NCBI GenBank assembly: GCA_002813285.1
Contig: PHTZ01000001.1
Span: 1,735,501-1,799,500 of the forward strand
Source: Flavobacteriaceae bacterium MAR_2009_75
GTDB taxonomy: Bacteria > Bacteroidota > Bacteroidia > Flavobacteriales > Flavobacteriaceae
DNA: 64,000 nt
Reading direction: 5' to 3'
Below, in pieces: positions 1-64,000 of the stretch. Made by a program: the position numbers and the translations under genes. Each line of letters starts with the position of its first letter. Position 1 is the stretch's first letter. Below the pieces are notes generated by a model. It worked only from the letters and a program-made list of their open reading frames with translations. It did not search any database and was not told the origin of the DNA.

Positions 1-1
1 G

Positions 2-55
2 GACACCAACGGGCAATGGAGCGAAAAGGTTACCGGGAATATTATCAGGGTTTGA
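2..55 (+). CDS. C-terminal tail of an upstream gene (partial)
   Basis: An open frame enters the window at base 2 and ends at TGA 53-55. The 17 visible residues contain a WSE motif and end in IIRV, which resembles the last beta strand of secreted Bacteroidota enzymes or adhesins. Too little is present to name the product. A competing frame is open from base 1 to TAG at 58-60, so even the frame is uncertain. Confidence 0.3.
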   Translation, partial: DTNGQWSEKVTGNIIRV

Positions 56-74
56 TATAGAGCGATAAAGCAAT

Positions 75-560
75 TTAGTTCTTGGAGTAGGTAATTGTAA
101 CGATGACATCCTCATCGCCTAGATTATCGTCGGTTTCAACAACAAGCTCTGTTTGGCTCATTTCGATGATGCGCATTTCATTTCGCACATCAAAGCGGAT
201 AGTGCTGTTATTTATCAATTCGTAACGGTCCTCTTCTATATTTGTAAATTGGCCGTCTTCTTCGCAAGCCAAACCATTATCATTGATACTATAGTCGCCT
301 TTTTCATTTTCTCCCCTTTCCGTAAAAAAAGTGAGATTGTCTTTAATGCATTGGCGAATTTCCTGAGTATTGAAAAGATCTATATTGACGGTTCCATCTC
401 CATTAATATCAACAGCTTTGTCGGTCATAATCGATACATATTTCCATTGTCCCAATATAGCTTGATCCCTATCGGATGCCGAAACACTATCATCATCCTT
501 GTTACAAGATGATAGTAAGGAAATAAACAAAACAAGAATAGTCAGGTAAGTACCTTTCAT
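75..560 (-). CDS. small lipoprotein, lipocalin-like
   Basis: The preferred start is the ATG at 558-560. It gives a 161-residue protein that opens with a short hydrophobic signal and the lipobox LSSC, followed by an Asp-rich tether (NKDDD), the usual sign of a Bacteroidota lipoprotein. The mature part has the ILGQWKY motif near its start and regularly spaced beta-strand-like segments, as in the lipocalin-like (DUF4923/DUF5004-type) lipoproteins of this phylum. A longer reading from 608 would put 16 non-signal residues ahead of the signal peptide and is less likely. It stands alone, convergent with the gene that enters at base 2. The function is unknown. The Cys pair (QCIKDN and ACEED) may form a disulfide in the periplasm. 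Nothing links it to the polysaccharide locus. Confidence 0.7.
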   Translation of the reverse strand: MKGTYLTILVLFISLLSSCNKDDDSVSASDRDQAILGQWKYVSIMTDKAVDINGDGTVNIDLFNTQEIRQCIKDNLTFFTERGENEKGDYSINDNGLACEEDGQFTNIEEDRYELINNSTIRFDVRNEMRIIEMSQTELVVETDDNLGDEDVIVTITYSKN

Positions 561-646
561 GAAAACAGTATATATGGCTACATAAAGATAACGTTTTGAA
601 AAGACCAATCGTATATCTCAGTAGGTGTGCGGCTGCAAGATAAAGG

Positions 647-675
647 CAAACAGGCGATTTTTCCTCGCCTGTTTG
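647..675. terminator. 11-bp perfect hairpin, possible bidirectional terminator
   Basis: CAAACAGGCGA (647-657) pairs perfectly with TCGCCTGTTTG (665-675) around a 7-base loop containing five Ts. It lies upstream of the start of the lipoprotein at 75-560, so it may instead end an ancestral transcript or belong to the structured element that follows. There is no clear U-tract. Confidence 0.45.
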
Positions 676-723
676 TGTTTATGCGCGGTTCGGAGGATGT
701 TAGAAAACATGAAGCGGAAAGAC

Positions 724-797
724 CCCGAGTTCGGACCAGCGAAGCGTGTCCGCTCGGGAAGTTTTGTAGTGGAAGGTTTTTTAACTTCCGCAGGAAT
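724..797. repeat. compound inverted repeats, possible dispersed element
   Basis: CCCGAG (724-729) pairs with CTCGGG (753-758), and inside it CGGAC (732-736) pairs with GTCCG (748-752) around an 11-base loop. Directly after it, GGAAGTT and AACTTCC (about 757-797) form a second stem. The block is clearly more GC-rich than its surroundings. Only one copy occurs in this window. Dispersal elsewhere in the genome is an inference from its compact, structured, non-coding look. Confidence 0.4.
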
Positions 798-1127
798 GAA
801 AATGACATACCTTTTAAATCTAAAAATTAAGACTTTAAAATTGGATATCAAACTCGGATAATGTAACAATTACAAGCTTTGAAATTACGCAAAATAATGG
901 TTCGAATCGTGGCAGAGTTGGAACCCAAAACCATATTAGTTTAAAAATCAGATTATTACAATATGTTTTCTAAATTAGGACACGTCTAAGGACATGTCTG
1001 TCAGCGTTTTGACGCCTTCGTTAAATAAAGATAGTAAAACGATTCATATTTATTTTTTACCGTTAAGAATCTATTAGTTCAGAACTAATCAAAAGTTGAT
1101 TTTATTTAAATCACTCTTTATAACACT

Positions 1128-1560
1128 TCAGTCTAATGCCGCAAAATATTTTCCATTAGGCACATACTTATAATCCTCTACTAAAACTGCCTTTTTCAAA
1201 GGTGGGAAAATTCTTTTTGCCCTTTGTATAATTTTTTCATCTAGAAACATGATGTCTTTTTCAGCAGCGAAAATTGTGATGGGTGTTCTTATACTTTTCC
1301 AGAATTTTGAAACATAATTGGTAGCGGCGAAAATCCATGGTGAAGTATTAGATTGTGGTTGAGATAAAGGCTAATGCAAAATCATCGTATTTGGAAAAAA
1401 GGACATCCATTACCTTTTTAATATATGCCTGATTATCTGATTTGATAAATTTTTTCAATGGAATTAATATTTTACATAAGTTAAGAATGGGCTTACCATT
1501 AACTAAATAAACCGATGCAATTAAGAATACATGTTTTTTAGGTGTATCATTTAATTCCAA
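1128..1560 (-). pseudogene. alpha/beta hydrolase remnant
   Basis: Two adjacent minus-strand frames read as one protein if a single frameshift near 1345-1350 is allowed. The first fragment (1348-1560) has a helical cap-like segment ending in FALAF. The second (1128 to about 1347) has FAAEKDIMF, in which the Asp is the expected acid of the catalytic triad, then a run resembling the last strand and helix of serine alpha/beta hydrolases. The N-terminal half with the nucleophile elbow (GxSxG) is missing. The piece is therefore a truncated and frameshifted remnant unrelated to the neighbouring sugar genes. A sequencing error could explain the frameshift but not the missing N-terminus. Confidence 0.55.
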
Positions 1561-2474
1561 GGCTCATACTAATTGATATACCAAAAAAAAACTAAGGTCA
1601 CGTCATTTTAGCTTCAGTTTGATGATGATTTCTACTAGCCATTTTCCAAAATCTAGAGATTTCTTAACTTTACTATTCTCAGTACTTTTGTTTGGTTGTG
1701 CCAAAATATCCACTACAAAATATTTTGACGCTTAATTGGAAAAGAACTGTAAAATTTGAGCTCACCAACATCATTTTCCGTGTCAGAACTGACAGAGGGG
1801 GCTACTTATTCCGCTGGGAATTGACAATCACATGTGCAAAGATTTTCTCCTTGTTTTCGTTCATACATCTGGTAGTATCTTTACACTACTTTAAAGTTCT
1901 TGAAACGCAGTATGATTCTCCATTATACCTTTACCATTTACAATAAATATGATATTTTATTTCGGGTAATGCTTTTGCTCAAATCTTAAGAATACACATC
2001 ATTTTTAAATGACCTCGAAACAGGTGGCCCCACATCTATCATAACTATTCAGATAAAGACTAAAAATTCCAAAAACGGATGCCAACCCACCCATCCATAG
2101 AAACAATATGGTTTACTTCTGAAGATTAAAGTCAGGTATGTGCAGGATACTATTATGAGACTTAATGATTAATATTGAGCTAAATAACACTATTTAATTA
2201 CTTGGGGTATAAGAAATCCGGATTATGGATATAGGAGTCAACTTTCAATTGCCTATGTTTTTTTAAGCATTCAAGTGCAATTGAAAATTCTTAGACCAAA
2301 AGATTACTCTGAAAGCCAGTTTCGTGGTTTTTTTAAAGTAAGGATTTCCTATTAAGTTTGAATTACCAAACCACTCCCGGTTTTTGCTTTCATCGACCAG
2401 ACTAAAAGAATATTACATGTTGAACTACCTTAACGAAATAAGATTCTGATAAGGCAATTAAAAACCAAATAACT
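1561..2474. other. 900-bp AT-rich intergenic region upstream of rhaT
   Basis: No coding sequence is supported. Frames such as 1692-1946 lack a recognisable fold and have unlikely composition. The one notable feature is the conserved 16-bp site at 2133-2148, which points towards rhaT. The long spacer before rhaT (about 325 bp after the site) may hold a long leader or further decayed DNA. Confidence 0.5.
2133..2148 (+). promoter_or_regulatory. PUL box 1, upstream of rhaT operon
   Basis: CAGGTA-TGTG-CAGGAT: two half-sites 10 bp apart, pointing towards rhaT. It shares the exact CAGGAT half with most other boxes in this window. Its distance to the rhaT ATG (326 bp) is larger than for the other boxes, so its link to this operon is less certain. 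Confidence 0.5.
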
Positions 2475-3512
2475 ATGTCGTTCTCTATTGGTGTCATACT
2501 TGTTACATTAGGAGGAATACTTGAAGGATTGTTTTCTATTCCAGTGACTAAGGTGAAATCTTGGCAGTTTGAGAATATATGGGGGATTGGTTCTCTTTTT
2601 GCGCTCCTTTTGCTGCCTTGGCCTTTAGCCTATTTATATGTTGAAGACCTATCCAAATTATATTCCTCAATCCCCAGCACAGTTTTAATAGGGGTTATTT
2701 TAAGTGGTGTTGCATGGGGAATCGGCGGAATATACTGGGGAAGGGCTATAGCTGCAATGGGCATGGCTCTGGGAGTTTCTATTCTAATGGGGCTCATCAA
2801 TTTTTTTGGATCAATTGTACCATTGTCCGTCTTTGAGCCTTCGCAACTCGCAACCAAGGGAGGTTATGTTCTAATTAGCGCAGTCACAATTATGATTCTC
2901 GGGGTAGTCATCATGTCGATGTCGGCTAAGCAAAAAGAGACTGCCCTAATATCCAAAGACAAAAGCACAAATACATCTCATGTTAAAGGGACCTTTAAGT
3001 CAGGGATCCTTTTTTGTATTATATCCGGTACCCTTTCTGCCGGTGTCAACTTTGCCTTTATTTTTGGTGCACCCATCACCGATGAGGCCATAATGATGCA
3101 AGTACCCGGATATGCAACGAGTTTTGCACTATGGAGTTTGGTTTTTACAGCCAACTTTTTCATTAATACCATCTATGGTTTTTATATGATGGTTAAAAAA
3201 GGAACACTCAAGAATTTGAAAAAAGGAAGCCTTACCATAGAATGGCTTGGAGCCCTTTTTATGGGATTGGCTTGGCCAGGTGGAATAATCATTTATGGAA
3301 TAGGCGCAAACGCAATGGGGGATTATGGTGCTTATGCAGGCTTTCCCATGATGATACTTGCTTCAATTTTAACGGGGAATTTAGCAGGAGCTTTAGGAGG
3401 TGAATGGAAAAACTCAGGGTTAAAACCTCGCCGCATAATGCTTTATGGTGTTTTGACCCTATGCGTCGCTTTCATCCTATTAGGCTATTCCACTTATGTT
3501 ATGAACGACTAG
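2475..3512 (+). CDS. rhaT: L-rhamnose-proton symporter, RhaT family
   Basis: A 345-residue hydrophobic protein with about ten predicted membrane segments, almost the same length as Escherichia coli RhaT (344). The start GVILVTLGGILEG with FSIPVTKVKSW is typical of the RhaT branch of the drug/metabolite transporter superfamily. A second family signature lies around GVAWGIGGIYWGRAIAAMG, followed by a membrane segment with a Gly-Ser motif. The family imports L-rhamnose (and sometimes related 6-deoxysugars) with protons across the inner membrane. It is the first gene of a tight plus-strand operon: the next start codon lies 9 bp after its stop. With three GH78 rhamnosidases in the window, L-rhamnose is the natural substrate. 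L-fucose or L-lyxose cannot be excluded from sequence alone. Confidence 0.85.
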   Translation: MSFSIGVILVTLGGILEGLFSIPVTKVKSWQFENIWGIGSLFALLLLPWPLAYLYVEDLSKLYSSIPSTVLIGVILSGVAWGIGGIYWGRAIAAMGMALGVSILMGLINFFGSIVPLSVFEPSQLATKGGYVLISAVTIMILGVVIMSMSAKQKETALISKDKSTNTSHVKGTFKSGILFCIISGTLSAGVNFAFIFGAPITDEAIMMQVPGYATSFALWSLVFTANFFINTIYGFYMMVKKGTLKNLKKGSLTIEWLGALFMGLAWPGGIIIYGIGANAMGDYGAYAGFPMMILASILTGNLAGALGGEWKNSGLKPRRIMLYGVLTLCVAFILLGYSTYVMND

Positions 3513-3521
3513 TTGTTTTGT

Positions 3522-4373
3522 ATGGAAAATTTATCAGTTGTTGATGCACATATTCACCTTTGGGATTTACAAAAGCTGAACTATCCATGGTTAGTGAATT
3601 TCCCTAAGATAAATCGAAACTTTTCCTTGTCTGATTATTATAAGGCATCAAGTGGAGTTCATGTTGAAAAAATGGTTTTTGTACAAGCTGAGTGCAAGCC
3701 CTCACAATTTATGGATGAGATAAAATGGGTGCAGGCACTTGCCAATGAAGACAAAAAACTATCCGGAATTGTTCCCTGGGCCCCACTCCACAACGGAAGT
3801 GTTGTGGCAAAGACGTTGGAAGCATTTAAAAAAGATAAACGAATAAAAGGGGTTAGACAGTTAATCGAACCAAAAAAAGACATCAATTTTTGTATTCATC
3901 CCAAATTTGTGGAAGCTGTACAACTTTTGGCGAATTACGGTCTTCATTTTGAACTTACCATTGGCCCAGAACATTTCCCTGCTGTGCTAAAGCTTGTTGA
4001 AAAGTGTCCGGATACACGATTTATTCTAGACCATATTGGCAATCCCAACATCTTGGAAAAACAGATGGAACCCTGGAAAAGCCATCTTATGAACTTTGCC
4101 AATTCCGGACCTCATTATTGTAAATTTTCAAATCTAGTATGCAATGCCGATTTGGAAAATTGGGACATCGAAGACCTAAGGCCCTATGCAGAAGTCGTAA
4201 TGGATGCTTTTGGTCCCGAACGGCTTATTTGGGGAAGCGATTGGCCGCATGCCCTTCGTGCTTCGTCTTGGTCAAAATGGTTCAAAACGGCAACTGCCCT
4301 AACCAAAGGGCTCTCCCAAGAAGATTGTTTAGCCATTTTTAAAAATAATGCTATTCATTTTTATAATTTATAA
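3522..4373 (+). CDS. amidohydrolase-2 family lactonase (rhamnono-/fucono-lactonase type)
   Basis: The ATG at 3522 is preferred over the upstream TTG at 3513 because it opens directly into the first beta strand. The protein (283 residues) is a COG3618-type metal-dependent hydrolase: an HxH motif (DAHIHLWD) at residues 9-16, a later histidine in LDHIGNP, and the WGSDWPH motif carrying the catalytic Asp. No signal peptide is present, so it is cytosolic. This family includes L-fuconolactonase and L-rhamnono-1,4-lactonase, which open the aldonolactone made by an NAD-dependent sugar dehydrogenase. Its position between RhaT and an SDR dehydrogenase supports such a role in a non-phosphorylating deoxysugar pathway. 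The exact lactone is inferred. Confidence 0.8.
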   Translation: MENLSVVDAHIHLWDLQKLNYPWLVNFPKINRNFSLSDYYKASSGVHVEKMVFVQAECKPSQFMDEIKWVQALANEDKKLSGIVPWAPLHNGSVVAKTLEAFKKDKRIKGVRQLIEPKKDINFCIHPKFVEAVQLLANYGLHFELTIGPEHFPAVLKLVEKCPDTRFILDHIGNPNILEKQMEPWKSHLMNFANSGPHYCKFSNLVCNADLENWDIEDLRPYAEVVMDAFGPERLIWGSDWPHALRASSWSKWFKTATALTKGLSQEDCLAIFKNNAIHFYNL

Positions 4374-4384
4374 TCCTCTGAGAA

Positions 4385-5230
4385 ATGGAGAACACAGCCA
4401 ATACAGATAAACATAGTTTTTATTCAAATCGGTTTAAAGATAAGGTAGCTATCATCACAGGCGGAGCATCTGGACTTGGACGTGCAATTACAGAAGAGTT
4501 TTGTAAGGAAGGTGGCAAAGCCTTATTTACAGACATAGATGCTGCCGGCAAGAACGTACAGGAAGAAAATCAAAAAAGGGGATATCAGACAACTTTCCTG
4601 AAAGGTGATATGGGAGATGAAAAATTCTGCAAGGAAGCTGTACTTGAAACCTTTAAAAGATACGGAAACATAAGTTATTTGGTCAATAACGCCTTTTCGT
4701 TTACCGCCACAGGAATAAATGCAAAAACCGAAGATTGGATGCGCAGTTTTACAGTTGGTCCCTTGGCCTATGCCCGCATGGCCAAAGCGGTACATCCATT
4801 TATGCAAAAGTCCGGTGGTGGGGCAATTGTAAACATCTCCAGTATTTCTGCCCATATCGCACAAAAGAATAGATGGACCTATAATACATCAAAGGGAGCG
4901 GTGAACCAACTTACGAAATGCCAAGCATTGGATTTGGCAAATGATAATATTCGAGTGAACAGTGTAGACCCTGGTTGGATATGGACTCAAGAAACCGATA
5001 AAGCAGCCGACTTAGATGGGGGTGGGCGTAAAAAATGGGACCCCATCTGGGGACGATTTCATATGCTAAAACGAATGGGATTGGCCATTGAAGTGGCAAG
5101 ACCCGTTCTCTTCTTATTAAGCAAAGATGCCTCTTTTATAACTGGTACCAATATAATCGTAGATGGAGGATACCTTTCTATGGGGCCAGAAGGTCTTGGC
5201 GAACATACGATTAATGCCGGCTCTCAGTGA
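4385..5230 (+). CDS. short-chain dehydrogenase/reductase, probable deoxysugar or ketodeoxy-acid dehydrogenase
   Basis: A classical SDR of 281 residues. The nucleotide-binding TGGASGLG motif is at residues 25-32, NNA follows in the middle, the catalytic Ser is in NISSIS and Tyr166/Lys170 sit in YNTSK. The acidic residue at the end of strand 2 (FTDID) suggests NAD rather than NADP. A 15-20 residue extension precedes the Rossmann fold. The gene starts 11 bp after the lactonase gene. In oxidative rhamnose and fucose pathways SDR enzymes act at two steps: the first sugar C1 oxidation, and oxidation of the 2-keto-3-deoxy acid. The sequence does not decide which. The dehydratase that would lie between these steps is not in this window. 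Confidence 0.8.
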   Translation: MENTANTDKHSFYSNRFKDKVAIITGGASGLGRAITEEFCKEGGKALFTDIDAAGKNVQEENQKRGYQTTFLKGDMGDEKFCKEAVLETFKRYGNISYLVNNAFSFTATGINAKTEDWMRSFTVGPLAYARMAKAVHPFMQKSGGGAIVNISSISAHIAQKNRWTYNTSKGAVNQLTKCQALDLANDNIRVNSVDPGWIWTQETDKAADLDGGGRKKWDPIWGRFHMLKRMGLAIEVARPVLFLLSKDASFITGTNIIVDGGYLSMGPEGLGEHTINAGSQ

Positions 5231-5251
5231 ATACATATTTGAACAAATAGC

Positions 5252-6643
5252 ATGAAAGATAGATTTATAGAAGAAATCACAAATAAAATTGGTACTGAAA
5301 AAATACTTGTTGGGTCAGAATTAAAGGATAGATTCTGTCACATTTGGGAAATGGAAAAACCTTTAATAGCCAAAGCGGTCTTCTTTCCAACCACTACAAA
5401 AGATGTATCCGATATCCTATCTATTTGCCACAAATACCATCAGCCCGCGGTAGTTCATGGTGGTCTAACCAATCTGGTAGGTAGTACGGAGGTATCAAAA
5501 GACGAGGTAGTGATTGCCATGGAGCGAATGAACCAAATTGAAGAATTAGATCCGTCAAGTAGAACCATTAGCGTTCAAGCTGGAGTAATCTTGGAAAATA
5601 TCCACTTTGCAGTTGAAAAGGAAAACTTACTCTTTCCAATGACTTTTGGAGCAAAAGGGTCTGCGCAAATTGGAGGTGTAATCTCAACGAATGCGGGTGG
5701 ACTTCGGGTTTTTAAGTACGGAATGACGAGAAATTTGATTTTGGGCCTTGAAGCAGTCCTGGCAGATGGCACTATCATTTCTTCCATGAAAAAAATCATC
5801 AAGGACAACTCAGGATATGATCTTAAACATTTGTTCATCGGCTCGGAAGGTACTTTAGGTATCGTAACTAAGGCAGTTTTAAGGTTGCAAGAAAAACCCA
5901 GATGCAGAAATAGTGCCTTTGTGGGCATTAACGACTATGGGAATGTAGTTGCTTTTTTAAAATTTATGGATATGGAGCTTGGTGGAATTCTAAGTGGTTA
6001 TGAGCTTTTATGGGAAGTTAATTTTAAGGAAATGACCTCATCCAGCACAAACATTCCCAAGCCCTTGCCCTATGGCTATACATATTATGTTCTTTTGGAA
6101 ACTTTAGGGAGCGACCATTCCAAAGATTATCAGCTATTGGAAGAACTCTTGGAAGAAGCACTATCCCGAGAATTGATTGATGATGCCACATTAGCCCAAT
6201 CAGCACAACATCTTGACTTTTTTTGGAGAATACGCGAAGATGTAGATGTTCTCGTTGACAAATGCAACCATTTACAGAATTTTGATGTAAGCCTTCCCCT
6301 TAAGGAAATCGGAAATTACGTGGACGAGGTATTTTGTGCATTTGAAAATCTGCCCGAAGTAGAAACTTACTTTGCACATGGGCATGTCGCCGATGGCAAT
6401 ATTCATTTTCTTATTGGAAAATCTAATGGAACTACTGATTTAACCCAAAAGGCTAATCAAATTGTATATGGTCCTTTAAAACATCTTGGTGGTTCCGTTT
6501 CAGCTGAACATGGCATAGGAGTACACAAAAAAGAGTATTTGCAACTGAGTAGGTCTAATGAAGAAATTGAATTGATGCGCTTATTGAAAGTTTCTCTAGA
6601 TCCAAGAGGAATATTGAACTGCGGGAAAATTATTGATACTTAA
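5252..6643 (+). CDS. FAD-linked 2-hydroxyacid dehydrogenase, GlcD family
   Basis: A 463-residue PCMH-type flavoprotein. The FAD-binding half has the P-loop-like segment VVHGGLTNLVG, the GxISTNAGG motif and the GSEGTLGIVT motif. The C-terminal half carries HGHVADGNIH (metal/substrate site) and the closing segment SAEHGIGVHKKEYL with NCGKII. There is no signal peptide. Relatives oxidise glycolate, D-lactate, D-2-hydroxyglutarate and similar acids and pass electrons to quinones or an electron-transfer protein. As the last gene of the rhaT operon (22 bp after the SDR gene), it could oxidise lactate or another hydroxyacid released when the deoxysugar acid is cleaved. Known non-phosphorylating rhamnose/fucose routes give L-lactate, while this family usually prefers D-acids, so the substrate is open. 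Confidence 0.8.
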   Translation: MKDRFIEEITNKIGTEKILVGSELKDRFCHIWEMEKPLIAKAVFFPTTTKDVSDILSICHKYHQPAVVHGGLTNLVGSTEVSKDEVVIAMERMNQIEELDPSSRTISVQAGVILENIHFAVEKENLLFPMTFGAKGSAQIGGVISTNAGGLRVFKYGMTRNLILGLEAVLADGTIISSMKKIIKDNSGYDLKHLFIGSEGTLGIVTKAVLRLQEKPRCRNSAFVGINDYGNVVAFLKFMDMELGGILSGYELLWEVNFKEMTSSSTNIPKPLPYGYTYYVLLETLGSDHSKDYQLLEELLEEALSRELIDDATLAQSAQHLDFFWRIREDVDVLVDKCNHLQNFDVSLPLKEIGNYVDEVFCAFENLPEVETYFAHGHVADGNIHFLIGKSNGTTDLTQKANQIVYGPLKHLGGSVSAEHGIGVHKKEYLQLSRSNEEIELMRLLKVSLDPRGILNCGKIIDT

Positions 6644-6653
6644 AGCCCAATTA

Positions 6654-6686
6654 AAGTAGATTATAGGTCTACTTACTCACTTTTTA
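6654..6686 (+). terminator. weak terminator after the rhaT operon
   Basis: AAGTAGA (6654-6660) pairs with TCTACTT (6668-6674), followed by ACTCAC and a run of five Ts (6681-6685). The stem is AT-rich and the T-run is offset, so termination may be partial and the regulator gene may be read through. Confidence 0.4.
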
Positions 6687-6802
6687 CGGATAAAACCGTT
6701 TTAAAGAATAAACAGATAGTCGGTATCCCGTACTATACAATCAGACTATATTTTTTAGTATGTCTCTTCATTGAATACTATAACTTCAAAAAATTAAAAT
6801 TC

Positions 6803-7840
6803 ATGCTCAACCATATAAAGATAAATCATACATCTCGTAAGCCAAAATACCAGCAGATAGTTGACAGTATAGTTGAAAACATAGCTTCAGATAATTTTAA
6901 AATTGATGAAAGGCTTCCTTCAATAAATAAATTGAGTGAGGAATTTAACTTATCTAGGGATACTGTGGAAAAAGCTTATAATCTTTTGAAGGAACAAAAA
7001 GTTATTGTATCCTTCAAAGGAAAGGGAAATTTTGTTAACCGGACTTCTCTAATTGCAAAGACCAATATCCTTTTTTTAATAAATAAGCTGAGTAACTATA
7101 AAATGACGGTTTACAATTCATTTGTAGCACATGCTGGCGTCAAGGCTTATGTTGACCTACAGATTTACCATTGTGACGAAGGTCTTTTCCTAAATCTATT
7201 AAATAAAAACATTGGGTCCTACGACTATTATATAGTTATGCCCCATTTTAAAACTGACAGCCTGAACCATATAAGTACAACCCCAGATGTTGAAAAAGCG
7301 TTATCCCAAATATCCAAAGACAGATTAGTACTCCTTGATAATAAAGGGCCTTCTGAAGATCTTTTTTTGCAAATTTACCAAGACTTTGAAGAAGATATCT
7401 ATACCGCTCTGAATGAGGGCATTGATAAAATATTAGCATACAACAAATTGGTATTGGTCTATCCGGAAAAATCAGTATATCCGTATCCAAAACGAATTTT
7501 ACACGGCTTTAGAAAGTTTTGTGTCCAACATCATCTCGATTATGAAATTTACGATGAGATATACGATGAAATGATATTGAAAAAGGGTGACGCCTTTATT
7601 GTTATTGAAGAAAACGATTTGGTCAACCTTCTGAAAATAATGCGTGAAAAGGACTTTGTTTTAGGTAAAGAAATTGGTATAATATCCTATAACGAAACAC
7701 CGCTAAAGGAATTATTGGGAATCACCGTAATATCGACCAATTTTATTAAAATGGGGCAACATGCGGCAGAAAGGATTCTAAATAAAAAAGGAGGGAATTT
7801 TAAAAATGAATTCAACTTCATAGATAGAAATTCCATATAA
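6803..7840 (+). CDS. GntR-family regulator with periplasmic-binding-protein-like sensor domain
   Basis: Residues about 12-80 form a winged helix of the GntR type (PKYQQIVDSI at the first helix, SEEFNLSRDTVEKAY as the recognition helix, GKGNFV as the wing). The remainder, about 260 residues, resembles the LacI-type sugar-binding fold, an architecture common in Bacteroidota regulators of sugar operons. Such proteins usually bind a free sugar or phosphorylated sugar and control nearby catabolic genes. It follows the rhaT operon on the same strand with a 159-bp gap, so control of that operon by rhamnose or a derivative is likely. It is the only recognisable transcription factor in the window. Whether it binds the 16-bp boxes found across the locus is not known. 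GntR sites are usually palindromic and these boxes are mainly direct repeats. Confidence 0.8.
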   Translation: MLNHIKINHTSRKPKYQQIVDSIVENIASDNFKIDERLPSINKLSEEFNLSRDTVEKAYNLLKEQKVIVSFKGKGNFVNRTSLIAKTNILFLINKLSNYKMTVYNSFVAHAGVKAYVDLQIYHCDEGLFLNLLNKNIGSYDYYIVMPHFKTDSLNHISTTPDVEKALSQISKDRLVLLDNKGPSEDLFLQIYQDFEEDIYTALNEGIDKILAYNKLVLVYPEKSVYPYPKRILHGFRKFCVQHHLDYEIYDEIYDEMILKKGDAFIVIEENDLVNLLKIMREKDFVLGKEIGIISYNETPLKELLGITVISTNFIKMGQHAAERILNKKGGNFKNEFNFIDRNSI

Positions 7841-7843
7841 CTC

Positions 7844-9026
7844 CTAATCTTTCAAAAATTTCGCCCTTAAGTGTTTAATCTCATTTTCTTTAATTGGATT
7901 GACAACGCCAAGTGCTTTACTGTCAATGTTAGACTTTGCACTGAATTCTTCCATTCCAAGCGGAAAAACCTTCCAAGAGACTTGATCTGTAACAAGAAGG
8001 GAATTGTTTTGAAAAACCCCTATTGGTGTATGCTTGCCCAGAACCTTAACGGCATCACCCCCTCTTTTCAATGGGTCGCCATAAGGAAGCAAGGATATGT
8101 CTTTCAAGAGAACATAGGATTCTGGAATGTTCGTAGTATCCATTGTTGAATATATAATGGCAAACGCCATTGAGTTGGGTGATTGTGTATAAATTATACA
8201 GTTATTTTTGTAGATTTCCTAGTGCAGCGGTGTTGCCCTGCTGGGTTCTTTTTGTTCTTCTTTTGTTTCCACATATATGAACACCAAATCTTCAGGAGCT
8301 ATTCCCCTTCTGTTGGAAATTGCAGGATTAATTAAAAATTCAGTTCCGTTCAACCTACATGAAACAGTACTGAATGAACTGACCATAAATCATTGCCTGC
8401 ATCCCGCGGTATAATTTTTGCCCTTTCATGGCGAAGAAGTAGCTCCTCTTCTGAGGTATTGTGTTCAGATATGTTATCCAAGTTATTCTGTAAAGATTCA
8501 AAGGCATTAAGTTGCCTAGCGCTAAGCGCTTTAATAACATCCAACATTCAGGAACGAATCAATGTTTCGGCACAAAATTCTAAAATCTCAAACTGCATAA
8601 ATGCTTCCGAAAGAGTTTTACCCCCAATAACTGCGCTATGGTTTTCCATGATGACCGAATTGAAACCTTTTGAAATTCATCCGCCTTACTCTGGCCCATG
8701 GCTTCACTACCTGGCAACCGGTAAGGTGCAAAACCTACTGAACCACAAAGTTGTTTTGCTTGCGGATTGATTATAGTATCTGGAATTTGACCTACTATGC
8801 TAGAAGCAACACCTGCAGGAGGATGCGCATGCATAATTGCCTTAATGGCAGGTCTTCTATAGTAAATCACCGCGTGAAATGGAAACTTACATGAAGGTTT
8901 GTGTCTACCTTCATAATTGCCATTAGTATTTACATTAACGATGTCCTTTCTGGATAGTGAACCTATCCAAATAACATTATCTTCTCCTGTGATGGGAATA
9001 TTGCCACCTAATGCGGTGGTCAGTCT
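7844..9026 (-). pseudogene. decayed two-domain class II aldolase-like gene
   Basis: Several minus-strand frames join into one class II aldolase/adducin-like protein broken by at least four frameshifts or stops. From the 5' end: LTTALGGNI (about 9000-9020), a MHAHPPAGVAS zinc-ligand motif with the following LPGSE segment (8580-8870), then a second domain with RGIAPEDLV (about 8270-8330) and ESYVLLKDI...LPYGDPL to the C-terminus (7844-8170). The two-copy layout matches long class II aldolase-like proteins. Relatives cleave L-rhamnulose- or L-fuculose-1-phosphate, or remain uncharacterised. The pseudogene ends only 4 bp from the convergent regulator gene. Loss of a phosphorylating-pathway aldolase beside an intact oxidative operon is suggestive. 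Confidence 0.7.
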
Positions 9027-9111
9027 TGATTAATAGATTTACTCCAATGCATTTGTAATCAAAATGCCTGGCTGTGCTCAGGAAACTCGCATATGAATCG
9101 TCTGCTAAAGT

Positions 9112-10779
9112 TTAAAAGGACTCTAAGTCAACTTTGATAAATCTATTTTTACTCATTTCGGGAATAAGTAAAATGCCTCTTTCTGGATCAATGCCCAAAT
9201 CGGCCATTTGTACAAACCCGGTCAAAACTTCGCTAACAATTCCAGTATTGGATATTCTTAAAAGCCTTCCGCCAACCCAATCTGTTGCATAATAATAACC
9301 TTTGTATTTGACCACGCCGTCAAAATTGGCAATGGGCAAACCTTTTCCAATAGCCAAAATCTCTTTTGTTTTTAAATTTACCGTCTTCAGAGTACCCTTT
9401 CGACTCGTTTCAAAAGTAGCCTCATTGGTCATTGGACCCCACGTAGCTACAATGAGGTCATCACCATCTACCCACAAGCCATTGGGACATTCCAATTCCT
9501 CATTTTGTAGAAAAATTTCCACAATCCCTTTATTGTCTATTCTATAGATACTGTTTTCATAGGTATCAGATACATAAATATTTCCTTCAGGGGTGGTCGC
9601 GACATCATTGGCAAAACGTGATCCAGGAAGCGGTATTTTTTTTACAATTTTACCGTCTTTTATGCGTATTTTTACCAATACCCCTCTGTCGGCAACATAC
9701 AAATGTCCATCATGTGAAGACATGCCAGTGGGCGCATCCAAACCTTCTACCCATCTATTTTTTAAAACATTTTCATTTTCATCGAGACGGGTGATCCAAC
9801 CATAGCCATCATTTTCTAAGGTAACCTTCTCACCACCCAAGTTTGATATAAACCAAGATTTTGATCCCGCATCCCAGTAGGCATTTTCTGGAGTATCCAA
9901 AATCTGATCAAGGTTGTTGTTAAAATTAGTATATGTTGCTTCTACCATATCTTTCCACTTGAGTATGGAACGTGACAAATGGTCTTTTGGTTCTTCCTCG
10001 ATCCCAAAAGTGTGTAGTATAGTCTTACCCTTAAATCCAATTTTCTGAAGTACGGAAACAAATTTCTCCACCTCAAAATCCCCTTTATACAGTGGTTGTA
10101 TGGCATCGGACCAATCCGCCTTTTCGTTTTCCCTCATGGTCACATCTGTCCCTGAGATTGAGGCAAACTTTACGTACGGAGCCGTTTTAATGGCCACATC
10201 CAACAACCTATTTCCATTTCCCGCACGCATTTCATGGCACAAGTGAAGCGTTGTGTATAGGTTATTAGAATTCAAGGCTTCAATGTACTTTAAAGATTCT
10301 TCGGCAGATTCAATAAAGGTGTTATCATGGGGATAGAGCACAATATCCTTTCCAAGGTTTTTAGCCTCAGCGGTCATCTCCTTTAATAGTGATATCACTT
10401 TTTGATCGGTGGCATTTGCCTCAAGGATAATGACCCACAATGAAGCGTTTTTAGGCAAGGCAATCAATGTCTTTTTCCATAGCTCCCCTTCAATTTCATA
10501 ATCTTGGCTAAAGTCAAAAGGAAAATAGACTATTGGGATTGATAATTTACCCGAAGAAAATTCAGGTGAAACAAGATATTCCTGCAGCTTTTGTCTTTGC
10601 CCATCATTTTTAACCGCGAATGTAACACCCTTATAGCCCAAATCAGCGAACAATTTTGACCGTTCAGGAACCGACATCTCATCCATTTTAAAATCAAATG
10701 CATACAACGATTCATCTATTCCTTGAGCTTGTCCCAAAAGAGAAAATGTCAAGAATATAATACACCAGATATTTTTCAT
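9112..10779 (-). CDS. secreted fusion: sugar isomerase-like TIM barrel plus SMP-30/NHL propeller
   Basis: The ATG at 10777-10779 gives a good signal peptide (about 19 residues ending in GQAQG). An upstream start at 10839 would bury it. Residues about 25-290 look like the xylose-isomerase-type TIM barrel of sugar phosphate isomerase/epimerase proteins (ERSKLFADLGYKGVTF; YPHDNTF; LHLCHEMRAG with metal-ligand-type His and Glu). Residues about 310-555 are a beta propeller of the SMP-30/gluconolactonase type (GLDAPTGMSSHDGHLYVAD; DVATTPEGNIYVSDT; CPNGLWVDGDDLIVA). Related barrels in Bacteroidota act as 3-keto-glycoside lyases or isomerases, which would fit the Gfo/Idh and DUF1080 genes of this locus. 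The propeller could be a lactonase or a binding module. The joint activity is not known. Export implies action in the periplasm. Confidence 0.75.
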   Translation of the reverse strand: MKNIWCIIFLTFSLLGQAQGIDESLYAFDFKMDEMSVPERSKLFADLGYKGVTFAVKNDGQRQKLQEYLVSPEFSSGKLSIPIVYFPFDFSQDYEIEGELWKKTLIALPKNASLWVIILEANATDQKVISLLKEMTAEAKNLGKDIVLYPHDNTFIESAEESLKYIEALNSNNLYTTLHLCHEMRAGNGNRLLDVAIKTAPYVKFASISGTDVTMRENEKADWSDAIQPLYKGDFEVEKFVSVLQKIGFKGKTILHTFGIEEEPKDHLSRSILKWKDMVEATYTNFNNNLDQILDTPENAYWDAGSKSWFISNLGGEKVTLENDGYGWITRLDENENVLKNRWVEGLDAPTGMSSHDGHLYVADRGVLVKIRIKDGKIVKKIPLPGSRFANDVATTPEGNIYVSDTYENSIYRIDNKGIVEIFLQNEELECPNGLWVDGDDLIVATWGPMTNEATFETSRKGTLKTVNLKTKEILAIGKGLPIANFDGVVKYKGYYYATDWVGGRLLRISNTGIVSEVLTGFVQMADLGIDPERGILLIPEMSKNRFIKVDLESF

Positions 10780-11785
10780 TTTTTTGGTTTTATTTGAGAT
10801 GCTAAAATAACCTGACCTGTACAATAGTCCATCCTGCACTGTCTGTGTATAGTGTGAATGAGTACATCATTCTTTTTCGAATGACACGAATGAGTACAAC
10901 CTATCTTCTAAAGGCTACTTCTTTTAAAAAAAAATGATCATCAGAAAACTTTTAAACCAAAAATAGAACCGGAGGGAATTCCTAGATTCTTAAAATTTCT
11001 TAAAAACAGGGAACGATTTCTTTTATATAAAAATGTTGTTGACATCAAAGAGACAATAATCCGCACATGAAGGAATATAGTGTATGTACATCTAGACCAG
11101 AAGAAGACATTTGTACCCTATTTTTAGCCAGTAAATCGATAATGGGCATCTTAAGGTTAGCGACCTTCCCATTTCACCAATATTGGGATAGCCTAAAACC
11201 TTTTTTAAGATGACAATAATATTAAGGCGTTCCTGAATAAATGATAACAAAAGAGTTATTATAACAATGGTTGGCGCAATCTTTATCTCAAAAATTTAGT
11301 GAATGTATTCGGTTTTCTTAACAGAGCATCATTAACTATGTTGCGACATTAGTGTGTAATCACATTTGTTTTTTTATAATTTTTACTACCGACGATGTGC
11401 TGACATCCGATAACTCTACAAATACCAAAAAATGTTGCCACAACGACTCCTACCCAATATAGTTAGTCTCCCTTTCCCTACTAGTGTCAACTAATAAGTA
11501 CGAAACTATTGAAAGCTCTATTTAAAGCTAGATTCTATAAATAAATCATACAATATTAAAATTGTCTTTATCATTTTTTACTGATTTTCATGTTTTTTAA
11601 ATTTCATAAAATGATAATTATTTGAGCAGGGCAGCACATTAAAGTAGAGTATCCTGCAGTATCCTGCAGGATACTTAATACAACAAGAAGCAATAGTTTA
11701 ACAAAAAATTATCAAAATATTAATACTCAACCAAATTTTCAATACAGGCAATATCTCCTTCATTGCCTTTTAAATCCAAGTTAAA
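10780..11785. other. divergent 1-kb intergenic region before susC
   Basis: AT-rich, with no supportable gene. It holds a perfect PUL box 114 bp before the SusC start (11657-11672) and a weak version at 10814-10829 (GACTAT-TGTA-CAGGTC on the minus strand), just upstream of the isomerase-like gene. The central part (about 10900-11600) contains many stops in all frames. Confidence 0.5.
11657..11672 (+). promoter_or_regulatory. PUL box 2, upstream of susC (perfect match)
   Basis: CAGTAT-CCTG-CAGGAT, pointing at susC, 114 bp before its ATG. It is embedded in a perfect 16-bp palindrome, GTATCCTGCAGGATAC (11659-11674), and is preceded by another ATCCTG 10 bp upstream (11651-11656). Three half-sites therefore stack at helical spacing. 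Confidence 0.7.
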
Positions 11786-14700
11786 ATGATAAAAAAACTA
11801 ACCACCTTTTACTTAGTGTTGATACTGGGGGTCATAAATAGCTACTCTGTTTATGCACAAGATGATATAGTGATTACAGGGGTTGTTCTTGATGGCGAAT
11901 CCGATATTCCCTTGTTAGGGGCAACTATTATTGTAAAAGGTTCAACCATCAATGGAACTACAACAGATTTTGATGGTAATTACACGATTTCCGCAGCCCC
12001 CAATGCCATTATCCAAGCTTCATATGTGGGTTATGAACCGGTGGAAGAAGCAGTTAATGGCCGAAGGCAAATAAATTTAACCCTTATACCTGATAGCGAG
12101 CAACTGGACGAAGTTGTGGTAGTTGCCTATGGAAAACAGAAAAAAGAAACTGTTACTGGATCGGTAGCATCAATTGAAACCAAAACCATCAAGCAGAGCC
12201 CGGCGGCTAACCTGGCCGTGACTTTGGCTGGTAGATTACCCGGTCTTACAGCATTGCAACGTAGTGGTGAACCAGGACGGGACCTTACCCAATTGTTCAT
12301 AAGAGGTCAAGGTACCGTAAACGCCCAATCACCAATTGTATTGGTGGATGGAGTAGAAAGAGAACTCACCTATATTGACCCCAACGAAGTTGAGTCTGTG
12401 ACCATTCTAAAAGATGCCTCATCAACTGCGATTTTTGGGGTAAGAGGTGCAAACGGGGTGATTCTTGTAACCACAAAACGTGGAACTTCCGAAAAACCAG
12501 AAGTAACTCTCACTTACGAAAGTGGTGCACAAGCCTTTACAAGGATTGCCCAACCTATTAACTCTTACGAGTATGCCAAATTACAAAATTTGGCGCAGAC
12601 CAACGATGGACTTAATCCTGCTTTTGGGCCAGGCGCCTTAGGGGCTTTTCGTACGGGATCCAACCCTGAAACTTATCCCGATGTTGATTATATTAATGAA
12701 TATATTAGCGATTTTGCACTACAACAGAGGTTAAACCTTAATTTATCTGGAGCAGGTAAAAATGTTCAGTACTTTGTAAATGCAGGTTACTTAAATCAAG
12801 GCGGGCAGTTTAAAGTTGAAGATAATCTGGATTATGACCCCCGTTTTAAATTAGACCGTTACAATTTCCGATCTAATATTGACTTAAAGATAAATAATAA
12901 TCTGAGCGCATTTTTAAACCTTGCGGGCTATGTTGAAAACCAGAATTCTCCCTTTGGTGTTCAGGTCGCAAGCACCGGGCAAGGTGGACAGTCATCCTCG
13001 CTTTTTATTTTGGCAAGTATCTATGACACACCCTCGTCTACAGTGGGTCCTATATCCCCAGATGGATTTGTGGTTACGCCCCCCACACAGTCTAATCCGG
13101 CTTTTGGGCTATTAAACAGAACTGGTTACAGACAACAGACCAGATCAAATATTACAGCCACATATGGAATGCAACAAAAATTGGATTTTATTACAGAGGG
13201 GCTATCTGCAAAGGCGGTAATGTCTTTTGATTCTAGAGCCAACAATAATTTGGAGGCCTCCAAAACTTACCGCAAACAGGTACAGGTAATTGAACAGACT
13301 GAAACGGGTAGAGACACCATATACTTTAGAGATTTCAATGCCGATGTTGACGGACCTTTAAATATTATAGGATCCCGGGGCTTTAGGAGTCTTTCCAATT
13401 TTCAGGCGTACCTTAACTATGCCCGCAGTTTTAAAGATCATGATGTCACAGGCCTTTTACTTTGGCAACAACAAAAAGAAATCATTGATGAACAATTGCC
13501 TTTCAACCTTAGGGGGCTATCATCTCGTATCACCTATGGTTATAAAGACAAATATTTTGCCGAATTCAACGCTGGTTATAATGGTTCGGAACAATTTGCC
13601 AAAGGCAATCGCTTTGGATTTTTCCCTGCTTATTCTGCTGGCTGGATAGTTTCCAGTGAGAAATTTTGGGAGGGAATAAAATCTACTGTCGATTATTTTA
13701 AGATAAGAGGGTCGTATGGTGAAGTTGGCAACGACAGAATTGGTTCTGCCAGATTCCTTTACTTAGATGACATTGATGTTCCCGGTGGAGGTTATAGTCC
13801 TAGTTTGGGCCTTGGTGGAACAGTATCCATTGGCCAATTGCGAAACGAAAACCTTCAATGGGAGGTTGCTAAAAAAACCAACATTGGTATTGAAATGGGA
13901 CTTTTCAATGATTTTGATTTGAGACTTGATATTTTTAAAGAACGCCGTGACAATATTCTAAGAAATAGGGGAACAATCCCTCTATTAAATGGATTGCCCA
14001 TAGGAGCTTTACCACCAGTAAATATTGGAATAATAGAGAACCAAGGTTATGAAGTTGAGTTGAATTATAATAAGGTCTTCAGTCAAAGTTTATCCTTCCT
14101 GTCCCGCATAAATGTTAATTACGCAAATAATGAGCAGATTTTTGCCGATGAACCTTTGAGACCAGAGGATTTTGCCTTCAGGTATCGCCAAACCGGTTTT
14201 AGAATTGGCCAAAATTTTGGTTATCTTGTAGAAAAGTACTTTGAATCACAAGAAGAAATAGATGCTTCTCCTGTTCAAAATGTAGGTGGACGCGCTTCAC
14301 TCCCAGGTGATTTTAAATACAAGGATTTAAATGATGATGGTGTAGTCGATGAAAAGGACATTTCGCCTATTGGCTATTCCCAAGTACCTGAATATACCTT
14401 TGGCGCCGCATTTAACCTCACATATAAAAACTTTGATTTAAGCGTACTATTCCAAGGCGTATCCAATGTGACCTACTTTTATAATAATAGAGGTACATTT
14501 GCTGGCCCCAACTACTTTAATAGACATATGACCAGTTGGACACAAGAACGTTACGATGCTGGTTTGCCTATTAATTACCCTAGGTTGAGCAACCAAGCAT
14601 CTCCTAACGAGATTGCGAACTCGTTCTTTATTAGAGATGCCAGTTACATCAGGCTCAAAAACATAGAGATCGGGTATGCCTTTCCAGAAAGCGTTACCAA

Positions 14701-14857
14701 AAGCATAGGGGCCAAGCGCCTTCGTATTTATGCCAATGGACTTAATGTTGCCACATGGGACAGATTGCCCACAAAAGATTTTGACCCAGAACTTACTGGA
14801 GCATTGTCTTACCCTGTGACAAAACTGTACAATATTGGTCTGAACTTATCATTTTAA
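11786..14857 (+). CDS. SusC-like TonB-dependent outer-membrane transporter
   Basis: 1,023 residues with a signal peptide ending near VYAQ. Residues about 30-100 form the carboxypeptidase-regulatory-like domain (ITGVVLDGES, DFDGNY). The TonB-box-type segment LDEVVVVAYG lies near 107-116. The plug follows, with LVDGVERE and the family hallmark GVRGANGVILVTTKRG near 218-233. The rest is a 22-strand barrel with many aromatic-ended strands and a terminal NIGLNLSF strand. Such proteins pair with SusD lipoproteins to pull oligosaccharides through the outer membrane. The gene is first in an operon with the SusD gene 22 bp downstream, and a PUL box precedes it. It differs clearly from the other SusC at 35824-38895 despite the identical length, so the two pairs probably take different oligosaccharides. 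Confidence 0.95.
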   Translation: MIKKLTTFYLVLILGVINSYSVYAQDDIVITGVVLDGESDIPLLGATIIVKGSTINGTTTDFDGNYTISAAPNAIIQASYVGYEPVEEAVNGRRQINLTLIPDSEQLDEVVVVAYGKQKKETVTGSVASIETKTIKQSPAANLAVTLAGRLPGLTALQRSGEPGRDLTQLFIRGQGTVNAQSPIVLVDGVERELTYIDPNEVESVTILKDASSTAIFGVRGANGVILVTTKRGTSEKPEVTLTYESGAQAFTRIAQPINSYEYAKLQNLAQTNDGLNPAFGPGALGAFRTGSNPETYPDVDYINEYISDFALQQRLNLNLSGAGKNVQYFVNAGYLNQGGQFKVEDNLDYDPRFKLDRYNFRSNIDLKINNNLSAFLNLAGYVENQNSPFGVQVASTGQGGQSSSLFILASIYDTPSSTVGPISPDGFVVTPPTQSNPAFGLLNRTGYRQQTRSNITATYGMQQKLDFITEGLSAKAVMSFDSRANNNLEASKTYRKQVQVIEQTETGRDTIYFRDFNADVDGPLNIIGSRGFRSLSNFQAYLNYARSFKDHDVTGLLLWQQQKEIIDEQLPFNLRGLSSRITYGYKDKYFAEFNAGYNGSEQFAKGNRFGFFPAYSAGWIVSSEKFWEGIKSTVDYFKIRGSYGEVGNDRIGSARFLYLDDIDVPGGGYSPSLGLGGTVSIGQLRNENLQWEVAKKTNIGIEMGLFNDFDLRLDIFKERRDNILRNRGTIPLLNGLPIGALPPVNIGIIENQGYEVELNYNKVFSQSLSFLSRINVNYANNEQIFADEPLRPEDFAFRYRQTGFRIGQNFGYLVEKYFESQEEIDASPVQNVGGRASLPGDFKYKDLNDDGVVDEKDISPIGYSQVPEYTFGAAFNLTYKNFDLSVLFQGVSNVTYFYNNRGTFAGPNYFNRHMTSWTQERYDAGLPINYPRLSNQASPNEIANSFFIRDASYIRLKNIEIGYAFPESVTKSIGAKRLRIYANGLNVATWDRLPTKDFDPELTGALSYPVTKLYNIGLNLSF

Positions 14858-14879
14858 TCCAGCAAAAAAAAAATTAAAG

Positions 14880-16631
14880 ATGAAAAACATAAGAAATATA
14901 TATATAGCACTGCTCACTTTATTTATTCTAGGCTGTGATGCTGATGCCTTAGACATTACGCCAGATGGAAGAACCAATTTAGACGATGTCTTTCAGAATG
15001 AGCAACAAACCGAAGCATTTTTAAATAGGGTCTATGGTAATATTCCAAAGTATTTTTACAAATATCAATTCTGGGCCTATTTGGCAGGTTGCTCGGATGA
15101 GGCAGAAGATTCGGATGTAGGGAACGAACCCAGTAACATTAGCTTCAATTGGAACACGGGATCGTTAACACCAAGTTATGATCCTTTGGAACAAAATGGC
15201 CATGATGTTGCAGTTAAACGATACCAAACTTTTTGGGGAGGTATCCGGGATGCAAATGTTTTTTTAGCAAATGTTGAAATGGCAAATATTCCTAATACAA
15301 GAAATCGCGGCAGATTTACGGCAGAGGCCAAATTACTTAGGGCATTTTATTACTTAGAAATGATTAAAAAGTACGGACCAATGCCTATTGTAACGGAGGC
15401 TTTTAATACCACTACAGACTACACCGCTTTGGTAAGACCATCTTTCCAAGAATGTGTCGATTTTATTGTGAATGAATGCCGAGAAGCAATAGCAATCCCT
15501 GAATTGCCTATCCGTATTACGGAAGAACAAGAACGAGGTAGGTTTACAAAAGCAGTAGGCCATGCTATTATTTCACACGCATTAATTTACAACGCCAGCC
15601 CTTTATGGAACGATAGCAATGATAACGGTAAGTGGCAGGCTGCCGCAACGGGCTCTAAAGAAGCAATAGCGGCTTTGACTGCAGGCAATGAATATGAATT
15701 GTTTCCTGATTATGAAGAGTATTTTTATTCGCAATCAGACATGAATCCTAGCCCAAGGGATCGCGAAACTATTTTTGAGATAAAGGATGGGTCACCAGGA
15801 ACATTTACGATTATCAATGCCCTGCCCAGTCAACCAGGTCAATTTAAGACTGGATCCGCCCCTTCTCAAGAATTGGTAGATAGCTATGAAATGGTAGCCA
15901 CCGGAGAACCTGCTATCTTAGGATACAGCGACGAAGATCACCTAAACCCTATAATAAATTTAGCATCTGGCTACGACCCAAACAACCCGTATGAAGGGCG
16001 TGACCCCCGTTTTTATGCTACTGTTTGGTACAATGGTGCTCAATGGGACAATATACAGGGCAACATTCACACGGTAGAAACCTATATTGGTGGATCAGAC
16101 CAGTTGATCAAAACGCCACCCAATCGTAAAAACACGCACACGGGCTACTATTTGAGAAAGTTCTACAATCCAAAAATACAGGCTGGACAAGGATCACCGG
16201 CTAGATTCAAAAAATTTCGTTTAGCGGAACTTTACCTAAATCTTGCAGAGGCTGAAAACGAAGCTAACGGACCAACTACAGAGGCCTATAACGCAATAAA
16301 CATAGTTAGGACCCGTGCTGGGATACCCAATCTACCCTTGGGCCTTTCGCAAGATGAGTTTAGAGATCGGGTGAGGAATGAGAGAAGGGTTGAACTGGTT
16401 TGGGAAGAACACCGCTTTTTTGACGTAAGAAGATGGAAAATTCTAGACCAGACCGATAAGTTGGTTACCGGAATGGAAATCATCAGGAATGCACCTGGCG
16501 ATTTTACCTATCAAAGGTTTGTAGTTAGTAGACGAAATGCTTGGGATGACAAATACCGTATTTTTCCAATTCCACTAGGAGAAACTTCTATTATTCCAGA
16601 CTTCGATTTAAACCAAAACCCTGGATGGTAG
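14880..16631 (+). CDS. SusD/RagB-like surface glycan-binding lipoprotein
   Basis: 583 residues with a lipoprotein signal (lipobox LFILGC at about residues 14-19). The body has the SusD helical/TPR architecture: the FLNRVYGNIP start, the AEAKLLRAFYYLEMIKKYG helix, and the C-terminal segment LAELYLNLAEAENEANG...VRTRAGIPN...ERRVELVWEEHRFFDVRRW, which is characteristic of SusD/RagB. It ends in DLNQNPGW, the typical closing motif. It caps the partner SusC at 11786 on the cell surface and binds the glycan. It lies 22 bp after susC. An inverted repeat with a T-run follows the stop codon and may lower expression of the large enzyme gene downstream. Confidence 0.95.
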   Translation: MKNIRNIYIALLTLFILGCDADALDITPDGRTNLDDVFQNEQQTEAFLNRVYGNIPKYFYKYQFWAYLAGCSDEAEDSDVGNEPSNISFNWNTGSLTPSYDPLEQNGHDVAVKRYQTFWGGIRDANVFLANVEMANIPNTRNRGRFTAEAKLLRAFYYLEMIKKYGPMPIVTEAFNTTTDYTALVRPSFQECVDFIVNECREAIAIPELPIRITEEQERGRFTKAVGHAIISHALIYNASPLWNDSNDNGKWQAAATGSKEAIAALTAGNEYELFPDYEEYFYSQSDMNPSPRDRETIFEIKDGSPGTFTIINALPSQPGQFKTGSAPSQELVDSYEMVATGEPAILGYSDEDHLNPIINLASGYDPNNPYEGRDPRFYATVWYNGAQWDNIQGNIHTVETYIGGSDQLIKTPPNRKNTHTGYYLRKFYNPKIQAGQGSPARFKKFRLAELYLNLAEAENEANGPTTEAYNAINIVRTRAGIPNLPLGLSQDEFRDRVRNERRVELVWEEHRFFDVRRWKILDQTDKLVTGMEIIRNAPGDFTYQRFVVSRRNAWDDKYRIFPIPLGETSIIPDFDLNQNPGW

Positions 16632-16673
16632 GGAAAAGGTATTTAATAAAACCAAAAATCCACCAATAACAAA

Positions 16674-16717
16674 AAACCTTGTTTAGGTACCAAAAATTCC
16701 TTTACAAGGTTTTTAAT
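16674..16717 (+). terminator. terminator/attenuator between susD and the large hydrolase
   Basis: AAACCTTGT (16674-16682) pairs with ACAAGGTTT (16704-16712) around a 21-base loop and runs into a T-rich tail. It lies between two co-directional genes of the same locus, so it probably works as a partial terminator that makes susCD more abundant than the enzyme. Confidence 0.55.
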
Positions 16718-16733
16718 CTTATTGCAAATTTTT

Positions 16734-19700
16734 ATGAAGTATACATTTTTAATTGCCTTCTTTGTGACCTTGAGTGGTTTCTCCCAAAGTCAAGAACTTG
16801 ACCTGAGCGTCAATATTCAAAATACCCATGATCTAAAACTTAAGATAGAAGACGGTGTAATGGAGATAGAGACAACGGGATTGGACCCCTATCTCTTTCT
16901 AAAACCACTGAAAGGAAAACTTAACATAACAAATGATCAATTGGCCTTTGAATACTTTTGCCCAACGGGAGTGGATTTTATCGAATTGCACTTTTATCCG
17001 GAACACGAGGGACTAAAGCCCAAAATTGTGAGGGACGTAGGTTCAACAGAAGGCTGGGTGGAATTTAAAATCGATTTAAGCGCAGAATTAAAGGAATGGG
17101 GCAAAAAAGGGGATTACCTCCGTATGGATTTTGGCGCTGCCCCAGCATTGAACATTCAGATCAGAGATTTGGTGATTAGGCCACAGACTGCTCGCGAAAA
17201 GGAGTTGGAAGCCAAAAAAGAAATTCGTAAGAAACAGGAAGCCCTTCTCGAAAAAAATTTGATATCCTATTTGGACAAGGAGTATCAAAACTCCATTTTA
17301 AATGTTTTGGTAACCAATGATAAAGTACAAATAAAGGGAAAGAGTGCCAATGCTGGAAATTTATTCTTGGCCGAGATCGGCCCCTACGAACATGCCACTG
17401 AATTGGACAATTTTGAATTCATGATGCCCGTTGAATCCGAAAAAGAAGAATTTAAAGTTTCCGTTGACCGTACAATTCAGCGCCATGGGTTTGATCAAGA
17501 CCGAGTACTTTCAAAATGGATGATCGTACAGAAAAAAGGAGAAGATTACCTACCGGTTTCGCATGCTCATTATGCGGATTCCATCGTTCCAAAATATACC
17601 TATTCCTTTGTAAAACCTTCCACCAAGAAAGGGCTTGGTGGGTATAGTGCCAACAGAGAAGCACCCATCTCCGACCTCGACGATTTGGGAATCACCAGTG
17701 CTACGGTAAATATATGGGTCACCCATTTTTTCCGCTCTGGACCATCTCCTGAAAACATGCCCTTTAAATATATGGGCAAGACATACTATGTTGATAAAAA
17801 ACAGGTGGAGACTTACGACAAGACCCTTCTTACCACTGCGGAGAGGGGTATAGAGGTCTCTGCCATACTTTTGGTGGATAAGGCTTCAAAAGCAAAAGAT
17901 CCAGAGATAGGCCGTATTCTGCAGCATCCAGACTGTGATCCTGCCGGAATCTATAGCATGCCTAACCTAACCACCCCTGAAGGGGTACAGTATTATGCAG
18001 CCGTTCTGGATTTCTTAGCGGACAGATATAGTAGACCTGATAAAAAATATGGGAGAATACACCATTATATCATCCACAATGAAGTAGATGCAGGGTGGGT
18101 GTGGACAAACGCCGGAGAGAAGACCCCTTTAGTGTTCTTGGACCTCTACCATAAATCCATGCGCATATCCCACAATATAGCTCGCAAATACAATCCAAAT
18201 TCAAAAGTATTTATTTCCTTGACCCATTATTGGAACTGGACTTCCAATCCAAAATTCTACCATTCCAAAGAACTTTTGGAACAACTTCTCCAGTTTTCAA
18301 AAAAGGAAGGTGACTTTGAGTGGGCCATTGCCCATCACCCCTATCCCGAATCACTGCGCGAGCCAAAGACTTGGTTGGACAAAAAAGTCAGTTTTGATTT
18401 TGACACCCAACTTATCACCTTTAAAAATACGGAGGTTTTGGATGCCTGGGTAAAACAGCCAGAAGTACTTTTCAAAGGAAAGACGAAACGCCTCGTTTAC
18501 CTTTCGGAAAATGGTACCAACTCACCTACCTATAGTGATCAAGACTTAAAAGAGCAGGCTGCTGGTATGGCCTATGCCATGAAAAAAATAAAATATCTGG
18601 ACGGTATCGATGGTTTCCAATATCACAATTGGCAAGATAACCGAAAAGAAGGCGGGCTGCGCATTGGATTAAGGCGTTTTCCAGATGACAAAGAAGACCC
18701 CAGCGGTATAAAACCCGTGTGGAAGGTCTATCAGGCCTTCGGAACGGAACAGGAAGATGAAGTGTACGACCAATACAAACCAATAATCGGGATAGACAGT
18801 TGGGATGAAATCCGCTACATGGGTAAAATCGAAAAAAAAAAGCTAAAATCCTCATCGAACGTTAGCAATCCAAACTGGACTGCCACCGATGCCCTGGGTC
18901 GAAAATTGCCCGATTACAAAGAAGTTGGTGCCCCTAAAGAAAATCGGTATGTGGGCATGTTTTATTTTATGACGCACAACAATACCGATGCCCGAGGTCC
19001 CTTCAACGTAACCGAAATTTTAAAAAAGAACCCAAAAAACCCACAATGGGGCAATGGCAGCCACTATTGGGGAGAGCCAGAGATTGGATATTACCTAAAC
19101 CACGAAGCGTGGGCCATTCGCAAGCATGCGTATCAATTGATGGATGCAGGTATAGATGTCATCATTATGGATGTGACAAATAACAAAACCTATCCGGAGA
19201 CATATCTTAAAATATGCGAGGTTTTTGCCTCAATGAGAAAAGAAGGGGAGCAAACGCCTTACATTGCTTTTTTGGGCAGCGAAATTTCGGTTAATATGCT
19301 GTGGAATGAATTCTATTCCAAAGAGTTGTACCAAGACCTTTGGTTTTTTTGGAAGGGAAAACCGCTCCTATTGTATGGACAGCATGAAATACCCGGCAGG
19401 AATAAAGTTAACGATATAGCTTTTTCGGAAGAAATACGGTCCTTTTTCAATCTAAAACAAAGTTGGGCCTGGACCTCTTTGCCCTGGTATGATCAAAAAG
19501 GAAAGGATGAATGGCCATGGGTCGATCATTTTCCGCAAGCCATAGCCTGGCACAATGACCCGCAAGAAAAAGAAATGGTATCCGTTGCCGTCGCACAACA
19601 TCCTTTGTCCAATATAGGTCGCAGCTTTCATCATTTCCATCAGCCAGAAATCAATATGTTTGATGTTACCCCGGATACTGACAAAGGATTCTTCTTTCAA

Positions 19701-20594
19701 GAACAATGGGATAGAGCCTTACAAGTTGATCCTGAATTTGTTTTTGTCACAGGATGGAACGAGTGGTCGGCGGGTAGACAACAAATGGGAAAGAATATAA
19801 GCAAGGATCTACAGAAGTGGAGTTTTTATCCGGGTGCGCATTTAGGTAAAGTGGGGGAAAAGCTGAAGGAAGGCGATGTATACTTTATCGATCAATACAA
19901 TCAGGAATATAGCAGGGATATAGAACCCATGAAAGGTGGACATACCGATAATTACTACTATCAATTGATGGCAAATGTCAGGAGGTATAAAGGGATGCCC
20001 AAACCTATAACACCAAAAGAAAAAAGAAGCATTTATATAGCTGAAGATTTTAATCAATGGAATGAAGTGGAAATAACTTTTTACGATTACATAGGTGATA
20101 CCGCACACAGGAATAGTCAAAAACAGGGTGCTGCCGGACCCTATATCAATACTAAAGGAAGGAACGATATTGTCGAAACAAAAGTGGCAAGGGACGAAAG
20201 CCAAGTTTATTTCTATGCAAAGACCCTAAATCCCATTACCAAACCAGAAAATCAAAACTGGATGTTGTTATTCATTGATGCTGACCGTAACAAGGCCACC
20301 GGTTGGGAAGGGTATGATCTTTTGATAAATCAAGAGTTGATGACAGATGGAAAAACCACCATCAAAAAGTTCCATCCAAGAAAGGGATGGAAAAATAGTG
20401 GCGAAACGCCATATTCAATTCAAGAAAACCAACTGATGTTTTCAATACCAAGAGCCCATTTCCCCAAGGATAACCATTTAAATTTTGAATTCCACTGGAT
20501 AGACAATCCACCAAAACTGGAAATCATTTACGATTTTTTTACTGCTGGCGACAATGCACCAAACAGAAGGGCGAACTATATCTATTCAGAATGA
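16734..20594 (+). CDS. multidomain glycoside hydrolase: DUF5722 barrel + GH99/71-like barrel + C-terminal beta-sandwich
   Basis: The ATG at 16734 starts a clear signal peptide (cut near SGFSQSQ). The TTG at 16722 is less likely. 1,287 residues. After an N-terminal beta-sandwich, residues about 285-700 match the DUF5722 family: a TIM barrel with clan GH-A-like residues, a likely acid/base Glu in HNEVD (near 449) and a likely nucleophile in LSENG (near 590). Residues about 710-1080 form a second barrel similar to GH99/GH71-type enzymes, with IDVIIMDVTNN and the VTGWNEWSAG motif near 1006. Residues about 1100-1287 resemble a CBM9/DOMON-like sugar-binding sandwich. Two catalytic-looking barrels in one chain are unusual. 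It is a strong candidate for backbone or side-chain cleavage of the target polymer, but the bond is unknown. The fused barrels could also be one catalytic and one binding module. Confidence 0.8.
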   Translation: MKYTFLIAFFVTLSGFSQSQELDLSVNIQNTHDLKLKIEDGVMEIETTGLDPYLFLKPLKGKLNITNDQLAFEYFCPTGVDFIELHFYPEHEGLKPKIVRDVGSTEGWVEFKIDLSAELKEWGKKGDYLRMDFGAAPALNIQIRDLVIRPQTAREKELEAKKEIRKKQEALLEKNLISYLDKEYQNSILNVLVTNDKVQIKGKSANAGNLFLAEIGPYEHATELDNFEFMMPVESEKEEFKVSVDRTIQRHGFDQDRVLSKWMIVQKKGEDYLPVSHAHYADSIVPKYTYSFVKPSTKKGLGGYSANREAPISDLDDLGITSATVNIWVTHFFRSGPSPENMPFKYMGKTYYVDKKQVETYDKTLLTTAERGIEVSAILLVDKASKAKDPEIGRILQHPDCDPAGIYSMPNLTTPEGVQYYAAVLDFLADRYSRPDKKYGRIHHYIIHNEVDAGWVWTNAGEKTPLVFLDLYHKSMRISHNIARKYNPNSKVFISLTHYWNWTSNPKFYHSKELLEQLLQFSKKEGDFEWAIAHHPYPESLREPKTWLDKKVSFDFDTQLITFKNTEVLDAWVKQPEVLFKGKTKRLVYLSENGTNSPTYSDQDLKEQAAGMAYAMKKIKYLDGIDGFQYHNWQDNRKEGGLRIGLRRFPDDKEDPSGIKPVWKVYQAFGTEQEDEVYDQYKPIIGIDSWDEIRYMGKIEKKKLKSSSNVSNPNWTATDALGRKLPDYKEVGAPKENRYVGMFYFMTHNNTDARGPFNVTEILKKNPKNPQWGNGSHYWGEPEIGYYLNHEAWAIRKHAYQLMDAGIDVIIMDVTNNKTYPETYLKICEVFASMRKEGEQTPYIAFLGSEISVNMLWNEFYSKELYQDLWFFWKGKPLLLYGQHEIPGRNKVNDIAFSEEIRSFFNLKQSWAWTSLPWYDQKGKDEWPWVDHFPQAIAWHNDPQEKEMVSVAVAQHPLSNIGRSFHHFHQPEINMFDVTPDTDKGFFFQEQWDRALQVDPEFVFVTGWNEWSAGRQQMGKNISKDLQKWSFYPGAHLGKVGEKLKEGDVYFIDQYNQEYSRDIEPMKGGHTDNYYYQLMANVRRYKGMPKPITPKEKRSIYIAEDFNQWNEVEITFYDYIGDTAHRNSQKQGAAGPYINTKGRNDIVETKVARDESQVYFYAKTLNPITKPENQNWMLLFIDADRNKATGWEGYDLLINQELMTDGKTTIKKFHPRKGWKNSGETPYSIQENQLMFSIPRAHFPKDNHLNFEFHWIDNPPKLEIIYDFFTAGDNAPNRRANYIYSE

Positions 20595-22283
20595 GACAAG
20601 GTTTTTAAGTAAAAAAACAGTTTCTGGCATTAGTGTAGGTGTTGTAATTCTAATGGGATGCAATTCGAAATTTGAGCAAGAAATAGCGATGTCCAATAAA
20701 CGCCCAAATATCGTATTTATCCTTGCCGATGACTACGGCATTATGGACTCCCAAGCCTATGGCCAAAAATTTACCGGCGTTAAACCATCTAAAATGTTTT
20801 ATGAGACAACCCATATTGATTTCTTGATTTATGAAGGCACCGCCTTCTCCCAAGCTTACGCTAATCAATTGTGCTCCCCTACCCGGTCAATTATCATGAC
20901 AGGTAAATATGCCGGAAGGCTGGGTTTTACTACCGCAATGCCATCGCGGGAAACATATTACACACAAAATCCAACCACTCCAGAAGGCTATTTTGCCCAT
21001 GATATATTATTGCATAGAGACAATATTTTAATTGAACAGGCTTTGACCAATGGGACTTCAAATTCTGCTGTACCTACAGACCTTAAGCATCATGCCGGCA
21101 GGGATGAACTTTCTTTGGCGGAGGTGCTCCGGGATTACCTTTCTGTGTTTATTGGAAAATGTCATATTGGTGGTTTTAGAGCCAAAAGGCTACCAACCTA
21201 AAGACCAAGGTTTCGAGCCTCTGGCCTGGTTTGATGCCGGTGGTTCGGTATATTACAATTGGAAGGAGCAGTGGAACAATAAAGTCAAGAAGTGGTTTCC
21301 AAAAATGCCGCAGGCTAAATCGGAAAACGATAATTCTGGAGTGGAGACAAATGAGGAATATCTTACAGATGACTTAACTGCACAAGCCCTTAATTTTATA
21401 GAGAAAAGAGCCACCATAAAATACGAACCCTTTTAATTATATTTTTCCCACTTCGCAGTTCATTCCCCCTTCCAAGGAAAAGAAAATGAAGTGGAATATT
21501 TTGATGGCAAGGCTTCGAAAGGATGGAACGGCCACAAAGGCACAGTTTACGCATCAATAATTAAAAGCATAAACCGCTCAGTTGGGCAGATTATGGAAAA
21601 CTCAATCAAACAGGATTGGAAGAAAATACTTTGATTGTTATTATGTGAACAATGGAGGCATAGACGCTAAAGTGACCCCAAGGGAGATGGCACGGACAAT
21701 ACCCATTTCTAGGAGGAAAAGCCTGTTTAACAGGAGGTGAAATCAGGGTGCCCTTGCTATTTTTGCTGGAAAGGAAAATCCAAGGCCGGGCAATAGGTTG
21801 ATGTTCCTGTAGATTGTGCGGACATCTAACCTACCCTCTTGGATGCTGCAAATTATGACACCAATACCCTTATCGAAAAAAAATTGCTTAGACGGTCAAA
21901 GTGTTTTGCCGCTTTTATCCGATGTGAGGAATATTGACAAAAGCCACTCCAAAACAACCCATTGCTGGCATTATCCATTCAATGTCATTTGCAACAATCC
22001 TCTTGAGCCATATTCCCTTACCCCCCATCCTGCCGTTGAAAGGGAAGTTATAAATTAATCTTTGATTCGAACGGAAGACTTTGTCTCTATAGCATACAGA
22101 AAGATTCCTATGAAAAAAAACTTAGCTTCCCAAATGCCTGAATTGAAGGATAAATTATTTAAAAACTAAATGGGTTGGCTTAAAAAAAAATGTTGAAAAA
22201 AATATTGGCCTACTTTCAATGAGAATTATAAGGCTGATAAAGAAGTTAGAAATAAACCATTTAATGATATGTTGTCCGAATAA
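20554..22283 (+). pseudogene. sulfatase pseudogene (formylglycine family)
   Basis: The first frame (20554-21201) has a lipobox-like GVVILMGC, the NIVFILADDYG metal site and the intact sulfatase signature CSPTR followed by SIIMTGKYAGR. It is lost near 21165, after GKCHIGG. A second frame continues with YQPKDQGFEPLAWFDAGGS and stops at 21434. Further fragments of sulfatase character continue to about 22283 (FSHFAVHSPF, the PTLLDAANYDT-like segment near 21830 and a C-terminal LKDKLFK...FNDMLSE). At least five lesions are present. Its start overlaps the end of the preceding hydrolase gene, so it was once part of that operon. Intact sulfatases at 25256 and 27065 may have replaced it. Confidence 0.8.
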
Positions 22284-22297
22284 TAGTAGGAAAAAAA

Positions 22298-23062
22298 TTA
22301 AATATAAGAATTGGTAATCTTAAAACCACATCGATTGTAGTTCTTATTTTTCTACTGATTGGATTGATTGCATGTAAAAATAATAATCCAACAAATACCA
22401 AATCTGTAGAGTCATCATCTAAAAATGATGGGTTCATTTCCATTTTTGATGGTGAAACCTTAAATGATTGGAAAGGTAACCCCAATTACTGGAGTTTGGA
22501 AAATGGCAACCTCACTGGCATACTAACACCAGAAACACTGCTAAGTAAAAATACGTTCATTATTTGGCAGGGTGGCGAACCCTGTAAATTTGAACTAAAA
22601 TTGGAATACCGCATCAGTGAGGACGGTAATAGTGGAATAAATTATCGGAGTGAGTCCATATATACAATTAGATACATTAAAAGGATACCAAGTCGATATC
22701 GATGGAAAAAACAACTATACCCGGGAAAATTTTTAAGAGAGAAAACAAGAACACTTTAGCGTATAAAAGTGAAAAGTTAATATGAATCGACCAAGCAATT
22801 CCGAAAAAAAAGTTCTTTTGCAGCCAATATTCAAAAAAACTCTTGGAAAAATAGGGAAGTTTCCAAATCGTTGGGCAGTAAGTCATTACAGACGTACGTA
22901 AAAAAAGATAGTTGCAATCTAGTTCTTTTAATAGTCAATTGCGATTTAATGAGCAATGTAACTGAACATAATACGACAAACAGCAACATGTCCGGTAAGA
23001 AAGAAGTTAAGATATATGTTGGGCCACCTATGAAGGTTGAGCTTAGGGACATCCGATTAAAG
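22298..23062 (+). pseudogene. DUF1080 (3-keto-glycoside hydrolase-like) pseudogene
   Basis: A lipoprotein-like start without ATG (LLIGLIAC) leads into DGFISIFDGETLNDWKG, the standard opening of DUF1080, and continues to GNSGINYRSE. The frame then shifts near 22655 and again between 22760 and 22870, and the last frame ends with the family's closing motif, GPPMKVELRDIRLK. No start codon lies in the right place and several stops interrupt the middle. Two intact DUF1080 genes exist at 54443 and 57844. It directly follows the sulfatase pseudogene, so one decaying operon segment spans 20.6-23.1 kb. Confidence 0.8.
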
Positions 23063-23097
23063 TCTACTTGGATTAAATTTATAGCTAGCTACAAAAT

Positions 23098-23123
23098 AGA
23101 GGGTAATTTTAAAATTACCCTCT
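23098..23123. terminator. 26-bp perfect palindrome after the DUF1080 remnant
   Basis: AGAGGGTAATTTT (23098-23110) is followed immediately by its exact complement (23111-23123). It can form a cruciform or RNA hairpin with a tight loop. There is no T-run after it, so a role as terminator of the decayed operon is plausible but not proven. Confidence 0.45.
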
Positions 23124-23200
23124 GACTCATCACTAACTATATCAATAAAGCTAACTAAACTCTATCCTATCCAAGATTACCATAATTTCAGATCTTATCT

Positions 23201-23216
23201 ATCCTGCGGTTACCTG
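23201..23216 (-). promoter_or_regulatory. PUL box 3 (minus orientation)
   Basis: Read on the minus strand: CAGGTA-ACCG-CAGGAT. It lies 39 bp from box 4 and faces away from it. No intact minus-strand gene follows, so the pair may serve one plus-strand promoter at 23298. Confidence 0.55.
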
Positions 23217-23239
23217 CTCTCGAAAACATTTTTTTTGAG

Positions 23240-23255
23240 CAGTATGGAACAGGAC
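23240..23255 (+). promoter_or_regulatory. PUL box 4, upstream of the GH-A hydrolase
   Basis: CAGTAT-GGAA-CAGGAC, directly followed by another CAGTAT-like half (23255-23260), 42 bp before the start codon of the hydrolase at 23298. Confidence 0.6.
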
Positions 23256-23297
23256 AGTATATTCAAACATAATTTGTTTCTTTAGATAATTAAAATA

Positions 23298-24392
23298 ATG
23301 AAGATGGCCATGAAGTTTATTCCAGAAACCTTACTGTTGATTTCCTCCTTATTTTTAGGAATTTCCCATGCCCAACCATATAATAAAACCACAGTTCACA
23401 TAAAAGGTAATCAATTTTATATCAATGGAGAATTAACATACAAAGACCGGTATTGGGAAGGCAATAAAATTGAGGGGCTTCTGATGAACTCTAGAATGGT
23501 TCAAGGGATATTTGATGACCTAAATCCTGAAACAGTCAAAAACTTTGGATATCCCGATACACAAAAATGGGATGCAGACCGCAACACCGATGAGTTTGTT
23601 TCCGCAATGGAGGATTGGAAAAAGCATGGCCTTTTGGCCTTTTCTTTAAATCTCCAAGGTGGCAGTCCTTTGGGGTATGGGAACCACGGATGGATTAATT
23701 CAAGTTTTGACGAAAAAGGAAATCTTCGTCCTGCTTACATCAAAAGGTTAACACAAATTTTAGACCGGGCCAATGAGTTGGGCATGGTTGTAATACTGGG
23801 GTACTTTTATTTTGGGCAAGATCAATATTTGGAAGATGAAAAAGCAATATTGAATGCCACGGATAACATCACCCGCTGGATTCTCGAAAAGGGCTATCAG
23901 AATATTCTCATTGAAATAAACAATGAATGCAATGGCCCCTATGACCATGAGGTCCTTACCTGTTCAAGAGTTCACGAACTAGTTCAAAGAGCAAAGAAAT
24001 TAGGAGGTGAAAATCTGTTGGTCGGAACAAGTTACGGAGGTGGTGTAATTCCCCGACAAAATGTATTGCAACTTTCAGATTTTGTTCTCATTCATGGAAA
24101 TGGTGTTGATGAACCTTCGGGGATTACCAAAATGGTGAGAAAAACTAAAAACGTAACCGGGTATAGTGGTCAGCCTATCTTGTTTAATGAAGATGACCAT
24201 TTCAATTTTGATGCGGATGATTACAACTTTAAATCAGCCATTGAATCCTATACATCATGGGGTTATTTTGACTATAGAATGAGCGGTGAAGGGTTTGAGG
24301 ACGGTTTTCAGAGTATTCCCGTTGACTGGGGCATCAATTCTTTTAGAAAGAGAGCTTTTTTTAAAAAACTAAAAGAGATTACAGGTTTTTAG
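23298..24392 (+). CDS. secreted GH-A clan glycoside hydrolase, cellulase-like
   Basis: 364 residues with a signal peptide ending at SHAQP. An alternative start (MKFIPE, 23310) gives nearly the same protein. The fold is a GH5-like TIM barrel. YINGELTYKDRYWEG forms the first strand, and the acid/base pair Asn-Glu sits in IEINNECN (Glu near 209). The likely nucleophile is in ILFNEDDHF (near 298), and a Trp-containing segment (SWGYFDYRMSGEG) lines the site. It does not match a specific characterised GH family from sequence alone. It carries its own PUL box and stands alone as a plus-strand unit, convergent with the GlcG-like gene. It probably acts in the periplasm or on the surface on oligosaccharides of the locus substrate. 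Confidence 0.75.
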   Translation: MKMAMKFIPETLLLISSLFLGISHAQPYNKTTVHIKGNQFYINGELTYKDRYWEGNKIEGLLMNSRMVQGIFDDLNPETVKNFGYPDTQKWDADRNTDEFVSAMEDWKKHGLLAFSLNLQGGSPLGYGNHGWINSSFDEKGNLRPAYIKRLTQILDRANELGMVVILGYFYFGQDQYLEDEKAILNATDNITRWILEKGYQNILIEINNECNGPYDHEVLTCSRVHELVQRAKKLGGENLLVGTSYGGGVIPRQNVLQLSDFVLIHGNGVDEPSGITKMVRKTKNVTGYSGQPILFNEDDHFNFDADDYNFKSAIESYTSWGYFDYRMSGEGFEDGFQSIPVDWGINSFRKRAFFKKLKEITGF

Positions 24393-24506
24393 GACCTACT
24401 TTACAACAGTCTCCCAAAACATCGAACCGTTAGTCCTCGGTCGGTATAAAAATCATCTTGATATTCTTCGAATTTTTATGTGCTACAAGATAGTGTAATA
24501 ATTGCA

Positions 24507-25028
24507 TCAGTAGTACTTAGAAAGAAAGTCAACTCCTGCTGCTGAAATTTCAGCATCGATTTCTGCTGGGGCACCAGAGAAACTTGCAATCAAATAACCA
24601 CATTTTACTTTCTTAATTACTCCACCTTTGTAGCCTAACTCGCCAATTAAAGGTTGCCTGATACCAGTGCCGGAATTCTCAAGGGTTAATGCCATTTCTG
24701 CAGACTTTGCACATGCTACCGCCAAAAAATTGTGTGTTTCCGTACTTAATGTCCCCACCACCCGCATTCTTGAATTCCAAGATTCGGTTTTTTCTCCGGG
24801 AACAAAAGATACTACAGCAACTCCTTCCTCCGAATATCTTTGTGCTATTGCTTCCATTGTTGCCAAACATTCCCCGACATAGGTGTTAAAAATCTCTTCT
24901 CCTTTGTTTTTGCCTTCTTGTTCAAAGGTCGAATCTGTGTACAACGCTTTTTTATGTTTGCTAAAAGAATAAAAACCTGCAGTAGCTATAGTTACAATAA
25001 AGACGATCAAAAAGTTTCTTTTATTCAT
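24507..25028 (-). CDS. membrane-anchored GlcG/HbpS-like protein
   Basis: With the ATG at 25026-25028 the protein has 173 residues: an N-terminal hydrophobic anchor (NFLIVFIVTIATAGFYSF) followed by a single alpha/beta domain. A longer start at 25061 is possible. The segments AVACAKSAEMAL and SGAPAEIDAEISAAGVDFL resemble the GlcG/HbpS fold, whose members bind haem or small cofactors or are of unknown role in glycolate and sugar operons. The similarity is moderate. It is divergent from the sulfatase at 25256, and each side has its own PUL box, so it is probably co-induced with the locus. No catalytic role can be assigned. Confidence 0.55.
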   Translation of the reverse strand: MNKRNFLIVFIVTIATAGFYSFSKHKKALYTDSTFEQEGKNKGEEIFNTYVGECLATMEAIAQRYSEEGVAVVSFVPGEKTESWNSRMRVVGTLSTETHNFLAVACAKSAEMALTLENSGTGIRQPLIGELGYKGGVIKKVKCGYLIASFSGAPAEIDAEISAAGVDFLSKYY

Positions 25029-25094
25029 TTCAAAAGTTGTTTTTATGTATTTTAAATCCAATTAATAATGGTAACAATATCTACTCGAAAAAGC

Positions 25095-25110
25095 GTCCTG
25101 TACCATGCTG
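25095..25110 (-). promoter_or_regulatory. PUL box 5, upstream of the GlcG/HbpS-like gene
   Basis: Read on the minus strand: CAGCAT-GGTA-CAGGAC, 66 bp before the preferred start at 25028. It is the divergent partner of box 6. Confidence 0.7.
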
Positions 25111-25153
25111 CTGAATACCATTTGTGCTTCCTATTTGGAATAGTAGTTTATTG

Positions 25154-25169
25154 CAGTATGGTACAGGAT
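25154..25169 (+). promoter_or_regulatory. PUL box 6, upstream of the sulfatase at 25256
   Basis: CAGTAT-GGTA-CAGGAT, an exact consensus match, 86 bp before the sulfatase ATG. Boxes 5 and 6 differ at only two positions and are inverted with respect to each other, 59 bp apart. Confidence 0.75.
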
Positions 25170-25255
25170 GCAAGACTCGGAATGTTTTCTTTATTTTAAG
25201 ATTATTAAGAATAGCCAAAATAAGTGATCGAAGTATGAGTCCATAAAAATCTGAA

Positions 25256-26719
25256 ATGAGAAAGAAAATATTTATCACACCAGTTATCGCCATTTTGTTT
25301 TTGCTAGGGGCATGCAATTCACATAAGAAGACTGAAAAGTCAAATGAGCCTAAAAAACCAAATGTCTTGCTTATTGCCGTGGATGATCTCAACGATTGGA
25401 TTGGAGTTTTGGGAGGGCATCCTCAAGCTATAACACCTAATATGGATCGACTGGCAAGTCGTGGCGTTCTTTTTACTAATGCCCAGTGTCAGGCACCTGT
25501 TTGCAATCCATCACGTGCAAGTATTATGACCTCTTTATACCCAAGTACTTCAGGTATATATTTTTTAAATCCTGATATTGCCGATTCTCCAGTGGCTAAA
25601 GAGAATATCGTGATGCCAAAACGATTTCAAATGGAAGGCTACAATGTCTTTGGGGCGGGAAAACTACTTCATAATGGAGAAGGAATCAATGAAACCCACA
25701 TTCCAAATTATGCAGGGCAATTTGGAGGATTTGGCCCAATGCCCAAAGAAAAAATAAGGACATTTCCCGGACATCCGCTCTGGGATTGGGGCGTTTATCC
25801 GGAAAGCGATGACCAAATGCCTGATTATAAAATTGCGGGTTGGGCCGAGGAACAACTGACTGCGAAACGCAATCAACCGTTCTGGATGGGCGTTGGTTAT
25901 TACCGCCCACACGTGCCGCAATTTGTCCCACAAAAATGGTTTGATATGTACCCCTTGGAATCACTTGAGCTTCCAAAAACCATATCGGGAGATTTGAAGG
26001 ATATATCATCCTATGGTTCAGATATTACTCGGTTAGAGCATGTATCCCCCACCCACGAATGGGTTTTGAACAATGATGAATGGAAGCCTCTAGTGCAATC
26101 TTATCTGGCTTGCGTAAGCTTTGTGGATGAACAGGTAGGGCGCGTTCTCACTGCGTTGGATGAAGGGGCTTATGGAGAAAATACGTATGTAGTTCTGTTC
26201 AGCGACCATGGGTTCCATGTCGGTGAAAAAGAACGTCACGCCAAACGTAGCCTTTGGGAAGACGGCACACGGGTTCCCTTGATCATCATGGGGCCAGGCA
26301 TTCCCGAAGGGAAAGTATGCAAGAAACCCGTTCAGTTATTGGATATTTATCCCACATTACTGGAGTTGTGCAGCCTTGAACCAGATTCAAGCCATGAAGG
26401 AAATTCACTGATTCCCTTACTACAAAATACTGAAATTGATTGGCCGCATTACTCAAGAACCAGTTTTGGTCCCGGCAATTACGCCATGGTATCGGAAAAC
26501 TATCGCTTTATTCAATATAATGATGGTTCCGAAGAATTTTATGACCACACCAAAGATGCCGAAGAGTGGCATAATGAAATCAACAATCAAGTCTACAGCG
26601 AAATAATTGAAATGCATAGGGCAGAAATCCCCAAAGTGCGCCATAAAATCCTTGGAAAGGAGTCAACTGGCCACCTATCCTATATGGCTTCCGAAAAGAA
26701 CAAAAAGACTAGAAAATAG
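25256..26719 (+). CDS. sulfatase, S1 family (iduronate-2-sulfatase-like)
   Basis: 487 residues. It is a lipoprotein by its lipobox (LFLLGAC). NVLLIAVDDLNDW holds the calcium-binding Asp pair, and the formylglycine signature CNPSR begins at Cys83, followed by ASIMTSLYPS. LFSDHGFHVGEKERHAKRSLWEDGTRVPLI contains the remaining metal and sulfate-binding residues (split motif: SDHGFH, KRSLWEDG). The pattern resembles iduronate-2-sulfatase-type S1 enzymes, which in algal PULs remove sulfate from uronic acid or rhamnose residues. It needs oxidation of Cys83 by a maturase not present in the window. It is first in a two-gene operon with the EthD gene (25-bp gap) and is preceded by PUL box 6. Confidence 0.9.
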   Translation: MRKKIFITPVIAILFLLGACNSHKKTEKSNEPKKPNVLLIAVDDLNDWIGVLGGHPQAITPNMDRLASRGVLFTNAQCQAPVCNPSRASIMTSLYPSTSGIYFLNPDIADSPVAKENIVMPKRFQMEGYNVFGAGKLLHNGEGINETHIPNYAGQFGGFGPMPKEKIRTFPGHPLWDWGVYPESDDQMPDYKIAGWAEEQLTAKRNQPFWMGVGYYRPHVPQFVPQKWFDMYPLESLELPKTISGDLKDISSYGSDITRLEHVSPTHEWVLNNDEWKPLVQSYLACVSFVDEQVGRVLTALDEGAYGENTYVVLFSDHGFHVGEKERHAKRSLWEDGTRVPLIIMGPGIPEGKVCKKPVQLLDIYPTLLELCSLEPDSSHEGNSLIPLLQNTEIDWPHYSRTSFGPGNYAMVSENYRFIQYNDGSEEFYDHTKDAEEWHNEINNQVYSEIIEMHRAEIPKVRHKILGKESTGHLSYMASEKNKKTRK

Positions 26720-26744
26720 TACAACACCCATTAGAATTTGATTT

Positions 26745-27068
26745 ATGAAAAAAGGAATGATCAAACTGAGTGCCCTATACCCAAAAAAAGTAGGCAGCTA
26801 TTTTAATATGGAATACTATTGCAATACCCATACGCCCATGGTGGTAAGGTTATTGGGAGACGCTATGAAACACTCTGCCGTGGAAAAAGGGGTAAGTGCT
26901 TTTGAAAGAGACTCAGAGAGTCCTTTTATGGCCATGGGACACCTATATTTTGACTCCGTGGATGAGATGCACAAGGCATTTGAACCCTATTTAGACGAAA
27001 TTATGGGCGATATACAGAATTACACCAACGTACAACCTTATTTTCAAATAAGTGAAGTTATGATCTAA
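26745..27068 (+). CDS. EthD-domain protein
   Basis: 107 residues with no signal peptide. MIKLSALYPKKVG opens a ferredoxin-like fold, and the NMEYYCNTHTPMV segment matches the conserved His region of EthD proteins (the usual motif is FxxYYxxxHxP). The rest (FMAMGHLYFDSVDEMHKAF) fits the family's dimer interface strand and helix. EthD-like proteins are often dimeric, and their functions are mostly unproven. Some take part in oxidative breakdown of small molecules. Here it is translated after the sulfatase and overlaps the convergent sulfatase gene at 27065 by 4 bp. Its role in the locus is unclear. Confidence 0.8.
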   Translation: MKKGMIKLSALYPKKVGSYFNMEYYCNTHTPMVVRLLGDAMKHSAVEKGVSAFERDSESPFMAMGHLYFDSVDEMHKAFEPYLDEIMGDIQNYTNVQPYFQISEVMI

Positions 27069-28576
27069 GGAAGGTCACCTCCTTTGCGATTTTCCCGAAA
27101 CAATTCAAACGGGCTTTTAACCCGATTTTGAGCCCAGCCTTCCTTGGGTTCTACCCTTTTGAAATCACTCGCTGTGTAAAAGGTGTCTTCATACTCCTTC
27201 ATCCATTTCTGGGTCAGCAGTATTAGGCTGTCCTTGACCTGAGCGTAATTTGTATCCCAGAAAAGATTGTTGCTTTGGTACGGATCATTCTTTCTATCAA
27301 AAAGCACGTTGGATAACGAAGACATATCCGGCTCATCCGCACCACCATATGCAAAAGAGAAATCTTTGGTGACCACGCCTCGCCAATCCTCATTTGTGTT
27401 ATCCCCCGTCCTATATACCCACGTGGGTATAAACTGCTGTGCATGCTCGTCCCCATTTAGAATAGCGGTTGCAAGGTTTACACCGTCATAGTCTTGTTGG
27501 GTCTCAATGTCCATTAAACCTAGAATGGTAGGCATAAAATCCAAGGTGCCTATCAGCAAACTGGTTGTAGCCCCTTTTTTAAGTTTTTGGGGATATCGCA
27601 TCATCAATGGTATACGGGCAGAATAATCATGAGGGTATTGTTTGGGAAGGCGCGCTCCGAAAGATTCCAACATATCACCATGGTCTGCGGAAAATATGGT
27701 CAACGTATTCTCTGTCGCCCCAATTTTATCGAGCTTGTCCATAAGTTGGCCAAACGCCCTATCAACACCTGAAATCATTGCCATATGACCATGGTACATG
27801 CGCCTTCTATCTGGTGAGGACTTCAAATCTGGCCTAACTTGAATCGAATCCCTTTCATAGAGCTCCATGAGTTCTTCTAAAGTATCATACCGGTAATGCA
27901 TTTTCCCGTCATCCCCTTCGAACTTTCCCCAATCATGGGGTGGATGCCAGGAGACAATTAGGGCAAAGGGTTTATCCTTATTAAAATTATCCAACAATTG
28001 CATTGCCTGATCCGTTTGTCCATAAACCTCCCACTTGTCAAAATATTCCTTGTTTCCCTCAGCATTCCAAAAAAATGCTTTTCCGGGCCTAAAATCCACA
28101 TGGCAATTATTGGTAAGTACAGTATCAAAACCATAGCGCATTTCGCTGGGTATGGGCCTTTCGCGATTTCCACCTAGCAGGTGCCACTTTCCAACATAGG
28201 CAGTCTGGTATCCATTGGCTTTCAATACTTCGGCAAGTAATTCAGTCTTATTGGGCAGCAAAGGTTTGTCGTTAACAAAAGCACCATTCTTCAAAGGGTG
28301 CATGCCACTGAGCAACATCCCTCTAAAGGGCGTACAAACAGGCTGGTTGGAAAAGGCCATGTCAAAGCGGATACCTTCCGAGGCAAAATGGTCCAGATTT
28401 GGCGTAATCACCTGGTTGTTCCCATAAGCACCAAGCATATCATAACTATGTTGATCGGAAAGTACAATCAAGAGATTGGGTTTATTCTTATGTTGGGGGA
28501 TTTTACTTGATTGGTTTTTACATGAAACTTGAGCAATAATAGCTGCCAAAACAAACAAAAACAATCCTTTTTTCAT
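27065..28576 (-). CDS. sulfatase lipoprotein, S1 family
   Basis: 503 residues with a signal ending in a lipobox (AQVSC). NLLIVLSDQHSYDM holds the metal site in the S-D-Q-H form seen in choline-sulfatase-like and related branches. The modification motif CTPFR starts at Cys81 (canonical CxPxR), followed by GMLLSGMHPL. Further motifs are VGKWHLLGG and FSADHGDMLESFG. All residues expected for activity appear present. It is last in a minus-strand operon after two alpha-L-rhamnosidase genes (33-bp gap), which suggests that it desulfates rhamnose-containing oligosaccharides before or after GH78 cleavage. Which position it desulfates cannot be read from sequence. Confidence 0.9.
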   Translation of the reverse strand: MKKGLFLFVLAAIIAQVSCKNQSSKIPQHKNKPNLLIVLSDQHSYDMLGAYGNNQVITPNLDHFASEGIRFDMAFSNQPVCTPFRGMLLSGMHPLKNGAFVNDKPLLPNKTELLAEVLKANGYQTAYVGKWHLLGGNRERPIPSEMRYGFDTVLTNNCHVDFRPGKAFFWNAEGNKEYFDKWEVYGQTDQAMQLLDNFNKDKPFALIVSWHPPHDWGKFEGDDGKMHYRYDTLEELMELYERDSIQVRPDLKSSPDRRRMYHGHMAMISGVDRAFGQLMDKLDKIGATENTLTIFSADHGDMLESFGARLPKQYPHDYSARIPLMMRYPQKLKKGATTSLLIGTLDFMPTILGLMDIETQQDYDGVNLATAILNGDEHAQQFIPTWVYRTGDNTNEDWRGVVTKDFSFAYGGADEPDMSSLSNVLFDRKNDPYQSNNLFWDTNYAQVKDSLILLTQKWMKEYEDTFYTASDFKRVEPKEGWAQNRVKSPFELFRENRKGGDLP

Positions 28577-28609
28577 GTCTATATTTTTAATTGCAATAAA
28601 CGAGATGAG

Positions 28610-31366
28610 TTATCCTGAAACCCTATTCTTTACGACAATGTTATAAGTGCCAGAACCAAAATCTCCTATATATGAAAATCCATTTTCATTTGTTATGTCA
28701 TCAACTGGCTTTCCATTGTTGGTTATATAAACGGCTTTACCATAATTTGGCACATAAATGCTCCCATTACAATTATTTGGGATTGTAACGTTCCATATGA
28801 AGGCATCTTTTTGATGAGTCCACCTACTTTTTATGGTTCCAAACGCAGATTTATAAGAAATATCAGAATTTTCAATGTATTGGGTCAAATATGGTTTGAA
28901 TACAATGCTTTTGAAACCTGGATCTTCAATTGTTGGATTGATACCTGCGATTCCTGAGAAAAACCAAGCATCAAAACCTCCTTGCATGGGGTGACTATGA
29001 CTTTTTTTAGCAAGCGTTTCAAAAATATCTGAACCTGTTTCATCAATAGTTGTTGGAAGCACCTCCCAAAGGGTTGTTGCGTTGTAGTGATCCCACATGG
29101 GTTCAAAGCTGTTATTTCCCTTTTTCACCAGTAGGTCATATGCCTCCTTCTCAAGTCCATTTTCAGAAAGTACTTTAAAAATTCTTGCAATCCCAAAAAT
29201 GCCCGTATTAATAAAGCCATTATAATTTTCATGACTATCCAAAACAATACTGGCGGCAACATCTTTTCGATATGATTTTGGCACTATACCAATGTCCAGC
29301 GCTAAACAATTAGCCGTCTGGCTACCATAGGAAAGCGTGCCTTTGTCGAGAAAAGCATTATTAAAAGCTTCGGAAAGTTCATTTTTCATTTGGGTGTACT
29401 TTATTTCATCCGAAGAGAATCCCAGAATTTTTGCCGTTTTACTTAAAATATCAACATCCAAAATGTGAAACGCCGTGGAGCTTATAGGAACAGGGCAATC
29501 AATATTTACATTGCCTCCTGGCGGACACCAATCTCCAAGTCCGTGAACAATAATACCGTCCTCCTTTTTGGAATGGACAAAATCCACCCAAATTTTCATA
29601 TCATTGTAAAACTCTTTTAAAACACTATCATCGCCATAGTGCACATACAAATACCATGGAATTTGAACTACGGCGGTGCCCCAGTCCGGGCTTGCTGTTC
29701 CACTAGTCCTTCTTCCTGGGGCTATCATGGTTGTAATACCTTTTGGTTTTGTAACCATGCTCCTGTCGTGAAAGTCAGTTCCAAAGTAAAGTTCCTTTTT
29801 TTCTTCACGGCCAGAAGAACGCATATCAAATAAATATTTGGTCAAGAACTTCTTGGCGTTGTAATTATACATCAAGGTTTTTGCCATGGCATGTGAGTCT
29901 CCTGTCCAACCACATTTTTCGCGATGGGGACAGTCCGTAGGGATACCCTGTAGATTGCCCCTTAGCGTGTGTACAGTTAATTCATGTAATTTATTGACAT
30001 TTGATTCTGAGGTATTCAGTTTACCGGTATTTTCCATGGCTGAATAAATTACCATTCCAGTCAACAAGTCTTTTGTTGGAGTTTTATCCAATCCTCCAAC
30101 TTCAGCATATCTGAAACCATGATATGTAAAACGGGGTTCCCAAATTTCCAAGGAATCGCCACCCTTACATATGTATTTTTCCGTCTGAATTACCTTGGTA
30201 GCACTTACCCCAGTAGATCTAAAATCCATTCGTCCATCTTCACTCAATTCTTCTGCCATCCGAATGGTTATCTCCTGTCCCGGCTCCCCGTCGATTTTTA
30301 ATCGGTTCCATCCGGTAAAATTTTGACCAAAATCAAAAATATAGGTACCATCAGGCTGCGAGATTATTGCTTTTGGATAGATGGAATCCATAACTTTTAT
30401 GGGTTCCGCAAATTGTTCAACTAACTTGGTAGGATGCTCTATACCAATAAGGGCATTTTCCCATGATGTGTTGGGAGTGTATGCAAACCAATCGTCAGCT
30501 TCTTTACGGGAATCGTAAAATTCTCCAGCGTATATATTTGAAAAAGTAATAGGTCCTGGTTTCCATTTCCATGAATTATCCGAAATGATAATTTTTTTTG
30601 AACCATCTTTAAAATAAACTTCAAGCTCTGCTGAAAACACAGGTTGCCCATAAATCATGGAGTCGTTCCAAACTACATTCTGATTGTACCAACCATTGCC
30701 CAACATAATCCCCAAAACGTTTAGTTCTTCAAGTTGTTCCTTGGCAATATTCAGACCCGTATAAAAGGTGTAATCTTCATAGTTTGTCTGTGCTGGGTCC
30801 AATACATGATCCCCAATTTTTTCTCCATTCAAATACGCCTCAAAAAAACCGGGGGCAGCCACATAAAGTCTTGCATAATCTATTTCTTTTTCAATATCCA
30901 ATTGAAACTCCTTTCGAAAAAGAGGCAAAGCCGAATCTTTTGCATAATTATAGGTAATCCATTTCGCCTTCCAATCCTTGGAGTGGTTGAGCCGTGCTAT
31001 TATCACACTTTCCTTGCTCCAATCTGAAATTTTATTGTTTTTGTCCCATATCCGGACCTTGGAGTAATACCTTATACCCCCTTTCAAAGAATTTCCAGAA
31101 TAGGGTATATGAAGTTGCTGCTCACTTTCTATCTTCCCAGAATCAAAAATCGCATTTGACATATTTTCCGGTTCAGAATACACAACAATTTGATATGCCT
31201 TTTGTTCATTTTTAGTAGGCGATTGTACATCCCAACTAAATGAAAGTGGTACATCACAAAGGCTGCACAAATCAACAACGTGCAAAATCGATACATCAGT
31301 TTGTTTTTCGCAACTTGAAGCGCATAGTTGTATTAAAAGTGCAACCAACAAATGCCTACCGAACAT
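28610..31366 (-). CDS. alpha-L-rhamnosidase, GH78 (lipoprotein)
   Basis: The ATG at 31364-31366 is preferred because it opens directly into a lipoprotein signal (lipobox near CASSC). Longer starts up to 31444 overlap the upstream gene and precede the signal with charged residues. 918 residues with typical GH78 order: fibronectin-like and jelly-roll domains (PLSFSWDVQS; RLYVAAPGFFEAYLNGEKIGD), the N-terminal rhamnosidase domain (YIFDFGQNFTGWNRL) and the alpha/alpha barrel. DCPHREKCGWTGD (near 475) carries the general acid Glu, and TTLWEVLP holds the second Glu. It is more diverged than the neighbouring GH78 (REK versus RDER motif), which suggests a different linkage or sulfation pattern. Part of the operon 34169 to 27065. 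Confidence 0.85.
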   Translation of the reverse strand: MFGRHLLVALLIQLCASSCEKQTDVSILHVVDLCSLCDVPLSFSWDVQSPTKNEQKAYQIVVYSEPENMSNAIFDSGKIESEQQLHIPYSGNSLKGGIRYYSKVRIWDKNNKISDWSKESVIIARLNHSKDWKAKWITYNYAKDSALPLFRKEFQLDIEKEIDYARLYVAAPGFFEAYLNGEKIGDHVLDPAQTNYEDYTFYTGLNIAKEQLEELNVLGIMLGNGWYNQNVVWNDSMIYGQPVFSAELEVYFKDGSKKIIISDNSWKWKPGPITFSNIYAGEFYDSRKEADDWFAYTPNTSWENALIGIEHPTKLVEQFAEPIKVMDSIYPKAIISQPDGTYIFDFGQNFTGWNRLKIDGEPGQEITIRMAEELSEDGRMDFRSTGVSATKVIQTEKYICKGGDSLEIWEPRFTYHGFRYAEVGGLDKTPTKDLLTGMVIYSAMENTGKLNTSESNVNKLHELTVHTLRGNLQGIPTDCPHREKCGWTGDSHAMAKTLMYNYNAKKFLTKYLFDMRSSGREEKKELYFGTDFHDRSMVTKPKGITTMIAPGRRTSGTASPDWGTAVVQIPWYLYVHYGDDSVLKEFYNDMKIWVDFVHSKKEDGIIVHGLGDWCPPGGNVNIDCPVPISSTAFHILDVDILSKTAKILGFSSDEIKYTQMKNELSEAFNNAFLDKGTLSYGSQTANCLALDIGIVPKSYRKDVAASIVLDSHENYNGFINTGIFGIARIFKVLSENGLEKEAYDLLVKKGNNSFEPMWDHYNATTLWEVLPTTIDETGSDIFETLAKKSHSHPMQGGFDAWFFSGIAGINPTIEDPGFKSIVFKPYLTQYIENSDISYKSAFGTIKSRWTHQKDAFIWNVTIPNNCNGSIYVPNYGKAVYITNNGKPVDDITNENGFSYIGDFGSGTYNIVVKNRVSG

Positions 31367-31376
31367 AGATATGAGA

Positions 31377-34169
31377 TTAGGGTGCATATTTAAAGCTAAA
31401 GGAATACGTTCCTGATCCAATTTCCAAAATAGCTTCTTTTTCATTTGTTGTTACAACTTTAATTGAAGGTACTTTGGCTATTTTTTTATTTCCCTCCCTT
31501 AAATCAGAAATATTCTCAATAGGGATATGGACTTTTGCTTTCGTATTCACTGGAATGTTTACGGTCATTATAACCTTGTTCCCTTGCCATTTCCAAGATG
31601 AAGTTATGGTGCCATTGATGCTCTTGTAACTTCCATTTATAAAATCGACTTCCTTGCTTATGTCAGGTTTTATCCGAATGTTTCGATAGCCGCCATCCTC
31701 CGTACCGATACCTGCGGCATGCAGGAACATCCACTCGGCTACGGAGCCAAAAGCGTAATGGCTGAAAGAATTCATCTTTGCATTTAGATCGGAATTTTCT
31801 CCATCATTTTTGGTGTAGCTATTCCAGCGTTCCCAAATGGAAGTACTGCCATTTTCCACTGAATACCCCCAACTGGGATACTCCGTTTGTTTGAATAGCT
31901 TGTAGGCCAAATCGTGATACCCATATTTGGATAGGGCCAACATCACATGTTTTGTCCCTAGGAACCCACTCGAGAATTTGAAACTATTTTTCTCGATTTT
32001 TTCTGCCAATCTTGCTGCTCCTTTCTCCGCCAAATTTTCCGGGAATAGGTCAAAATACAGGGCAAGGGCATAGGTGGTCTGTGTATCTTCGGTAGTTCTG
32101 CCATCTGGCAAAATGTATTTTTCAGAAAATGCCTTTTTAATATTTTCAAACAGATCGCGGTATTTTTGGGCATCTTGCTTACGACCCAATACTTCTGCAA
32201 TTTCTGCCATTAACTTGGCATCATACCCATAGAAGGATGCACCAATGTACCCTTTACTGGTCTCTTCATCCACCGCAAGCCAATCGCCCCAATTATTTCC
32301 TCCACCAGGTCGTATAAAGTTCGTACTTGCATCAGCTTGAAACTCCATGAACTTTTCCATGCCGTTGTACATAAATTCCAATATACGCTTGTCATTATAG
32401 ACCTTGTACATGTTGTAGGGTATGATGATGCCTGCATCCATCCATGCAGGGGAATACTGATCGGGCCTAGAGTAGGGAAAAGGCGCAAAATTTGGATAGG
32501 CTCCATACCAGCGCTGGGCATCGTCAAGATCAACCAAGAATTTGGTCATAAAACTTGCCACATCAGCATTGTAGGTCGCGGAACGCATATAGGTCTGTGC
32601 GTCGCCCGTCCAACCCAAACGTTCATCACGTTGGGGACAATCCGTAGGAATGTCAAAAAAATTAGCCTCCTGTGTTGTCTTTATGTTCTCATATAGCGTA
32701 TTGTTCATTTCATTGGAGGTCTTGAACGTACTGGCATCCGTTTTAATAGAACTCAAAACTATACCTGTGATAGCGTCCAAGCTGGGCTTTCCAGGATATC
32801 CTGTAACCTCAACATATTGAAAACCATGGTAGGTGAACTTTGGCTGCCAAACCTCGACCCCTTCCCCTTTTAGAATATAGGTGTCGGTAGCTCTGGCCAG
32901 GCGAAGGTTCTCGGTCTGTATATTCCCGTCTTGTTTTAAAATTTCTCCAAAACGCAAACGAACTTCGGTCCCAGCTGGGCCTTCCACTTTTAATTCTGCA
33001 ATACCGGCAAAATTCTTTCCTAAATCAAAAATATAAGTTCCAGGTTCTGGTTCGCTCATTTTAACCGGTCTCAATCGCTCAATATTCTTTATTAAACTAC
33101 TTGGGTGTGCCTCAAGTTTTCCATCTGGATAGGTGTATACCTTTGGGGTTTTCCAACCTTGGTCATCATAACCGGGAGTATCCCAACCCGAATGCTCCAA
33201 TCTGGCATCGTACTTTTCCCCCATCAAAATATCCGCCTCGCGAACGGGCCCTTCATTGGATTTCCATGTTGAATCTGTTGCCAACACTTCTTCAGTACCG
33301 TCTTCGTATTGAATATGCAATTGCCCCATAAAAGAGGGGTTCACCCCGTAAAATTCCCGCACCTTATCCAACCGTACCAATAAGGCATAGCCTATATAAC
33401 CGGCATACCATCCATCAGCGATTACGGCACCAATGGCATTATCCCCTTGCTTTATGGAATGTGTTATATCATAAGTTTGGTAGTACAGGCGTTCGTCATA
33501 ATCCGTCCAGCCGGGTGCAAAGTAATCATCGCCTACTTTCTCGCCATTGAGCCTTAGCTCATAAAGTCCAAGTGCAGTGGAATATACCGTCGCCCTTTTT
33601 ATTTTCTTTGTTATCTGAAAGGACTTTCTGAGATATCTGGCCGGGGGAAGATAAAGGCTATCGTATTTATCCGTAGTGTCATAACCCACATCATGACTGA
33701 TGAACTGTCCATGCCAATCGGAAAAATTAAGAAGGCCCATAGACCAGTGACCAGGTTCGCTCCATTCGGATTCTTGATTGGATTCGTCCCAAATTTTCAC
33801 TTTCCAAAAGTAGTCGGTATTTGAAATAAGTTCATCTCCCGCAAAGACTACTTGGTTCGTTTCATATGAACTTACTTTTCCACTATCCCAAATATTGCCT
33901 TGGTCCTCTTCCAACATTTTCTTTGAAGATGAAACAAGAATTTGATAGGCCAATTGGGATCTATTTCTCCCATTTCCTTCAAGAAGCCAACTGAACCTGG
34001 GGCTTAGTACTGTAATACCCATTGGGTTTTCCAAATATTCTACGCGAAGTTCTTTTGGATTAAGCAAGTCTTCTTGTGGCAAAGTGTTCGCAGTTATGTG
34101 GTTGAACCCAAAGCAAAGTATTGCTATCTTAATGATTAAACATGAAAATGTATTCTGTGTCAATTTCAT
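31377..34169 (-). CDS. alpha-L-rhamnosidase, GH78
   Basis: The ATG at 34167-34169 starts a signal peptide (MKLTQN... to about ITANT). The upstream extension to 34283 is not signal-like and includes the terminator region. 930 residues, secreted. It shows FSWLLEG and WKVKIWDESNQESEWS (Ig-like domain), LGLYELRLNGEKVGDDYFAPGWTDY (jelly roll) and YIFDLGKNFAGIAEL. The catalytic barrel has DCPQRDERLGWTGDAQ (near 508-523), including the general acid, and SIWERWNSY (near 775). It removes terminal alpha-L-rhamnose from oligosaccharides, probably in the periplasm. Its barrel strongly resembles the GH78 at 59003 (same RDERLGW and IWERWNSYT motifs), so the two are likely paralogues. It is separated from susD by a terminator-like hairpin. 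Confidence 0.9.
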   Translation of the reverse strand: MKLTQNTFSCLIIKIAILCFGFNHITANTLPQEDLLNPKELRVEYLENPMGITVLSPRFSWLLEGNGRNRSQLAYQILVSSSKKMLEEDQGNIWDSGKVSSYETNQVVFAGDELISNTDYFWKVKIWDESNQESEWSEPGHWSMGLLNFSDWHGQFISHDVGYDTTDKYDSLYLPPARYLRKSFQITKKIKRATVYSTALGLYELRLNGEKVGDDYFAPGWTDYDERLYYQTYDITHSIKQGDNAIGAVIADGWYAGYIGYALLVRLDKVREFYGVNPSFMGQLHIQYEDGTEEVLATDSTWKSNEGPVREADILMGEKYDARLEHSGWDTPGYDDQGWKTPKVYTYPDGKLEAHPSSLIKNIERLRPVKMSEPEPGTYIFDLGKNFAGIAELKVEGPAGTEVRLRFGEILKQDGNIQTENLRLARATDTYILKGEGVEVWQPKFTYHGFQYVEVTGYPGKPSLDAITGIVLSSIKTDASTFKTSNEMNNTLYENIKTTQEANFFDIPTDCPQRDERLGWTGDAQTYMRSATYNADVASFMTKFLVDLDDAQRWYGAYPNFAPFPYSRPDQYSPAWMDAGIIIPYNMYKVYNDKRILEFMYNGMEKFMEFQADASTNFIRPGGGNNWGDWLAVDEETSKGYIGASFYGYDAKLMAEIAEVLGRKQDAQKYRDLFENIKKAFSEKYILPDGRTTEDTQTTYALALYFDLFPENLAEKGAARLAEKIEKNSFKFSSGFLGTKHVMLALSKYGYHDLAYKLFKQTEYPSWGYSVENGSTSIWERWNSYTKNDGENSDLNAKMNSFSHYAFGSVAEWMFLHAAGIGTEDGGYRNIRIKPDISKEVDFINGSYKSINGTITSSWKWQGNKVIMTVNIPVNTKAKVHIPIENISDLREGNKKIAKVPSIKVVTTNEKEAILEIGSGTYSFSFKYAP

Positions 34170-34250
34170 ACCAACTGATTTAAGGTATATTGACCACCGT
34201 AATTTTATATAGATTACCGCGACAATATGAATTAGTGTAATTTGATTGCA

Positions 34251-34281
34251 AAAAATGGGCGAAGTGCTTTTGACTTCGCCC
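34251..34281 (-). terminator. terminator/attenuator between susD and GH78
   Basis: GGGCGAAGT (34257-34265) pairs perfectly with ACTTCGCCC (34273-34281). On the minus strand the stem is followed by a T-rich run (complement of 34251-34256). It lies 22 bp after the SusD stop, so it may end or reduce transcription before the GH78 genes. Confidence 0.75.
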
Positions 34282-34303
34282 ACTACATACTAAACAAACA
34301 ATA

Positions 34304-35803
34304 TTAATATCCTGGATTTTGCACTAAATTCTCATTTGCGTCCAACTGTGATTGTGGAATGGGCAACAATTCTAATTTTGGGTCGTAGACCGTTCCAAAA
34401 AACTGGCCATCCTCGTTATTCTGAAGCGATTGTTCAATATCACCCCATCTCTGTAAATCTGGATACTCAGTAAACTCACCTGCCAATTCCCATTTTCTTT
34501 CTTGTTTTATGATTTCCCTCAACTCTAATTGACTTGTTGTAATAACATCATCCAAACCTGCTCGGTTCCTTATTTGGTTTATAAAGGGCAAAGCCTCAGA
34601 TGAACTTCCACTTTCGTTCAGAGCTTCTGCAAGCATTAATAAAATATCACCATAGCGCATGAATATAAAATCATTACCATGCTGAAACGGATTAGTATAT
34701 GCACCACTTGTATCCAATAATTTACCAAATCCAATGCCTTTTGGATCATTATAACCCCCAAAACGAGCATTATCCGGATTATTTGGGTCGTTATATACAA
34801 TCGTGTTACCATTAGTGTTAACGTATGAATACAATAGCGTAACGTCTCTCCTCAAATCGTTATCCGGAAAAGAATTATAAAAAGATTCTGTAAAACCAAA
34901 TTGATATTGTCCACCATTGAATGCAAAAGGGGACAAAGGAACTCCTGCGAAAAAGTTTAATACGCTACCGGCACCACTTTGCGCAATATTTGGCCGTGCG
35001 AAAATGATTTCAGAATTAAATTCGTTATCTACTGAAAAAATATCTGCAAAATTCATCTGCAATGAATACGGTCCATCATTTACAATTTCTTGAAATTTTG
35101 AGACCGCCATTGCATGCATTGCATTTTGCTCTAAGGGTTTGCCTGCCATATTAAGGTAGACTTTACCTAAATAGGCCTTAGCTGCCCATGAAGTAGCTCG
35201 ACCAAGGTTCGGATTGTCCCAACTTTCAGGAAGTCTGCTTTCTGCATATTCTAAATCATCTATAATGACATTATATACTTCTTCGATTGAGCTTCTAGAC
35301 TTTTTTACAGTTTCATCTGAAAAATCTTTAGTCGCTTCAAGTTGTAGTGGTACACCGCCAAACCATTTGACCAGATTGAAATAGTACCAAGCCCTTAAAA
35401 ATCTAGCTTCTGCTATTTTTTCCTCTTCAACACTTGGTTCCAATCCTACGCTAGACACCTCCGAAATCACGGTGTTGGCCCTATTGATGCCCCTGTAAAA
35501 ATGGCTCCACCAAACACCATGTGCTGTTGTCGGTTGAAAATCCAATGCGGAAAGTTGACCTTGGTTTCCATCGCCCTTGAGACGGACCACAACACTCTCA
35601 CCCGCACCCGAAGTAGCCAAAAAATACCAAAGTTCGTCTATGCCTTCGTTCATTGTACTATATACACCAAAAAGTGCTGCATCTACATCATTTTCGTTTT
35701 GGTAAAGGTTTTCTACCGATAAAAACGAAAAAGGCACTTCTTCAAGCGGTTCACATCCAAAAAGGAATAAGGTCGTCGCTATGGATATTATAATTTTTTT
35801 CAT
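34304..35803 (-). CDS. SusD/RagB-like surface glycan-binding lipoprotein
   Basis: 499 residues with a short signal and lipobox (LFLFGC). It has the SusD fold: NENDVDAALFGVYSTM at the start, KIAEARFLRAWYYFNLVKWFGGVPL for the conserved helix pair, and RYGDILLMLAEALNESG...INQIRNRAGLDD...QERKWELAGEFTEYPDLQRW at the C-terminus, ending LVQNPGY. It binds oligosaccharide at the cell surface together with the SusC encoded 20 bp upstream. Its C-terminus is closely similar to the decayed SusD remnant at 39186-39876, which supports an old tandem duplication of this pair. It differs from the SusD at 14880 in length and sequence. Confidence 0.95.
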   Translation of the reverse strand: MKKIIISIATTLFLFGCEPLEEVPFSFLSVENLYQNENDVDAALFGVYSTMNEGIDELWYFLATSGAGESVVVRLKGDGNQGQLSALDFQPTTAHGVWWSHFYRGINRANTVISEVSSVGLEPSVEEEKIAEARFLRAWYYFNLVKWFGGVPLQLEATKDFSDETVKKSRSSIEEVYNVIIDDLEYAESRLPESWDNPNLGRATSWAAKAYLGKVYLNMAGKPLEQNAMHAMAVSKFQEIVNDGPYSLQMNFADIFSVDNEFNSEIIFARPNIAQSGAGSVLNFFAGVPLSPFAFNGGQYQFGFTESFYNSFPDNDLRRDVTLLYSYVNTNGNTIVYNDPNNPDNARFGGYNDPKGIGFGKLLDTSGAYTNPFQHGNDFIFMRYGDILLMLAEALNESGSSSEALPFINQIRNRAGLDDVITTSQLELREIIKQERKWELAGEFTEYPDLQRWGDIEQSLQNNEDGQFFGTVYDPKLELLPIPQSQLDANENLVQNPGY

Positions 35804-35823
35804 AATTATATCTTTATTAAATT

Positions 35824-38800
35824 TTAAAATGATAGATTAATACCAAAAGTGAATGTTTTAGGTCTTGGATAGGCCGCCAGATCCACTCCCGGTGCTAAAC
35901 CACCATTGCTGGCTCTTAAGGTATCAGCATCCAAAGAATTCACCTCTGGATCAAATCCGCTATAGTCTGTTATGGTGACCAGATTTGTACCTGTCGCAAA
36001 GACTTGAAGACCGTTTATTCCTATATTATCAGGCAAGGGAACATTATATCTCAATGATATGTTCCTCAACCTAATGTAGCTTCCATCTTCAACCATATAG
36101 TTTGCGACTGCTGGAATAGTTGAATTTATTGATGGGAACCTAATGTCATTGGTTGGGTTTTCTGGTGTCCACCGGTTTTCGTACCACTCAACAGATTGAT
36201 TTCTGTAAGATTCGTTGCCGAATAAACCAGAACTTAATGTCGTTCGTATCGGATTGTATAAATCATTGCCGATAGATCCTTGAACAAAAACGTTCAAGGT
36301 CAAATTTTTATAAGTAAAATCGTTGTTCCATCCAAATAAGAAATCTGGATTTGGATTCCCAATAACTTTTCTGTCTTCATTGGTAATAACCCCATCACCA
36401 TCAACATCTTCAAATTTCCAATGCCCCAGTTGGGTGTCGTTTCTAAAAACAGCAAAGGTAGGATTCCCATCACCGTCAAAGTCACTTTCCTGAATCAGGC
36501 CAATGGCATTCAAACCAAAGAACCGGCCGAATTGTTCTCCCGGTCTGTAAATGTGTCCGCTGCCATAGACATTTACACCCATACCAGGACCAAAAATTTC
36601 TTCGGCGCCGCCCAACTCCAATATTTCAGTATTATACGAAGTGTAATTAAGAGAGCTGTTCCATTGAAAATTATTAGAGTTCACCAACAATGCATCGAGA
36701 TTTAGTTCAATACCCTTGTTCTCTATACTCCCAAAATTGACCAATGCACCTCCAAAACCTGACTGTGAGGGAATTTGAATGCTCTGTAGCAGGTCTTTGG
36801 TAGTTTTTACGAAATAATCAGCGGTGAAATTGATTCGGTTTCTAAATAGACCCAAATCAAGTCCAACGTTAGTTTGTTCCGTGGTTTCCCATTTTAGGTT
36901 CGGGTTGGCAACGCTTTGTGGTATGTACGCTAAACCGGCGGAGTTTCCAATAGAATAAACCGATGTGCCATATCTCGAAAGTGACTGATAGGGGGCTATG
37001 GCCTGACTACCGGTTTCCCCCCAAGAAGCACGTAATTTTAAATTGGAAAGGGTTGCATTATCCTTCAAAAATTCTTCTTCTGATATCCTCCATCCCACAG
37101 CTGCCGAGGGAAAATAGCCCCACTTTTCATTTTCTGCAAAACGCGAGGAACCATCAGCGCGCATAGTTGCCGTAAGCAGATATTTATTTTTAAAGGAATA
37201 ATTAAACCTTGCAAAACCGGATTGCAGAGTACTTTGAGAACGATTGGAGCCTACAACTGGTATTCCGGTGGCAACTCCAAAGTTATCAAACCCCAATAAT
37301 TGTATATCAAAATCATTTACATTTAAAGAGGTGCCATAGTTGTTGAACTCACTGTACTCCGCCCCTAAGGTTGCAGAGAATTCATGGTCTTCCCCAAATT
37401 GGTCGGTGTAGGTCAAATAGTTGCTTACAATATAGTCGTATGCCCTACTATTTCCTGAGGAACCGACGGCATTTGACAATAAACCACCTGCTACAGTTGA
37501 TGGCGTAAAAATATCTCTAGTTCTTAGCCTAAAGTTTAGGCCTCCATTAAATGTATAGGACAAGTTGTCTGTTATTTTCAGGGTACCCTCAACATTCCCC
37601 AGTATGTTTGTCAAAAAATCCCTATCATCCTGTTCGGTAACTTCTAAATAGGGGTTAACAAATTGTATGCCTTCACCAGTAAAACCAGAAAAATCTAAAG
37701 TGGGCACTATCGGTTCAGCAAAAAGCGCATTAAAAATAGGTCCTGCCCCATAAGGAAATGCTCTGCTATCAGTAACTGACCTAAAGTTCTGGGTTTGGGT
37801 ACCGTTCAAACTGAATTTTAAGTTTAGCTTATCGTCCCAAGCATCTAAATCTAGATTTGCCCTTACGCTTCCCCTCTTGAATTGTGAATTTATAATAACA
37901 CCTTCATCATTTAACATATTTCCCGAAATAAAAAAACGTGCATTTTCTCCGCCCCCTGAAATATTTAACCCATATTCTTGGCGTATTCCAGTTCTTACTA
38001 TTTCTTCAACCCAATCGAATCCTTGTCCCTCATATTGCTCAGGATTGGAAAAAGGCAATGGGTTTCCAAGAGCAGCGTTTGCCTCATTTCTATACTCTGC
38101 ATAATCCCGTCCTTTCAAAACTTCATAGGGAGTTTCTACAGTTGAAAAACTTACGTTCGAATACAAATCAAAAGAAGTTTCCCCAGTTTTACCTCTCTTT
38201 GTTGTAATCAATATAACTCCGTTTGCTCCCCTGGATCCATAAATGGCTGTTGCAGAAGCATCTTTCAATACTTCTAGGTTTTCTATCTCCTGTGGATTGA
38301 AATTTGGTGACCCACTGATCGGAATACCGTCAATGACGTATAAGGGGGAATTGTCTCCAGATATGGAGTTGTTTCCCCTAATTCTAATACTGGCTGGTGC
38401 TCCCGGTTCTCCAGAGGCAGATGTCACCAATACTCCGCTACTTCTTCCCTGAAGTACTTGGTCGACACTGTTAAAAACGGCTTTTTCCAATTCTTCACTA
38501 CCAACCGAAGCAACTGCTCCGGTTATATCGGATTTCTTTTGGCTACCGTAACCTATTACCACGACTTCATCAAGGTTTTGAGCATCTTCTTGCAGTATTA
38601 CATCGATTAATTTTTTTGCGCCAACTACTTCCTCTTTGGCGCTAAAACCAACATAGGAAAAAACTAAAACATTAGCCCCACTAATCAATTGAATTTGATA
38701 ATTTCCGTCAAAATCAGATTGTACACCGTTGGTTGTCCCTTTTTGAACTACAGTTGCCCCAGGCAATGGTTCTCCGTCAGCACCGGTGATTGTTCCAGTC

Positions 38801-38895
38801 ACTGTTTTTCCAGTTTGTGAGAAAGTTAAAAAACAGGTCAGCATAAAAATGGGGACAAGCCATTTTTTAAATTTTTGTTTGAAAATGGTTCTCAT
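35824..38895 (-). CDS. SusC-like TonB-dependent outer-membrane transporter
   Basis: 1,023 residues. The signal peptide ends near FLTFSQ. The carboxypeptidase-regulatory-like domain (VTGTITGADGEPLPGA; DFDGNYQIQL), the TonB-box-type segment NLDEVVVIGYGSQKKS (near 106-121) and the plug motif GSRGANGVILITTKRG (near 217-233) are followed by the barrel, which ends in a FTFGINLSF strand. Pairs with the SusD downstream (20-bp gap). The promoter region carries PUL box 7, 69 bp before the start. The first 120 residues align closely with the remnant at 39877-40242, evidence for duplication and loss of a neighbouring copy. Confidence 0.95.
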   Translation of the reverse strand: MRTIFKQKFKKWLVPIFMLTCFLTFSQTGKTVTGTITGADGEPLPGATVVQKGTTNGVQSDFDGNYQIQLISGANVLVFSYVGFSAKEEVVGAKKLIDVILQEDAQNLDEVVVIGYGSQKKSDITGAVASVGSEELEKAVFNSVDQVLQGRSSGVLVTSASGEPGAPASIRIRGNNSISGDNSPLYVIDGIPISGSPNFNPQEIENLEVLKDASATAIYGSRGANGVILITTKRGKTGETSFDLYSNVSFSTVETPYEVLKGRDYAEYRNEANAALGNPLPFSNPEQYEGQGFDWVEEIVRTGIRQEYGLNISGGGENARFFISGNMLNDEGVIINSQFKRGSVRANLDLDAWDDKLNLKFSLNGTQTQNFRSVTDSRAFPYGAGPIFNALFAEPIVPTLDFSGFTGEGIQFVNPYLEVTEQDDRDFLTNILGNVEGTLKITDNLSYTFNGGLNFRLRTRDIFTPSTVAGGLLSNAVGSSGNSRAYDYIVSNYLTYTDQFGEDHEFSATLGAEYSEFNNYGTSLNVNDFDIQLLGFDNFGVATGIPVVGSNRSQSTLQSGFARFNYSFKNKYLLTATMRADGSSRFAENEKWGYFPSAAVGWRISEEEFLKDNATLSNLKLRASWGETGSQAIAPYQSLSRYGTSVYSIGNSAGLAYIPQSVANPNLKWETTEQTNVGLDLGLFRNRINFTADYFVKTTKDLLQSIQIPSQSGFGGALVNFGSIENKGIELNLDALLVNSNNFQWNSSLNYTSYNTEILELGGAEEIFGPGMGVNVYGSGHIYRPGEQFGRFFGLNAIGLIQESDFDGDGNPTFAVFRNDTQLGHWKFEDVDGDGVITNEDRKVIGNPNPDFLFGWNNDFTYKNLTLNVFVQGSIGNDLYNPIRTTLSSGLFGNESYRNQSVEWYENRWTPENPTNDIRFPSINSTIPAVANYMVEDGSYIRLRNISLRYNVPLPDNIGINGLQVFATGTNLVTITDYSGFDPEVNSLDADTLRASNGGLAPGVDLAAYPRPKTFTFGINLSF

Positions 38896-38964
38896 AAATT
38901 TCTTTTGTTAGTTATTACTTCTTTAAATTCTGTTTCAATATTAAAAGATTCATTAACAAAGAGT

Positions 38965-38980
38965 ATCCTGTACTATGCTG
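38965..38980 (-). promoter_or_regulatory. PUL box 7, upstream of the second susC
   Basis: Read on the minus strand: CAGCAT-AGTA-CAGGAT, followed directly by ACTCTTTG, which could overlap a Bacteroidota -7 element (TAnnTTTG, here with one extra base). 69 bp to the start codon. Confidence 0.75.
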
Positions 38981-39125
38981 TTATTATTAATATTTTTTAC
39001 AAATCTTTGCGGATTTAAAAATTTAACGTATGTTAGTTTATTAAAAATGCTATTTTGCCAGTGCTTTAGAATTTTTTCAAGCTTTTTAACAACATTCTCG
39101 AAGTGTATTTTAATTTCAATTTTAT

Positions 39126-39155
39126 AAATAAAAAGGACGGTATAGTATACCGCCC
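39126..39155 (-). terminator. terminator after the SusD remnant
   Basis: GGACGGTA (39135-39142) pairs with TACCGCCC (39148-39155) with one mismatch and a short loop. The minus-strand T-run follows (complement of 39126-39134). It ends the transcript of the decayed SusC/SusD unit and isolates the intact susC promoter. Confidence 0.65.
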
Positions 39156-39185
39156 TCATTAACTTACCAAACTCAAATAAAATAT

Positions 39186-39876
39186 TTAATATCCTGGATT
39201 TTGGGTCAAATTAGCATTTGCGCTCAATGTATTGGCATGAAGCGGCATTCGTATTAAGCCATCGTGCCAAACAGTACCCGCAGCATTTACTGCTGGGCTT
39301 GCATCAAATGCCTCCTTCACATCACCCCAACGCTGGAGGTCATAATATCCTTGGTATTCCATTGCAAGTTCCCATCGTCTTTCCTGTTTGATATCGTCTA
39401 AAGTAACACAACCAAGATTAGCTATCTATGCACGACTTCGTATTTCGTTAACATTTTGTAGGGCAGCACCATCTTTTCCCAACTTTACCTGTGCTTCTGC
39501 CAACATGAGTAAAACATCCGCATAACGAATAAAAACATAATCATTTTCGTGGATAAGCGGTCCATTTCCCCCATCAGAATCAATGTATTTTTATCAAGGA
39601 CATACCCGTTTCATTATCGGTGTAAGAACTCACAAACTCTAAATCAATACCCTCGTTTAGAGTATTATAGGTAATCAAATCACCGTTTCTGTCAATGTAT
39701 TCAAAAGCTAACCAATCCCACCTAGTATCATTGACATCGAATGAATTGTAGTAGGCTTGTAAATACCCAAATTGAACAAAGGAGTTTAATCCACCGTTAA
39801 ATGGGCTGTTAGGAGGTCCATATCTCCATTGGACTAATGTAGCAGTAACAACATTATCGCGAATTACTGAATTATT
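39186..39876 (-). pseudogene. SusD C-terminal remnant
   Basis: Minus-strand reading gives the C-terminal half of a SusD: YADVLLMLAEAQVKLG, the NEIRSRA motif interrupted by a stop, then QERRWELAMEYQGYYDLQRWGDV and the closing LTQNPGY. At least one frameshift (near 39595) and one stop (near 39425) are present. The N-terminal half with signal peptide is missing; the sequence runs directly into a SusC N-terminus at about 39877. It is clearly related to the intact SusD at 34304. Confidence 0.85.
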
Positions 39877-40242
39877 TTAGATTCCTTTTGTGACCCATAA
39901 CCGACCACCACGACCTCATCAAAGCTTTGGGCATCTTCTTCCAGTACTACATCAATTGAGGACCTATTGCCAACGATTTCTTCCTGGCTGCAAATCCTGC
40001 ATACGAGAGCACCAAAACATTGTACCCGGACACCAATTGGATTTGATAATTTCCATCAAAATCTGCTTGAACTCCATAATTTGTGCCCTTTTGAATTACC
40101 TTTGCCCCGGGCAAAGGTTGTCCGTCGGCACTTAAATTGTTCCTGTTACTATTTTTTCACTTTGTGAAAAACTTAAAAAACAAATCAACATGAAGATGGG
40201 AAAAACAAATCTCTTCAGTTTTTCTTTAAAAAAGTTTCTCAT
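39877..40242 (-). pseudogene. SusC N-terminal remnant
   Basis: Starts at ATG 40240-40242 with a signal peptide like that of the intact SusC (FPIFMLICFLSFSQ). A frameshift follows VTGTI, then ADGQPLPGAKVIQKGT and DFDGNYQIQL are intact, then a second frameshift leads into the TonB-box segment FDEVVVVGYGSQKES. The plug and barrel are absent: the frame joins SusD C-terminal sequence. An internal deletion of roughly 3.5-4 kb between paired genes is the simplest explanation. A weak PUL box (40312-40327) remains upstream. Confidence 0.85.
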
Positions 40243-41022
40243 AATTTTGTTAGTTAGTTAATATTTCTATGATATTTTTCTTCAATGATAAGACACTAAC
40301 ATATAATTATCATCCTGTGCTTTCCAGTTTTATGATTCCAAGTTTATCCCCTATTTTGGACTTGATATTTATGATGGTATGTTAGAAAAAAGTTGATTAT
40401 CAGAATTGACTTTTTAAAGATGTCTATCCCAGAAAAAGAGCTTACAAAGAAGTTCTTACAGAGAGGCCGACGAGCCTAGCTATGCCAAGAGTGACGCCAC
40501 TGAGGTGTATAGAGGATTAGAACTGAAAATTCAGCAATAGGTGATCAGTGCAAAGAGGTGAAAAATTGTGCAAGAAAAGCTTCACCTAAAAAGGTTGGGG
40601 TTAGTTTCCAATTTCTTAAGACATAAGGGCCTATTGGAACAATCAATGAATAAAAAGTAAGGTGCTAGGAAATTGTAGTGGCAGAACCTTTCAGCGAGAG
40701 CTTGAAGGTCCAGTGGGAGTATTATCAATACGTAGCTTTAGAACCAAAGGGTAATTAGGCATATTTTATTGTTTGGAGGCCAGGTACATTAGAAATAGGA
40801 AAAATTCTACATTGCATTGCAAACCATAAAGGAATTTGAAAACAAAATGTTTAATAAAAAAGGGCTTAATAACCTTTCCATAATTGTCTATTTATTTGTT
40901 GCAAATCCATACTGATTTATATAAAAAAAGCAACCTGCATAGATTTGAAATTATGCAGGTTACATTTATTGTATCTTTTATTTACAGCAAGATACCAGAC
41001 TACTACAAACACAATGATATTC
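40243..41022. other. 780-bp non-coding region
   Basis: No intact gene. Near the SusC remnant it contains CTGGAA-AGCA-CAGGAT (minus strand, 40312-40327), a degenerate PUL box with only the proximal half conserved. The middle (40420-40830) has many stops and no recognisable product. The right end holds the terminator of the G8 gene. Confidence 0.5.
40921..40961 (-). terminator. strong terminator of the G8/beta-helix gene
   Basis: AACCTGCATA (40932-40941) pairs perfectly with TATGCAGGTT (40952-40961) around a 10-base loop. On the minus strand the stem is followed by C and a run of seven Ts. It lies 62 bp beyond the stop codon at 41023. Confidence 0.85.
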
Positions 41023-44000
41023 CTAGTTTTTAAGTAATTTATAAACCTTTACCTCATTGCGGTTATTTGGATTTATTATACGAAGTAGATAAATTCCCGG
41101 CACTAATGAACTAACATCGATTTTACTTTCATTTATTTTTAATTGCTTTCTCATTTGAAATACACCTGAAAGATCAAGAACTTCAACAACCATATCTGAA
41201 GAGGTACCAGAAATAGACAGAATATTGCTAACAGGGTTAGGGTAAATAGCCATTTGATTATCACCCTGGATATCTTCACTATCTTCACTGAAAACGCTAG
41301 TATTAATTTTAAGGCTATTAGAACATGCATTTTCAATAAAATTTGCACCTCGAACAAAATCAATCCAAGTATGAAAAGAACCCGATGGGTCTGTCGGAAG
41401 GTCGATTCTTAATTTGGTTATGGTCTGATTCTGCCATTCTGGATTACTAGCAAGATTAAACGTAAAATCCTGATAGTTTCCCGTTACAATACTTGAAGTA
41501 ACAGATTTGTTTGCTGAAAAATTAGGACTGCTTGACGTTGCCCAGAATAATTGAAATGTTCCATTCGTCACCTGAGACTTTCCCCTTATCACAATAGAAG
41601 ATAGTTCATTAGCATTAAAGTTTAATCCATCTTTTATGATGTTGGGGTCGTTAAAGTTATCTACTCTTAAAAGATATTCTTCTTGTTGAGTGATTACTTG
41701 GGCACTAATATGATTAGCAGGCAAGAAACCCTGATTTGAACTGATAAAGTCATAGCTGAAGTCCCCAGCATCATTATCTGACATACAAACATTGGACTCT
41801 TCTGTTTGTGTAAGCCCATCTCCATCGTTATCGGCTGTAGGATTCGTAACCACAGTGGTTACCAACCTATCTATGTTAAAGAGATAACCACTTCCTCCAA
41901 CAAACACCAACTTTAGAGTTTGGGAGCCAGCATCTAAACTAATTTGGGTACTGTATGCCTGATAATTGTGCCAAGCACCATTGACTGGAACAGTTACAGA
42001 TCCTTTTAAGACGTTATCGGAATAGATTTCAACTGTCCCACCCGACCCGGCACTTGAGGCCAACATATCTAAATCATAGGTTCCAGCAGCTGCATTCACA
42101 AGGTATTCTGTATAATCCCCGTTCAGGATGAAGCCTAGATTTTGATTACCTCCGCCTCCAGGTGTATTTTCGGTGTTTACACTACCAGATTTAGTGGCAA
42201 AAGCTTCAGCTTCAATATTTCCCGGCAAATTTATAGCCGTTGTTGAAGTTCCCGGAGTAAAATCGTTGACTGTACAGGGCAGAACAGGGGGTTGATAGCT
42301 TCCATTATTATCCCATTTTAAGAAAAACTCTCTTCTACCAGCATCACCAATATCTCTAAGTTTCATGTATACATCACCATTTGGCTCTATATAATACGCA
42401 AGGTCCGTTGCAGATTCTACAGCTGCTTGTGAAGTTACCTTAGGAAAAGTAAAACCTGCACCATCTATTCTGAAATTTGTAAACTTTCCAAAATTTTTAA
42501 GCTTTACAAGTGCTAAATCCCCATCATCACCATAATCCCAAATCATATGAATGTTGCTACTTGGGGTATTACTGAAATGAAATGTATAGGTAAAACCTTC
42601 ATTAACAATAAGTGGAAACTTATATGTTCCAGCATCTTGTTCTTTTCCCTTATCAATAAAACATGCATCTGCTGTTCCCGGCTTCGTACGAGATACCGAA
42701 ATATCGGTATCATCGTTTATTTGCCGAATCCATAGCCCAGAAAAAGAATAGTCAGAACGAGCAGCTTTGTACCATGAGGGGTGTCTATATTCATGACCAT
42801 CGGTCAAGAAAGGGATATCTCTGACGATAGTGCTAGGTTTTCCAGTAAGAGATCCATCTAAGTCCTTAAAAAAATGGCCTATTTTTCTAGCACGGTCTTT
42901 TGCAGGGTTTTCATCATTATATCTAAATGAAAAAGGTTCGGTAAAACCTTTGGTAATGCCTTGGTAAGTAGGGTTAAAGTTCTCTGTAGCCCCTCCATTT
43001 CCTTCTGGTGAAATCATTAAGGCATTAGCCTGGTTCCAGGTTTCAAAATGACAATTGATGTGCCTACCTGGGCCATCATAAAACCTGTAAAATGAACGGG
43101 TACCCGTAAATACCCCGAAGCCAGAATCAGCATTAAACAAACAGTTTTCCAATGTGATGTCCGAGGCTAACATGGTTACAATGATATTGTCCGTAAAAAT
43201 ACAATCTTGAAATACAACATATTTTTCAGCTGATATGGCTCCACCCCCAATACCTGTATAAATGGCTTGATGATTACCATAAAATATCCCATTCCTGAAA
43301 TATTGATTGGTATTGACGTTCCATCCTTTATTTCTAATAATAGAGTGGTCCGTAGTTAATCCATCAAATATATCCCAACCATTCTTACAATTATGAGCCA
43401 CAAATCCATCAAAACTACCTAATGGCTCTGTCCAAGGGCTTTGCCCATTATATTGTGGCAAGATAGCACTTAATCCTATCGGGCCTTCTGGGAGAGCAAA
43501 CCAAAACCCCGTTCCATCTGTACCAGCAGCTACATTATTCTCAAAATAGTTATTAGGGTTAGTGATCCAATAGGAGGCCGGTGTTTGGTTTTGAGCTTGC
43601 CTCAATTCATTGTCTGAAGGTGTAACCTCCTCTCCTGGGAGTGGTCTTCTAGTAGATAATACCACATTGTTTTTGATGGTGTTATAGCGCTCTGTACCAT
43701 CTTCAAAGAAAATTCCATGTCCTATATGATCATAAGCGAATACGCCATCCACTGTGACGTATTCAGTTCCATGAATAGTTACGGCCCTGTTGAACGACTT
43801 ATGCACACTGCTGTTTTTCAGATAACTACCCTGCGCATCATCCTCATTGAGGTGCCAGTGAAAAGGATATCTAGCCACTTCTCCCTTTTGACCCATTTTA
43901 TACAATTCAACATTTTCCACATGTGCCGTCGACCCTTTCATCATCATGATATGACCACCAAATCCATCGGCTTCATTTGTGCCACTCATATCTCCTTGGA

Positions 44001-44907
44001 TTTTTATATAATGTGACAACAGTCCTACTTCACCCTGTATTTTAACATTCCAAGTTTTTCCGTCTTCGACTCTTGTGTAGGCTATAGAGTCACCAATATG
44101 TTTGTAATTAAGATTTTGCTCCAGTGTTAGTGTTCTATTATCTACACTGATTTGTGTGATTTTTGCTTCATCCACACGCTCCCAACCACTATTATTTACA
44201 TTAACCAATTCTGTAGCAGTCAATGTTATTTCATCACCAATTTCCCAATCTACCGGCTCAACCAATGTAATTTGATTTGTACCGGCATTTGCAGTAGCTC
44301 CCAAATTAGTCCAGCTCATTTTTTCCTTTCCATGCAGTTCCAAGGCACCACCATTTTTTACCATAATTCCTTTATAGCTTGGAGCTGGGCTCTGCACTTT
44401 ACTTCCAAGTAATGTAATTTGGCATCTTACCAATTCAGGGCCACCCTCGTTTGCATAATAGGGTTGGGCTTCCGTACCAATTTCCATCAATCCACCATTT
44501 TCAACGGTTATACCCTGAGTTTTCAAGTCAATCCAGGCTCCTCCAGATTGCCAATTAACGGCATTTAATGTCCCATCAATCCTTATTGTTTTTGCACGAC
44601 ATATTCCTACAAGCGTTACTGTTCTGCCAGCGGGAATAATCACATCATCATTTTGAGAAGGCAATTGGTTTCCGGGCCAAATGCCAGGGTCCGACCATAA
44701 CCCATCGGCCACAGGTTGTATAACAGCTAGATTGGCTGGTTGTATATTGTCAATTTTCGATTTAATCCCTGAATGAGAGATTTCTGTGTCATTGGCAATA
44801 ATCTTGTTAACAAACAATGAAGTAAAAACCAATATGTTCACTACCACAAAATTGTAATTCCTAACAAGATTTCTCGGCAAAAAATTCGAAGTAAATTTTT
44901 TTTTCAT
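41023..44907 (-). CDS. type IX-secreted G8-domain / right-handed beta-helix protein with CBM6
   Basis: 1,294 residues. A signal region lies near 20-38, then a G8 domain (about 66-190; DGLWSDPGIWPGNQLP, VIIPAGRTV) and a long right-handed beta-helix (about 290-640) with HWHLNEDDAQGSYLKNSSVH and successive N/D-rich turns. Domains of unknown type follow, then a CBM6-like module (about 893-1030; NIEAEAFATKSG, GDYTEYLVNAAAGTYDL, LFNIDRL), a DNDGDGLTQTEE calcium-type linker and a further sandwich. The C-terminus is a type IX sorting domain (AIYPNPVSN near 1218; GIYLLRI; KVYKLLKN). G8 plus beta-helix also occurs in the animal hyaluronan-degrading proteins CEMIP/TMEM2. It is the only protein here with a type IX tail, so it is probably on or outside the cell. 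A polymer-cleaving role is inferred. Confidence 0.85.
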   Translation of the reverse strand: MKKKFTSNFLPRNLVRNYNFVVVNILVFTSLFVNKIIANDTEISHSGIKSKIDNIQPANLAVIQPVADGLWSDPGIWPGNQLPSQNDDVIIPAGRTVTLVGICRAKTIRIDGTLNAVNWQSGGAWIDLKTQGITVENGGLMEIGTEAQPYYANEGGPELVRCQITLLGSKVQSPAPSYKGIMVKNGGALELHGKEKMSWTNLGATANAGTNQITLVEPVDWEIGDEITLTATELVNVNNSGWERVDEAKITQISVDNRTLTLEQNLNYKHIGDSIAYTRVEDGKTWNVKIQGEVGLLSHYIKIQGDMSGTNEADGFGGHIMMMKGSTAHVENVELYKMGQKGEVARYPFHWHLNEDDAQGSYLKNSSVHKSFNRAVTIHGTEYVTVDGVFAYDHIGHGIFFEDGTERYNTIKNNVVLSTRRPLPGEEVTPSDNELRQAQNQTPASYWITNPNNYFENNVAAGTDGTGFWFALPEGPIGLSAILPQYNGQSPWTEPLGSFDGFVAHNCKNGWDIFDGLTTDHSIIRNKGWNVNTNQYFRNGIFYGNHQAIYTGIGGGAISAEKYVVFQDCIFTDNIIVTMLASDITLENCLFNADSGFGVFTGTRSFYRFYDGPGRHINCHFETWNQANALMISPEGNGGATENFNPTYQGITKGFTEPFSFRYNDENPAKDRARKIGHFFKDLDGSLTGKPSTIVRDIPFLTDGHEYRHPSWYKAARSDYSFSGLWIRQINDDTDISVSRTKPGTADACFIDKGKEQDAGTYKFPLIVNEGFTYTFHFSNTPSSNIHMIWDYGDDGDLALVKLKNFGKFTNFRIDGAGFTFPKVTSQAAVESATDLAYYIEPNGDVYMKLRDIGDAGRREFFLKWDNNGSYQPPVLPCTVNDFTPGTSTTAINLPGNIEAEAFATKSGSVNTENTPGGGGNQNLGFILNGDYTEYLVNAAAGTYDLDMLASSAGSGGTVEIYSDNVLKGSVTVPVNGAWHNYQAYSTQISLDAGSQTLKLVFVGGSGYLFNIDRLVTTVVTNPTADNDGDGLTQTEESNVCMSDNDAGDFSYDFISSNQGFLPANHISAQVITQQEEYLLRVDNFNDPNIIKDGLNFNANELSSIVIRGKSQVTNGTFQLFWATSSSPNFSANKSVTSSIVTGNYQDFTFNLASNPEWQNQTITKLRIDLPTDPSGSFHTWIDFVRGANFIENACSNSLKINTSVFSEDSEDIQGDNQMAIYPNPVSNILSISGTSSDMVVEVLDLSGVFQMRKQLKINESKIDVSSLVPGIYLLRIINPNNRNEVKVYKLLKN

Positions 44908-44979
44908 GTTCGTAAGAATAAAAAGTTTGTATTATTTTTTTTGTCAACTTTAAAGCTAGGAACTTGTAAGAAAAAGATT

Positions 44980-44995
44980 ATCCTGTACCGTGCTG
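44980..44995 (-). promoter_or_regulatory. PUL box 8, upstream of the G8 gene
   Basis: Read on the minus strand: CAGCAC-GGTA-CAGGAT followed by AATCTTTTT, 72 bp before the start codon. The layout is the same as box 7. Confidence 0.7.
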
Positions 44996-45047
44996 GTCAA
45001 CTCTATATAAAAAAGTTAAAAATTAACGGTCTAACGGCTTAAAAAAG

Positions 45048-45851
45048 CTAATTTTCACCCATAAGGTCTTTGACCAAATCTACCCTTACCTTTGGAAATG
45101 TTCTTGGAAGCTTTCCTTTTGAAACAGCACTTTTAAGCCCTATTCCCTTTGGGATAAATTCTTTGTCCGTTGTTAGTATAAACTTATCCATTTCAAAACC
45201 ATCCTCGCGCATGCTGAACGTCAGCTCATGGACCCCTGGGTTTTTAACATCTAAGTATATCGCCATGGGGATTCCACAATGAACCTCTTTGGTACGTTGC
45301 TTACTACTCCATTTCCATGAATTTTTGCCCTCGCACCATTGCATTCTCTGACCAGTTTCTGGCCATTCGCCATCCAAACCAACATGAATACCATTGTCTT
45401 CAGAACCTGTACTGTAGGCCCTTACCCAAACGTAGTACCGACCAATATTTTCGAAATTCACCTTGTAATGGAGTATCGCCATCTTGCCCGCAACATTAGA
45501 AAAATTTTCTTGGTCTATCAACTTATCTCCATGTGTGGCCCTAGTGTCAGGGAGCAATTCCAGGTATGCACTACCACTGGCTCCCATGCAATGTGGAGCA
45601 TCATCATCCCTTCCAAAGTTGGGCCATACTCCCTTACTGAAAATTACCCATTGCCGTTTCTCATGGAAAGTCTGTTTGTAGAAATGCTCTGCTTCAATAG
45701 CTACTATTCCATTTTTTTCTGCAAAGATGACCTTGTCACTAGTAATCGCGTTGGTTTGTGATGATACATAATTGCTACCTATAGTTAAAGTAAACATGAA
45801 GTGCACTAATTTTACGTATTTCATAGTGTTAATGTTGTATTTCATTTTCAA
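45048..45851 (-). CDS. secreted carbohydrate-binding protein (GH115 C-terminal-domain-like)
   Basis: 267 residues. The start at 45851 or at the in-frame ATG at 45824 (MKYVKLVHF) are both possible; the second gives the cleaner signal peptide, ending near VSSQ. The mature part is one beta-sandwich: GIVAIEAEHFYKQ at the start, LHYKVNFENIGRYYVWVRAYS in the middle and HELTFSMREDGFEMDKFIL at the end. This pattern is seen in the C-terminal domain of GH115 and in related carbohydrate-binding modules, here without any catalytic domain. It is encoded 19 bp after the acetolactate decarboxylase-like gene and 140 bp before the G8 gene. It may bind the polymer or released fragments in the periplasm. Confidence 0.7.
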   Translation of the reverse strand: MKMKYNINTMKYVKLVHFMFTLTIGSNYVSSQTNAITSDKVIFAEKNGIVAIEAEHFYKQTFHEKRQWVIFSKGVWPNFGRDDDAPHCMGASGSAYLELLPDTRATHGDKLIDQENFSNVAGKMAILHYKVNFENIGRYYVWVRAYSTGSEDNGIHVGLDGEWPETGQRMQWCEGKNSWKWSSKQRTKEVHCGIPMAIYLDVKNPGVHELTFSMREDGFEMDKFILTTDKEFIPKGIGLKSAVSKGKLPRTFPKVRVDLVKDLMGEN

Positions 45852-45870
45852 TTTTGATACTGATTATGAC

Positions 45871-46680
45871 CTATTTCTTTTGATACTGAAATTCCTTTTC
45901 TAATGACACATTCAAAAAATCTTCGGAGTCAGGCAGGGTAAAATGATACTCCAAAAGTGGGTCGTACTCGACATCGAGTTCGTTTGTATTGAACTCCATG
46001 ACATGGCCTCCAAAAGTTTTGTCATCAGAAATAAAATGAAAATGATAGCCCGCTACATTAATATTGCCGATAAACTCAGGACAATAAAAACCCACCATAG
46101 TTCCTTTAACATTCACTCTTTCGAAAACAGGACGTTGGGGAATAAGCTCATCCAAACCTTTTTCAAAAGGTTTTTCTTGCCTGTGAAGTCCTCCACACTT
46201 CATATAACTAAAGTTCCCTTTCACTTTAAAAGAATAAAATTGGTTAAGACTGGGAAGTTGAGAGTTTATTTTAGCAATAAGCGAATCGAAATTGGTCGAT
46301 TGTACCTTAAAAGAATCTTCAGGTTCAAAAAAAGCGGCATCAACATAGACAATCGATTCATCATCCAAAGGTACATCCACAACTCCATCTTCCCTGATAC
46401 GATAAGGTACCCCATCCAACATGACAAGCTCACCGTCAAGTTTGGAATAAGATCCCAGTCCTATATCCCCTTTGGTCTTAAGTTCTTTGACAGTGAGGTC
46501 CCCTTCGAACACCTTATTCACAAAACCCCACCAGATATTGTATTGATAGAATGTATTCTCTTTCTTGGGGTCTGAATTACCAACCACTTTGTTTGGTCTA
46601 ACACAACAAATGAGAAGTGTTACCACTCCTAAACATACCATGAAATTCCTAAAGCAATTTTTATTTTTTTTATCGCCCAT
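45871..46680 (-). CDS. budA: exported acetolactate decarboxylase family protein
   Basis: With the start at 46678-46680 the protein has 269 residues and begins with a lipoprotein-type signal (VVTLLICC). The longer reading to 46725 adds a charged leader. The body matches alpha-acetolactate decarboxylase: NIWWGFVNKVFEGDLTV, SKLDGELVMLDG, then the zinc motif YHFHFISDDKTFGGH with HxH and a third His 11 residues later, and a C-terminal Glu region. All three metal histidines are present. The classical enzyme makes acetoin from acetolactate in the cytosol, or outside the cell in some Gram-positives. Export in a PUL has no obvious link to acetoin, so it may act on another 2-hydroxy-3-oxo acid from sugar oxidation. 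Same operon as the binding protein downstream. Confidence 0.85.
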   Translation of the reverse strand: MGDKKNKNCFRNFMVCLGVVTLLICCVRPNKVVGNSDPKKENTFYQYNIWWGFVNKVFEGDLTVKELKTKGDIGLGSYSKLDGELVMLDGVPYRIREDGVVDVPLDDESIVYVDAAFFEPEDSFKVQSTNFDSLIAKINSQLPSLNQFYSFKVKGNFSYMKCGGLHRQEKPFEKGLDELIPQRPVFERVNVKGTMVGFYCPEFIGNINVAGYHFHFISDDKTFGGHVMEFNTNELDVEYDPLLEYHFTLPDSEDFLNVSLEKEFQYQKK

Positions 46681-47124
46681 AATTAATCGTATTTTTTTTG
46701 TTTCTTCCTTAAGAAACCGCTCCATCGGAACCGGTTCTTCATATTCCTTGATTTATATATTTCTCCATAAAATTTCTCCGGCTAAAGCGCGGAACAAATC
46801 ATTCATACCCTCATTTACTTGTTTGTTTTTTTGAGAGTATCCCGCATCGATGTTTCTTAGTTGTACCAACTAAAAAATAAGAGCAATCATAATCACATTA
46901 TGGAGTACTATTTTTCTCATTCCATATTATATTTTTAAGCTAAGTAATTTGAGTTCGAGAACAAGCCTTTATAAATCATCGGCTGGGTATTGTACTGAGC
47001 CATTGATTGGCAATAGAAGATTGAACTATTGAAGTAAGAAAAATGAAAGACTCTATTTGCTAAAAAAAGACAATCAAATAGAGTGTATATACAATTCGAA
47101 TTAATTACGACATAATAAAAAGCA
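46681..47124. other. 444-bp intergenic region
   Basis: Promoter region of the decarboxylase operon plus the terminator of the sulfatase (47050-47084). A very weak box-like sequence (GATG-CGGGATACTCT on the minus strand, ending at 46839) shares its downstream bases with box 7 but lacks the distal half. No gene seen. Confidence 0.45.
47037..47084 (-). terminator. terminator of the sulfatase at 47125
   Basis: ACTCTATTTG (47050-47059) pairs perfectly with CAAATAGAGT (47075-47084) around a 15-base loop. On the minus strand a T-rich tail follows. Located 40 bp after the stop. Confidence 0.65.
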
Positions 47125-48612
47125 TTATTCCTTTATGATCGGGTCACTTGTTTTTTTCTGCCATTTCAGTAGTTCTGATTGCATTTCTTTTAGTACTTCC
47201 TTGTATTCGTCGTTTTCAGCCAGATTATTTACGGCCCAAGGATCATTTTTCAAATTATAGAGCTCTTCCTCTGGAAGCTTTCCCTCAACAATTTGTGCAA
47301 GTAGTTCAAAAGCCAAAGGCTGGTTATTTTTTGTGCGAATGGTCTCTGAAAAAACTTGGTTATCATATACTTTGTGGTCCGGCATCCAGAGATCAATGTT
47401 CATCGGCGGATTGGTCCACGGGTCTCCTTCGAAACCCTTTGTTTTGGGCTGCGAAAAATTACGGATATAATACCATGCTCCATCCGATACGGCCCTGCCT
47501 TTATAATAACTATTTGTTTCGGTCATTACCGTTTTACGATCTGCAAATTCAGTATTTTCACCTCTAAGTAAGGGCCAAAGGGAACGGCCATGCTGTATCA
47601 CTGGAGAGTCCACTTCCAAAAATTCAAGAATGGTTGACATTAAATCTATGTGACTTACTGGAGAGCTTATTTTTACTCCTTTTTTTACTCTCGGACCTTT
47701 CATAATTAATGGCACTTGTGTACCAGCAGGATAACAAGCCACCTTCCCTCGCTGATAGGCCATTCCATGGTCTGGTGTAAAAATGACCAACGTATTTTCC
47801 ATAAGACCGGACTCTTCCAAATCTTTCAATAAAACGCCGGCCCAACTATCCACCAATTGCACCGTAGCAAAATAACGGGCAAGGTCTTTCCGAGCTACTT
47901 CCGTATCTGGCAAGAAAGGGTGTATGGGTATTTCCTTCCAATCTACTGAAGTAGGTGGCGCAAGCCGACTTTCTGGGTCGGAACTAATATTATTGTCTAC
48001 CAACTTCTTTTGCCAAGGGGCATGGGTAAGATCGGTATTGGCCATGAGAAAAAATGGTTTTCCATCTGCTTTTGTTTTGATGGTATCGATGAGTCCATTC
48101 CATGTTTCTGCTCTATGGGTCTTATTTTCACTGATTTCGCCCCAACCGAAATCATAGCGGAATTTATCCATGGGTTGTACATGCGTTTTGGAGGTAACAG
48201 CCGTAAAATAACCTTCCCTTCTTAGAATTTCAACCAGTGTTGGAATGTCATCCTTGATTGCAGTCAGCCCGTAATCATTTGGGTCTTCCCCGGTTGCTAT
48301 TGGAAGCTTATTGACCGAATAGTTATGTACATTACTTGTCATTCCATTATCATGGGGCATTCTACCGGTAAGAAGAGCTCCTTTTGAAGGTGAACAAACG
48401 GGTTGGGCGCAAAAATTAGAAGTGAACTGAACCCCAGTTTCAGCCAAAGCATCCAAAACAGGGGTTTTAATTCCTGGAGTACCGAGCGACTCCAGGTGGT
48501 TCCCCATATCTTCAGGAAATAGAATAATAACATTTTTTTGGGAAAAAGTTGGAAAAGGAAAAAACAGTAACAGTAAAAAAAGAGATTTACATTTGTATGA
48601 TATATTTTTCAT
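47125..48612 (-). CDS. sulfatase, S1 family, with CSPSK instead of CxPSR
   Basis: 495 residues with a signal peptide ending near PTFSQ. The fold is clearly S1 sulfatase (GVQFTSNFCAQPVCSPS, LLTGRMPHDNGM, VIFTPDHGM). Several canonical positions differ. The modification motif starting at Cys73 reads CSPSK (Lys for Arg), the usual Asp-Asp metal pair reads FPEDMG (Glu-Asp), and the region that normally reads E-x-G-x-R-V-P reads PAGTQVP. Lys could still support formylglycine formation or stability, but this combination suggests a divergent subfamily, perhaps N-sulfohydrolase-like or with altered activity. It is a single-gene unit with its own terminator, downstream of the GH3 remnant. Confidence 0.8.
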   Translation of the reverse strand: MKNISYKCKSLFLLLLFFPFPTFSQKNVIILFPEDMGNHLESLGTPGIKTPVLDALAETGVQFTSNFCAQPVCSPSKGALLTGRMPHDNGMTSNVHNYSVNKLPIATGEDPNDYGLTAIKDDIPTLVEILRREGYFTAVTSKTHVQPMDKFRYDFGWGEISENKTHRAETWNGLIDTIKTKADGKPFFLMANTDLTHAPWQKKLVDNNISSDPESRLAPPTSVDWKEIPIHPFLPDTEVARKDLARYFATVQLVDSWAGVLLKDLEESGLMENTLVIFTPDHGMAYQRGKVACYPAGTQVPLIMKGPRVKKGVKISSPVSHIDLMSTILEFLEVDSPVIQHGRSLWPLLRGENTEFADRKTVMTETNSYYKGRAVSDGAWYYIRNFSQPKTKGFEGDPWTNPPMNIDLWMPDHKVYDNQVFSETIRTKNNQPLAFELLAQIVEGKLPEEELYNLKNDPWAVNNLAENDEYKEVLKEMQSELLKWQKKTSDPIIKE

Positions 48613-48767
48613 TTCCGTTAATTTTAAATATGATTTTTTATTCTTCGTTAGATAATTAAACTAATAAGTTGAATAGAAGCAGTACTGTTCCAATAGCATT
48701 GCAATGTGAGTCAAGTATTGGCTTACCACAAACGCATACATTCTATAATACGGACAATGGACCGACC

Positions 48768-49477
48768 TTATCCATTCCCATCATCAACTAAAAATTCACC
48801 CAAGATGAGAGTTATACCAAAACTCCCATTAGTTCCTCCCTCCATTCCAGCAAAGGCCGCTTTAGCCATTCGAGTTGTTAGGCATGTATCTTCACCATAG
48901 GTTTCTTCAATTCGTCCCCAACAAAGATCACGTCCAATATCCAGTACAGGACTGCGAGTTTCATTATCACCTCGTACTCTAGCCTCTTTACCAATAATGT
49001 TGGATGCCTGCTCCACTAACTCCCTGTTCCATGAGCAGGCCATCGCCAATGGTGTTGGGAAGACCGTGGAGTTTTTACCCGCATGTCCGTGAAGGGCTTC
49101 GCTTCCAACAATAGCAGGAATTCCAAGTCGGTTTTTTCTTTTAAATACATTTGAATCCTATTGACAGCAGCTACGCTCTCTGTAGGCAAATTGTGATCTA
49201 ACGTATTTTCAACCATTCCAATACCATTAGCTAACTGTTCGTGTATAGTTTGAGATTCTGTAGAAAACCCTTCTTCAAGTTGAGCCGATATGCGTAAGGA
49301 TACAGAATTTAGCTGTGCTACTTTCTCCTTAACAGTCATTCTTGACAGTAAATCCTCAACCCTGTCGTCAACAGGTAAATTGGAATTCATGTAATCTTGA
49401 GCAGCAACATGCGTAGGTATAAAAGCGAGGAAAATAAATGTAATAATTGGGTAAAACAATAACTCTACTTCCTTCAT
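48768..49477 (-). pseudogene. GH3 beta-glycosidase remnant (N-terminal part)
   Basis: The first frame starts at ATG 49475-49477 with a signal peptide (to about HVAAQD), then LPVDDRVEDLLSRMTVKEKVAQL, the standard GH3 opening. After a frameshift near 49130, a second frame carries LAMACSWNRELVEQAS and SPVLDIGRDLCWGRIEETYGED, followed by a GMEGG segment where the frame degenerates. The C-terminal two-thirds of the enzyme is absent. It lies 49 bp after the alpha-glucuronidase-like gene and was probably part of that operon. Confidence 0.85.
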
Positions 49478-49526
49478 TTTAATTTTCAATTTAATTTCGT
49501 TGATTCTGAACATCATTCAATAATTA

Positions 49527-51740
49527 TCAATCCTTCGTGGCTATATCTATATCTTTTTTTACCTGCTCTGTGGTTTTTTCCCAATCGACATAGCCCACTC
49601 GGGTAGTCCATATCGGATTAATGTTTTGGCTCATTGCGGTATTTACATATGATTTCCAAGCACTTAAAGCCTTTTCTAGCTGTACCTCAGCTTCCTCTTG
49701 ATAAGTTTTGTTCTTTGTCTCTCTATAGAGGGCAACATTGGTAGCACCAGCTATTTTATAACCATAATACTTGCCCAGCAGAGCCATTGTTTTTATATCG
49801 ACAAGCGTATGGCAAAGCTCTAAGTCATTATCTTGACAACTAAGTTGCCCAATCAATCCAAGGGCTTTATCAGCATGGCCATGCAGTTTTTGAGAAACCT
49901 GAAATGGGGTCGTTAAATCAGTAGGTTCATCCTTAATAATGGTTTGCACAAAATCTGGTATGCTGATATTTCCAGAGTATTTATGTACAGGATATGCAAT
50001 AAAAGTGTTTACATCATGAAACCCGGTTTCATTTAGAGATGTTTTTTGTGCCCGACTTCTGCAACCTTCTATATACCATTTAAAATCCACATCGCCCCAA
50101 TGAAACCCCGTTGTAACAGGGTAAACCAGGGAAGCCTCTTGCCATGCACTAAAAAGCGTATCGGCATTCACTTTAGGAAATTCATCCTGAATCAAAGCCG
50201 TAAAGTATTGATTTTTAATATCAGGATTGTATGACAAGCGGCCCCAAAGTAACCAATGATACCAATGTTTTTCAACCTCGAGCTGTCGAGGTTCTTTGGC
50301 ATCCCTAGTTGTGAACTCCTTGCCCCAAATCCATCCATCGGATCCATAGTACATCCCTTGACTTACATGTTCAGGAATGTTCATTATAAAACTTCTCACA
50401 AAATCAGGTGATCCCCATCGGAAGTAGTAATTACTATCATTCCTTAGAGTCCAAATGGTTTTCAAATCTCCGATGTTCTCAACAAACCCTTCATGATAAG
50501 GTTGCCTAACCGCACTCATTACGTGTGCCTTGGCGTACTTGAAACTGTATATGAAGTCAATGTTTTGTTTCTCTATCAACGCTTCAAATTTCTTTTCAAT
50601 CATCCTTGTATCCGCTTGATGCTGTCGATGGATAAACTTGAACGAACGTTCTGGCATTTCATCAGCCACCTCCAATAGACCTTCACCATATGTTTCATAA
50701 ATCCAAGTTTCCCGATCATTTAAGGGAATGTTTGGCATATTTTCACCTGCAGTAATTCCTATGCCACCAAGGTCAGGGTATGTTTGGAACATTGCCTTTA
50801 TACTTTGCTTAAAGTAATCCTTGGTTATTTCGTTTCTATAATCGTTTGATATTCCATACTTCCCATCGGTACCATTGACGAAGATATTCCAAGTAACTAC
50901 ATAAAAGGTAATGTTACGGTTCTTTGCATAAGTCATCACATTCTGCCAGAATTCAATCTTTTTCTCAATGGAAATTTTCTTGACTATTTCATAATTTTCG
51001 ACAATTTCCGGGTCATCGAAATCTACTCCAACAAGGTGGTAGTTTTCTTTCCAGTCAGTTGTTGATCGGTGTATATCATCCAAGGCAACTTCTTCATACT
51101 TTGGCACCTTAACCATAGAAGGAAATGGGTGTAAGCTCCATAAAGAAATGAAATTGTACCGATTTCTTGCCATGTGGTCGATGTATTTCTTCCAGAAATT
51201 AAAATCCCACATCACATCAATATTATTTTGTGCGGCATCACCGGCGTCAGAATAACTAGGAGTTCGAACATCCAAGGGAATATTAAATTTTGTTCCCCTC
51301 ATCTCCATGTATGGATTCTGATTTGTACCAACAATACCATCCAATCCGAATAATTTGATTTTTTCGGTCAGCTCAAGAGTCCCATACATTAGTCCAGGCT
51401 CATCGGCTCCTATCACCCAAACCCTTCCATCATTGTCCAAAGTAATAACGAATCCTTCTGAAACTAACTTGAAGTCGAACTCAGGATATTCAATGTCTCG
51501 GAAGTTATCCCCAGCCAAGTCTGGTTCTGTTATAAATATGAAATCTGCTTTTGAATGTTCGGCTTGTCTAATATTGTAATTTCTTAGATGAAGTACTTCT
51601 TTCAAATCGTTCATGGCAAACTTGATCATCGGTGAATTCCTTGTACTGAATATGGATACCGTTTGATTGGCTAAAAGGCCGATCGATACCATGAAGAAAA
51701 ATGCAGTTGAAACTGACTTTAAGACTTTACTATTGACCAT
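49527..51740 (-). CDS. alpha-glucuronidase-like secreted glycoside hydrolase
   Basis: 737 residues with a signal peptide (to about GLLANQT). An N-terminal alpha/beta domain of the GH20b/GH67-N type (ADEPGLMYGTLELTEKI near 108-124) precedes a TIM barrel: MEMRGTKFNIPLDVRTPSY, MARNRYNFISLWSLHPFP, ITFYVVTWNIF and LGGIGITAGENMPN, where the Glu is a likely catalytic residue. A helical C-terminal region follows (GHADKALGLIG onwards). The set-up resembles GH67/GH115 alpha-glucuronidases and related unclassified proteins, but I cannot place it in a known family. Glucuronic acid is the usual partner sugar of rhamnose in ulvan, so removal of uronic acid is a plausible role. It starts 4 bp after the DUF1593 gene, so the two are translationally linked. 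Confidence 0.65.
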   Translation of the reverse strand: MVNSKVLKSVSTAFFFMVSIGLLANQTVSIFSTRNSPMIKFAMNDLKEVLHLRNYNIRQAEHSKADFIFITEPDLAGDNFRDIEYPEFDFKLVSEGFVITLDNDGRVWVIGADEPGLMYGTLELTEKIKLFGLDGIVGTNQNPYMEMRGTKFNIPLDVRTPSYSDAGDAAQNNIDVMWDFNFWKKYIDHMARNRYNFISLWSLHPFPSMVKVPKYEEVALDDIHRSTTDWKENYHLVGVDFDDPEIVENYEIVKKISIEKKIEFWQNVMTYAKNRNITFYVVTWNIFVNGTDGKYGISNDYRNEITKDYFKQSIKAMFQTYPDLGGIGITAGENMPNIPLNDRETWIYETYGEGLLEVADEMPERSFKFIHRQHQADTRMIEKKFEALIEKQNIDFIYSFKYAKAHVMSAVRQPYHEGFVENIGDLKTIWTLRNDSNYYFRWGSPDFVRSFIMNIPEHVSQGMYYGSDGWIWGKEFTTRDAKEPRQLEVEKHWYHWLLWGRLSYNPDIKNQYFTALIQDEFPKVNADTLFSAWQEASLVYPVTTGFHWGDVDFKWYIEGCRSRAQKTSLNETGFHDVNTFIAYPVHKYSGNISIPDFVQTIIKDEPTDLTTPFQVSQKLHGHADKALGLIGQLSCQDNDLELCHTLVDIKTMALLGKYYGYKIAGATNVALYRETKNKTYQEEAEVQLEKALSAWKSYVNTAMSQNINPIWTTRVGYVDWEKTTEQVKKDIDIATKD

Positions 51741-51744
51741 AATT

Positions 51745-53229
51745 TTATTGAACGTTTAAAATGACCCTCCTATATTCTACCAAAGGCACAATTTCACTCT
51801 TATCCCAGACCTCTAGAATCAAATGAATTTCCTTATTCGAAGCATCTCGAGGAACTTTTAGTTTTATCGTATCCGAATTGTTTTTCTCAATTGGTATATC
51901 TTGTCCATAAGGGTTCTTTCCTGCCTCTCCATAAATCCACCAATAATAGCGAAGCTCATCCTGATCCGGGTCAGATGATAATGAAGCATCAAACTTTAAA
52001 GTCTCACCTGGTTTTACAGTTCGGTAAATTATGGCATTGGACTCATCATTGTTTAACACCGCATGCGGATGATGGTTTGCATTTTCATAATTTTTTACAC
52101 ACCAATCCATACGGGCATGAAAATCGTTCCACATGGCCTGCCTCCATGGCCAAACGGGCGTATGTATGTCGTTATATTCTATTCCGCTTACCGGATCGGT
52201 CCATTTTCCCTTGGCATCTGTATATACTGCCCATGGAAGAAATTGTTCTTCTAATTTCTGAATGGCACCCCACCGTGCACGCACATTTTTGATTTTGTCA
52301 ATCGAATACCTTCCACTCCAACTCCCCCAAGATGTTTCAGAAGGATCTGTATGTCCCGCCCGTGTTAGCATAAGCCAAGGAATGGTACCACCCCCTTCAA
52401 TAAAGCTAGGTGATTCTGCAGTATGTTCATTAAATGCACGAATGGGATATAATTTACCGAGAGGTCCATGTCCTTCTCTAATATGTTCTTTAGCCCAATC
52501 ATCCTGCCCCTTTGGTGTATATGGATATGGTTTCCAATTATGTGGCCCCAATTCGTTTACTAACGGCCCACCATAACACTTAGTTTGATGGATGCCTCTA
52601 ATCCAATGAATTTCAGGGAATTCGTGATTAATCCAACCACCGGCGTTGTCTTGCGCTGCATTTTCATACACACGTAGTTTTTTCACAAATTCCATCGTAT
52701 CTTCAGGTGTGTGGTTTCTTCTATAGTCAAACAAAGCCTGAGCCAATGTATTGGAGCCGGCATTGACCACCACAAAGACTGGGCGAGGGTCATTTTTAGT
52801 GACTTCACTAATAATAAACTTTGATCCTTCCGAGGCTTTACCTATCCCCACTCCATCCATTCCATATGCAGGTTGCCCCCTAAAAACAATCGACCTTAGA
52901 TATTCTGGGGAAAGCCATCCCTCTGCATGAATTTGCAAATTCTCAAATACCTTCTCATAACCATCGATTAAATAATGAAACAATTCCGGTTGAGTAACTC
53001 GCTTCGACACATCTGGATGATACGGATTAAGGGCAGCACCCGTTACTGCGATTAATCCTTCAATTTCAATTTCATTTGCATACATCAGTAAATGTAGCAT
53101 TTGCTGTTCTTCGTCTGGTTCGTTGCCCATATCGGCCAAGACAATCAAACGTTGTTTGTCTGTCTGGGAAATTAGACTCTGAGTTGTCAGTACCAAAAAA
53201 AGGATAGATAATATTGAGGTCAGTTTCAT
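51745..53229 (-). CDS. DUF1593 nucleoside-hydrolase-like protein with C-terminal beta-sandwich (Sde182-like)
   Basis: The start at 53229 (MKLTSIL) gives a clean signal peptide to about SLISQT; the ATG at 53238 adds three residues. 494 residues. Residues about 25-300 form the nucleoside-hydrolase-like fold (RLIVLADMGNEPDEEQQM, which replaces the usual DxDxGxDD loop, and VVVNAGSNTLAQAL). The C-terminal part (about 380-494) is an Ig-like sandwich (SLSSDPDQDELRYYWW). The family is called cellulose-binding (Sde182-like) because of one studied member, but its catalytic function is unproven. Hydrolysis of a C-O or C-N glycosidic bond of a small glycan is possible. Operon with the alpha-glucuronidase-like gene. 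Confidence 0.8.
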   Translation of the reverse strand: MKLTSILSILFLVLTTQSLISQTDKQRLIVLADMGNEPDEEQQMLHLLMYANEIEIEGLIAVTGAALNPYHPDVSKRVTQPELFHYLIDGYEKVFENLQIHAEGWLSPEYLRSIVFRGQPAYGMDGVGIGKASEGSKFIISEVTKNDPRPVFVVVNAGSNTLAQALFDYRRNHTPEDTMEFVKKLRVYENAAQDNAGGWINHEFPEIHWIRGIHQTKCYGGPLVNELGPHNWKPYPYTPKGQDDWAKEHIREGHGPLGKLYPIRAFNEHTAESPSFIEGGGTIPWLMLTRAGHTDPSETSWGSWSGRYSIDKIKNVRARWGAIQKLEEQFLPWAVYTDAKGKWTDPVSGIEYNDIHTPVWPWRQAMWNDFHARMDWCVKNYENANHHPHAVLNNDESNAIIYRTVKPGETLKFDASLSSDPDQDELRYYWWIYGEAGKNPYGQDIPIEKNNSDTIKLKVPRDASNKEIHLILEVWDKSEIVPLVEYRRVILNVQ

Positions 53230-53290
53230 ACCTGTCAACTTTCTGTTTTCTTATTAGGAGTTGAGATAATTTTTAAATTATTCTAATTTG

Positions 53291-53312
53291 CTTGACCTAT
53301 GGTTAGGTCAAG
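53291..53312 (-). terminator. hairpin after the nucleoside-hydrolase-like gene
   Basis: CTTGACCT (53291-53298) pairs perfectly with AGGTCAAG (53305-53312) around a 6-base loop. On the minus strand an AT-rich tail with several Ts follows. Located 27 bp after the stop at 53339. Confidence 0.6.
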
Positions 53313-53338
53313 TGAGGTATAAATCGGATTTTAAACTA

Positions 53339-54187
53339 TTATTTATTAATCTCCACGTAATTTAAAAGTACCGATTTCACATCTGCCACGGTTCCGGTCT
53401 TAAGGCCGCCATTCACATTGGCACCAGTAATCCAATAAAGCACCATGCCTGCATCTGAACAATCCCATTTTCCATTTTGGAACTCTACCACATCGTCCAC
53501 TTCTGCAATTTTACCAATTAACCAGAGCCATTGTATACGTGGATCTGTGTGATCCCTTGCCCAATTCCATTTATCAAGATCTACCTTTAAATCAACGTTT
53601 TGGTCGGGGATTCGAACTTCTTCAATTCCAAATGCAAGTATTTCTTCCCATTTGTAGAAATCACCAGCCTCGTCATTGGCCGGGTGATGGGTTACCAATT
53701 TCACATATTTATGCTTTTCTTTTTTTGAAGCTTCGAGAGCAAACCCAATAATATCAGGCTCCCCGGCCTCGATTATCCATAAGGGATTGTCTTCAGTTGA
53801 AGCGTTTATGGCATCTCGCAAATCATTGATAGTTTCTTCGAGTTCCCATTTCGCATCCAAAAACTTTAATTTCTCATACCCCCCCCATCTCCTGGCGGTA
53901 ACGTCACAACTGGTTTGCATAAGAGCATGCCGTTCCCGTTCTGCAGCTTCTGAAATTCTATCAACCCGAATGAGGTCGCAACTATGGGAATAATGAACCA
54001 GACGATCCTCCAGTCCGGCGGCACGTAAAAGAGCAATTGAAATAGCCGTTCCCCCCAAATCGTCCGGATCTGGTGAATTGCCATCCGCAATTATTGCAAC
54101 ACGACCTTTAGGGGCATTAATCTTTACTTGTGCATTGGCGGAATGCAATAGTGCAATAGCAATCAATATCAATAAGATTCTTTTCAT
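53339..54187 (-). CDS. secreted nucleoside-hydrolase-like protein
   Basis: The ATG at 54185-54187 starts a typical signal peptide (RILLILIAIALLHSANAQ). The ORF could extend to 54223, but the extra residues are not signal-like. 282 residues. GRVAIIADGNSPDPDDLGGTAISIALL resembles the metal-binding Asp loop of nucleoside hydrolases, here as DGNSPDPDD. NPLWIIEAGEPDIIGFAL matches the second conserved strand-helix, and KLVTHHPANDEA may add a metal ligand. Proteins like this occur in Bacteroidota and Planctomycetes sugar loci without known function. It is near-neighbour to a second protein of the same fold (51745), so the two may act on related substrates. A weak PUL box lies upstream at 54374. Confidence 0.65.
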   Translation of the reverse strand: MKRILLILIAIALLHSANAQVKINAPKGRVAIIADGNSPDPDDLGGTAISIALLRAAGLEDRLVHYSHSCDLIRVDRISEAAERERHALMQTSCDVTARRWGGYEKLKFLDAKWELEETINDLRDAINASTEDNPLWIIEAGEPDIIGFALEASKKEKHKYVKLVTHHPANDEAGDFYKWEEILAFGIEEVRIPDQNVDLKVDLDKWNWARDHTDPRIQWLWLIGKIAEVDDVVEFQNGKWDCSDAGMVLYWITGANVNGGLKTGTVADVKSVLLNYVEINK

Positions 54188-54373
54188 CAAAAAGTATTTT
54201 ATATTATAATAAATAGCAGTCAATTGAGGTAAGCCCCAATGAGCCGATTCTATAAACCGATTCTCATTTTAAATATCTACAATTTCATTACCCTTAATAT
54301 CTTTTGGATAATGTAGCTGGGGCATTTATTTTATATCGATGTCTTAAAACTATCATTTTGCTCATCTGTTTTC

Positions 54374-54389
54374 ATCCTGCACCTTCATG
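54374..54389 (-). promoter_or_regulatory. weak PUL box upstream of 54187
   Basis: Read on the minus strand: CATGAA-GGTG-CAGGAT. The proximal half is perfect and the distal half matches poorly (2 of 6). Orientation is correct, but the 187-bp distance is long. Confidence 0.3.
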
Positions 54390-54442
54390 GTTTTTATTTC
54401 TCTGCATGTTAACTTTCATCCTAAAAATTGTAAATTTTCAGA

Positions 54443-55462
54443 TTATAGTTGCTTGACCCATATATTCCTAAATTGAAGTCTATTAATATGGTCCTGTAAC
54501 TTGATTTTTATTCCCTCATCTGGATTGTCGTTTGGCAGTAGAAGTTTGTTGTGAATCAATTTTCCATTGAGTTTCACAGTTAGTGAAATAAAGTTTTTAT
54601 CGTCTGAATTTTCGTCCGCAAGGATTTCTACGTCATATGTCTGCCATTGAAGTGGAGGGGCCGCGGCATTTACCTTTGGAGGATGTTTCTTGTATATTGC
54701 ACCACATTCATTCCGATACCCATTACTTCCGAAACTATTTAAGATTTGCACCTCTCCTATAGGATGAAAAAAAAGCCCGCTGTTCCCTAATCCTTGTCCT
54801 GATTTACCTGGTTCAACCGGGTATCTGAACTCCAAATGGAACCGTATTGGCACTGAATAAGAATCGACTGTTTCAATGTCGCCTCCGTTTTCGTTTTTCT
54901 TTCCATCTTGTGATTGCCAAAATTTAGAACGTGTTTCAAGCTCCCCGTTCGCGGTAATTCTCCAAGTAATAGGTTTACCATCTGAGTGTTGCCACTTATG
55001 GGAGTTGTTACCATCAAATAGCTTAATGGCACCTGCAGGTGGTTTCAAATTAAGTGTGGGAGAGGTTAGGTGCGTTTTAAACAGTTTAAAAGTTGTTTTT
55101 TTATTGTACAAGAGCGCAGTCCCCGAACATATCCCTTCTGAAAAACTTATCTCCCATCCATTTTCATCAATAATGATTTTATCCTTGTTAAGGGTAATTA
55201 TTTCGAATTCAGCATAAGGCTCAGCACGGGTCATCAAATCGGGTAAAATTCTAATTTTATACTTAGTAGAGTCCAGTAAAATTACCTCGGCAGTCAATTT
55301 TGGTATTATTTTCTCATATCCCATAGAAGGGTTTTCCCATTGGCCAATCCAATGTCCCATCAAAGGATACTTTTGAGAAGTATCGAACAAATCCTGACTA
55401 CAAACCGTAAACTGGAGTGTATTTAAAAGAGAAAGCAAGAGTATAACTTGGACATTTTTCAT
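54443..55462 (-). CDS. DUF1080 (3-keto-disaccharide hydrolase-like) protein with N-terminal beta domain
   Basis: 339 residues with a signal peptide (to about FTVCSQ). Residues about 25-140 form an extra beta-rich domain (GHWIGQWENPSMGYEKIIPK). Residues about 145-339 are DUF1080: IKLFDGNNSHKWQHSDG, then GNSGLFFHPIGEVQILNSFG and a final LQFRNIWVKQL. Members of this concanavalin-like family hydrolyse 3-keto-glycosides made by Gfo/Idh oxidoreductases. The gene overlaps the ApbE gene by 4 bp and follows a Gfo/Idh gene, which fits such a pathway well. Its substrate glycan is unknown. It shares the family with the intact gene at 57844 and the remnant at 22298 but has a different N-terminal domain. 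Confidence 0.8.
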   Translation of the reverse strand: MKNVQVILLLSLLNTLQFTVCSQDLFDTSQKYPLMGHWIGQWENPSMGYEKIIPKLTAEVILLDSTKYKIRILPDLMTRAEPYAEFEIITLNKDKIIIDENGWEISFSEGICSGTALLYNKKTTFKLFKTHLTSPTLNLKPPAGAIKLFDGNNSHKWQHSDGKPITWRITANGELETRSKFWQSQDGKKNENGGDIETVDSYSVPIRFHLEFRYPVEPGKSGQGLGNSGLFFHPIGEVQILNSFGSNGYRNECGAIYKKHPPKVNAAAPPLQWQTYDVEILADENSDDKNFISLTVKLNGKLIHNKLLLPNDNPDEGIKIKLQDHINRLQFRNIWVKQL

Positions 55463-56286
55463 ATTTCCTTTTTATTAAATTTTAAAAGTTTGCCTTGACG
55501 TTCCTGAAATACAATAAGATTGAAGGGTGCCAAATCTATTGTTTTCTGAATTTGCTCTGTGTTCATGAGCGAACAGGCCGTTGAAAAAGCATCGGAAAAT
55601 GCAGCCGACTCACATTGCACCCAAGTTGGCACGATTGATTCATTTGCCCTCTTGGCGTTGTTCGGCCTCTTAATGTGCTGTGTATTATTGCGATCTCCCG
55701 AGCCACTTATAGCAGCATTGGTCAGTTCAAGTTGATGCTGATAAGAATGGGAAATTTTCAGGTTCCAACTCGGTAAGGATTTATTTCTTACTAGTATCGT
55801 GCTATTTCCGGCACTTACATAATAGTCCGCTAGCTCCCAATACTCAAAAATATCAGTCAAACAATCCAAAGCATACCCTTTGCCAATCCCCCCTAAATCG
55901 AAAGAACGTCCTTTTTCAAGACAACTGATGGCCTCATCCTTTTCGTGCATTAAATAAGATCCCAGCCCCAATTGTAGCTCTTCATCGAATCTTCCCGCCT
56001 GAACACTGAAATAACCATCGGTTAACTGATATGCTTGTATAGCCTTATTCAAGCAATCAAAAGTACAGGGGTCTAAAATATGATGGTCTCCAGGCTCTAA
56101 ATGATTGATGTTCGAAATATCACTTGATGGGGTAAATCGACTAAGCCTATCCTCTATGTACTCCACTCTTTCGATTACTTCTACTGAGAGGGTTTTAGCC
56201 TGATCAAACGGAAGGCAATCCTTAGGTACACGAATCTCGAATTCAGTGTTCATGGCTTCAAAAAGAAAAGAATGTACTTCTATCAT
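55459..56286 (-). CDS. apbE: FAD:protein FMN transferase, ApbE family
   Basis: 275 residues without a signal peptide. ApbE hallmarks are present: the N-terminal MNTEFEIRV strand, EYIEDRLSRFTPSSDISNIN, the DLGGIGKGYALD motif (FAD/magnesium site) and SDAFSTACSLM near the C-terminus. ApbE enzymes attach FMN covalently to a threonine or serine of target flavoproteins such as Nqr or Rnf subunits and some oxidoreductases. Most are exported, so a version without a signal is notable. The gene lies 3 bp after the Gfo/Idh gene and overlaps DUF1080 by 4 bp. The partner flavoprotein is not evident in the window. Confidence 0.85.
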   Translation of the reverse strand: MIEVHSFLFEAMNTEFEIRVPKDCLPFDQAKTLSVEVIERVEYIEDRLSRFTPSSDISNINHLEPGDHHILDPCTFDCLNKAIQAYQLTDGYFSVQAGRFDEELQLGLGSYLMHEKDEAISCLEKGRSFDLGGIGKGYALDCLTDIFEYWELADYYVSAGNSTILVRNKSLPSWNLKISHSYQHQLELTNAAISGSGDRNNTQHIKRPNNAKRANESIVPTWVQCESAAFSDAFSTACSLMNTEQIQKTIDLAPFNLIVFQERQGKLLKFNKKEI

Positions 56287-56289
56287 AAA

Positions 56290-57621
56290 TTAACTAACCA
56301 CATATTCGCTGTCGTTAATATTTACTATGGCTTCATTTTTTCTAAGGGCTTCAGCAATTTTGAAAACAGGTAATTCACATCGATATGCTTCGGCCGCATC
56401 ACAATTAAGAGATTCATTGCCCATGATTGCCTCAGTAAAGTTTAACATATGAGCCGTAAATGCGTTATACTTTTCTTTCACATTAATTTTATAAGTTATC
56501 TGGGGTGCTGTCTCATCAACATAGGTGCGGTTCAATTTTTCTTGGTCCGCCATATTTTTTAATATGTTATTGGATACCAGATTATCCCATAATTGTTGGT
56601 CAGCAGAATCTTCTTTGTAAAGGGCTACTTTGTTACTATTTAAACTTAATACAACTGCTCCTTTATCACCTATAATTCTTTCCGTTACACCTAAAGCACT
56701 AGAGTTTGCAATTACTTCGTAAAATGCTCGGGCTGGTCCTTGCGGTGTTTTATAGTCAAATATTACAAATATATTATCTTCATGATCTGTATATGAAAGC
56801 GGATAATAGTCGCGTGAACCGGCAATCATAATTCGATGTGGGTTTGCTTTAAAAAACCAACTGTAAATATCAATTTGATGGGCACCCAGGTCTGCAATGA
56901 TACCGTTGCTTACACTTTTAAAACATCGCCAATTTGCATATTCGTCATAAGAGCCGTAACCATACTTAGCCAATTTGGTATCATCGATTTCTTGTTTCTT
57001 CCATGCCCTTCTACTATATCTTGAATTGTTCCATTGCCCAACGGCGTTGGTCAACCTTCCAAATAGTTTATTCTCATGGGCCATTTTAAAGGCTTCAAGA
57101 TAATTTGTAGTGGACCTTCTTTGATGCCCAATTTGCAGCTTCATTCCCGTTTGGTTCATTACCCTGACCATTTCGGCAGCTTCCTCCTGATTAAAGGCCA
57201 TGGTTTTTTCACAATAGACATGAACTCCTTTTTTCATACAATGTATAGATTGACGGGCATGCCACATATCTGGTGTATTTATGATTACGGCATCCAATTT
57301 TTCCTTATCAATCATTTCCTCATAGTCCTCATATACTTGGATATCGTGTTTCCCACCCATGACTTCCTTGGCTTTTGCCCTGTTGAATGGGTTTATATCA
57401 CATACCGCCTTGAACTTAATATTTGTTAGAGGGGCACATATACTATAAGCATGACCTCCCTTACCGCCGAAACCAATGATTCCGAAATTCAAATTATTTA
57501 AAGATGAGTTTGTTAGTGGGTTATAAGCAAAAATACTTGGCGCTCCAAAAGCCAAACCTAAACCCGCAGTACTAGTTTTTTTAATGAAATTTCTTCTGGT
57601 ATCTTTCTTGTTTGTACTCAT
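56290..57621 (-). CDS. Gfo/Idh/MocA-family oxidoreductase, Tat-exported
   Basis: 443 residues. The N-terminus contains a twin-arginine motif (DTRRNFIKK) followed by a hydrophobic stretch and AYN, so export by Tat in folded, cofactor-loaded form is likely. The Rossmann domain shows NFGIIGFGGKGGHAY and DAVIINTPDMWHA; EKTMAF replaces the usual EKP motif of the family, with Thr in place of Pro. The C-terminal domain has DLGAHQIDIYSWF, with the Asp-x-x-x-His pair expected at the active site. Related exported enzymes oxidise glycosides at C3 to the 3-keto form, often with tightly bound NAD(H). With DUF1080 and ApbE directly downstream, the set suggests an oxidative glycoside cleavage module. It is first in this operon. 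Confidence 0.85.
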   Translation of the reverse strand: MSTNKKDTRRNFIKKTSTAGLGLAFGAPSIFAYNPLTNSSLNNLNFGIIGFGGKGGHAYSICAPLTNIKFKAVCDINPFNRAKAKEVMGGKHDIQVYEDYEEMIDKEKLDAVIINTPDMWHARQSIHCMKKGVHVYCEKTMAFNQEEAAEMVRVMNQTGMKLQIGHQRRSTTNYLEAFKMAHENKLFGRLTNAVGQWNNSRYSRRAWKKQEIDDTKLAKYGYGSYDEYANWRCFKSVSNGIIADLGAHQIDIYSWFFKANPHRIMIAGSRDYYPLSYTDHEDNIFVIFDYKTPQGPARAFYEVIANSSALGVTERIIGDKGAVVLSLNSNKVALYKEDSADQQLWDNLVSNNILKNMADQEKLNRTYVDETAPQITYKINVKEKYNAFTAHMLNFTEAIMGNESLNCDAAEAYRCELPVFKIAEALRKNEAIVNINDSEYVVS

Positions 57622-57843
57622 ATCTAAAATTTATTTATTTGCCATAACTCTAGTCAATTGGTATTAAACGTTATTCAAATTTCTGAATGCGATGATGGTC
57701 GGCCTTATTATTACTAAACTATTGGTAATTATTCAATCAACGCTTGTATATAATTTGGAATTTCTTTGATCTGTCTGATTTTTATTTTACTAATACTTTT
57801 TTATATTTGATTATTTCGGAATTCATTCTGAATCTACAAAAGG

Positions 57844-58665
57844 TCAATCACTACTATTTGCCGGAAACTCTTTGATGCGAATCTTACGATAAAGCAACTC
57901 TGCAAATTCAGCTTGAAGACCGATATGCCCCTTTTCTAAAGGACTGACCGCTCCATCTTTTGCTATTTGTACGAAATCAAAAATCTCGAGAACAACTTCG
58001 CCATTTAATATGAATGTGGCTTTTTCTGACCCATAGACACGTATTTCCATTTTATTCCATTTTCCTCTTGGTTTTTCGACACCTAACCTTGTTTTCCGAT
58101 GTAGACCTTCAGTGGGAAGTTCATTAGGATCATACCAGCCATTAGTATGAGGTGTTTTAACTCGAAGATGATTACCAAGCACCCATAAATCTCCGGTATG
58201 GAAACGGAGGTCTTCCGCTTTGTTCCCAAGAGATTCGCCAATTTGCATTTCGAGAGACCAAGGCCATATCTTTTTGAGATCGCCTTGAACATGAAAAAGA
58301 AGTCCTGCATCACGATCCCAGTCGGTGCGCGGATCAAATCTTTTCTCGAGCCACTTGTATTCCAGCTTGAGAATATAATGGCTAAACTCAAATTCTGTAA
58401 TAAGACAATCGGTTTGTTGTATCGAACCTTCTTTTTCTCCTGCATAAACATGGATTGCCTTTTCCTTTTTATTGACCGAAAAGTTTCCCCAATCGCCCTC
58501 ACCTGTACTTTTTGCAGCAGTCCATCCTTCAAGGGTTCTCCCATCGAATAACGGCTTAAATTTTTGCGCATTTGTTTGTGTACATAGTAAAGAAAATACA
58601 ACAAATACCACGCATGCATTTAAGGCTGGCTTTAACATTGTTGAGCTAAAAATGAATTTTGACAT
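57844..58665 (-). CDS. DUF1080 (3-keto-disaccharide hydrolase-like) protein
   Basis: 273 residues with a signal peptide ending near TQTNAQK. The alternate start MLKPALN (58635) is possible. Single DUF1080 domain: FKPLFDGRTLEGWTAAKS near the start, HYILKLEYKWLEKRFDP, RDAGLLFHV with WPWSLEMQIGESLG, then EKGHIGLQAEFAELLYRKIRIKEF as the closing strand. The fold and likely chemistry match the hydrolase at 54443, but it is a single-domain version. It lies 223 bp upstream of the Gfo/Idh operon on the same strand, so co-transcription is possible. Export places it in the periplasm with the Gfo/Idh enzyme. Confidence 0.85.
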   Translation of the reverse strand: MSKFIFSSTMLKPALNACVVFVVFSLLCTQTNAQKFKPLFDGRTLEGWTAAKSTGEGDWGNFSVNKKEKAIHVYAGEKEGSIQQTDCLITEFEFSHYILKLEYKWLEKRFDPRTDWDRDAGLLFHVQGDLKKIWPWSLEMQIGESLGNKAEDLRFHTGDLWVLGNHLRVKTPHTNGWYDPNELPTEGLHRKTRLGVEKPRGKWNKMEIRVYGSEKATFILNGEVVLEIFDFVQIAKDGAVSPLEKGHIGLQAEFAELLYRKIRIKEFPANSSD

Positions 58666-59002
58666 TTTGCTTTAATTGATATCATAGTTTTGTTTTAATA
58701 AGGTTTAGGTCTTGGAATCTTTAGCCATACCATAAAAATCAAAAGTTTCGAGTATCATGGTGAAAACAACTATATCGCTCCTATTCTTTTTAAATCTACT
58801 TACTATCAAACCAATAAAATTTCAACCCAATAGGTTTATACTATTTATTCAGGACCTTTTAAAAAGCCTCAGTTGCAGCCACAACTTTAAACAGATTCGA
58901 TATAACAGTATACCAATCCTTTTCACATTTATGATAAATCCATTTTAAGAAGGCCAATAAACAACTATTTCTCTAACAAAAGATTTCTGATTATTTCAAA
59001 AA
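58666..59002. other. 337-bp intergenic region
   Basis: No gene or clear regulatory element found. A 63-codon plus-strand frame (58757-58948) is low-complexity and unsupported. Confidence 0.5.
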
Positions 59003-61843
59003 CTATATTTTGGATTCAAAAGAGTAACTTCCAGACCCTATTTGGTATACCTCATACCCATCTTTCTCTTCAATAAATTTTATAGTCTCCAAATCAATGC
59101 CTTCTCCGCTTTCTGTGACCGAAGAATCTCCTATCGAGGGCACATATATGGTTGCATCTGTATTTACTGGCACTTCAACCTTAATTGAAAAAGATGACCC
59201 CTCGATTGACCATGAAGAAACGATTTTACCGTTTATAGACCCATACTCCCCTTTAACATGGGATAAGGAATTATTTCCCAAATCGGGCTTTATGATGATA
59301 TTATTGAAACCCGCACCTTTGGTTTCAATACCGGCCATTTGAGCAAAAAGAAACTGGGAAAACGCTCCAAAGGCATAGTGGTTAAAAGAATTCATTTCTG
59401 CGTTCATTTCTCCATTAAAACCAGCTTCCGGCGTGTAGCTGTTCCAACGTTCCCAAATAGTCGTGGCCCCATTCTTAATCTGAAAACCCCAACTTGGATA
59501 GTCCTTTTTTAACAAAATCTGATACGCTAAATCTCCACGTCCCACAGCTGATAACGCGGGCAATAATTGCCTAATGCCCAAAATACCGGATGAGGGCAGG
59601 TTGTCGTTTTCTTCGAGAAGGTCCACTAAGTGTTTTTTAGCTTTTTCTTTTAGGGCATCGGGCAGTATATCAAAATAAATTGCAGTTGCATATGCCGATT
59701 GGGTATGGCCTGTAAAACCTTTTTCACCTTCAAAATAACCCTTTCCATCACCATAAGCATCATCATTTATGGTAAATTTTCCATCCTCGTCCATATAATG
59801 GTTAATAAAAGCCGATACGGATTTATCATACACTTCTTTGTAGTATGACGCCTTCTCATTATTACCAATCGCAGTACTCATCTCGGCCATTATTTTTAAT
59901 GCATATTGATAATACATTGAGGCCATGATGTCATGCGCCAAATTTTTATCGGTCATGGATAACCAATCTCCAAATCCTCCTTTAGGATTTACTTCTTTCC
60001 AAGAATTTTCTGGATAAAAGTAACCTGTTTCACCACTTTTTTCGATATGGTAATCCATAAACTGGGTCATAGACGCATAGTGATCTTCAACTATTTTAGT
60101 GTCGTTATAAAATTTAAAGGTATTGTACGGTACCATAACACCTGCTTCCATCCACCCAGGGGAAAACCAGACCAATTCTGGATAAGGTCTGGGTGCAAAT
60201 GTGGAATACGCTCCAAAATCGTACTGAGCATCGCGTACATCTGCAAACCACTTGGCATTGAATGCTCCAAGGGTTGCATTGTAAAGAGCCGATTTTGAAA
60301 ATATCTGTACATCGCCCAACCAACCCAAACGTTCGTCGCGCTGAGGACTATCGGTAGGCACTTCCATAAAGTTGGAGCGCTGCGTCCATATCACATTTTC
60401 AAACATACGGTTCAATGTTTCGTCAGAAGAAGTGAATTCACTTACCATGGGAATGGATGAACCAAAAGCAATTCCAGTAATAGTATTTTTATCTGGTTTA
60501 TTCTTTAATCCGGTGACCTCAACATACTGAAATCCATGATAGGTAAATTTAGGTTGCCATTCTTCCGTACCCTCTCCTTTGAGAATATATGCATCCGTTG
60601 CCCTTGCAAAACGAAGGTTTTCCGTCATCAAGGTTCCATCATCGTGAAGTCGTTCACCATAACGGATTACAATGGTATCGTTTTTATTTCCAGATACCTT
60701 TAATTTGGCATGTCCAGCAAAATTCTGCCCCAAATTAAAAACATAGACGTTCTTATTTGGTTCTGTAATCTCAACGGGCTCCAGTTCATCATATACTTGG
60801 ATGCTATTTCCTGGATAGGCTTCCAATGCAGCTTCGGTACCTTCATGTAAATATACATTGGCCCAACCTTGGTCATCATAACCCACGGTATCCCATCCAT
60901 CAAATTCGAAATTGGCATTGTACCCTGTCCCCATCAAAAGATCTGCATAACGCAAAGGGCCTTCACTTGCTTTCCAACTTTCGTCCGAAACGATTGTTTC
61001 TTTTTTCCCATCTTCATATTCTACTTCCAATTGACAGAATAATGCTGGATGCAGACCATACAGCTCACGGTTTCTAGGATTGGACAATACTTTGGGGCCA
61101 ACATACCCTGCATACCAGCCATCACCTAAAATGGCGCCCATTGCATTGGTACCTTGGTCTAAATCTCCACTGATATCATAAGTCTTATAATAAATTCGTT
61201 TGTCATAATCTGACCATCCGGGGGCCAGTAGGTCATTGCCGATTTTTTCACCATTCAACGACATCTCAAAAACTCCTAAGGAGGTTACATAAAGCGTAGC
61301 CCTTTTGACCTCTCCTTCTACCGAAAATGATTTTCGCAAATAAGGTGGAGCAGGTAGATGAAGTGGGTCTTTTGGGTCGTTGTCTTTGGTTTTGAACCCA
61401 ATCCATTTGGCTTTCCAATCTTCCTTATTCAGTAGCCCCATTGTCCAAAATCCTACTTCACTCCAATCCGATACCGAATCATTTTCATCCCAAACCCTAA
61501 TTTTAAAATAACAACTTTGGCCCGATTGCAGTGGTCTTCCGGCATATGTAATATGAGTATTTTGGCTGGAAATTATTTTATCTGAATCCCACAAAAGACT
61601 ACTTTCTTTCTCCAAGCCTTCTTTTGAATCAGCCACCTTTATTTGATATGCCGATTGCTTTTTGTTTCGACCCTCGGATGACATTGCCCAACTAATTCTC
61701 GGCGTCAAATCATCAATTCCTAAAGGATTTTTAAAGTAGTTAATGGATACCTTTTCTATCTGTATCCCTGTCTTGTCTGTATCTTTATTTTCACAAGAAA
61801 CAAGAAGTATAAGAGTGAAAATAAAAAGTATTGTGTTCTTCAT
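59003..61843 (-). CDS. alpha-L-rhamnosidase, GH78 (lipoprotein)
   Basis: 946 residues with a lipoprotein signal (FIFTLILLVSC). Domain order as in GH78: Ig-like domain with FKIRVWDENDSVSDWSE, jelly roll with LGVFEMSLNGEKIGNDLLAPGWSDYDKR, then VYVFNLGQNFAGHAKL and an alpha/alpha barrel. The catalytic motif reads DSPQRDERLGWLGD (near 500), with Ser in place of the usual Cys but the general acid Glu intact, and TTIWERWNSYTP (near 796). It is closest in sequence to the GH78 at 31377, a probable paralogue serving another sulfation state or linkage. It has its own promoter and PUL box 9, divergent from the sulfatase at 62154. Confidence 0.9.
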   Translation of the reverse strand: MKNTILFIFTLILLVSCENKDTDKTGIQIEKVSINYFKNPLGIDDLTPRISWAMSSEGRNKKQSAYQIKVADSKEGLEKESSLLWDSDKIISSQNTHITYAGRPLQSGQSCYFKIRVWDENDSVSDWSEVGFWTMGLLNKEDWKAKWIGFKTKDNDPKDPLHLPAPPYLRKSFSVEGEVKRATLYVTSLGVFEMSLNGEKIGNDLLAPGWSDYDKRIYYKTYDISGDLDQGTNAMGAILGDGWYAGYVGPKVLSNPRNRELYGLHPALFCQLEVEYEDGKKETIVSDESWKASEGPLRYADLLMGTGYNANFEFDGWDTVGYDDQGWANVYLHEGTEAALEAYPGNSIQVYDELEPVEITEPNKNVYVFNLGQNFAGHAKLKVSGNKNDTIVIRYGERLHDDGTLMTENLRFARATDAYILKGEGTEEWQPKFTYHGFQYVEVTGLKNKPDKNTITGIAFGSSIPMVSEFTSSDETLNRMFENVIWTQRSNFMEVPTDSPQRDERLGWLGDVQIFSKSALYNATLGAFNAKWFADVRDAQYDFGAYSTFAPRPYPELVWFSPGWMEAGVMVPYNTFKFYNDTKIVEDHYASMTQFMDYHIEKSGETGYFYPENSWKEVNPKGGFGDWLSMTDKNLAHDIMASMYYQYALKIMAEMSTAIGNNEKASYYKEVYDKSVSAFINHYMDEDGKFTINDDAYGDGKGYFEGEKGFTGHTQSAYATAIYFDILPDALKEKAKKHLVDLLEENDNLPSSGILGIRQLLPALSAVGRGDLAYQILLKKDYPSWGFQIKNGATTIWERWNSYTPEAGFNGEMNAEMNSFNHYAFGAFSQFLFAQMAGIETKGAGFNNIIIKPDLGNNSLSHVKGEYGSINGKIVSSWSIEGSSFSIKVEVPVNTDATIYVPSIGDSSVTESGEGIDLETIKFIEEKDGYEVYQIGSGSYSFESKI

Positions 61844-62012
61844 AAAACGGTGATTTCACATTTTTGACATCTTTGAAGCGGTTATTTTACTAAAAATATC
61901 CTACGTCAAATACATCAAATCCAATAGGAATTAATCGGACTTGGTTTATTTCAACGTATCTATGTTTTGCTTCAATTTCATTTCAAGAATAAGGCTTAAG
62001 TTATTTAAATGC

Positions 62013-62028
62013 ATCCTGTACTTCCTTG
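62013..62028 (-). promoter_or_regulatory. PUL box 9, upstream of the third GH78
   Basis: Read on the minus strand: CAAGGA-AGTA-CAGGAT. The distal half is weaker, the proximal half is exact. Pairs divergently with box 10, 47 bp away. Confidence 0.55.
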
Positions 62029-62059
62029 TACGCTAATTTTGGTAAAAACTTTACAATAC

Positions 62060-62075
62060 CAGTATTGTACAGGAT
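62060..62075 (+). promoter_or_regulatory. PUL box 10, upstream of the sulfatase at 62154
   Basis: CAGTAT-TGTA-CAGGAT, an exact consensus match, 79 bp before the preferred start codon. Confidence 0.75.
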
Positions 62076-62153
62076 GAAGAAAATTGGATTTATCCATTTA
62101 TTGCCACAAAATAAGTCGCGACCGTGCTGCTGGCCACTATATCAGACATAAAA

Positions 62154-63761
62154 ATGTACAGGAAAAGTAATCCCCTTCTTTTATTACTATTGATTCTATT
62201 TTGTTCTACCATCGTAGGTCAAGAATCCACAAGACCTAACATTATACTAATCGTAGCAGACGACCTTGGTTACAGTGACCTTGGCTGTTACGGCAGTGAA
62301 ATAAAAACACCTCATCTCGATAATTTGGCGGCCAATGGAGTCAGGCTCGCCAACATGAACAATGCTGGTATGTGTGTTATTTCAAGAAGTTCAATGCTAA
62401 CAGGAAAATATTGGCCCGAAACGGGTTATGGTATTAAAAAAGGGAAAAATTTGGCCGAAATGCTTAAAAAAAGGAATTATCACACCGGAATCGTTGGTAA
62501 ATGGCATTTGGATGGAAATCCAATAGAGAAGGGTTTTGACTATTTTTTTGGTTTTCTTGGAGGATATTCAAGCTATTTTGAGGGAAGCCCTGATTATAGA
62601 TTGAATCATCAGCCTTTTAGCGATTTTGGGGAGAATTTTTACAGTACCGATGCATTTTCAGAGCGTGCGGCCAGCTTTATAAAGCAGAGTTCTAAACTAA
62701 AGGACAAACCTTTTTTCCTTTATCTGAGTTATCAGGCACCGCATAATCCCCTTCAGGCTCCAAAAGAAGAAATAATGAAGTACAGGGGAAAGTATCTTCA
62801 GGGTTGGGAAAACATCCGTGACGCACGAATCAGAAAACAAAAGCATTTGGGCATTGTTGAAAAGCAAGTTCCACTTCCAGCTTATCCAAAAAACCTACCG
62901 CTATGGGAAACATTGTCCCCCAACCAAAAAGACTTGGAGGATCTTAGAATGTCCGTGTTTGCCGCCATGGTGGAACATATGGATTCAGGTATCGGGAAAG
63001 TTATCACTGCCCTGGAAGAAACTGACGTTCTCAACAATACATTAATACTATTTTTAAGCGATAATGGCACCGACTCTTTCTCGGTCATGGATGATGAAAT
63101 GCTCAAAAGAAACCTTTTGCCAGGCGATATCGGTTCCAATTACCAGCCTGGTACTGGATGGGCATACGCAAGTGTAGCCCCAAACCGTCTCTATAAAATC
63201 AGCCAGCACAATGGAGGTATTAAAACTGGTGCCATTGCCTTTTGGCCCAAAGGCATTTTAAAAGCGAACAGGACCAATAAACAACCTCTTCATGTGGTTG
63301 ATATAGCCCCTACCCTCCTTGAATTAGCAACGCAAGAAGAGCCAAAAAGAGATAAGGAGAACAAGGGTTTTTCCGGTCAATCTTTTATTAAAATCCTAGA
63401 AAACAAGTCTTGGCAAAGAAATGAACCTATGTTCTTTCAATTTATGGATAACCGTGCCATACGAACCAACAACTGGGGGCTGGTAGAAGTTGATGGTAAT
63501 GGATGGGAATTATACGATTTAAAAAAAGACCCTTTGGAAACCCATGACCTTGCCAGTAAACATCCTAACATGGTCAATAAATTGGAGAAAAAGTGGATGT
63601 CCTTGTGGAAACTAACAAGCAATAAGGATGGTTATACGCCAGAGAGTACACGTGAAAGTCCGCATTACAAACCACAGGGAGATCGAGGTTCTGGTGAACC
63701 TTATGTGCCATCTGCCATGCCCCATTTTTTAAAGCAAAAATATCCAATCAGTAAAAATTAG
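62154..63761 (+). CDS. sulfatase-like protein, S1 family, with CVISR at the formylglycine site
   Basis: The ATG at 62154 starts a clean signal peptide (to about TIVGQES); a GTG at 62124 is less likely. 535 residues. The metal site NIILIVADDLGYSDLG and the LFLSDNGTDSF segment are canonical, as are VGKWHLDG and the HNGGIKTGAIAFWPKG region. The modification motif, however, reads C-V-I-S-R starting at Cys74 (AGMCVISRSSMLTGKYW): Ile replaces the Pro/Ala that maturases normally need. The enzyme may be matured by an unusual route, may use unmodified Cys, or may be a non-hydrolytic relative. The gene has PUL box 10 and is divergent from a GH78 gene. Confidence 0.8.
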   Translation: MYRKSNPLLLLLLILFCSTIVGQESTRPNIILIVADDLGYSDLGCYGSEIKTPHLDNLAANGVRLANMNNAGMCVISRSSMLTGKYWPETGYGIKKGKNLAEMLKKRNYHTGIVGKWHLDGNPIEKGFDYFFGFLGGYSSYFEGSPDYRLNHQPFSDFGENFYSTDAFSERAASFIKQSSKLKDKPFFLYLSYQAPHNPLQAPKEEIMKYRGKYLQGWENIRDARIRKQKHLGIVEKQVPLPAYPKNLPLWETLSPNQKDLEDLRMSVFAAMVEHMDSGIGKVITALEETDVLNNTLILFLSDNGTDSFSVMDDEMLKRNLLPGDIGSNYQPGTGWAYASVAPNRLYKISQHNGGIKTGAIAFWPKGILKANRTNKQPLHVVDIAPTLLELATQEEPKRDKENKGFSGQSFIKILENKSWQRNEPMFFQFMDNRAIRTNNWGLVEVDGNGWELYDLKKDPLETHDLASKHPNMVNKLEKKWMSLWKLTSNKDGYTPESTRESPHYKPQGDRGSGEPYVPSAMPHFLKQKYPISKN

Positions 63762-63849
63762 TTGTCGACTGTGCAGATTTAACCAAAAACTTCCCGAATA
63801 AATTAGAGAGAAACATGCTCGAAAAATCCAACCTCAAAAAACTTATTAT

Positions 63850-64000
63850 TCAGCAATTGTGAAAGCATTGCAAGTAAGGATTTTTCATATATGAATTTTA
63901 CTGAACATAACCATGAAACCTTGTATGATTTAAAAGTTGAACCATTCGAGACAAAAAATCTGATCGGGGATTCAAACTACAAAACCATTTTAACAGAACA
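63850..64000 (+). pseudogene. sulfatase C-terminal fragment (runs off the window)
   Basis: An open frame from about 63850 to the window end gives the typical C-terminal sulfatase motif TEHNHETLYDLKVEPFETKNLIGD, read here as TEHNHETLYDLK then VEPFETKNLI. No start codon or catalytic half precedes it: the 90 bp after the previous stop codon contain stops in this frame. It is likely a remnant of a further sulfatase gene, although its continuation beyond the window is unseen. Confidence 0.5.

Follow-up and report, generated by a model that had tools for sequence, protein, structure and literature searches.

A CEMIP/TMEM2-type G8 protein as a candidate optional surface enzyme in a sulfated rhamnose-polymer locus of a Flavobacteriaceae bacterium

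The G8 protein encoded in the 64,000-nucleotide stretch analysed here (the window) is most likely an optional surface enzyme, with a predicted ability to cleave a sulfated rhamnose glycan that probably bears uronate. More fully, we propose, with a probability of roughly one half, that it is a T9SS-exported protein of the CEMIP/TMEM2 fold, co-regulated with its locus, which opens a sulfated, rhamnose-rich and probably uronate-containing polymer via a conserved face without being indispensable to the locus.

Homology, fold and predicted export of the G8 protein

The two Pfam profiles of the family score far over their curated cut-offs (G8, PF10162, 73.6 bits versus 22.9; CEMIP_beta-hel, PF24606, 222.9 versus 27.3), each matches this single protein in the whole genome, and the fold is that of the solved member. 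The AlphaFold model (pLDDT 88.8, pTM 0.91) is a right-handed beta-helix, and human TMEM2 (8c6i) ranked top in both fold comparisons run, with a Z of 34.5 and 2.9 A over 749 residues, followed by AlgG at 21.1. The fold alignment brings residues 11-822 of the model onto residues 118-1167 of the 8c6i chain, including the beta-sandwich that follows the helix. A PDB search with a profile of 53 bacterial sequences, with E 0.01 as the limit, recovered TMEM2 alone (E 2.2e-157). Sequence and fold together support a true homology to CEMIP/TMEM2. The CEMIP/TMEM2 architecture and the right-handed beta-helix put forward in the preliminary description are both supported, and the structure comparison that it suggested, made with TMEM2 for the CEMIP/TMEM2 side, also returned GH28 enzymes and epimerases as beta-helices, at Z of about 17-21.

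The protein begins with a putative signal peptide, judged by eye, and by its C-terminal sorting domain it is a T9SS type A cargo. As had been remarked before, it carries the sole Por_Secre_tail of the window, type A tails being those searched. Across the genome, this profile has 13 matches at E 0.001, 11 of them above the cut-off, which suggests that a T9SS machinery is present. The four other G8 proteins from loci of the DUF5722/sulfatase/rhamnosidase type all carry a T9SS tail; CBM6 was missing from 8/8 other G8 proteins scanned.

Table 1. Features of the window (positions in the window)
Feature	Start	End	Strand	Remarks
RhaT-like transporter, amidohydrolase, SDR and FAD oxidase genes	2475	6643	+	
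GntR-type regulator with periplasmic-binding-like domain	6803	7840	+	candidate operator reader
SusC/SusD pair 1	11786	16631	+	
DUF5722 protein	16722	20594	+	rival candidate backbone-cutting enzyme
Operator-like site	25154	25170	+	1 mismatch; ahead of sulfatase at 25256
Sulfatase, two GH78 rhamnosidases, SusD, SusC	27065	38895	-	
Operator-like site	38964	38980	-	same as that of G8 gene; 68 bp ahead of SusC (35824-38895)
G8/CEMIP-type beta-helix protein	41023	44907	-	1294 aa ORF, ATG start
T9SS type A sorting tail (Por_Secre_tail)	41053	41247	-	residues 1221-1285; Pfam-A E 1.2e-10; NCBIfam TIGR04183 concurs
CBM6 (CBM_6)	41866	42213	-	residues 899-1014; Pfam-A E 3.7e-21
CEMIP_beta-hel	43384	43965	-	residues 315-508; Pfam-A E 5e-66
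Candidate active site	43702	43872	-	residues 346-402: R346, Y347, H350, H352, R374, H379, H397, E402; putative geometry from strand pattern of model
G8 domain	44302	44679	-	residues 77-202; Pfam-A E 1.6e-20
Operator-like site CAGCACGGTACAGGATA	44979	44995	-	71 bp ahead of G8-protein ATG
Gene directly upstream of G8 gene	45048	45851	-	GH115 C-terminal-domain-like
Sulfatase	47125	48612	-	
GH67 N-terminus / alpha-galacturonidase	49527	51740	-	weak match under cut-offs
GH78 alpha-L-rhamnosidase	59003	61843	-	
Operator-like site	62060	62076	+	1 mismatch; ahead of sulfatase at 62124

Locus, shared motif and distribution

With SusC/SusD pairs accompanied by degradative enzymes, the region is a polysaccharide utilisation locus. 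The preliminary description had named a rhamnose-containing sulfated polymer as its likely target, and the sulfatases, the rhamnosidases and the shared operator-like sites agree with this; the polysaccharide probably bears uronate. It had also recognised no known lyase; nor did any turn up in the 35 window ORFs covered, out of 42 with at least 120 aa, the other seven being small overlapping ORFs. BNR_4, a ulvan-lyase-type family, has no match across the genome.

The "PUL box" reported ahead of the G8 gene proved real in another form. As the promoter pattern TTTG-N17-21-TANNTTTG it is unenriched (2 in the window versus 3.6 expected), and we rejected it; as the 17-bp operator-like motif CAGYAYNGTACAGGATA, it has 13 window sites at up to 3 mismatches versus 0.84 expected, with a shuffle maximum of 6. 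Because the pattern was derived from upstream sequences that include those of the G8 gene and SusC, its exact match at these two genes is built in, and the evidential weight lies in the enrichment and in the sites elsewhere. In the genome, where 15 of 20 sites were inspected, operator sites stand before an aldolase-II/SDR - FGGY kinase cluster, which we read as rhamnose catabolism, in the interval separating GH106 from GH31, and ahead of a sulfatase-GH78 fusion; no rhamnose gene is evident near the L095 site or L099:6417. In 15 loci of other genomes, allowing up to 4 mismatches brought up no convincing site. The motif common to the G8, SusC and sulfatase genes may reflect a common control of the locus, possibly through the GntR-type regulator; in the genomes G541 and G717, GntR genes 55-56% identical to that of the window occur no further than about 13 kb from the G8 genes.

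Among 397 genomes of the same family (Flavobacteriaceae), a strong G8 gene occurs in 12, DUF5722 in 10 and both in 4, versus 0.30 expected (P 9e-5). In these four, the G8 gene lies within or near the same sulfatase/rhamnosidase locus, a placement that recurs in four genera: among GH106, GH78 and sulfatase genes, it is 20 kb from DUF5722 in the window; G541 and G717 have the two genes 3.6-4.7 kb apart, and G396 has them on one contig with about 40 kb between them. A strong G8 gene is missing in 6/10 DUF5722 genomes and DUF5722 in 8/12 strong-G8 genomes; since the genome set was selected by DUF5722, this shows that G8 is optional and not that DUF5722 is constant. In the stretch read around DUF5722, four of the six genomes lacking G8 have close sulfatases and rhamnosidases of the same locus type, most clearly G750 (GH78b 70%, GH78c 76%, RhaT 75%, sulfatase 62%, DUF5722 and a 43% SusC); the other two, G594 and G753, have sulfatases and rhamnose genes only. 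The first-cut role of the "candidate initial depolymerase" first proposed is thus weakened.

The G8 proteins of such loci share 36-41% identity over an 835-residue core and 41-51% over residues 61-515, and their gene neighbours are 55-73% identical, mostly above the G8 proteins themselves, which are spread over more than one clade (4 changes in a quick tree). In 82 loci of relatives, two genomes being repeated (L008 with L072, L009 with L082), tblastn at E 1e-10 with 29 other window genes gave a match in only 7 and none to SusC/D or rhamnosidases, so the wider G8 family is not bound to such loci. For the nearest relative (L127, 66-69% identical), no rhamnose locus was seen on a contig that ends just behind the gene.

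DUF5722 proteins have invariant HNEVDAGW-like and LSENGTN motifs, which are reminiscent of clan GH-A catalytic motifs. Their profile gave one chance match in the PDB (E 1.4), no viral relatives were found, and a single-sequence model (pLDDT 33.5) was useless for an identification by structure. In G541 and G717, GH105 (PF07470) is 15-20 kb away from the G8 gene; it is absent from the window, from the G396 contig and, for the six genomes lacking G8, from the parts read. With 2/4 versus 0/6, G541 and G717 being close relatives, it was set aside as a sign of a lyase.

Conserved residues and possible roles

R346, Y347, H350, H352, R374, H379 and E402 are complete in 68/72 aligned sequences and identical in human TMEM2. 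For this count, 11 of the 82 fetched homolog loci were excluded as cut, fragmentary or near-copies; the badly aligning L045 and L089 were retained and three viral-contig rows (L090, L092, L093) included. Of 13 further Flavobacteriaceae members, 12 retain all seven residues and one has K at R346. Over residues 319-406, five His, two Arg and two Glu are near-invariant and common to TMEM2. A surface without a conserved acidic or basic cluster would have spoken against the first proposal; a conserved His/Arg/Glu cluster exists, and is probably surface-exposed. The R346 to E402 residues suggest a candidate active site of the CEMIP/TMEM2 family.

The lectin-like insert of the animal TMEM2/CEMIP hyaluronidases is absent from the G8 protein and from 72/72 aligned sequences: its position spans 11 residues in the G8 protein versus about 176 in TMEM2, and 11-27 in all 72. 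The published TMEM2 mutations R265, D273 and D286 fall in this insert. Tentatively, and at less than even odds, H350/H352-R374-H379-E402 (TMEM2 H550, H552, R580, H585, E608) may be the active site of one ancient bacterial and animal family of glycan-cleaving proteins, in which the animal lectin insert would serve hyaluronan recognition and the members in such loci would act at the cell surface, cutting a sulfated polymer of rhamnose and uronate. They would then found a new carbohydrate-active enzyme family, which is possible; the bacterial proteins are already annotated as G8 domain-containing proteins.

In our preferred reading, the G8 gene would be switched on together with the sulfated, rhamnose-rich polysaccharide locus, and its product would reach the cell surface through type IX secretion. 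CBM6 and the beta-helix groove would bind the polymer, and the protein would cleave it, by hydrolysis or elimination, or otherwise open it, probably in mid-chain or at a side branch, via the face of R346, Y347, H350, H352, R374, H379, H397 and E402. The pieces would then pass to SusC/D, the sulfatases and the rhamnosidases; the main backbone cut might also be made by DUF5722. We know of no activity data for any prokaryotic G8/CEMIP member.

Other roles were weighed against the same data. That the G8 protein makes an obligatory first cut would fit its sorting tail, the only one in the window, the want of a known lyase among the ORFs covered and of BNR_4 in the genome, and the fact that G594 and G753 do not clearly hold the same locus; we nevertheless find it unlikely, given the DUF5722 genomes lacking G8, G750 above all, and the presumably GH-A-like motifs of DUF5722. 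Equally doubtful is a non-catalytic binder or adhesin that would hold the polymer. CBM6 and the T9SS tail would suit it, as would the failure to find TMEM2 activity in Niu 2023 and the absence of window-like degradative genes beside most relatives compared, but near-invariant His, Arg and Glu residues shared with TMEM2 are hard to explain by the binding of different sugars, and the other members scanned have no CBM6.

A modification of uronate residues in the manner of a C5-epimerase, instead of chain cutting, is improbable: while AlgG and AlgE-type mannuronan epimerases are the best folds after TMEM2 (Z 20-21), a common beta-helix proves no function, and the 53-sequence profile recovers no epimerase in the PDB. 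More improbable still is an action on a different glycan, such as animal hyaluronan, with a position here by chance; the nearest relative of known structure goes under the name of hyaluronidase and L127 shows no rhamnose locus up to its contig end, but the G8 gene shares an operator-like site with its locus and the placement is repeated in four genera. If our preferred reading is right, the G8 protein could be a further surface enzyme in the degradation of sulfated rhamnose polymers. The insert-free prokaryotic relatives, some in loci that point to a likely substrate, are a simple system for finding the TMEM2/CEMIP active site, and the conserved residues make a short test list for the human proteins.

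Comparison with known systems

A 2023 study by Sato is reportedly part of the dispute over hyaluronan cutting by TMEM2/CEMIP. Whether and where these proteins themselves cut hyaluronan is openly disputed: no TMEM2 activity was seen and no active site could be assigned in Niu 2023, an intrinsic activity is reported in Narita 2023, and a 2026 review describes the catalytic mechanism of CEMIP as incompletely defined. In the open-licence PMC literature, neither DUF5722 nor "G8 domain-containing" with Bacteroidetes gave a match; among the matches listed, none for G8 with ulvan/rhamnan/PUL had "G8 domain", and none joined TMEM2 to "histidine residues" at an active site.

Loci for ulvan or rhamnan sulfate hold SusC/D, several sulfatases and GH78 and GH106 rhamnosidases, all found in this genome, which differs in having DUF5722 and G8, no recognised known lyase in the window and no BNR_4. 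The AlgG/AlgE4 epimerases, GH28 and tailspike enzymes share the right-handed beta-helix (Z about 17-21) but have no sequence match to the G8 profile; the likeness to AlgG/AlgE epimerases, PL6 and GH28 is one of fold. TMEM2 (CEMIP2) resembles the G8 protein in its G8 domain, its CEMIP beta-helix and the following beta-sandwich, and every conserved polar residue checked from H319 to E406 matches, the comparison being with TMEM2 and not CEMIP/KIAA1199; it has the lectin-like insert, whereas the G8 protein has CBM6 and a T9SS tail. Finally, prokaryotic G8 domain-containing proteins have the same two Pfam domains in the eight scanned and mostly the same seven residues; in contrast to their 82 loci, the G8 protein described here lies among SusC/D and rhamnosidase genes with a shared operator-like site.

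Domain architecture and fold of the G8 protein

The 1294-aa protein combines G8 (residues 77-202), CEMIP_beta-hel (315-508), CBM_6 (899-1014) and Por_Secre_tail (1221-1285) domains, each above the Pfam-A cut-off. Its own 4.76-Mb genome contains no other G8/CEMIP match, and CEMIP_beta-hel is rare in the phylum (5 of 395 sampled genomes, this one included). A single one of the 13 Por_Secre_tail matches of the genome falls inside the window, on the G8 protein, in agreement with the preliminary description of it as the one protein of the locus with a type IX sorting domain.

The CEMIP/TMEM2-type architecture proposed at the same time is borne out by sequence comparison and structure prediction. 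The protein matches human TMEM2 (8c6i) at 5e-37 (phmmer), and a profile from 53 bacterial sequences retrieved TMEM2 from the PDB at 2.2e-157, as the sole match up to E 0.01. Consistent with this, the AlphaFold model of residues 56-890 (pLDDT 88.8, pTM 0.91) ranked TMEM2 first in both Foldseek (E 9.6e-39; runner-up 7.6e-12) and VIA-align 2 (Z 34.5, rmsd 2.9, 749 residues; AlgG next, 21.1). The structural alignment extends beyond the beta-helix, up to TMEM2 chain residue 1167, and by the residue ranges in the accessible part of Niu 2023 the additional portion appears to be domain X. Membership of the CEMIP/TMEM2 fold family is near certain.

Locus, probable regulon and proposed role

Features of the locus and operator-like sites in other stretches of the same genome (L095 to L100)
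Feature	Location	Strand	Surroundings
G8/CEMIP-type protein (ORF), 1294 aa	41023-44907	-	
DUF5722 protein	16722-20594		
Site	L095		GH13 gene on one side, on the other genes that lead to a SusC
Site	L096		between GH106 and GH31
Site	L097		before aldolase-II/SDR fusion, then TIM-barrel gene (below cut-off) and FGGY kinase; divergent from GntR regulator
Site	L098		before a SusC
Site	L099:13259		before sulfatase-GH78 fusion
Site	L100		continuation of window locus, between GH106 and GH78

Among 397 genomes of the window's family, probably Flavobacteriaceae, CEMIP_beta-hel was matched in 18, with E below 1e-40 in 12 of them (strong G8), and DUF5722 was found in ten; the two counts were treated as one draw, the genome handles being identical. 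Strong G8 and DUF5722 occur together in four genomes versus 0.30 expected (hypergeometric P 9e-5, a guide only, because the genomes are related). The window has 20 kb between these genes. They are separated by 4.7 and 3.6 kb in two other genomes, G541 and G717, where DUF5722 is 65-66% identical and the G8 gene is flanked by a GH106 gene and a sulfatase gene (63% identical to window 62124-63761), with one small ORF intervening beside it in G541. In the 60 kb read there, GntR (55-56%), SusC/D (66-70%) and GH78 (58-59%) also resemble those of the window. A third genome, G396, has a tandem pair of G8 genes on the same contig as DUF5722, at a distance of about 40 kb; GH78, GH43, GH3 and sulfatase genes lie between or beside them. 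The other G8 proteins of these loci have a T9SS tail (4/4) and no CBM6 (0/4).

Window genes share the 17-bp motif CAGYAYNGTACAGGATA in their upstream regions. With up to 3 mismatches allowed, it has 13 sites in the window versus 0.84 expected; three of the 13 overlap at one palindrome (11650-11676). These overlapping sites stand ahead of the first SusC gene and include the perfect palindrome GTATCCTGCAGGATAC. At up to 2 mismatches, the genome holds 20 sites versus 4 for the reversed pattern, and 8 of the 20 fall in the 1.3% of the genome that the window covers. Two exact matches, exact by construction, precede the G8 gene and the SusC gene 35824-38895. Seven sites outside the window were inspected: L099:6417 has no evident rhamnose gene nearby, and the others are listed in the table, the aldolase-II/SDR and FGGY kinase genes of L097 presumably serving rhamnose catabolism. 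No convincing occurrence was found in the loci of other genomes. The motif is best read as the mark of a rhamnose-linked regulon, and the G8 gene very probably belongs to the sulfated-rhamnose locus and to this regulon.

We propose, with a probability of about 0.6, that the G8 protein is an enzyme acting on the sulfated-rhamnose polymer of the locus. The preliminary description went further and made it a candidate for the initial depolymerase; as an obligatory first cut, this role is unlikely. Strong G8 is absent from the six other DUF5722 genomes of the ten; among them, G764 contains a weak match at a distance of 390 kb. Within the 40-80 kb read round DUF5722, each of the six carries a sulfatase with 61-79% identity and rhamnose catabolism or transport genes resembling those of the window genome; close rhamnosidases accompany them in G750, G764, G771 and G103, and none was found at the threshold used in G594 and G753. 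The G8 gene is therefore optional in this locus type. DUF5722 has invariant motifs that we take to resemble those of clan GH-A enzymes, and is a candidate backbone enzyme. It is missing from 8 of the 12 strong-G8 genomes, and its constancy in the locus type cannot be shown because the genome set was chosen by DUF5722.

Several other features were observed. Conservation of the DUF5722 domain is high, nine relatives sharing 75-91% identity with that of the window, and G103 has four copies (2852340-2903229). Just past the window, GH106 is split over two adjacent ORFs (L100:48-3341, genome 1799548-1802841; profile 8-590 and 595-742); in G541 and G717 the corresponding gene is one ORF. In the same stretch, a 964-aa protein between GH78 and sulfatase genes (L100:5201-8095) has no match in Pfam or PDB. 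The short ORFs 20554-21201 and 22364-22759 match only the start of the sulfatase (1-73 of 301) and 3-keto-disaccharide hydrolase (1-75 of 187) profiles, respectively, and are possible gene remnants. Finally, GFO/IDH/MocA oxidoreductase, ApbE and two 3-keto-disaccharide hydrolase genes stand together at 54443-58665, which suggests a 3-keto-glycoside route alongside the hydrolases.

The wider G8 family

Of the 97 stretches confirmed in a genome-contig scan, the best 80 (77 loci) were kept; a viral scan yielded five loci. The best 80 of 97 include Bacteroidota, Myxococcota, Verrucomicrobiota, Planctomycetota, Pseudomonadota, Acidobacteriota, Deinococcota, Chloroflexota and others, and one archaeal MAG. 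When 82 loci (the 77 and five whole-genome stretches) were compared by tblastn with 29 other window genes, seven had any match (three sulfatases, four SDR), and SusC/D or rhamnosidases like the window's were found in none. A quick tree pairs the window protein with that of homolog locus L127 as sisters (100); the two group with own-family members and an Algibacter MAG (85), and myxobacterial members adjoin this group (91).

Ten plasmid records matched, seven bearing the annotation 'G8 domain-containing protein'. Loci L090-L093, on contigs catalogued as viral, encode distant CEMIP-like beta-helix proteins (24-26% identity). L035 and L039 come from a MAG that bears the label Bordetella parapertussis, which may be wrong: in the tree, their G8 proteins form a tight group with proteins from Bryobacterales (Acidobacteriota) MAGs.

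Conserved residues and comparison with TMEM2

At 28 of 835 positions, at least 69 of 72 sequences share the residue of the window protein; these positions include five His, three Asn, two Arg and two Glu. R346, Y347, H350, H352, R374, H379 and E402 are all intact together in 68 of the 72. In the AlphaFold model, H350/H352, H379 and E402 lie on or beside strands of successive coils (294-300, 321-326 and 344-346, model numbers), and the hydrophobic/polar alternation suggests that they would point outward as a ladder. We lean slightly towards this conserved ladder being the active site.

Catalysis by TMEM2 is itself disputed, the accessible parts of Narita 2023 (PMC10474455) and Niu 2023 (PMC10206443) being in disagreement, and the CEMIP mechanism is called incompletely defined in the portion available of a 2026 review (PMC13113925). 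The available portions of PMC12254123, PMC11669647, PMC11742310 and PMC12313589 name no CEMIP/TMEM2 active site and no G8 protein in such a locus.

TMEM2 differs from the window protein by about 176 residues between the positions matching window residues 208 and 220, where all 72 aligned sequences, the window protein among them, have at most 27. According to the accessible part of Niu 2023 (PMC10206443), this insert comprises a small beta-sandwich and lectin-like domain 1, and the published loss-of-activity changes R265C, D273N and D286N, as far as the available text goes, map to the lectin domain. In contrast, TMEM2 is identical to the window protein at all seven residues from R346 to E402 named above, and also at H319, H397, D403, E406, N409 and N414. 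With TMEM2 numbered as chain number + 82, an offset fixed by the published Cys554, the counterparts of H319 to E406 are H519, R546, Y547, H550, H552, R580, H585, H603, E608, D609 and E612.
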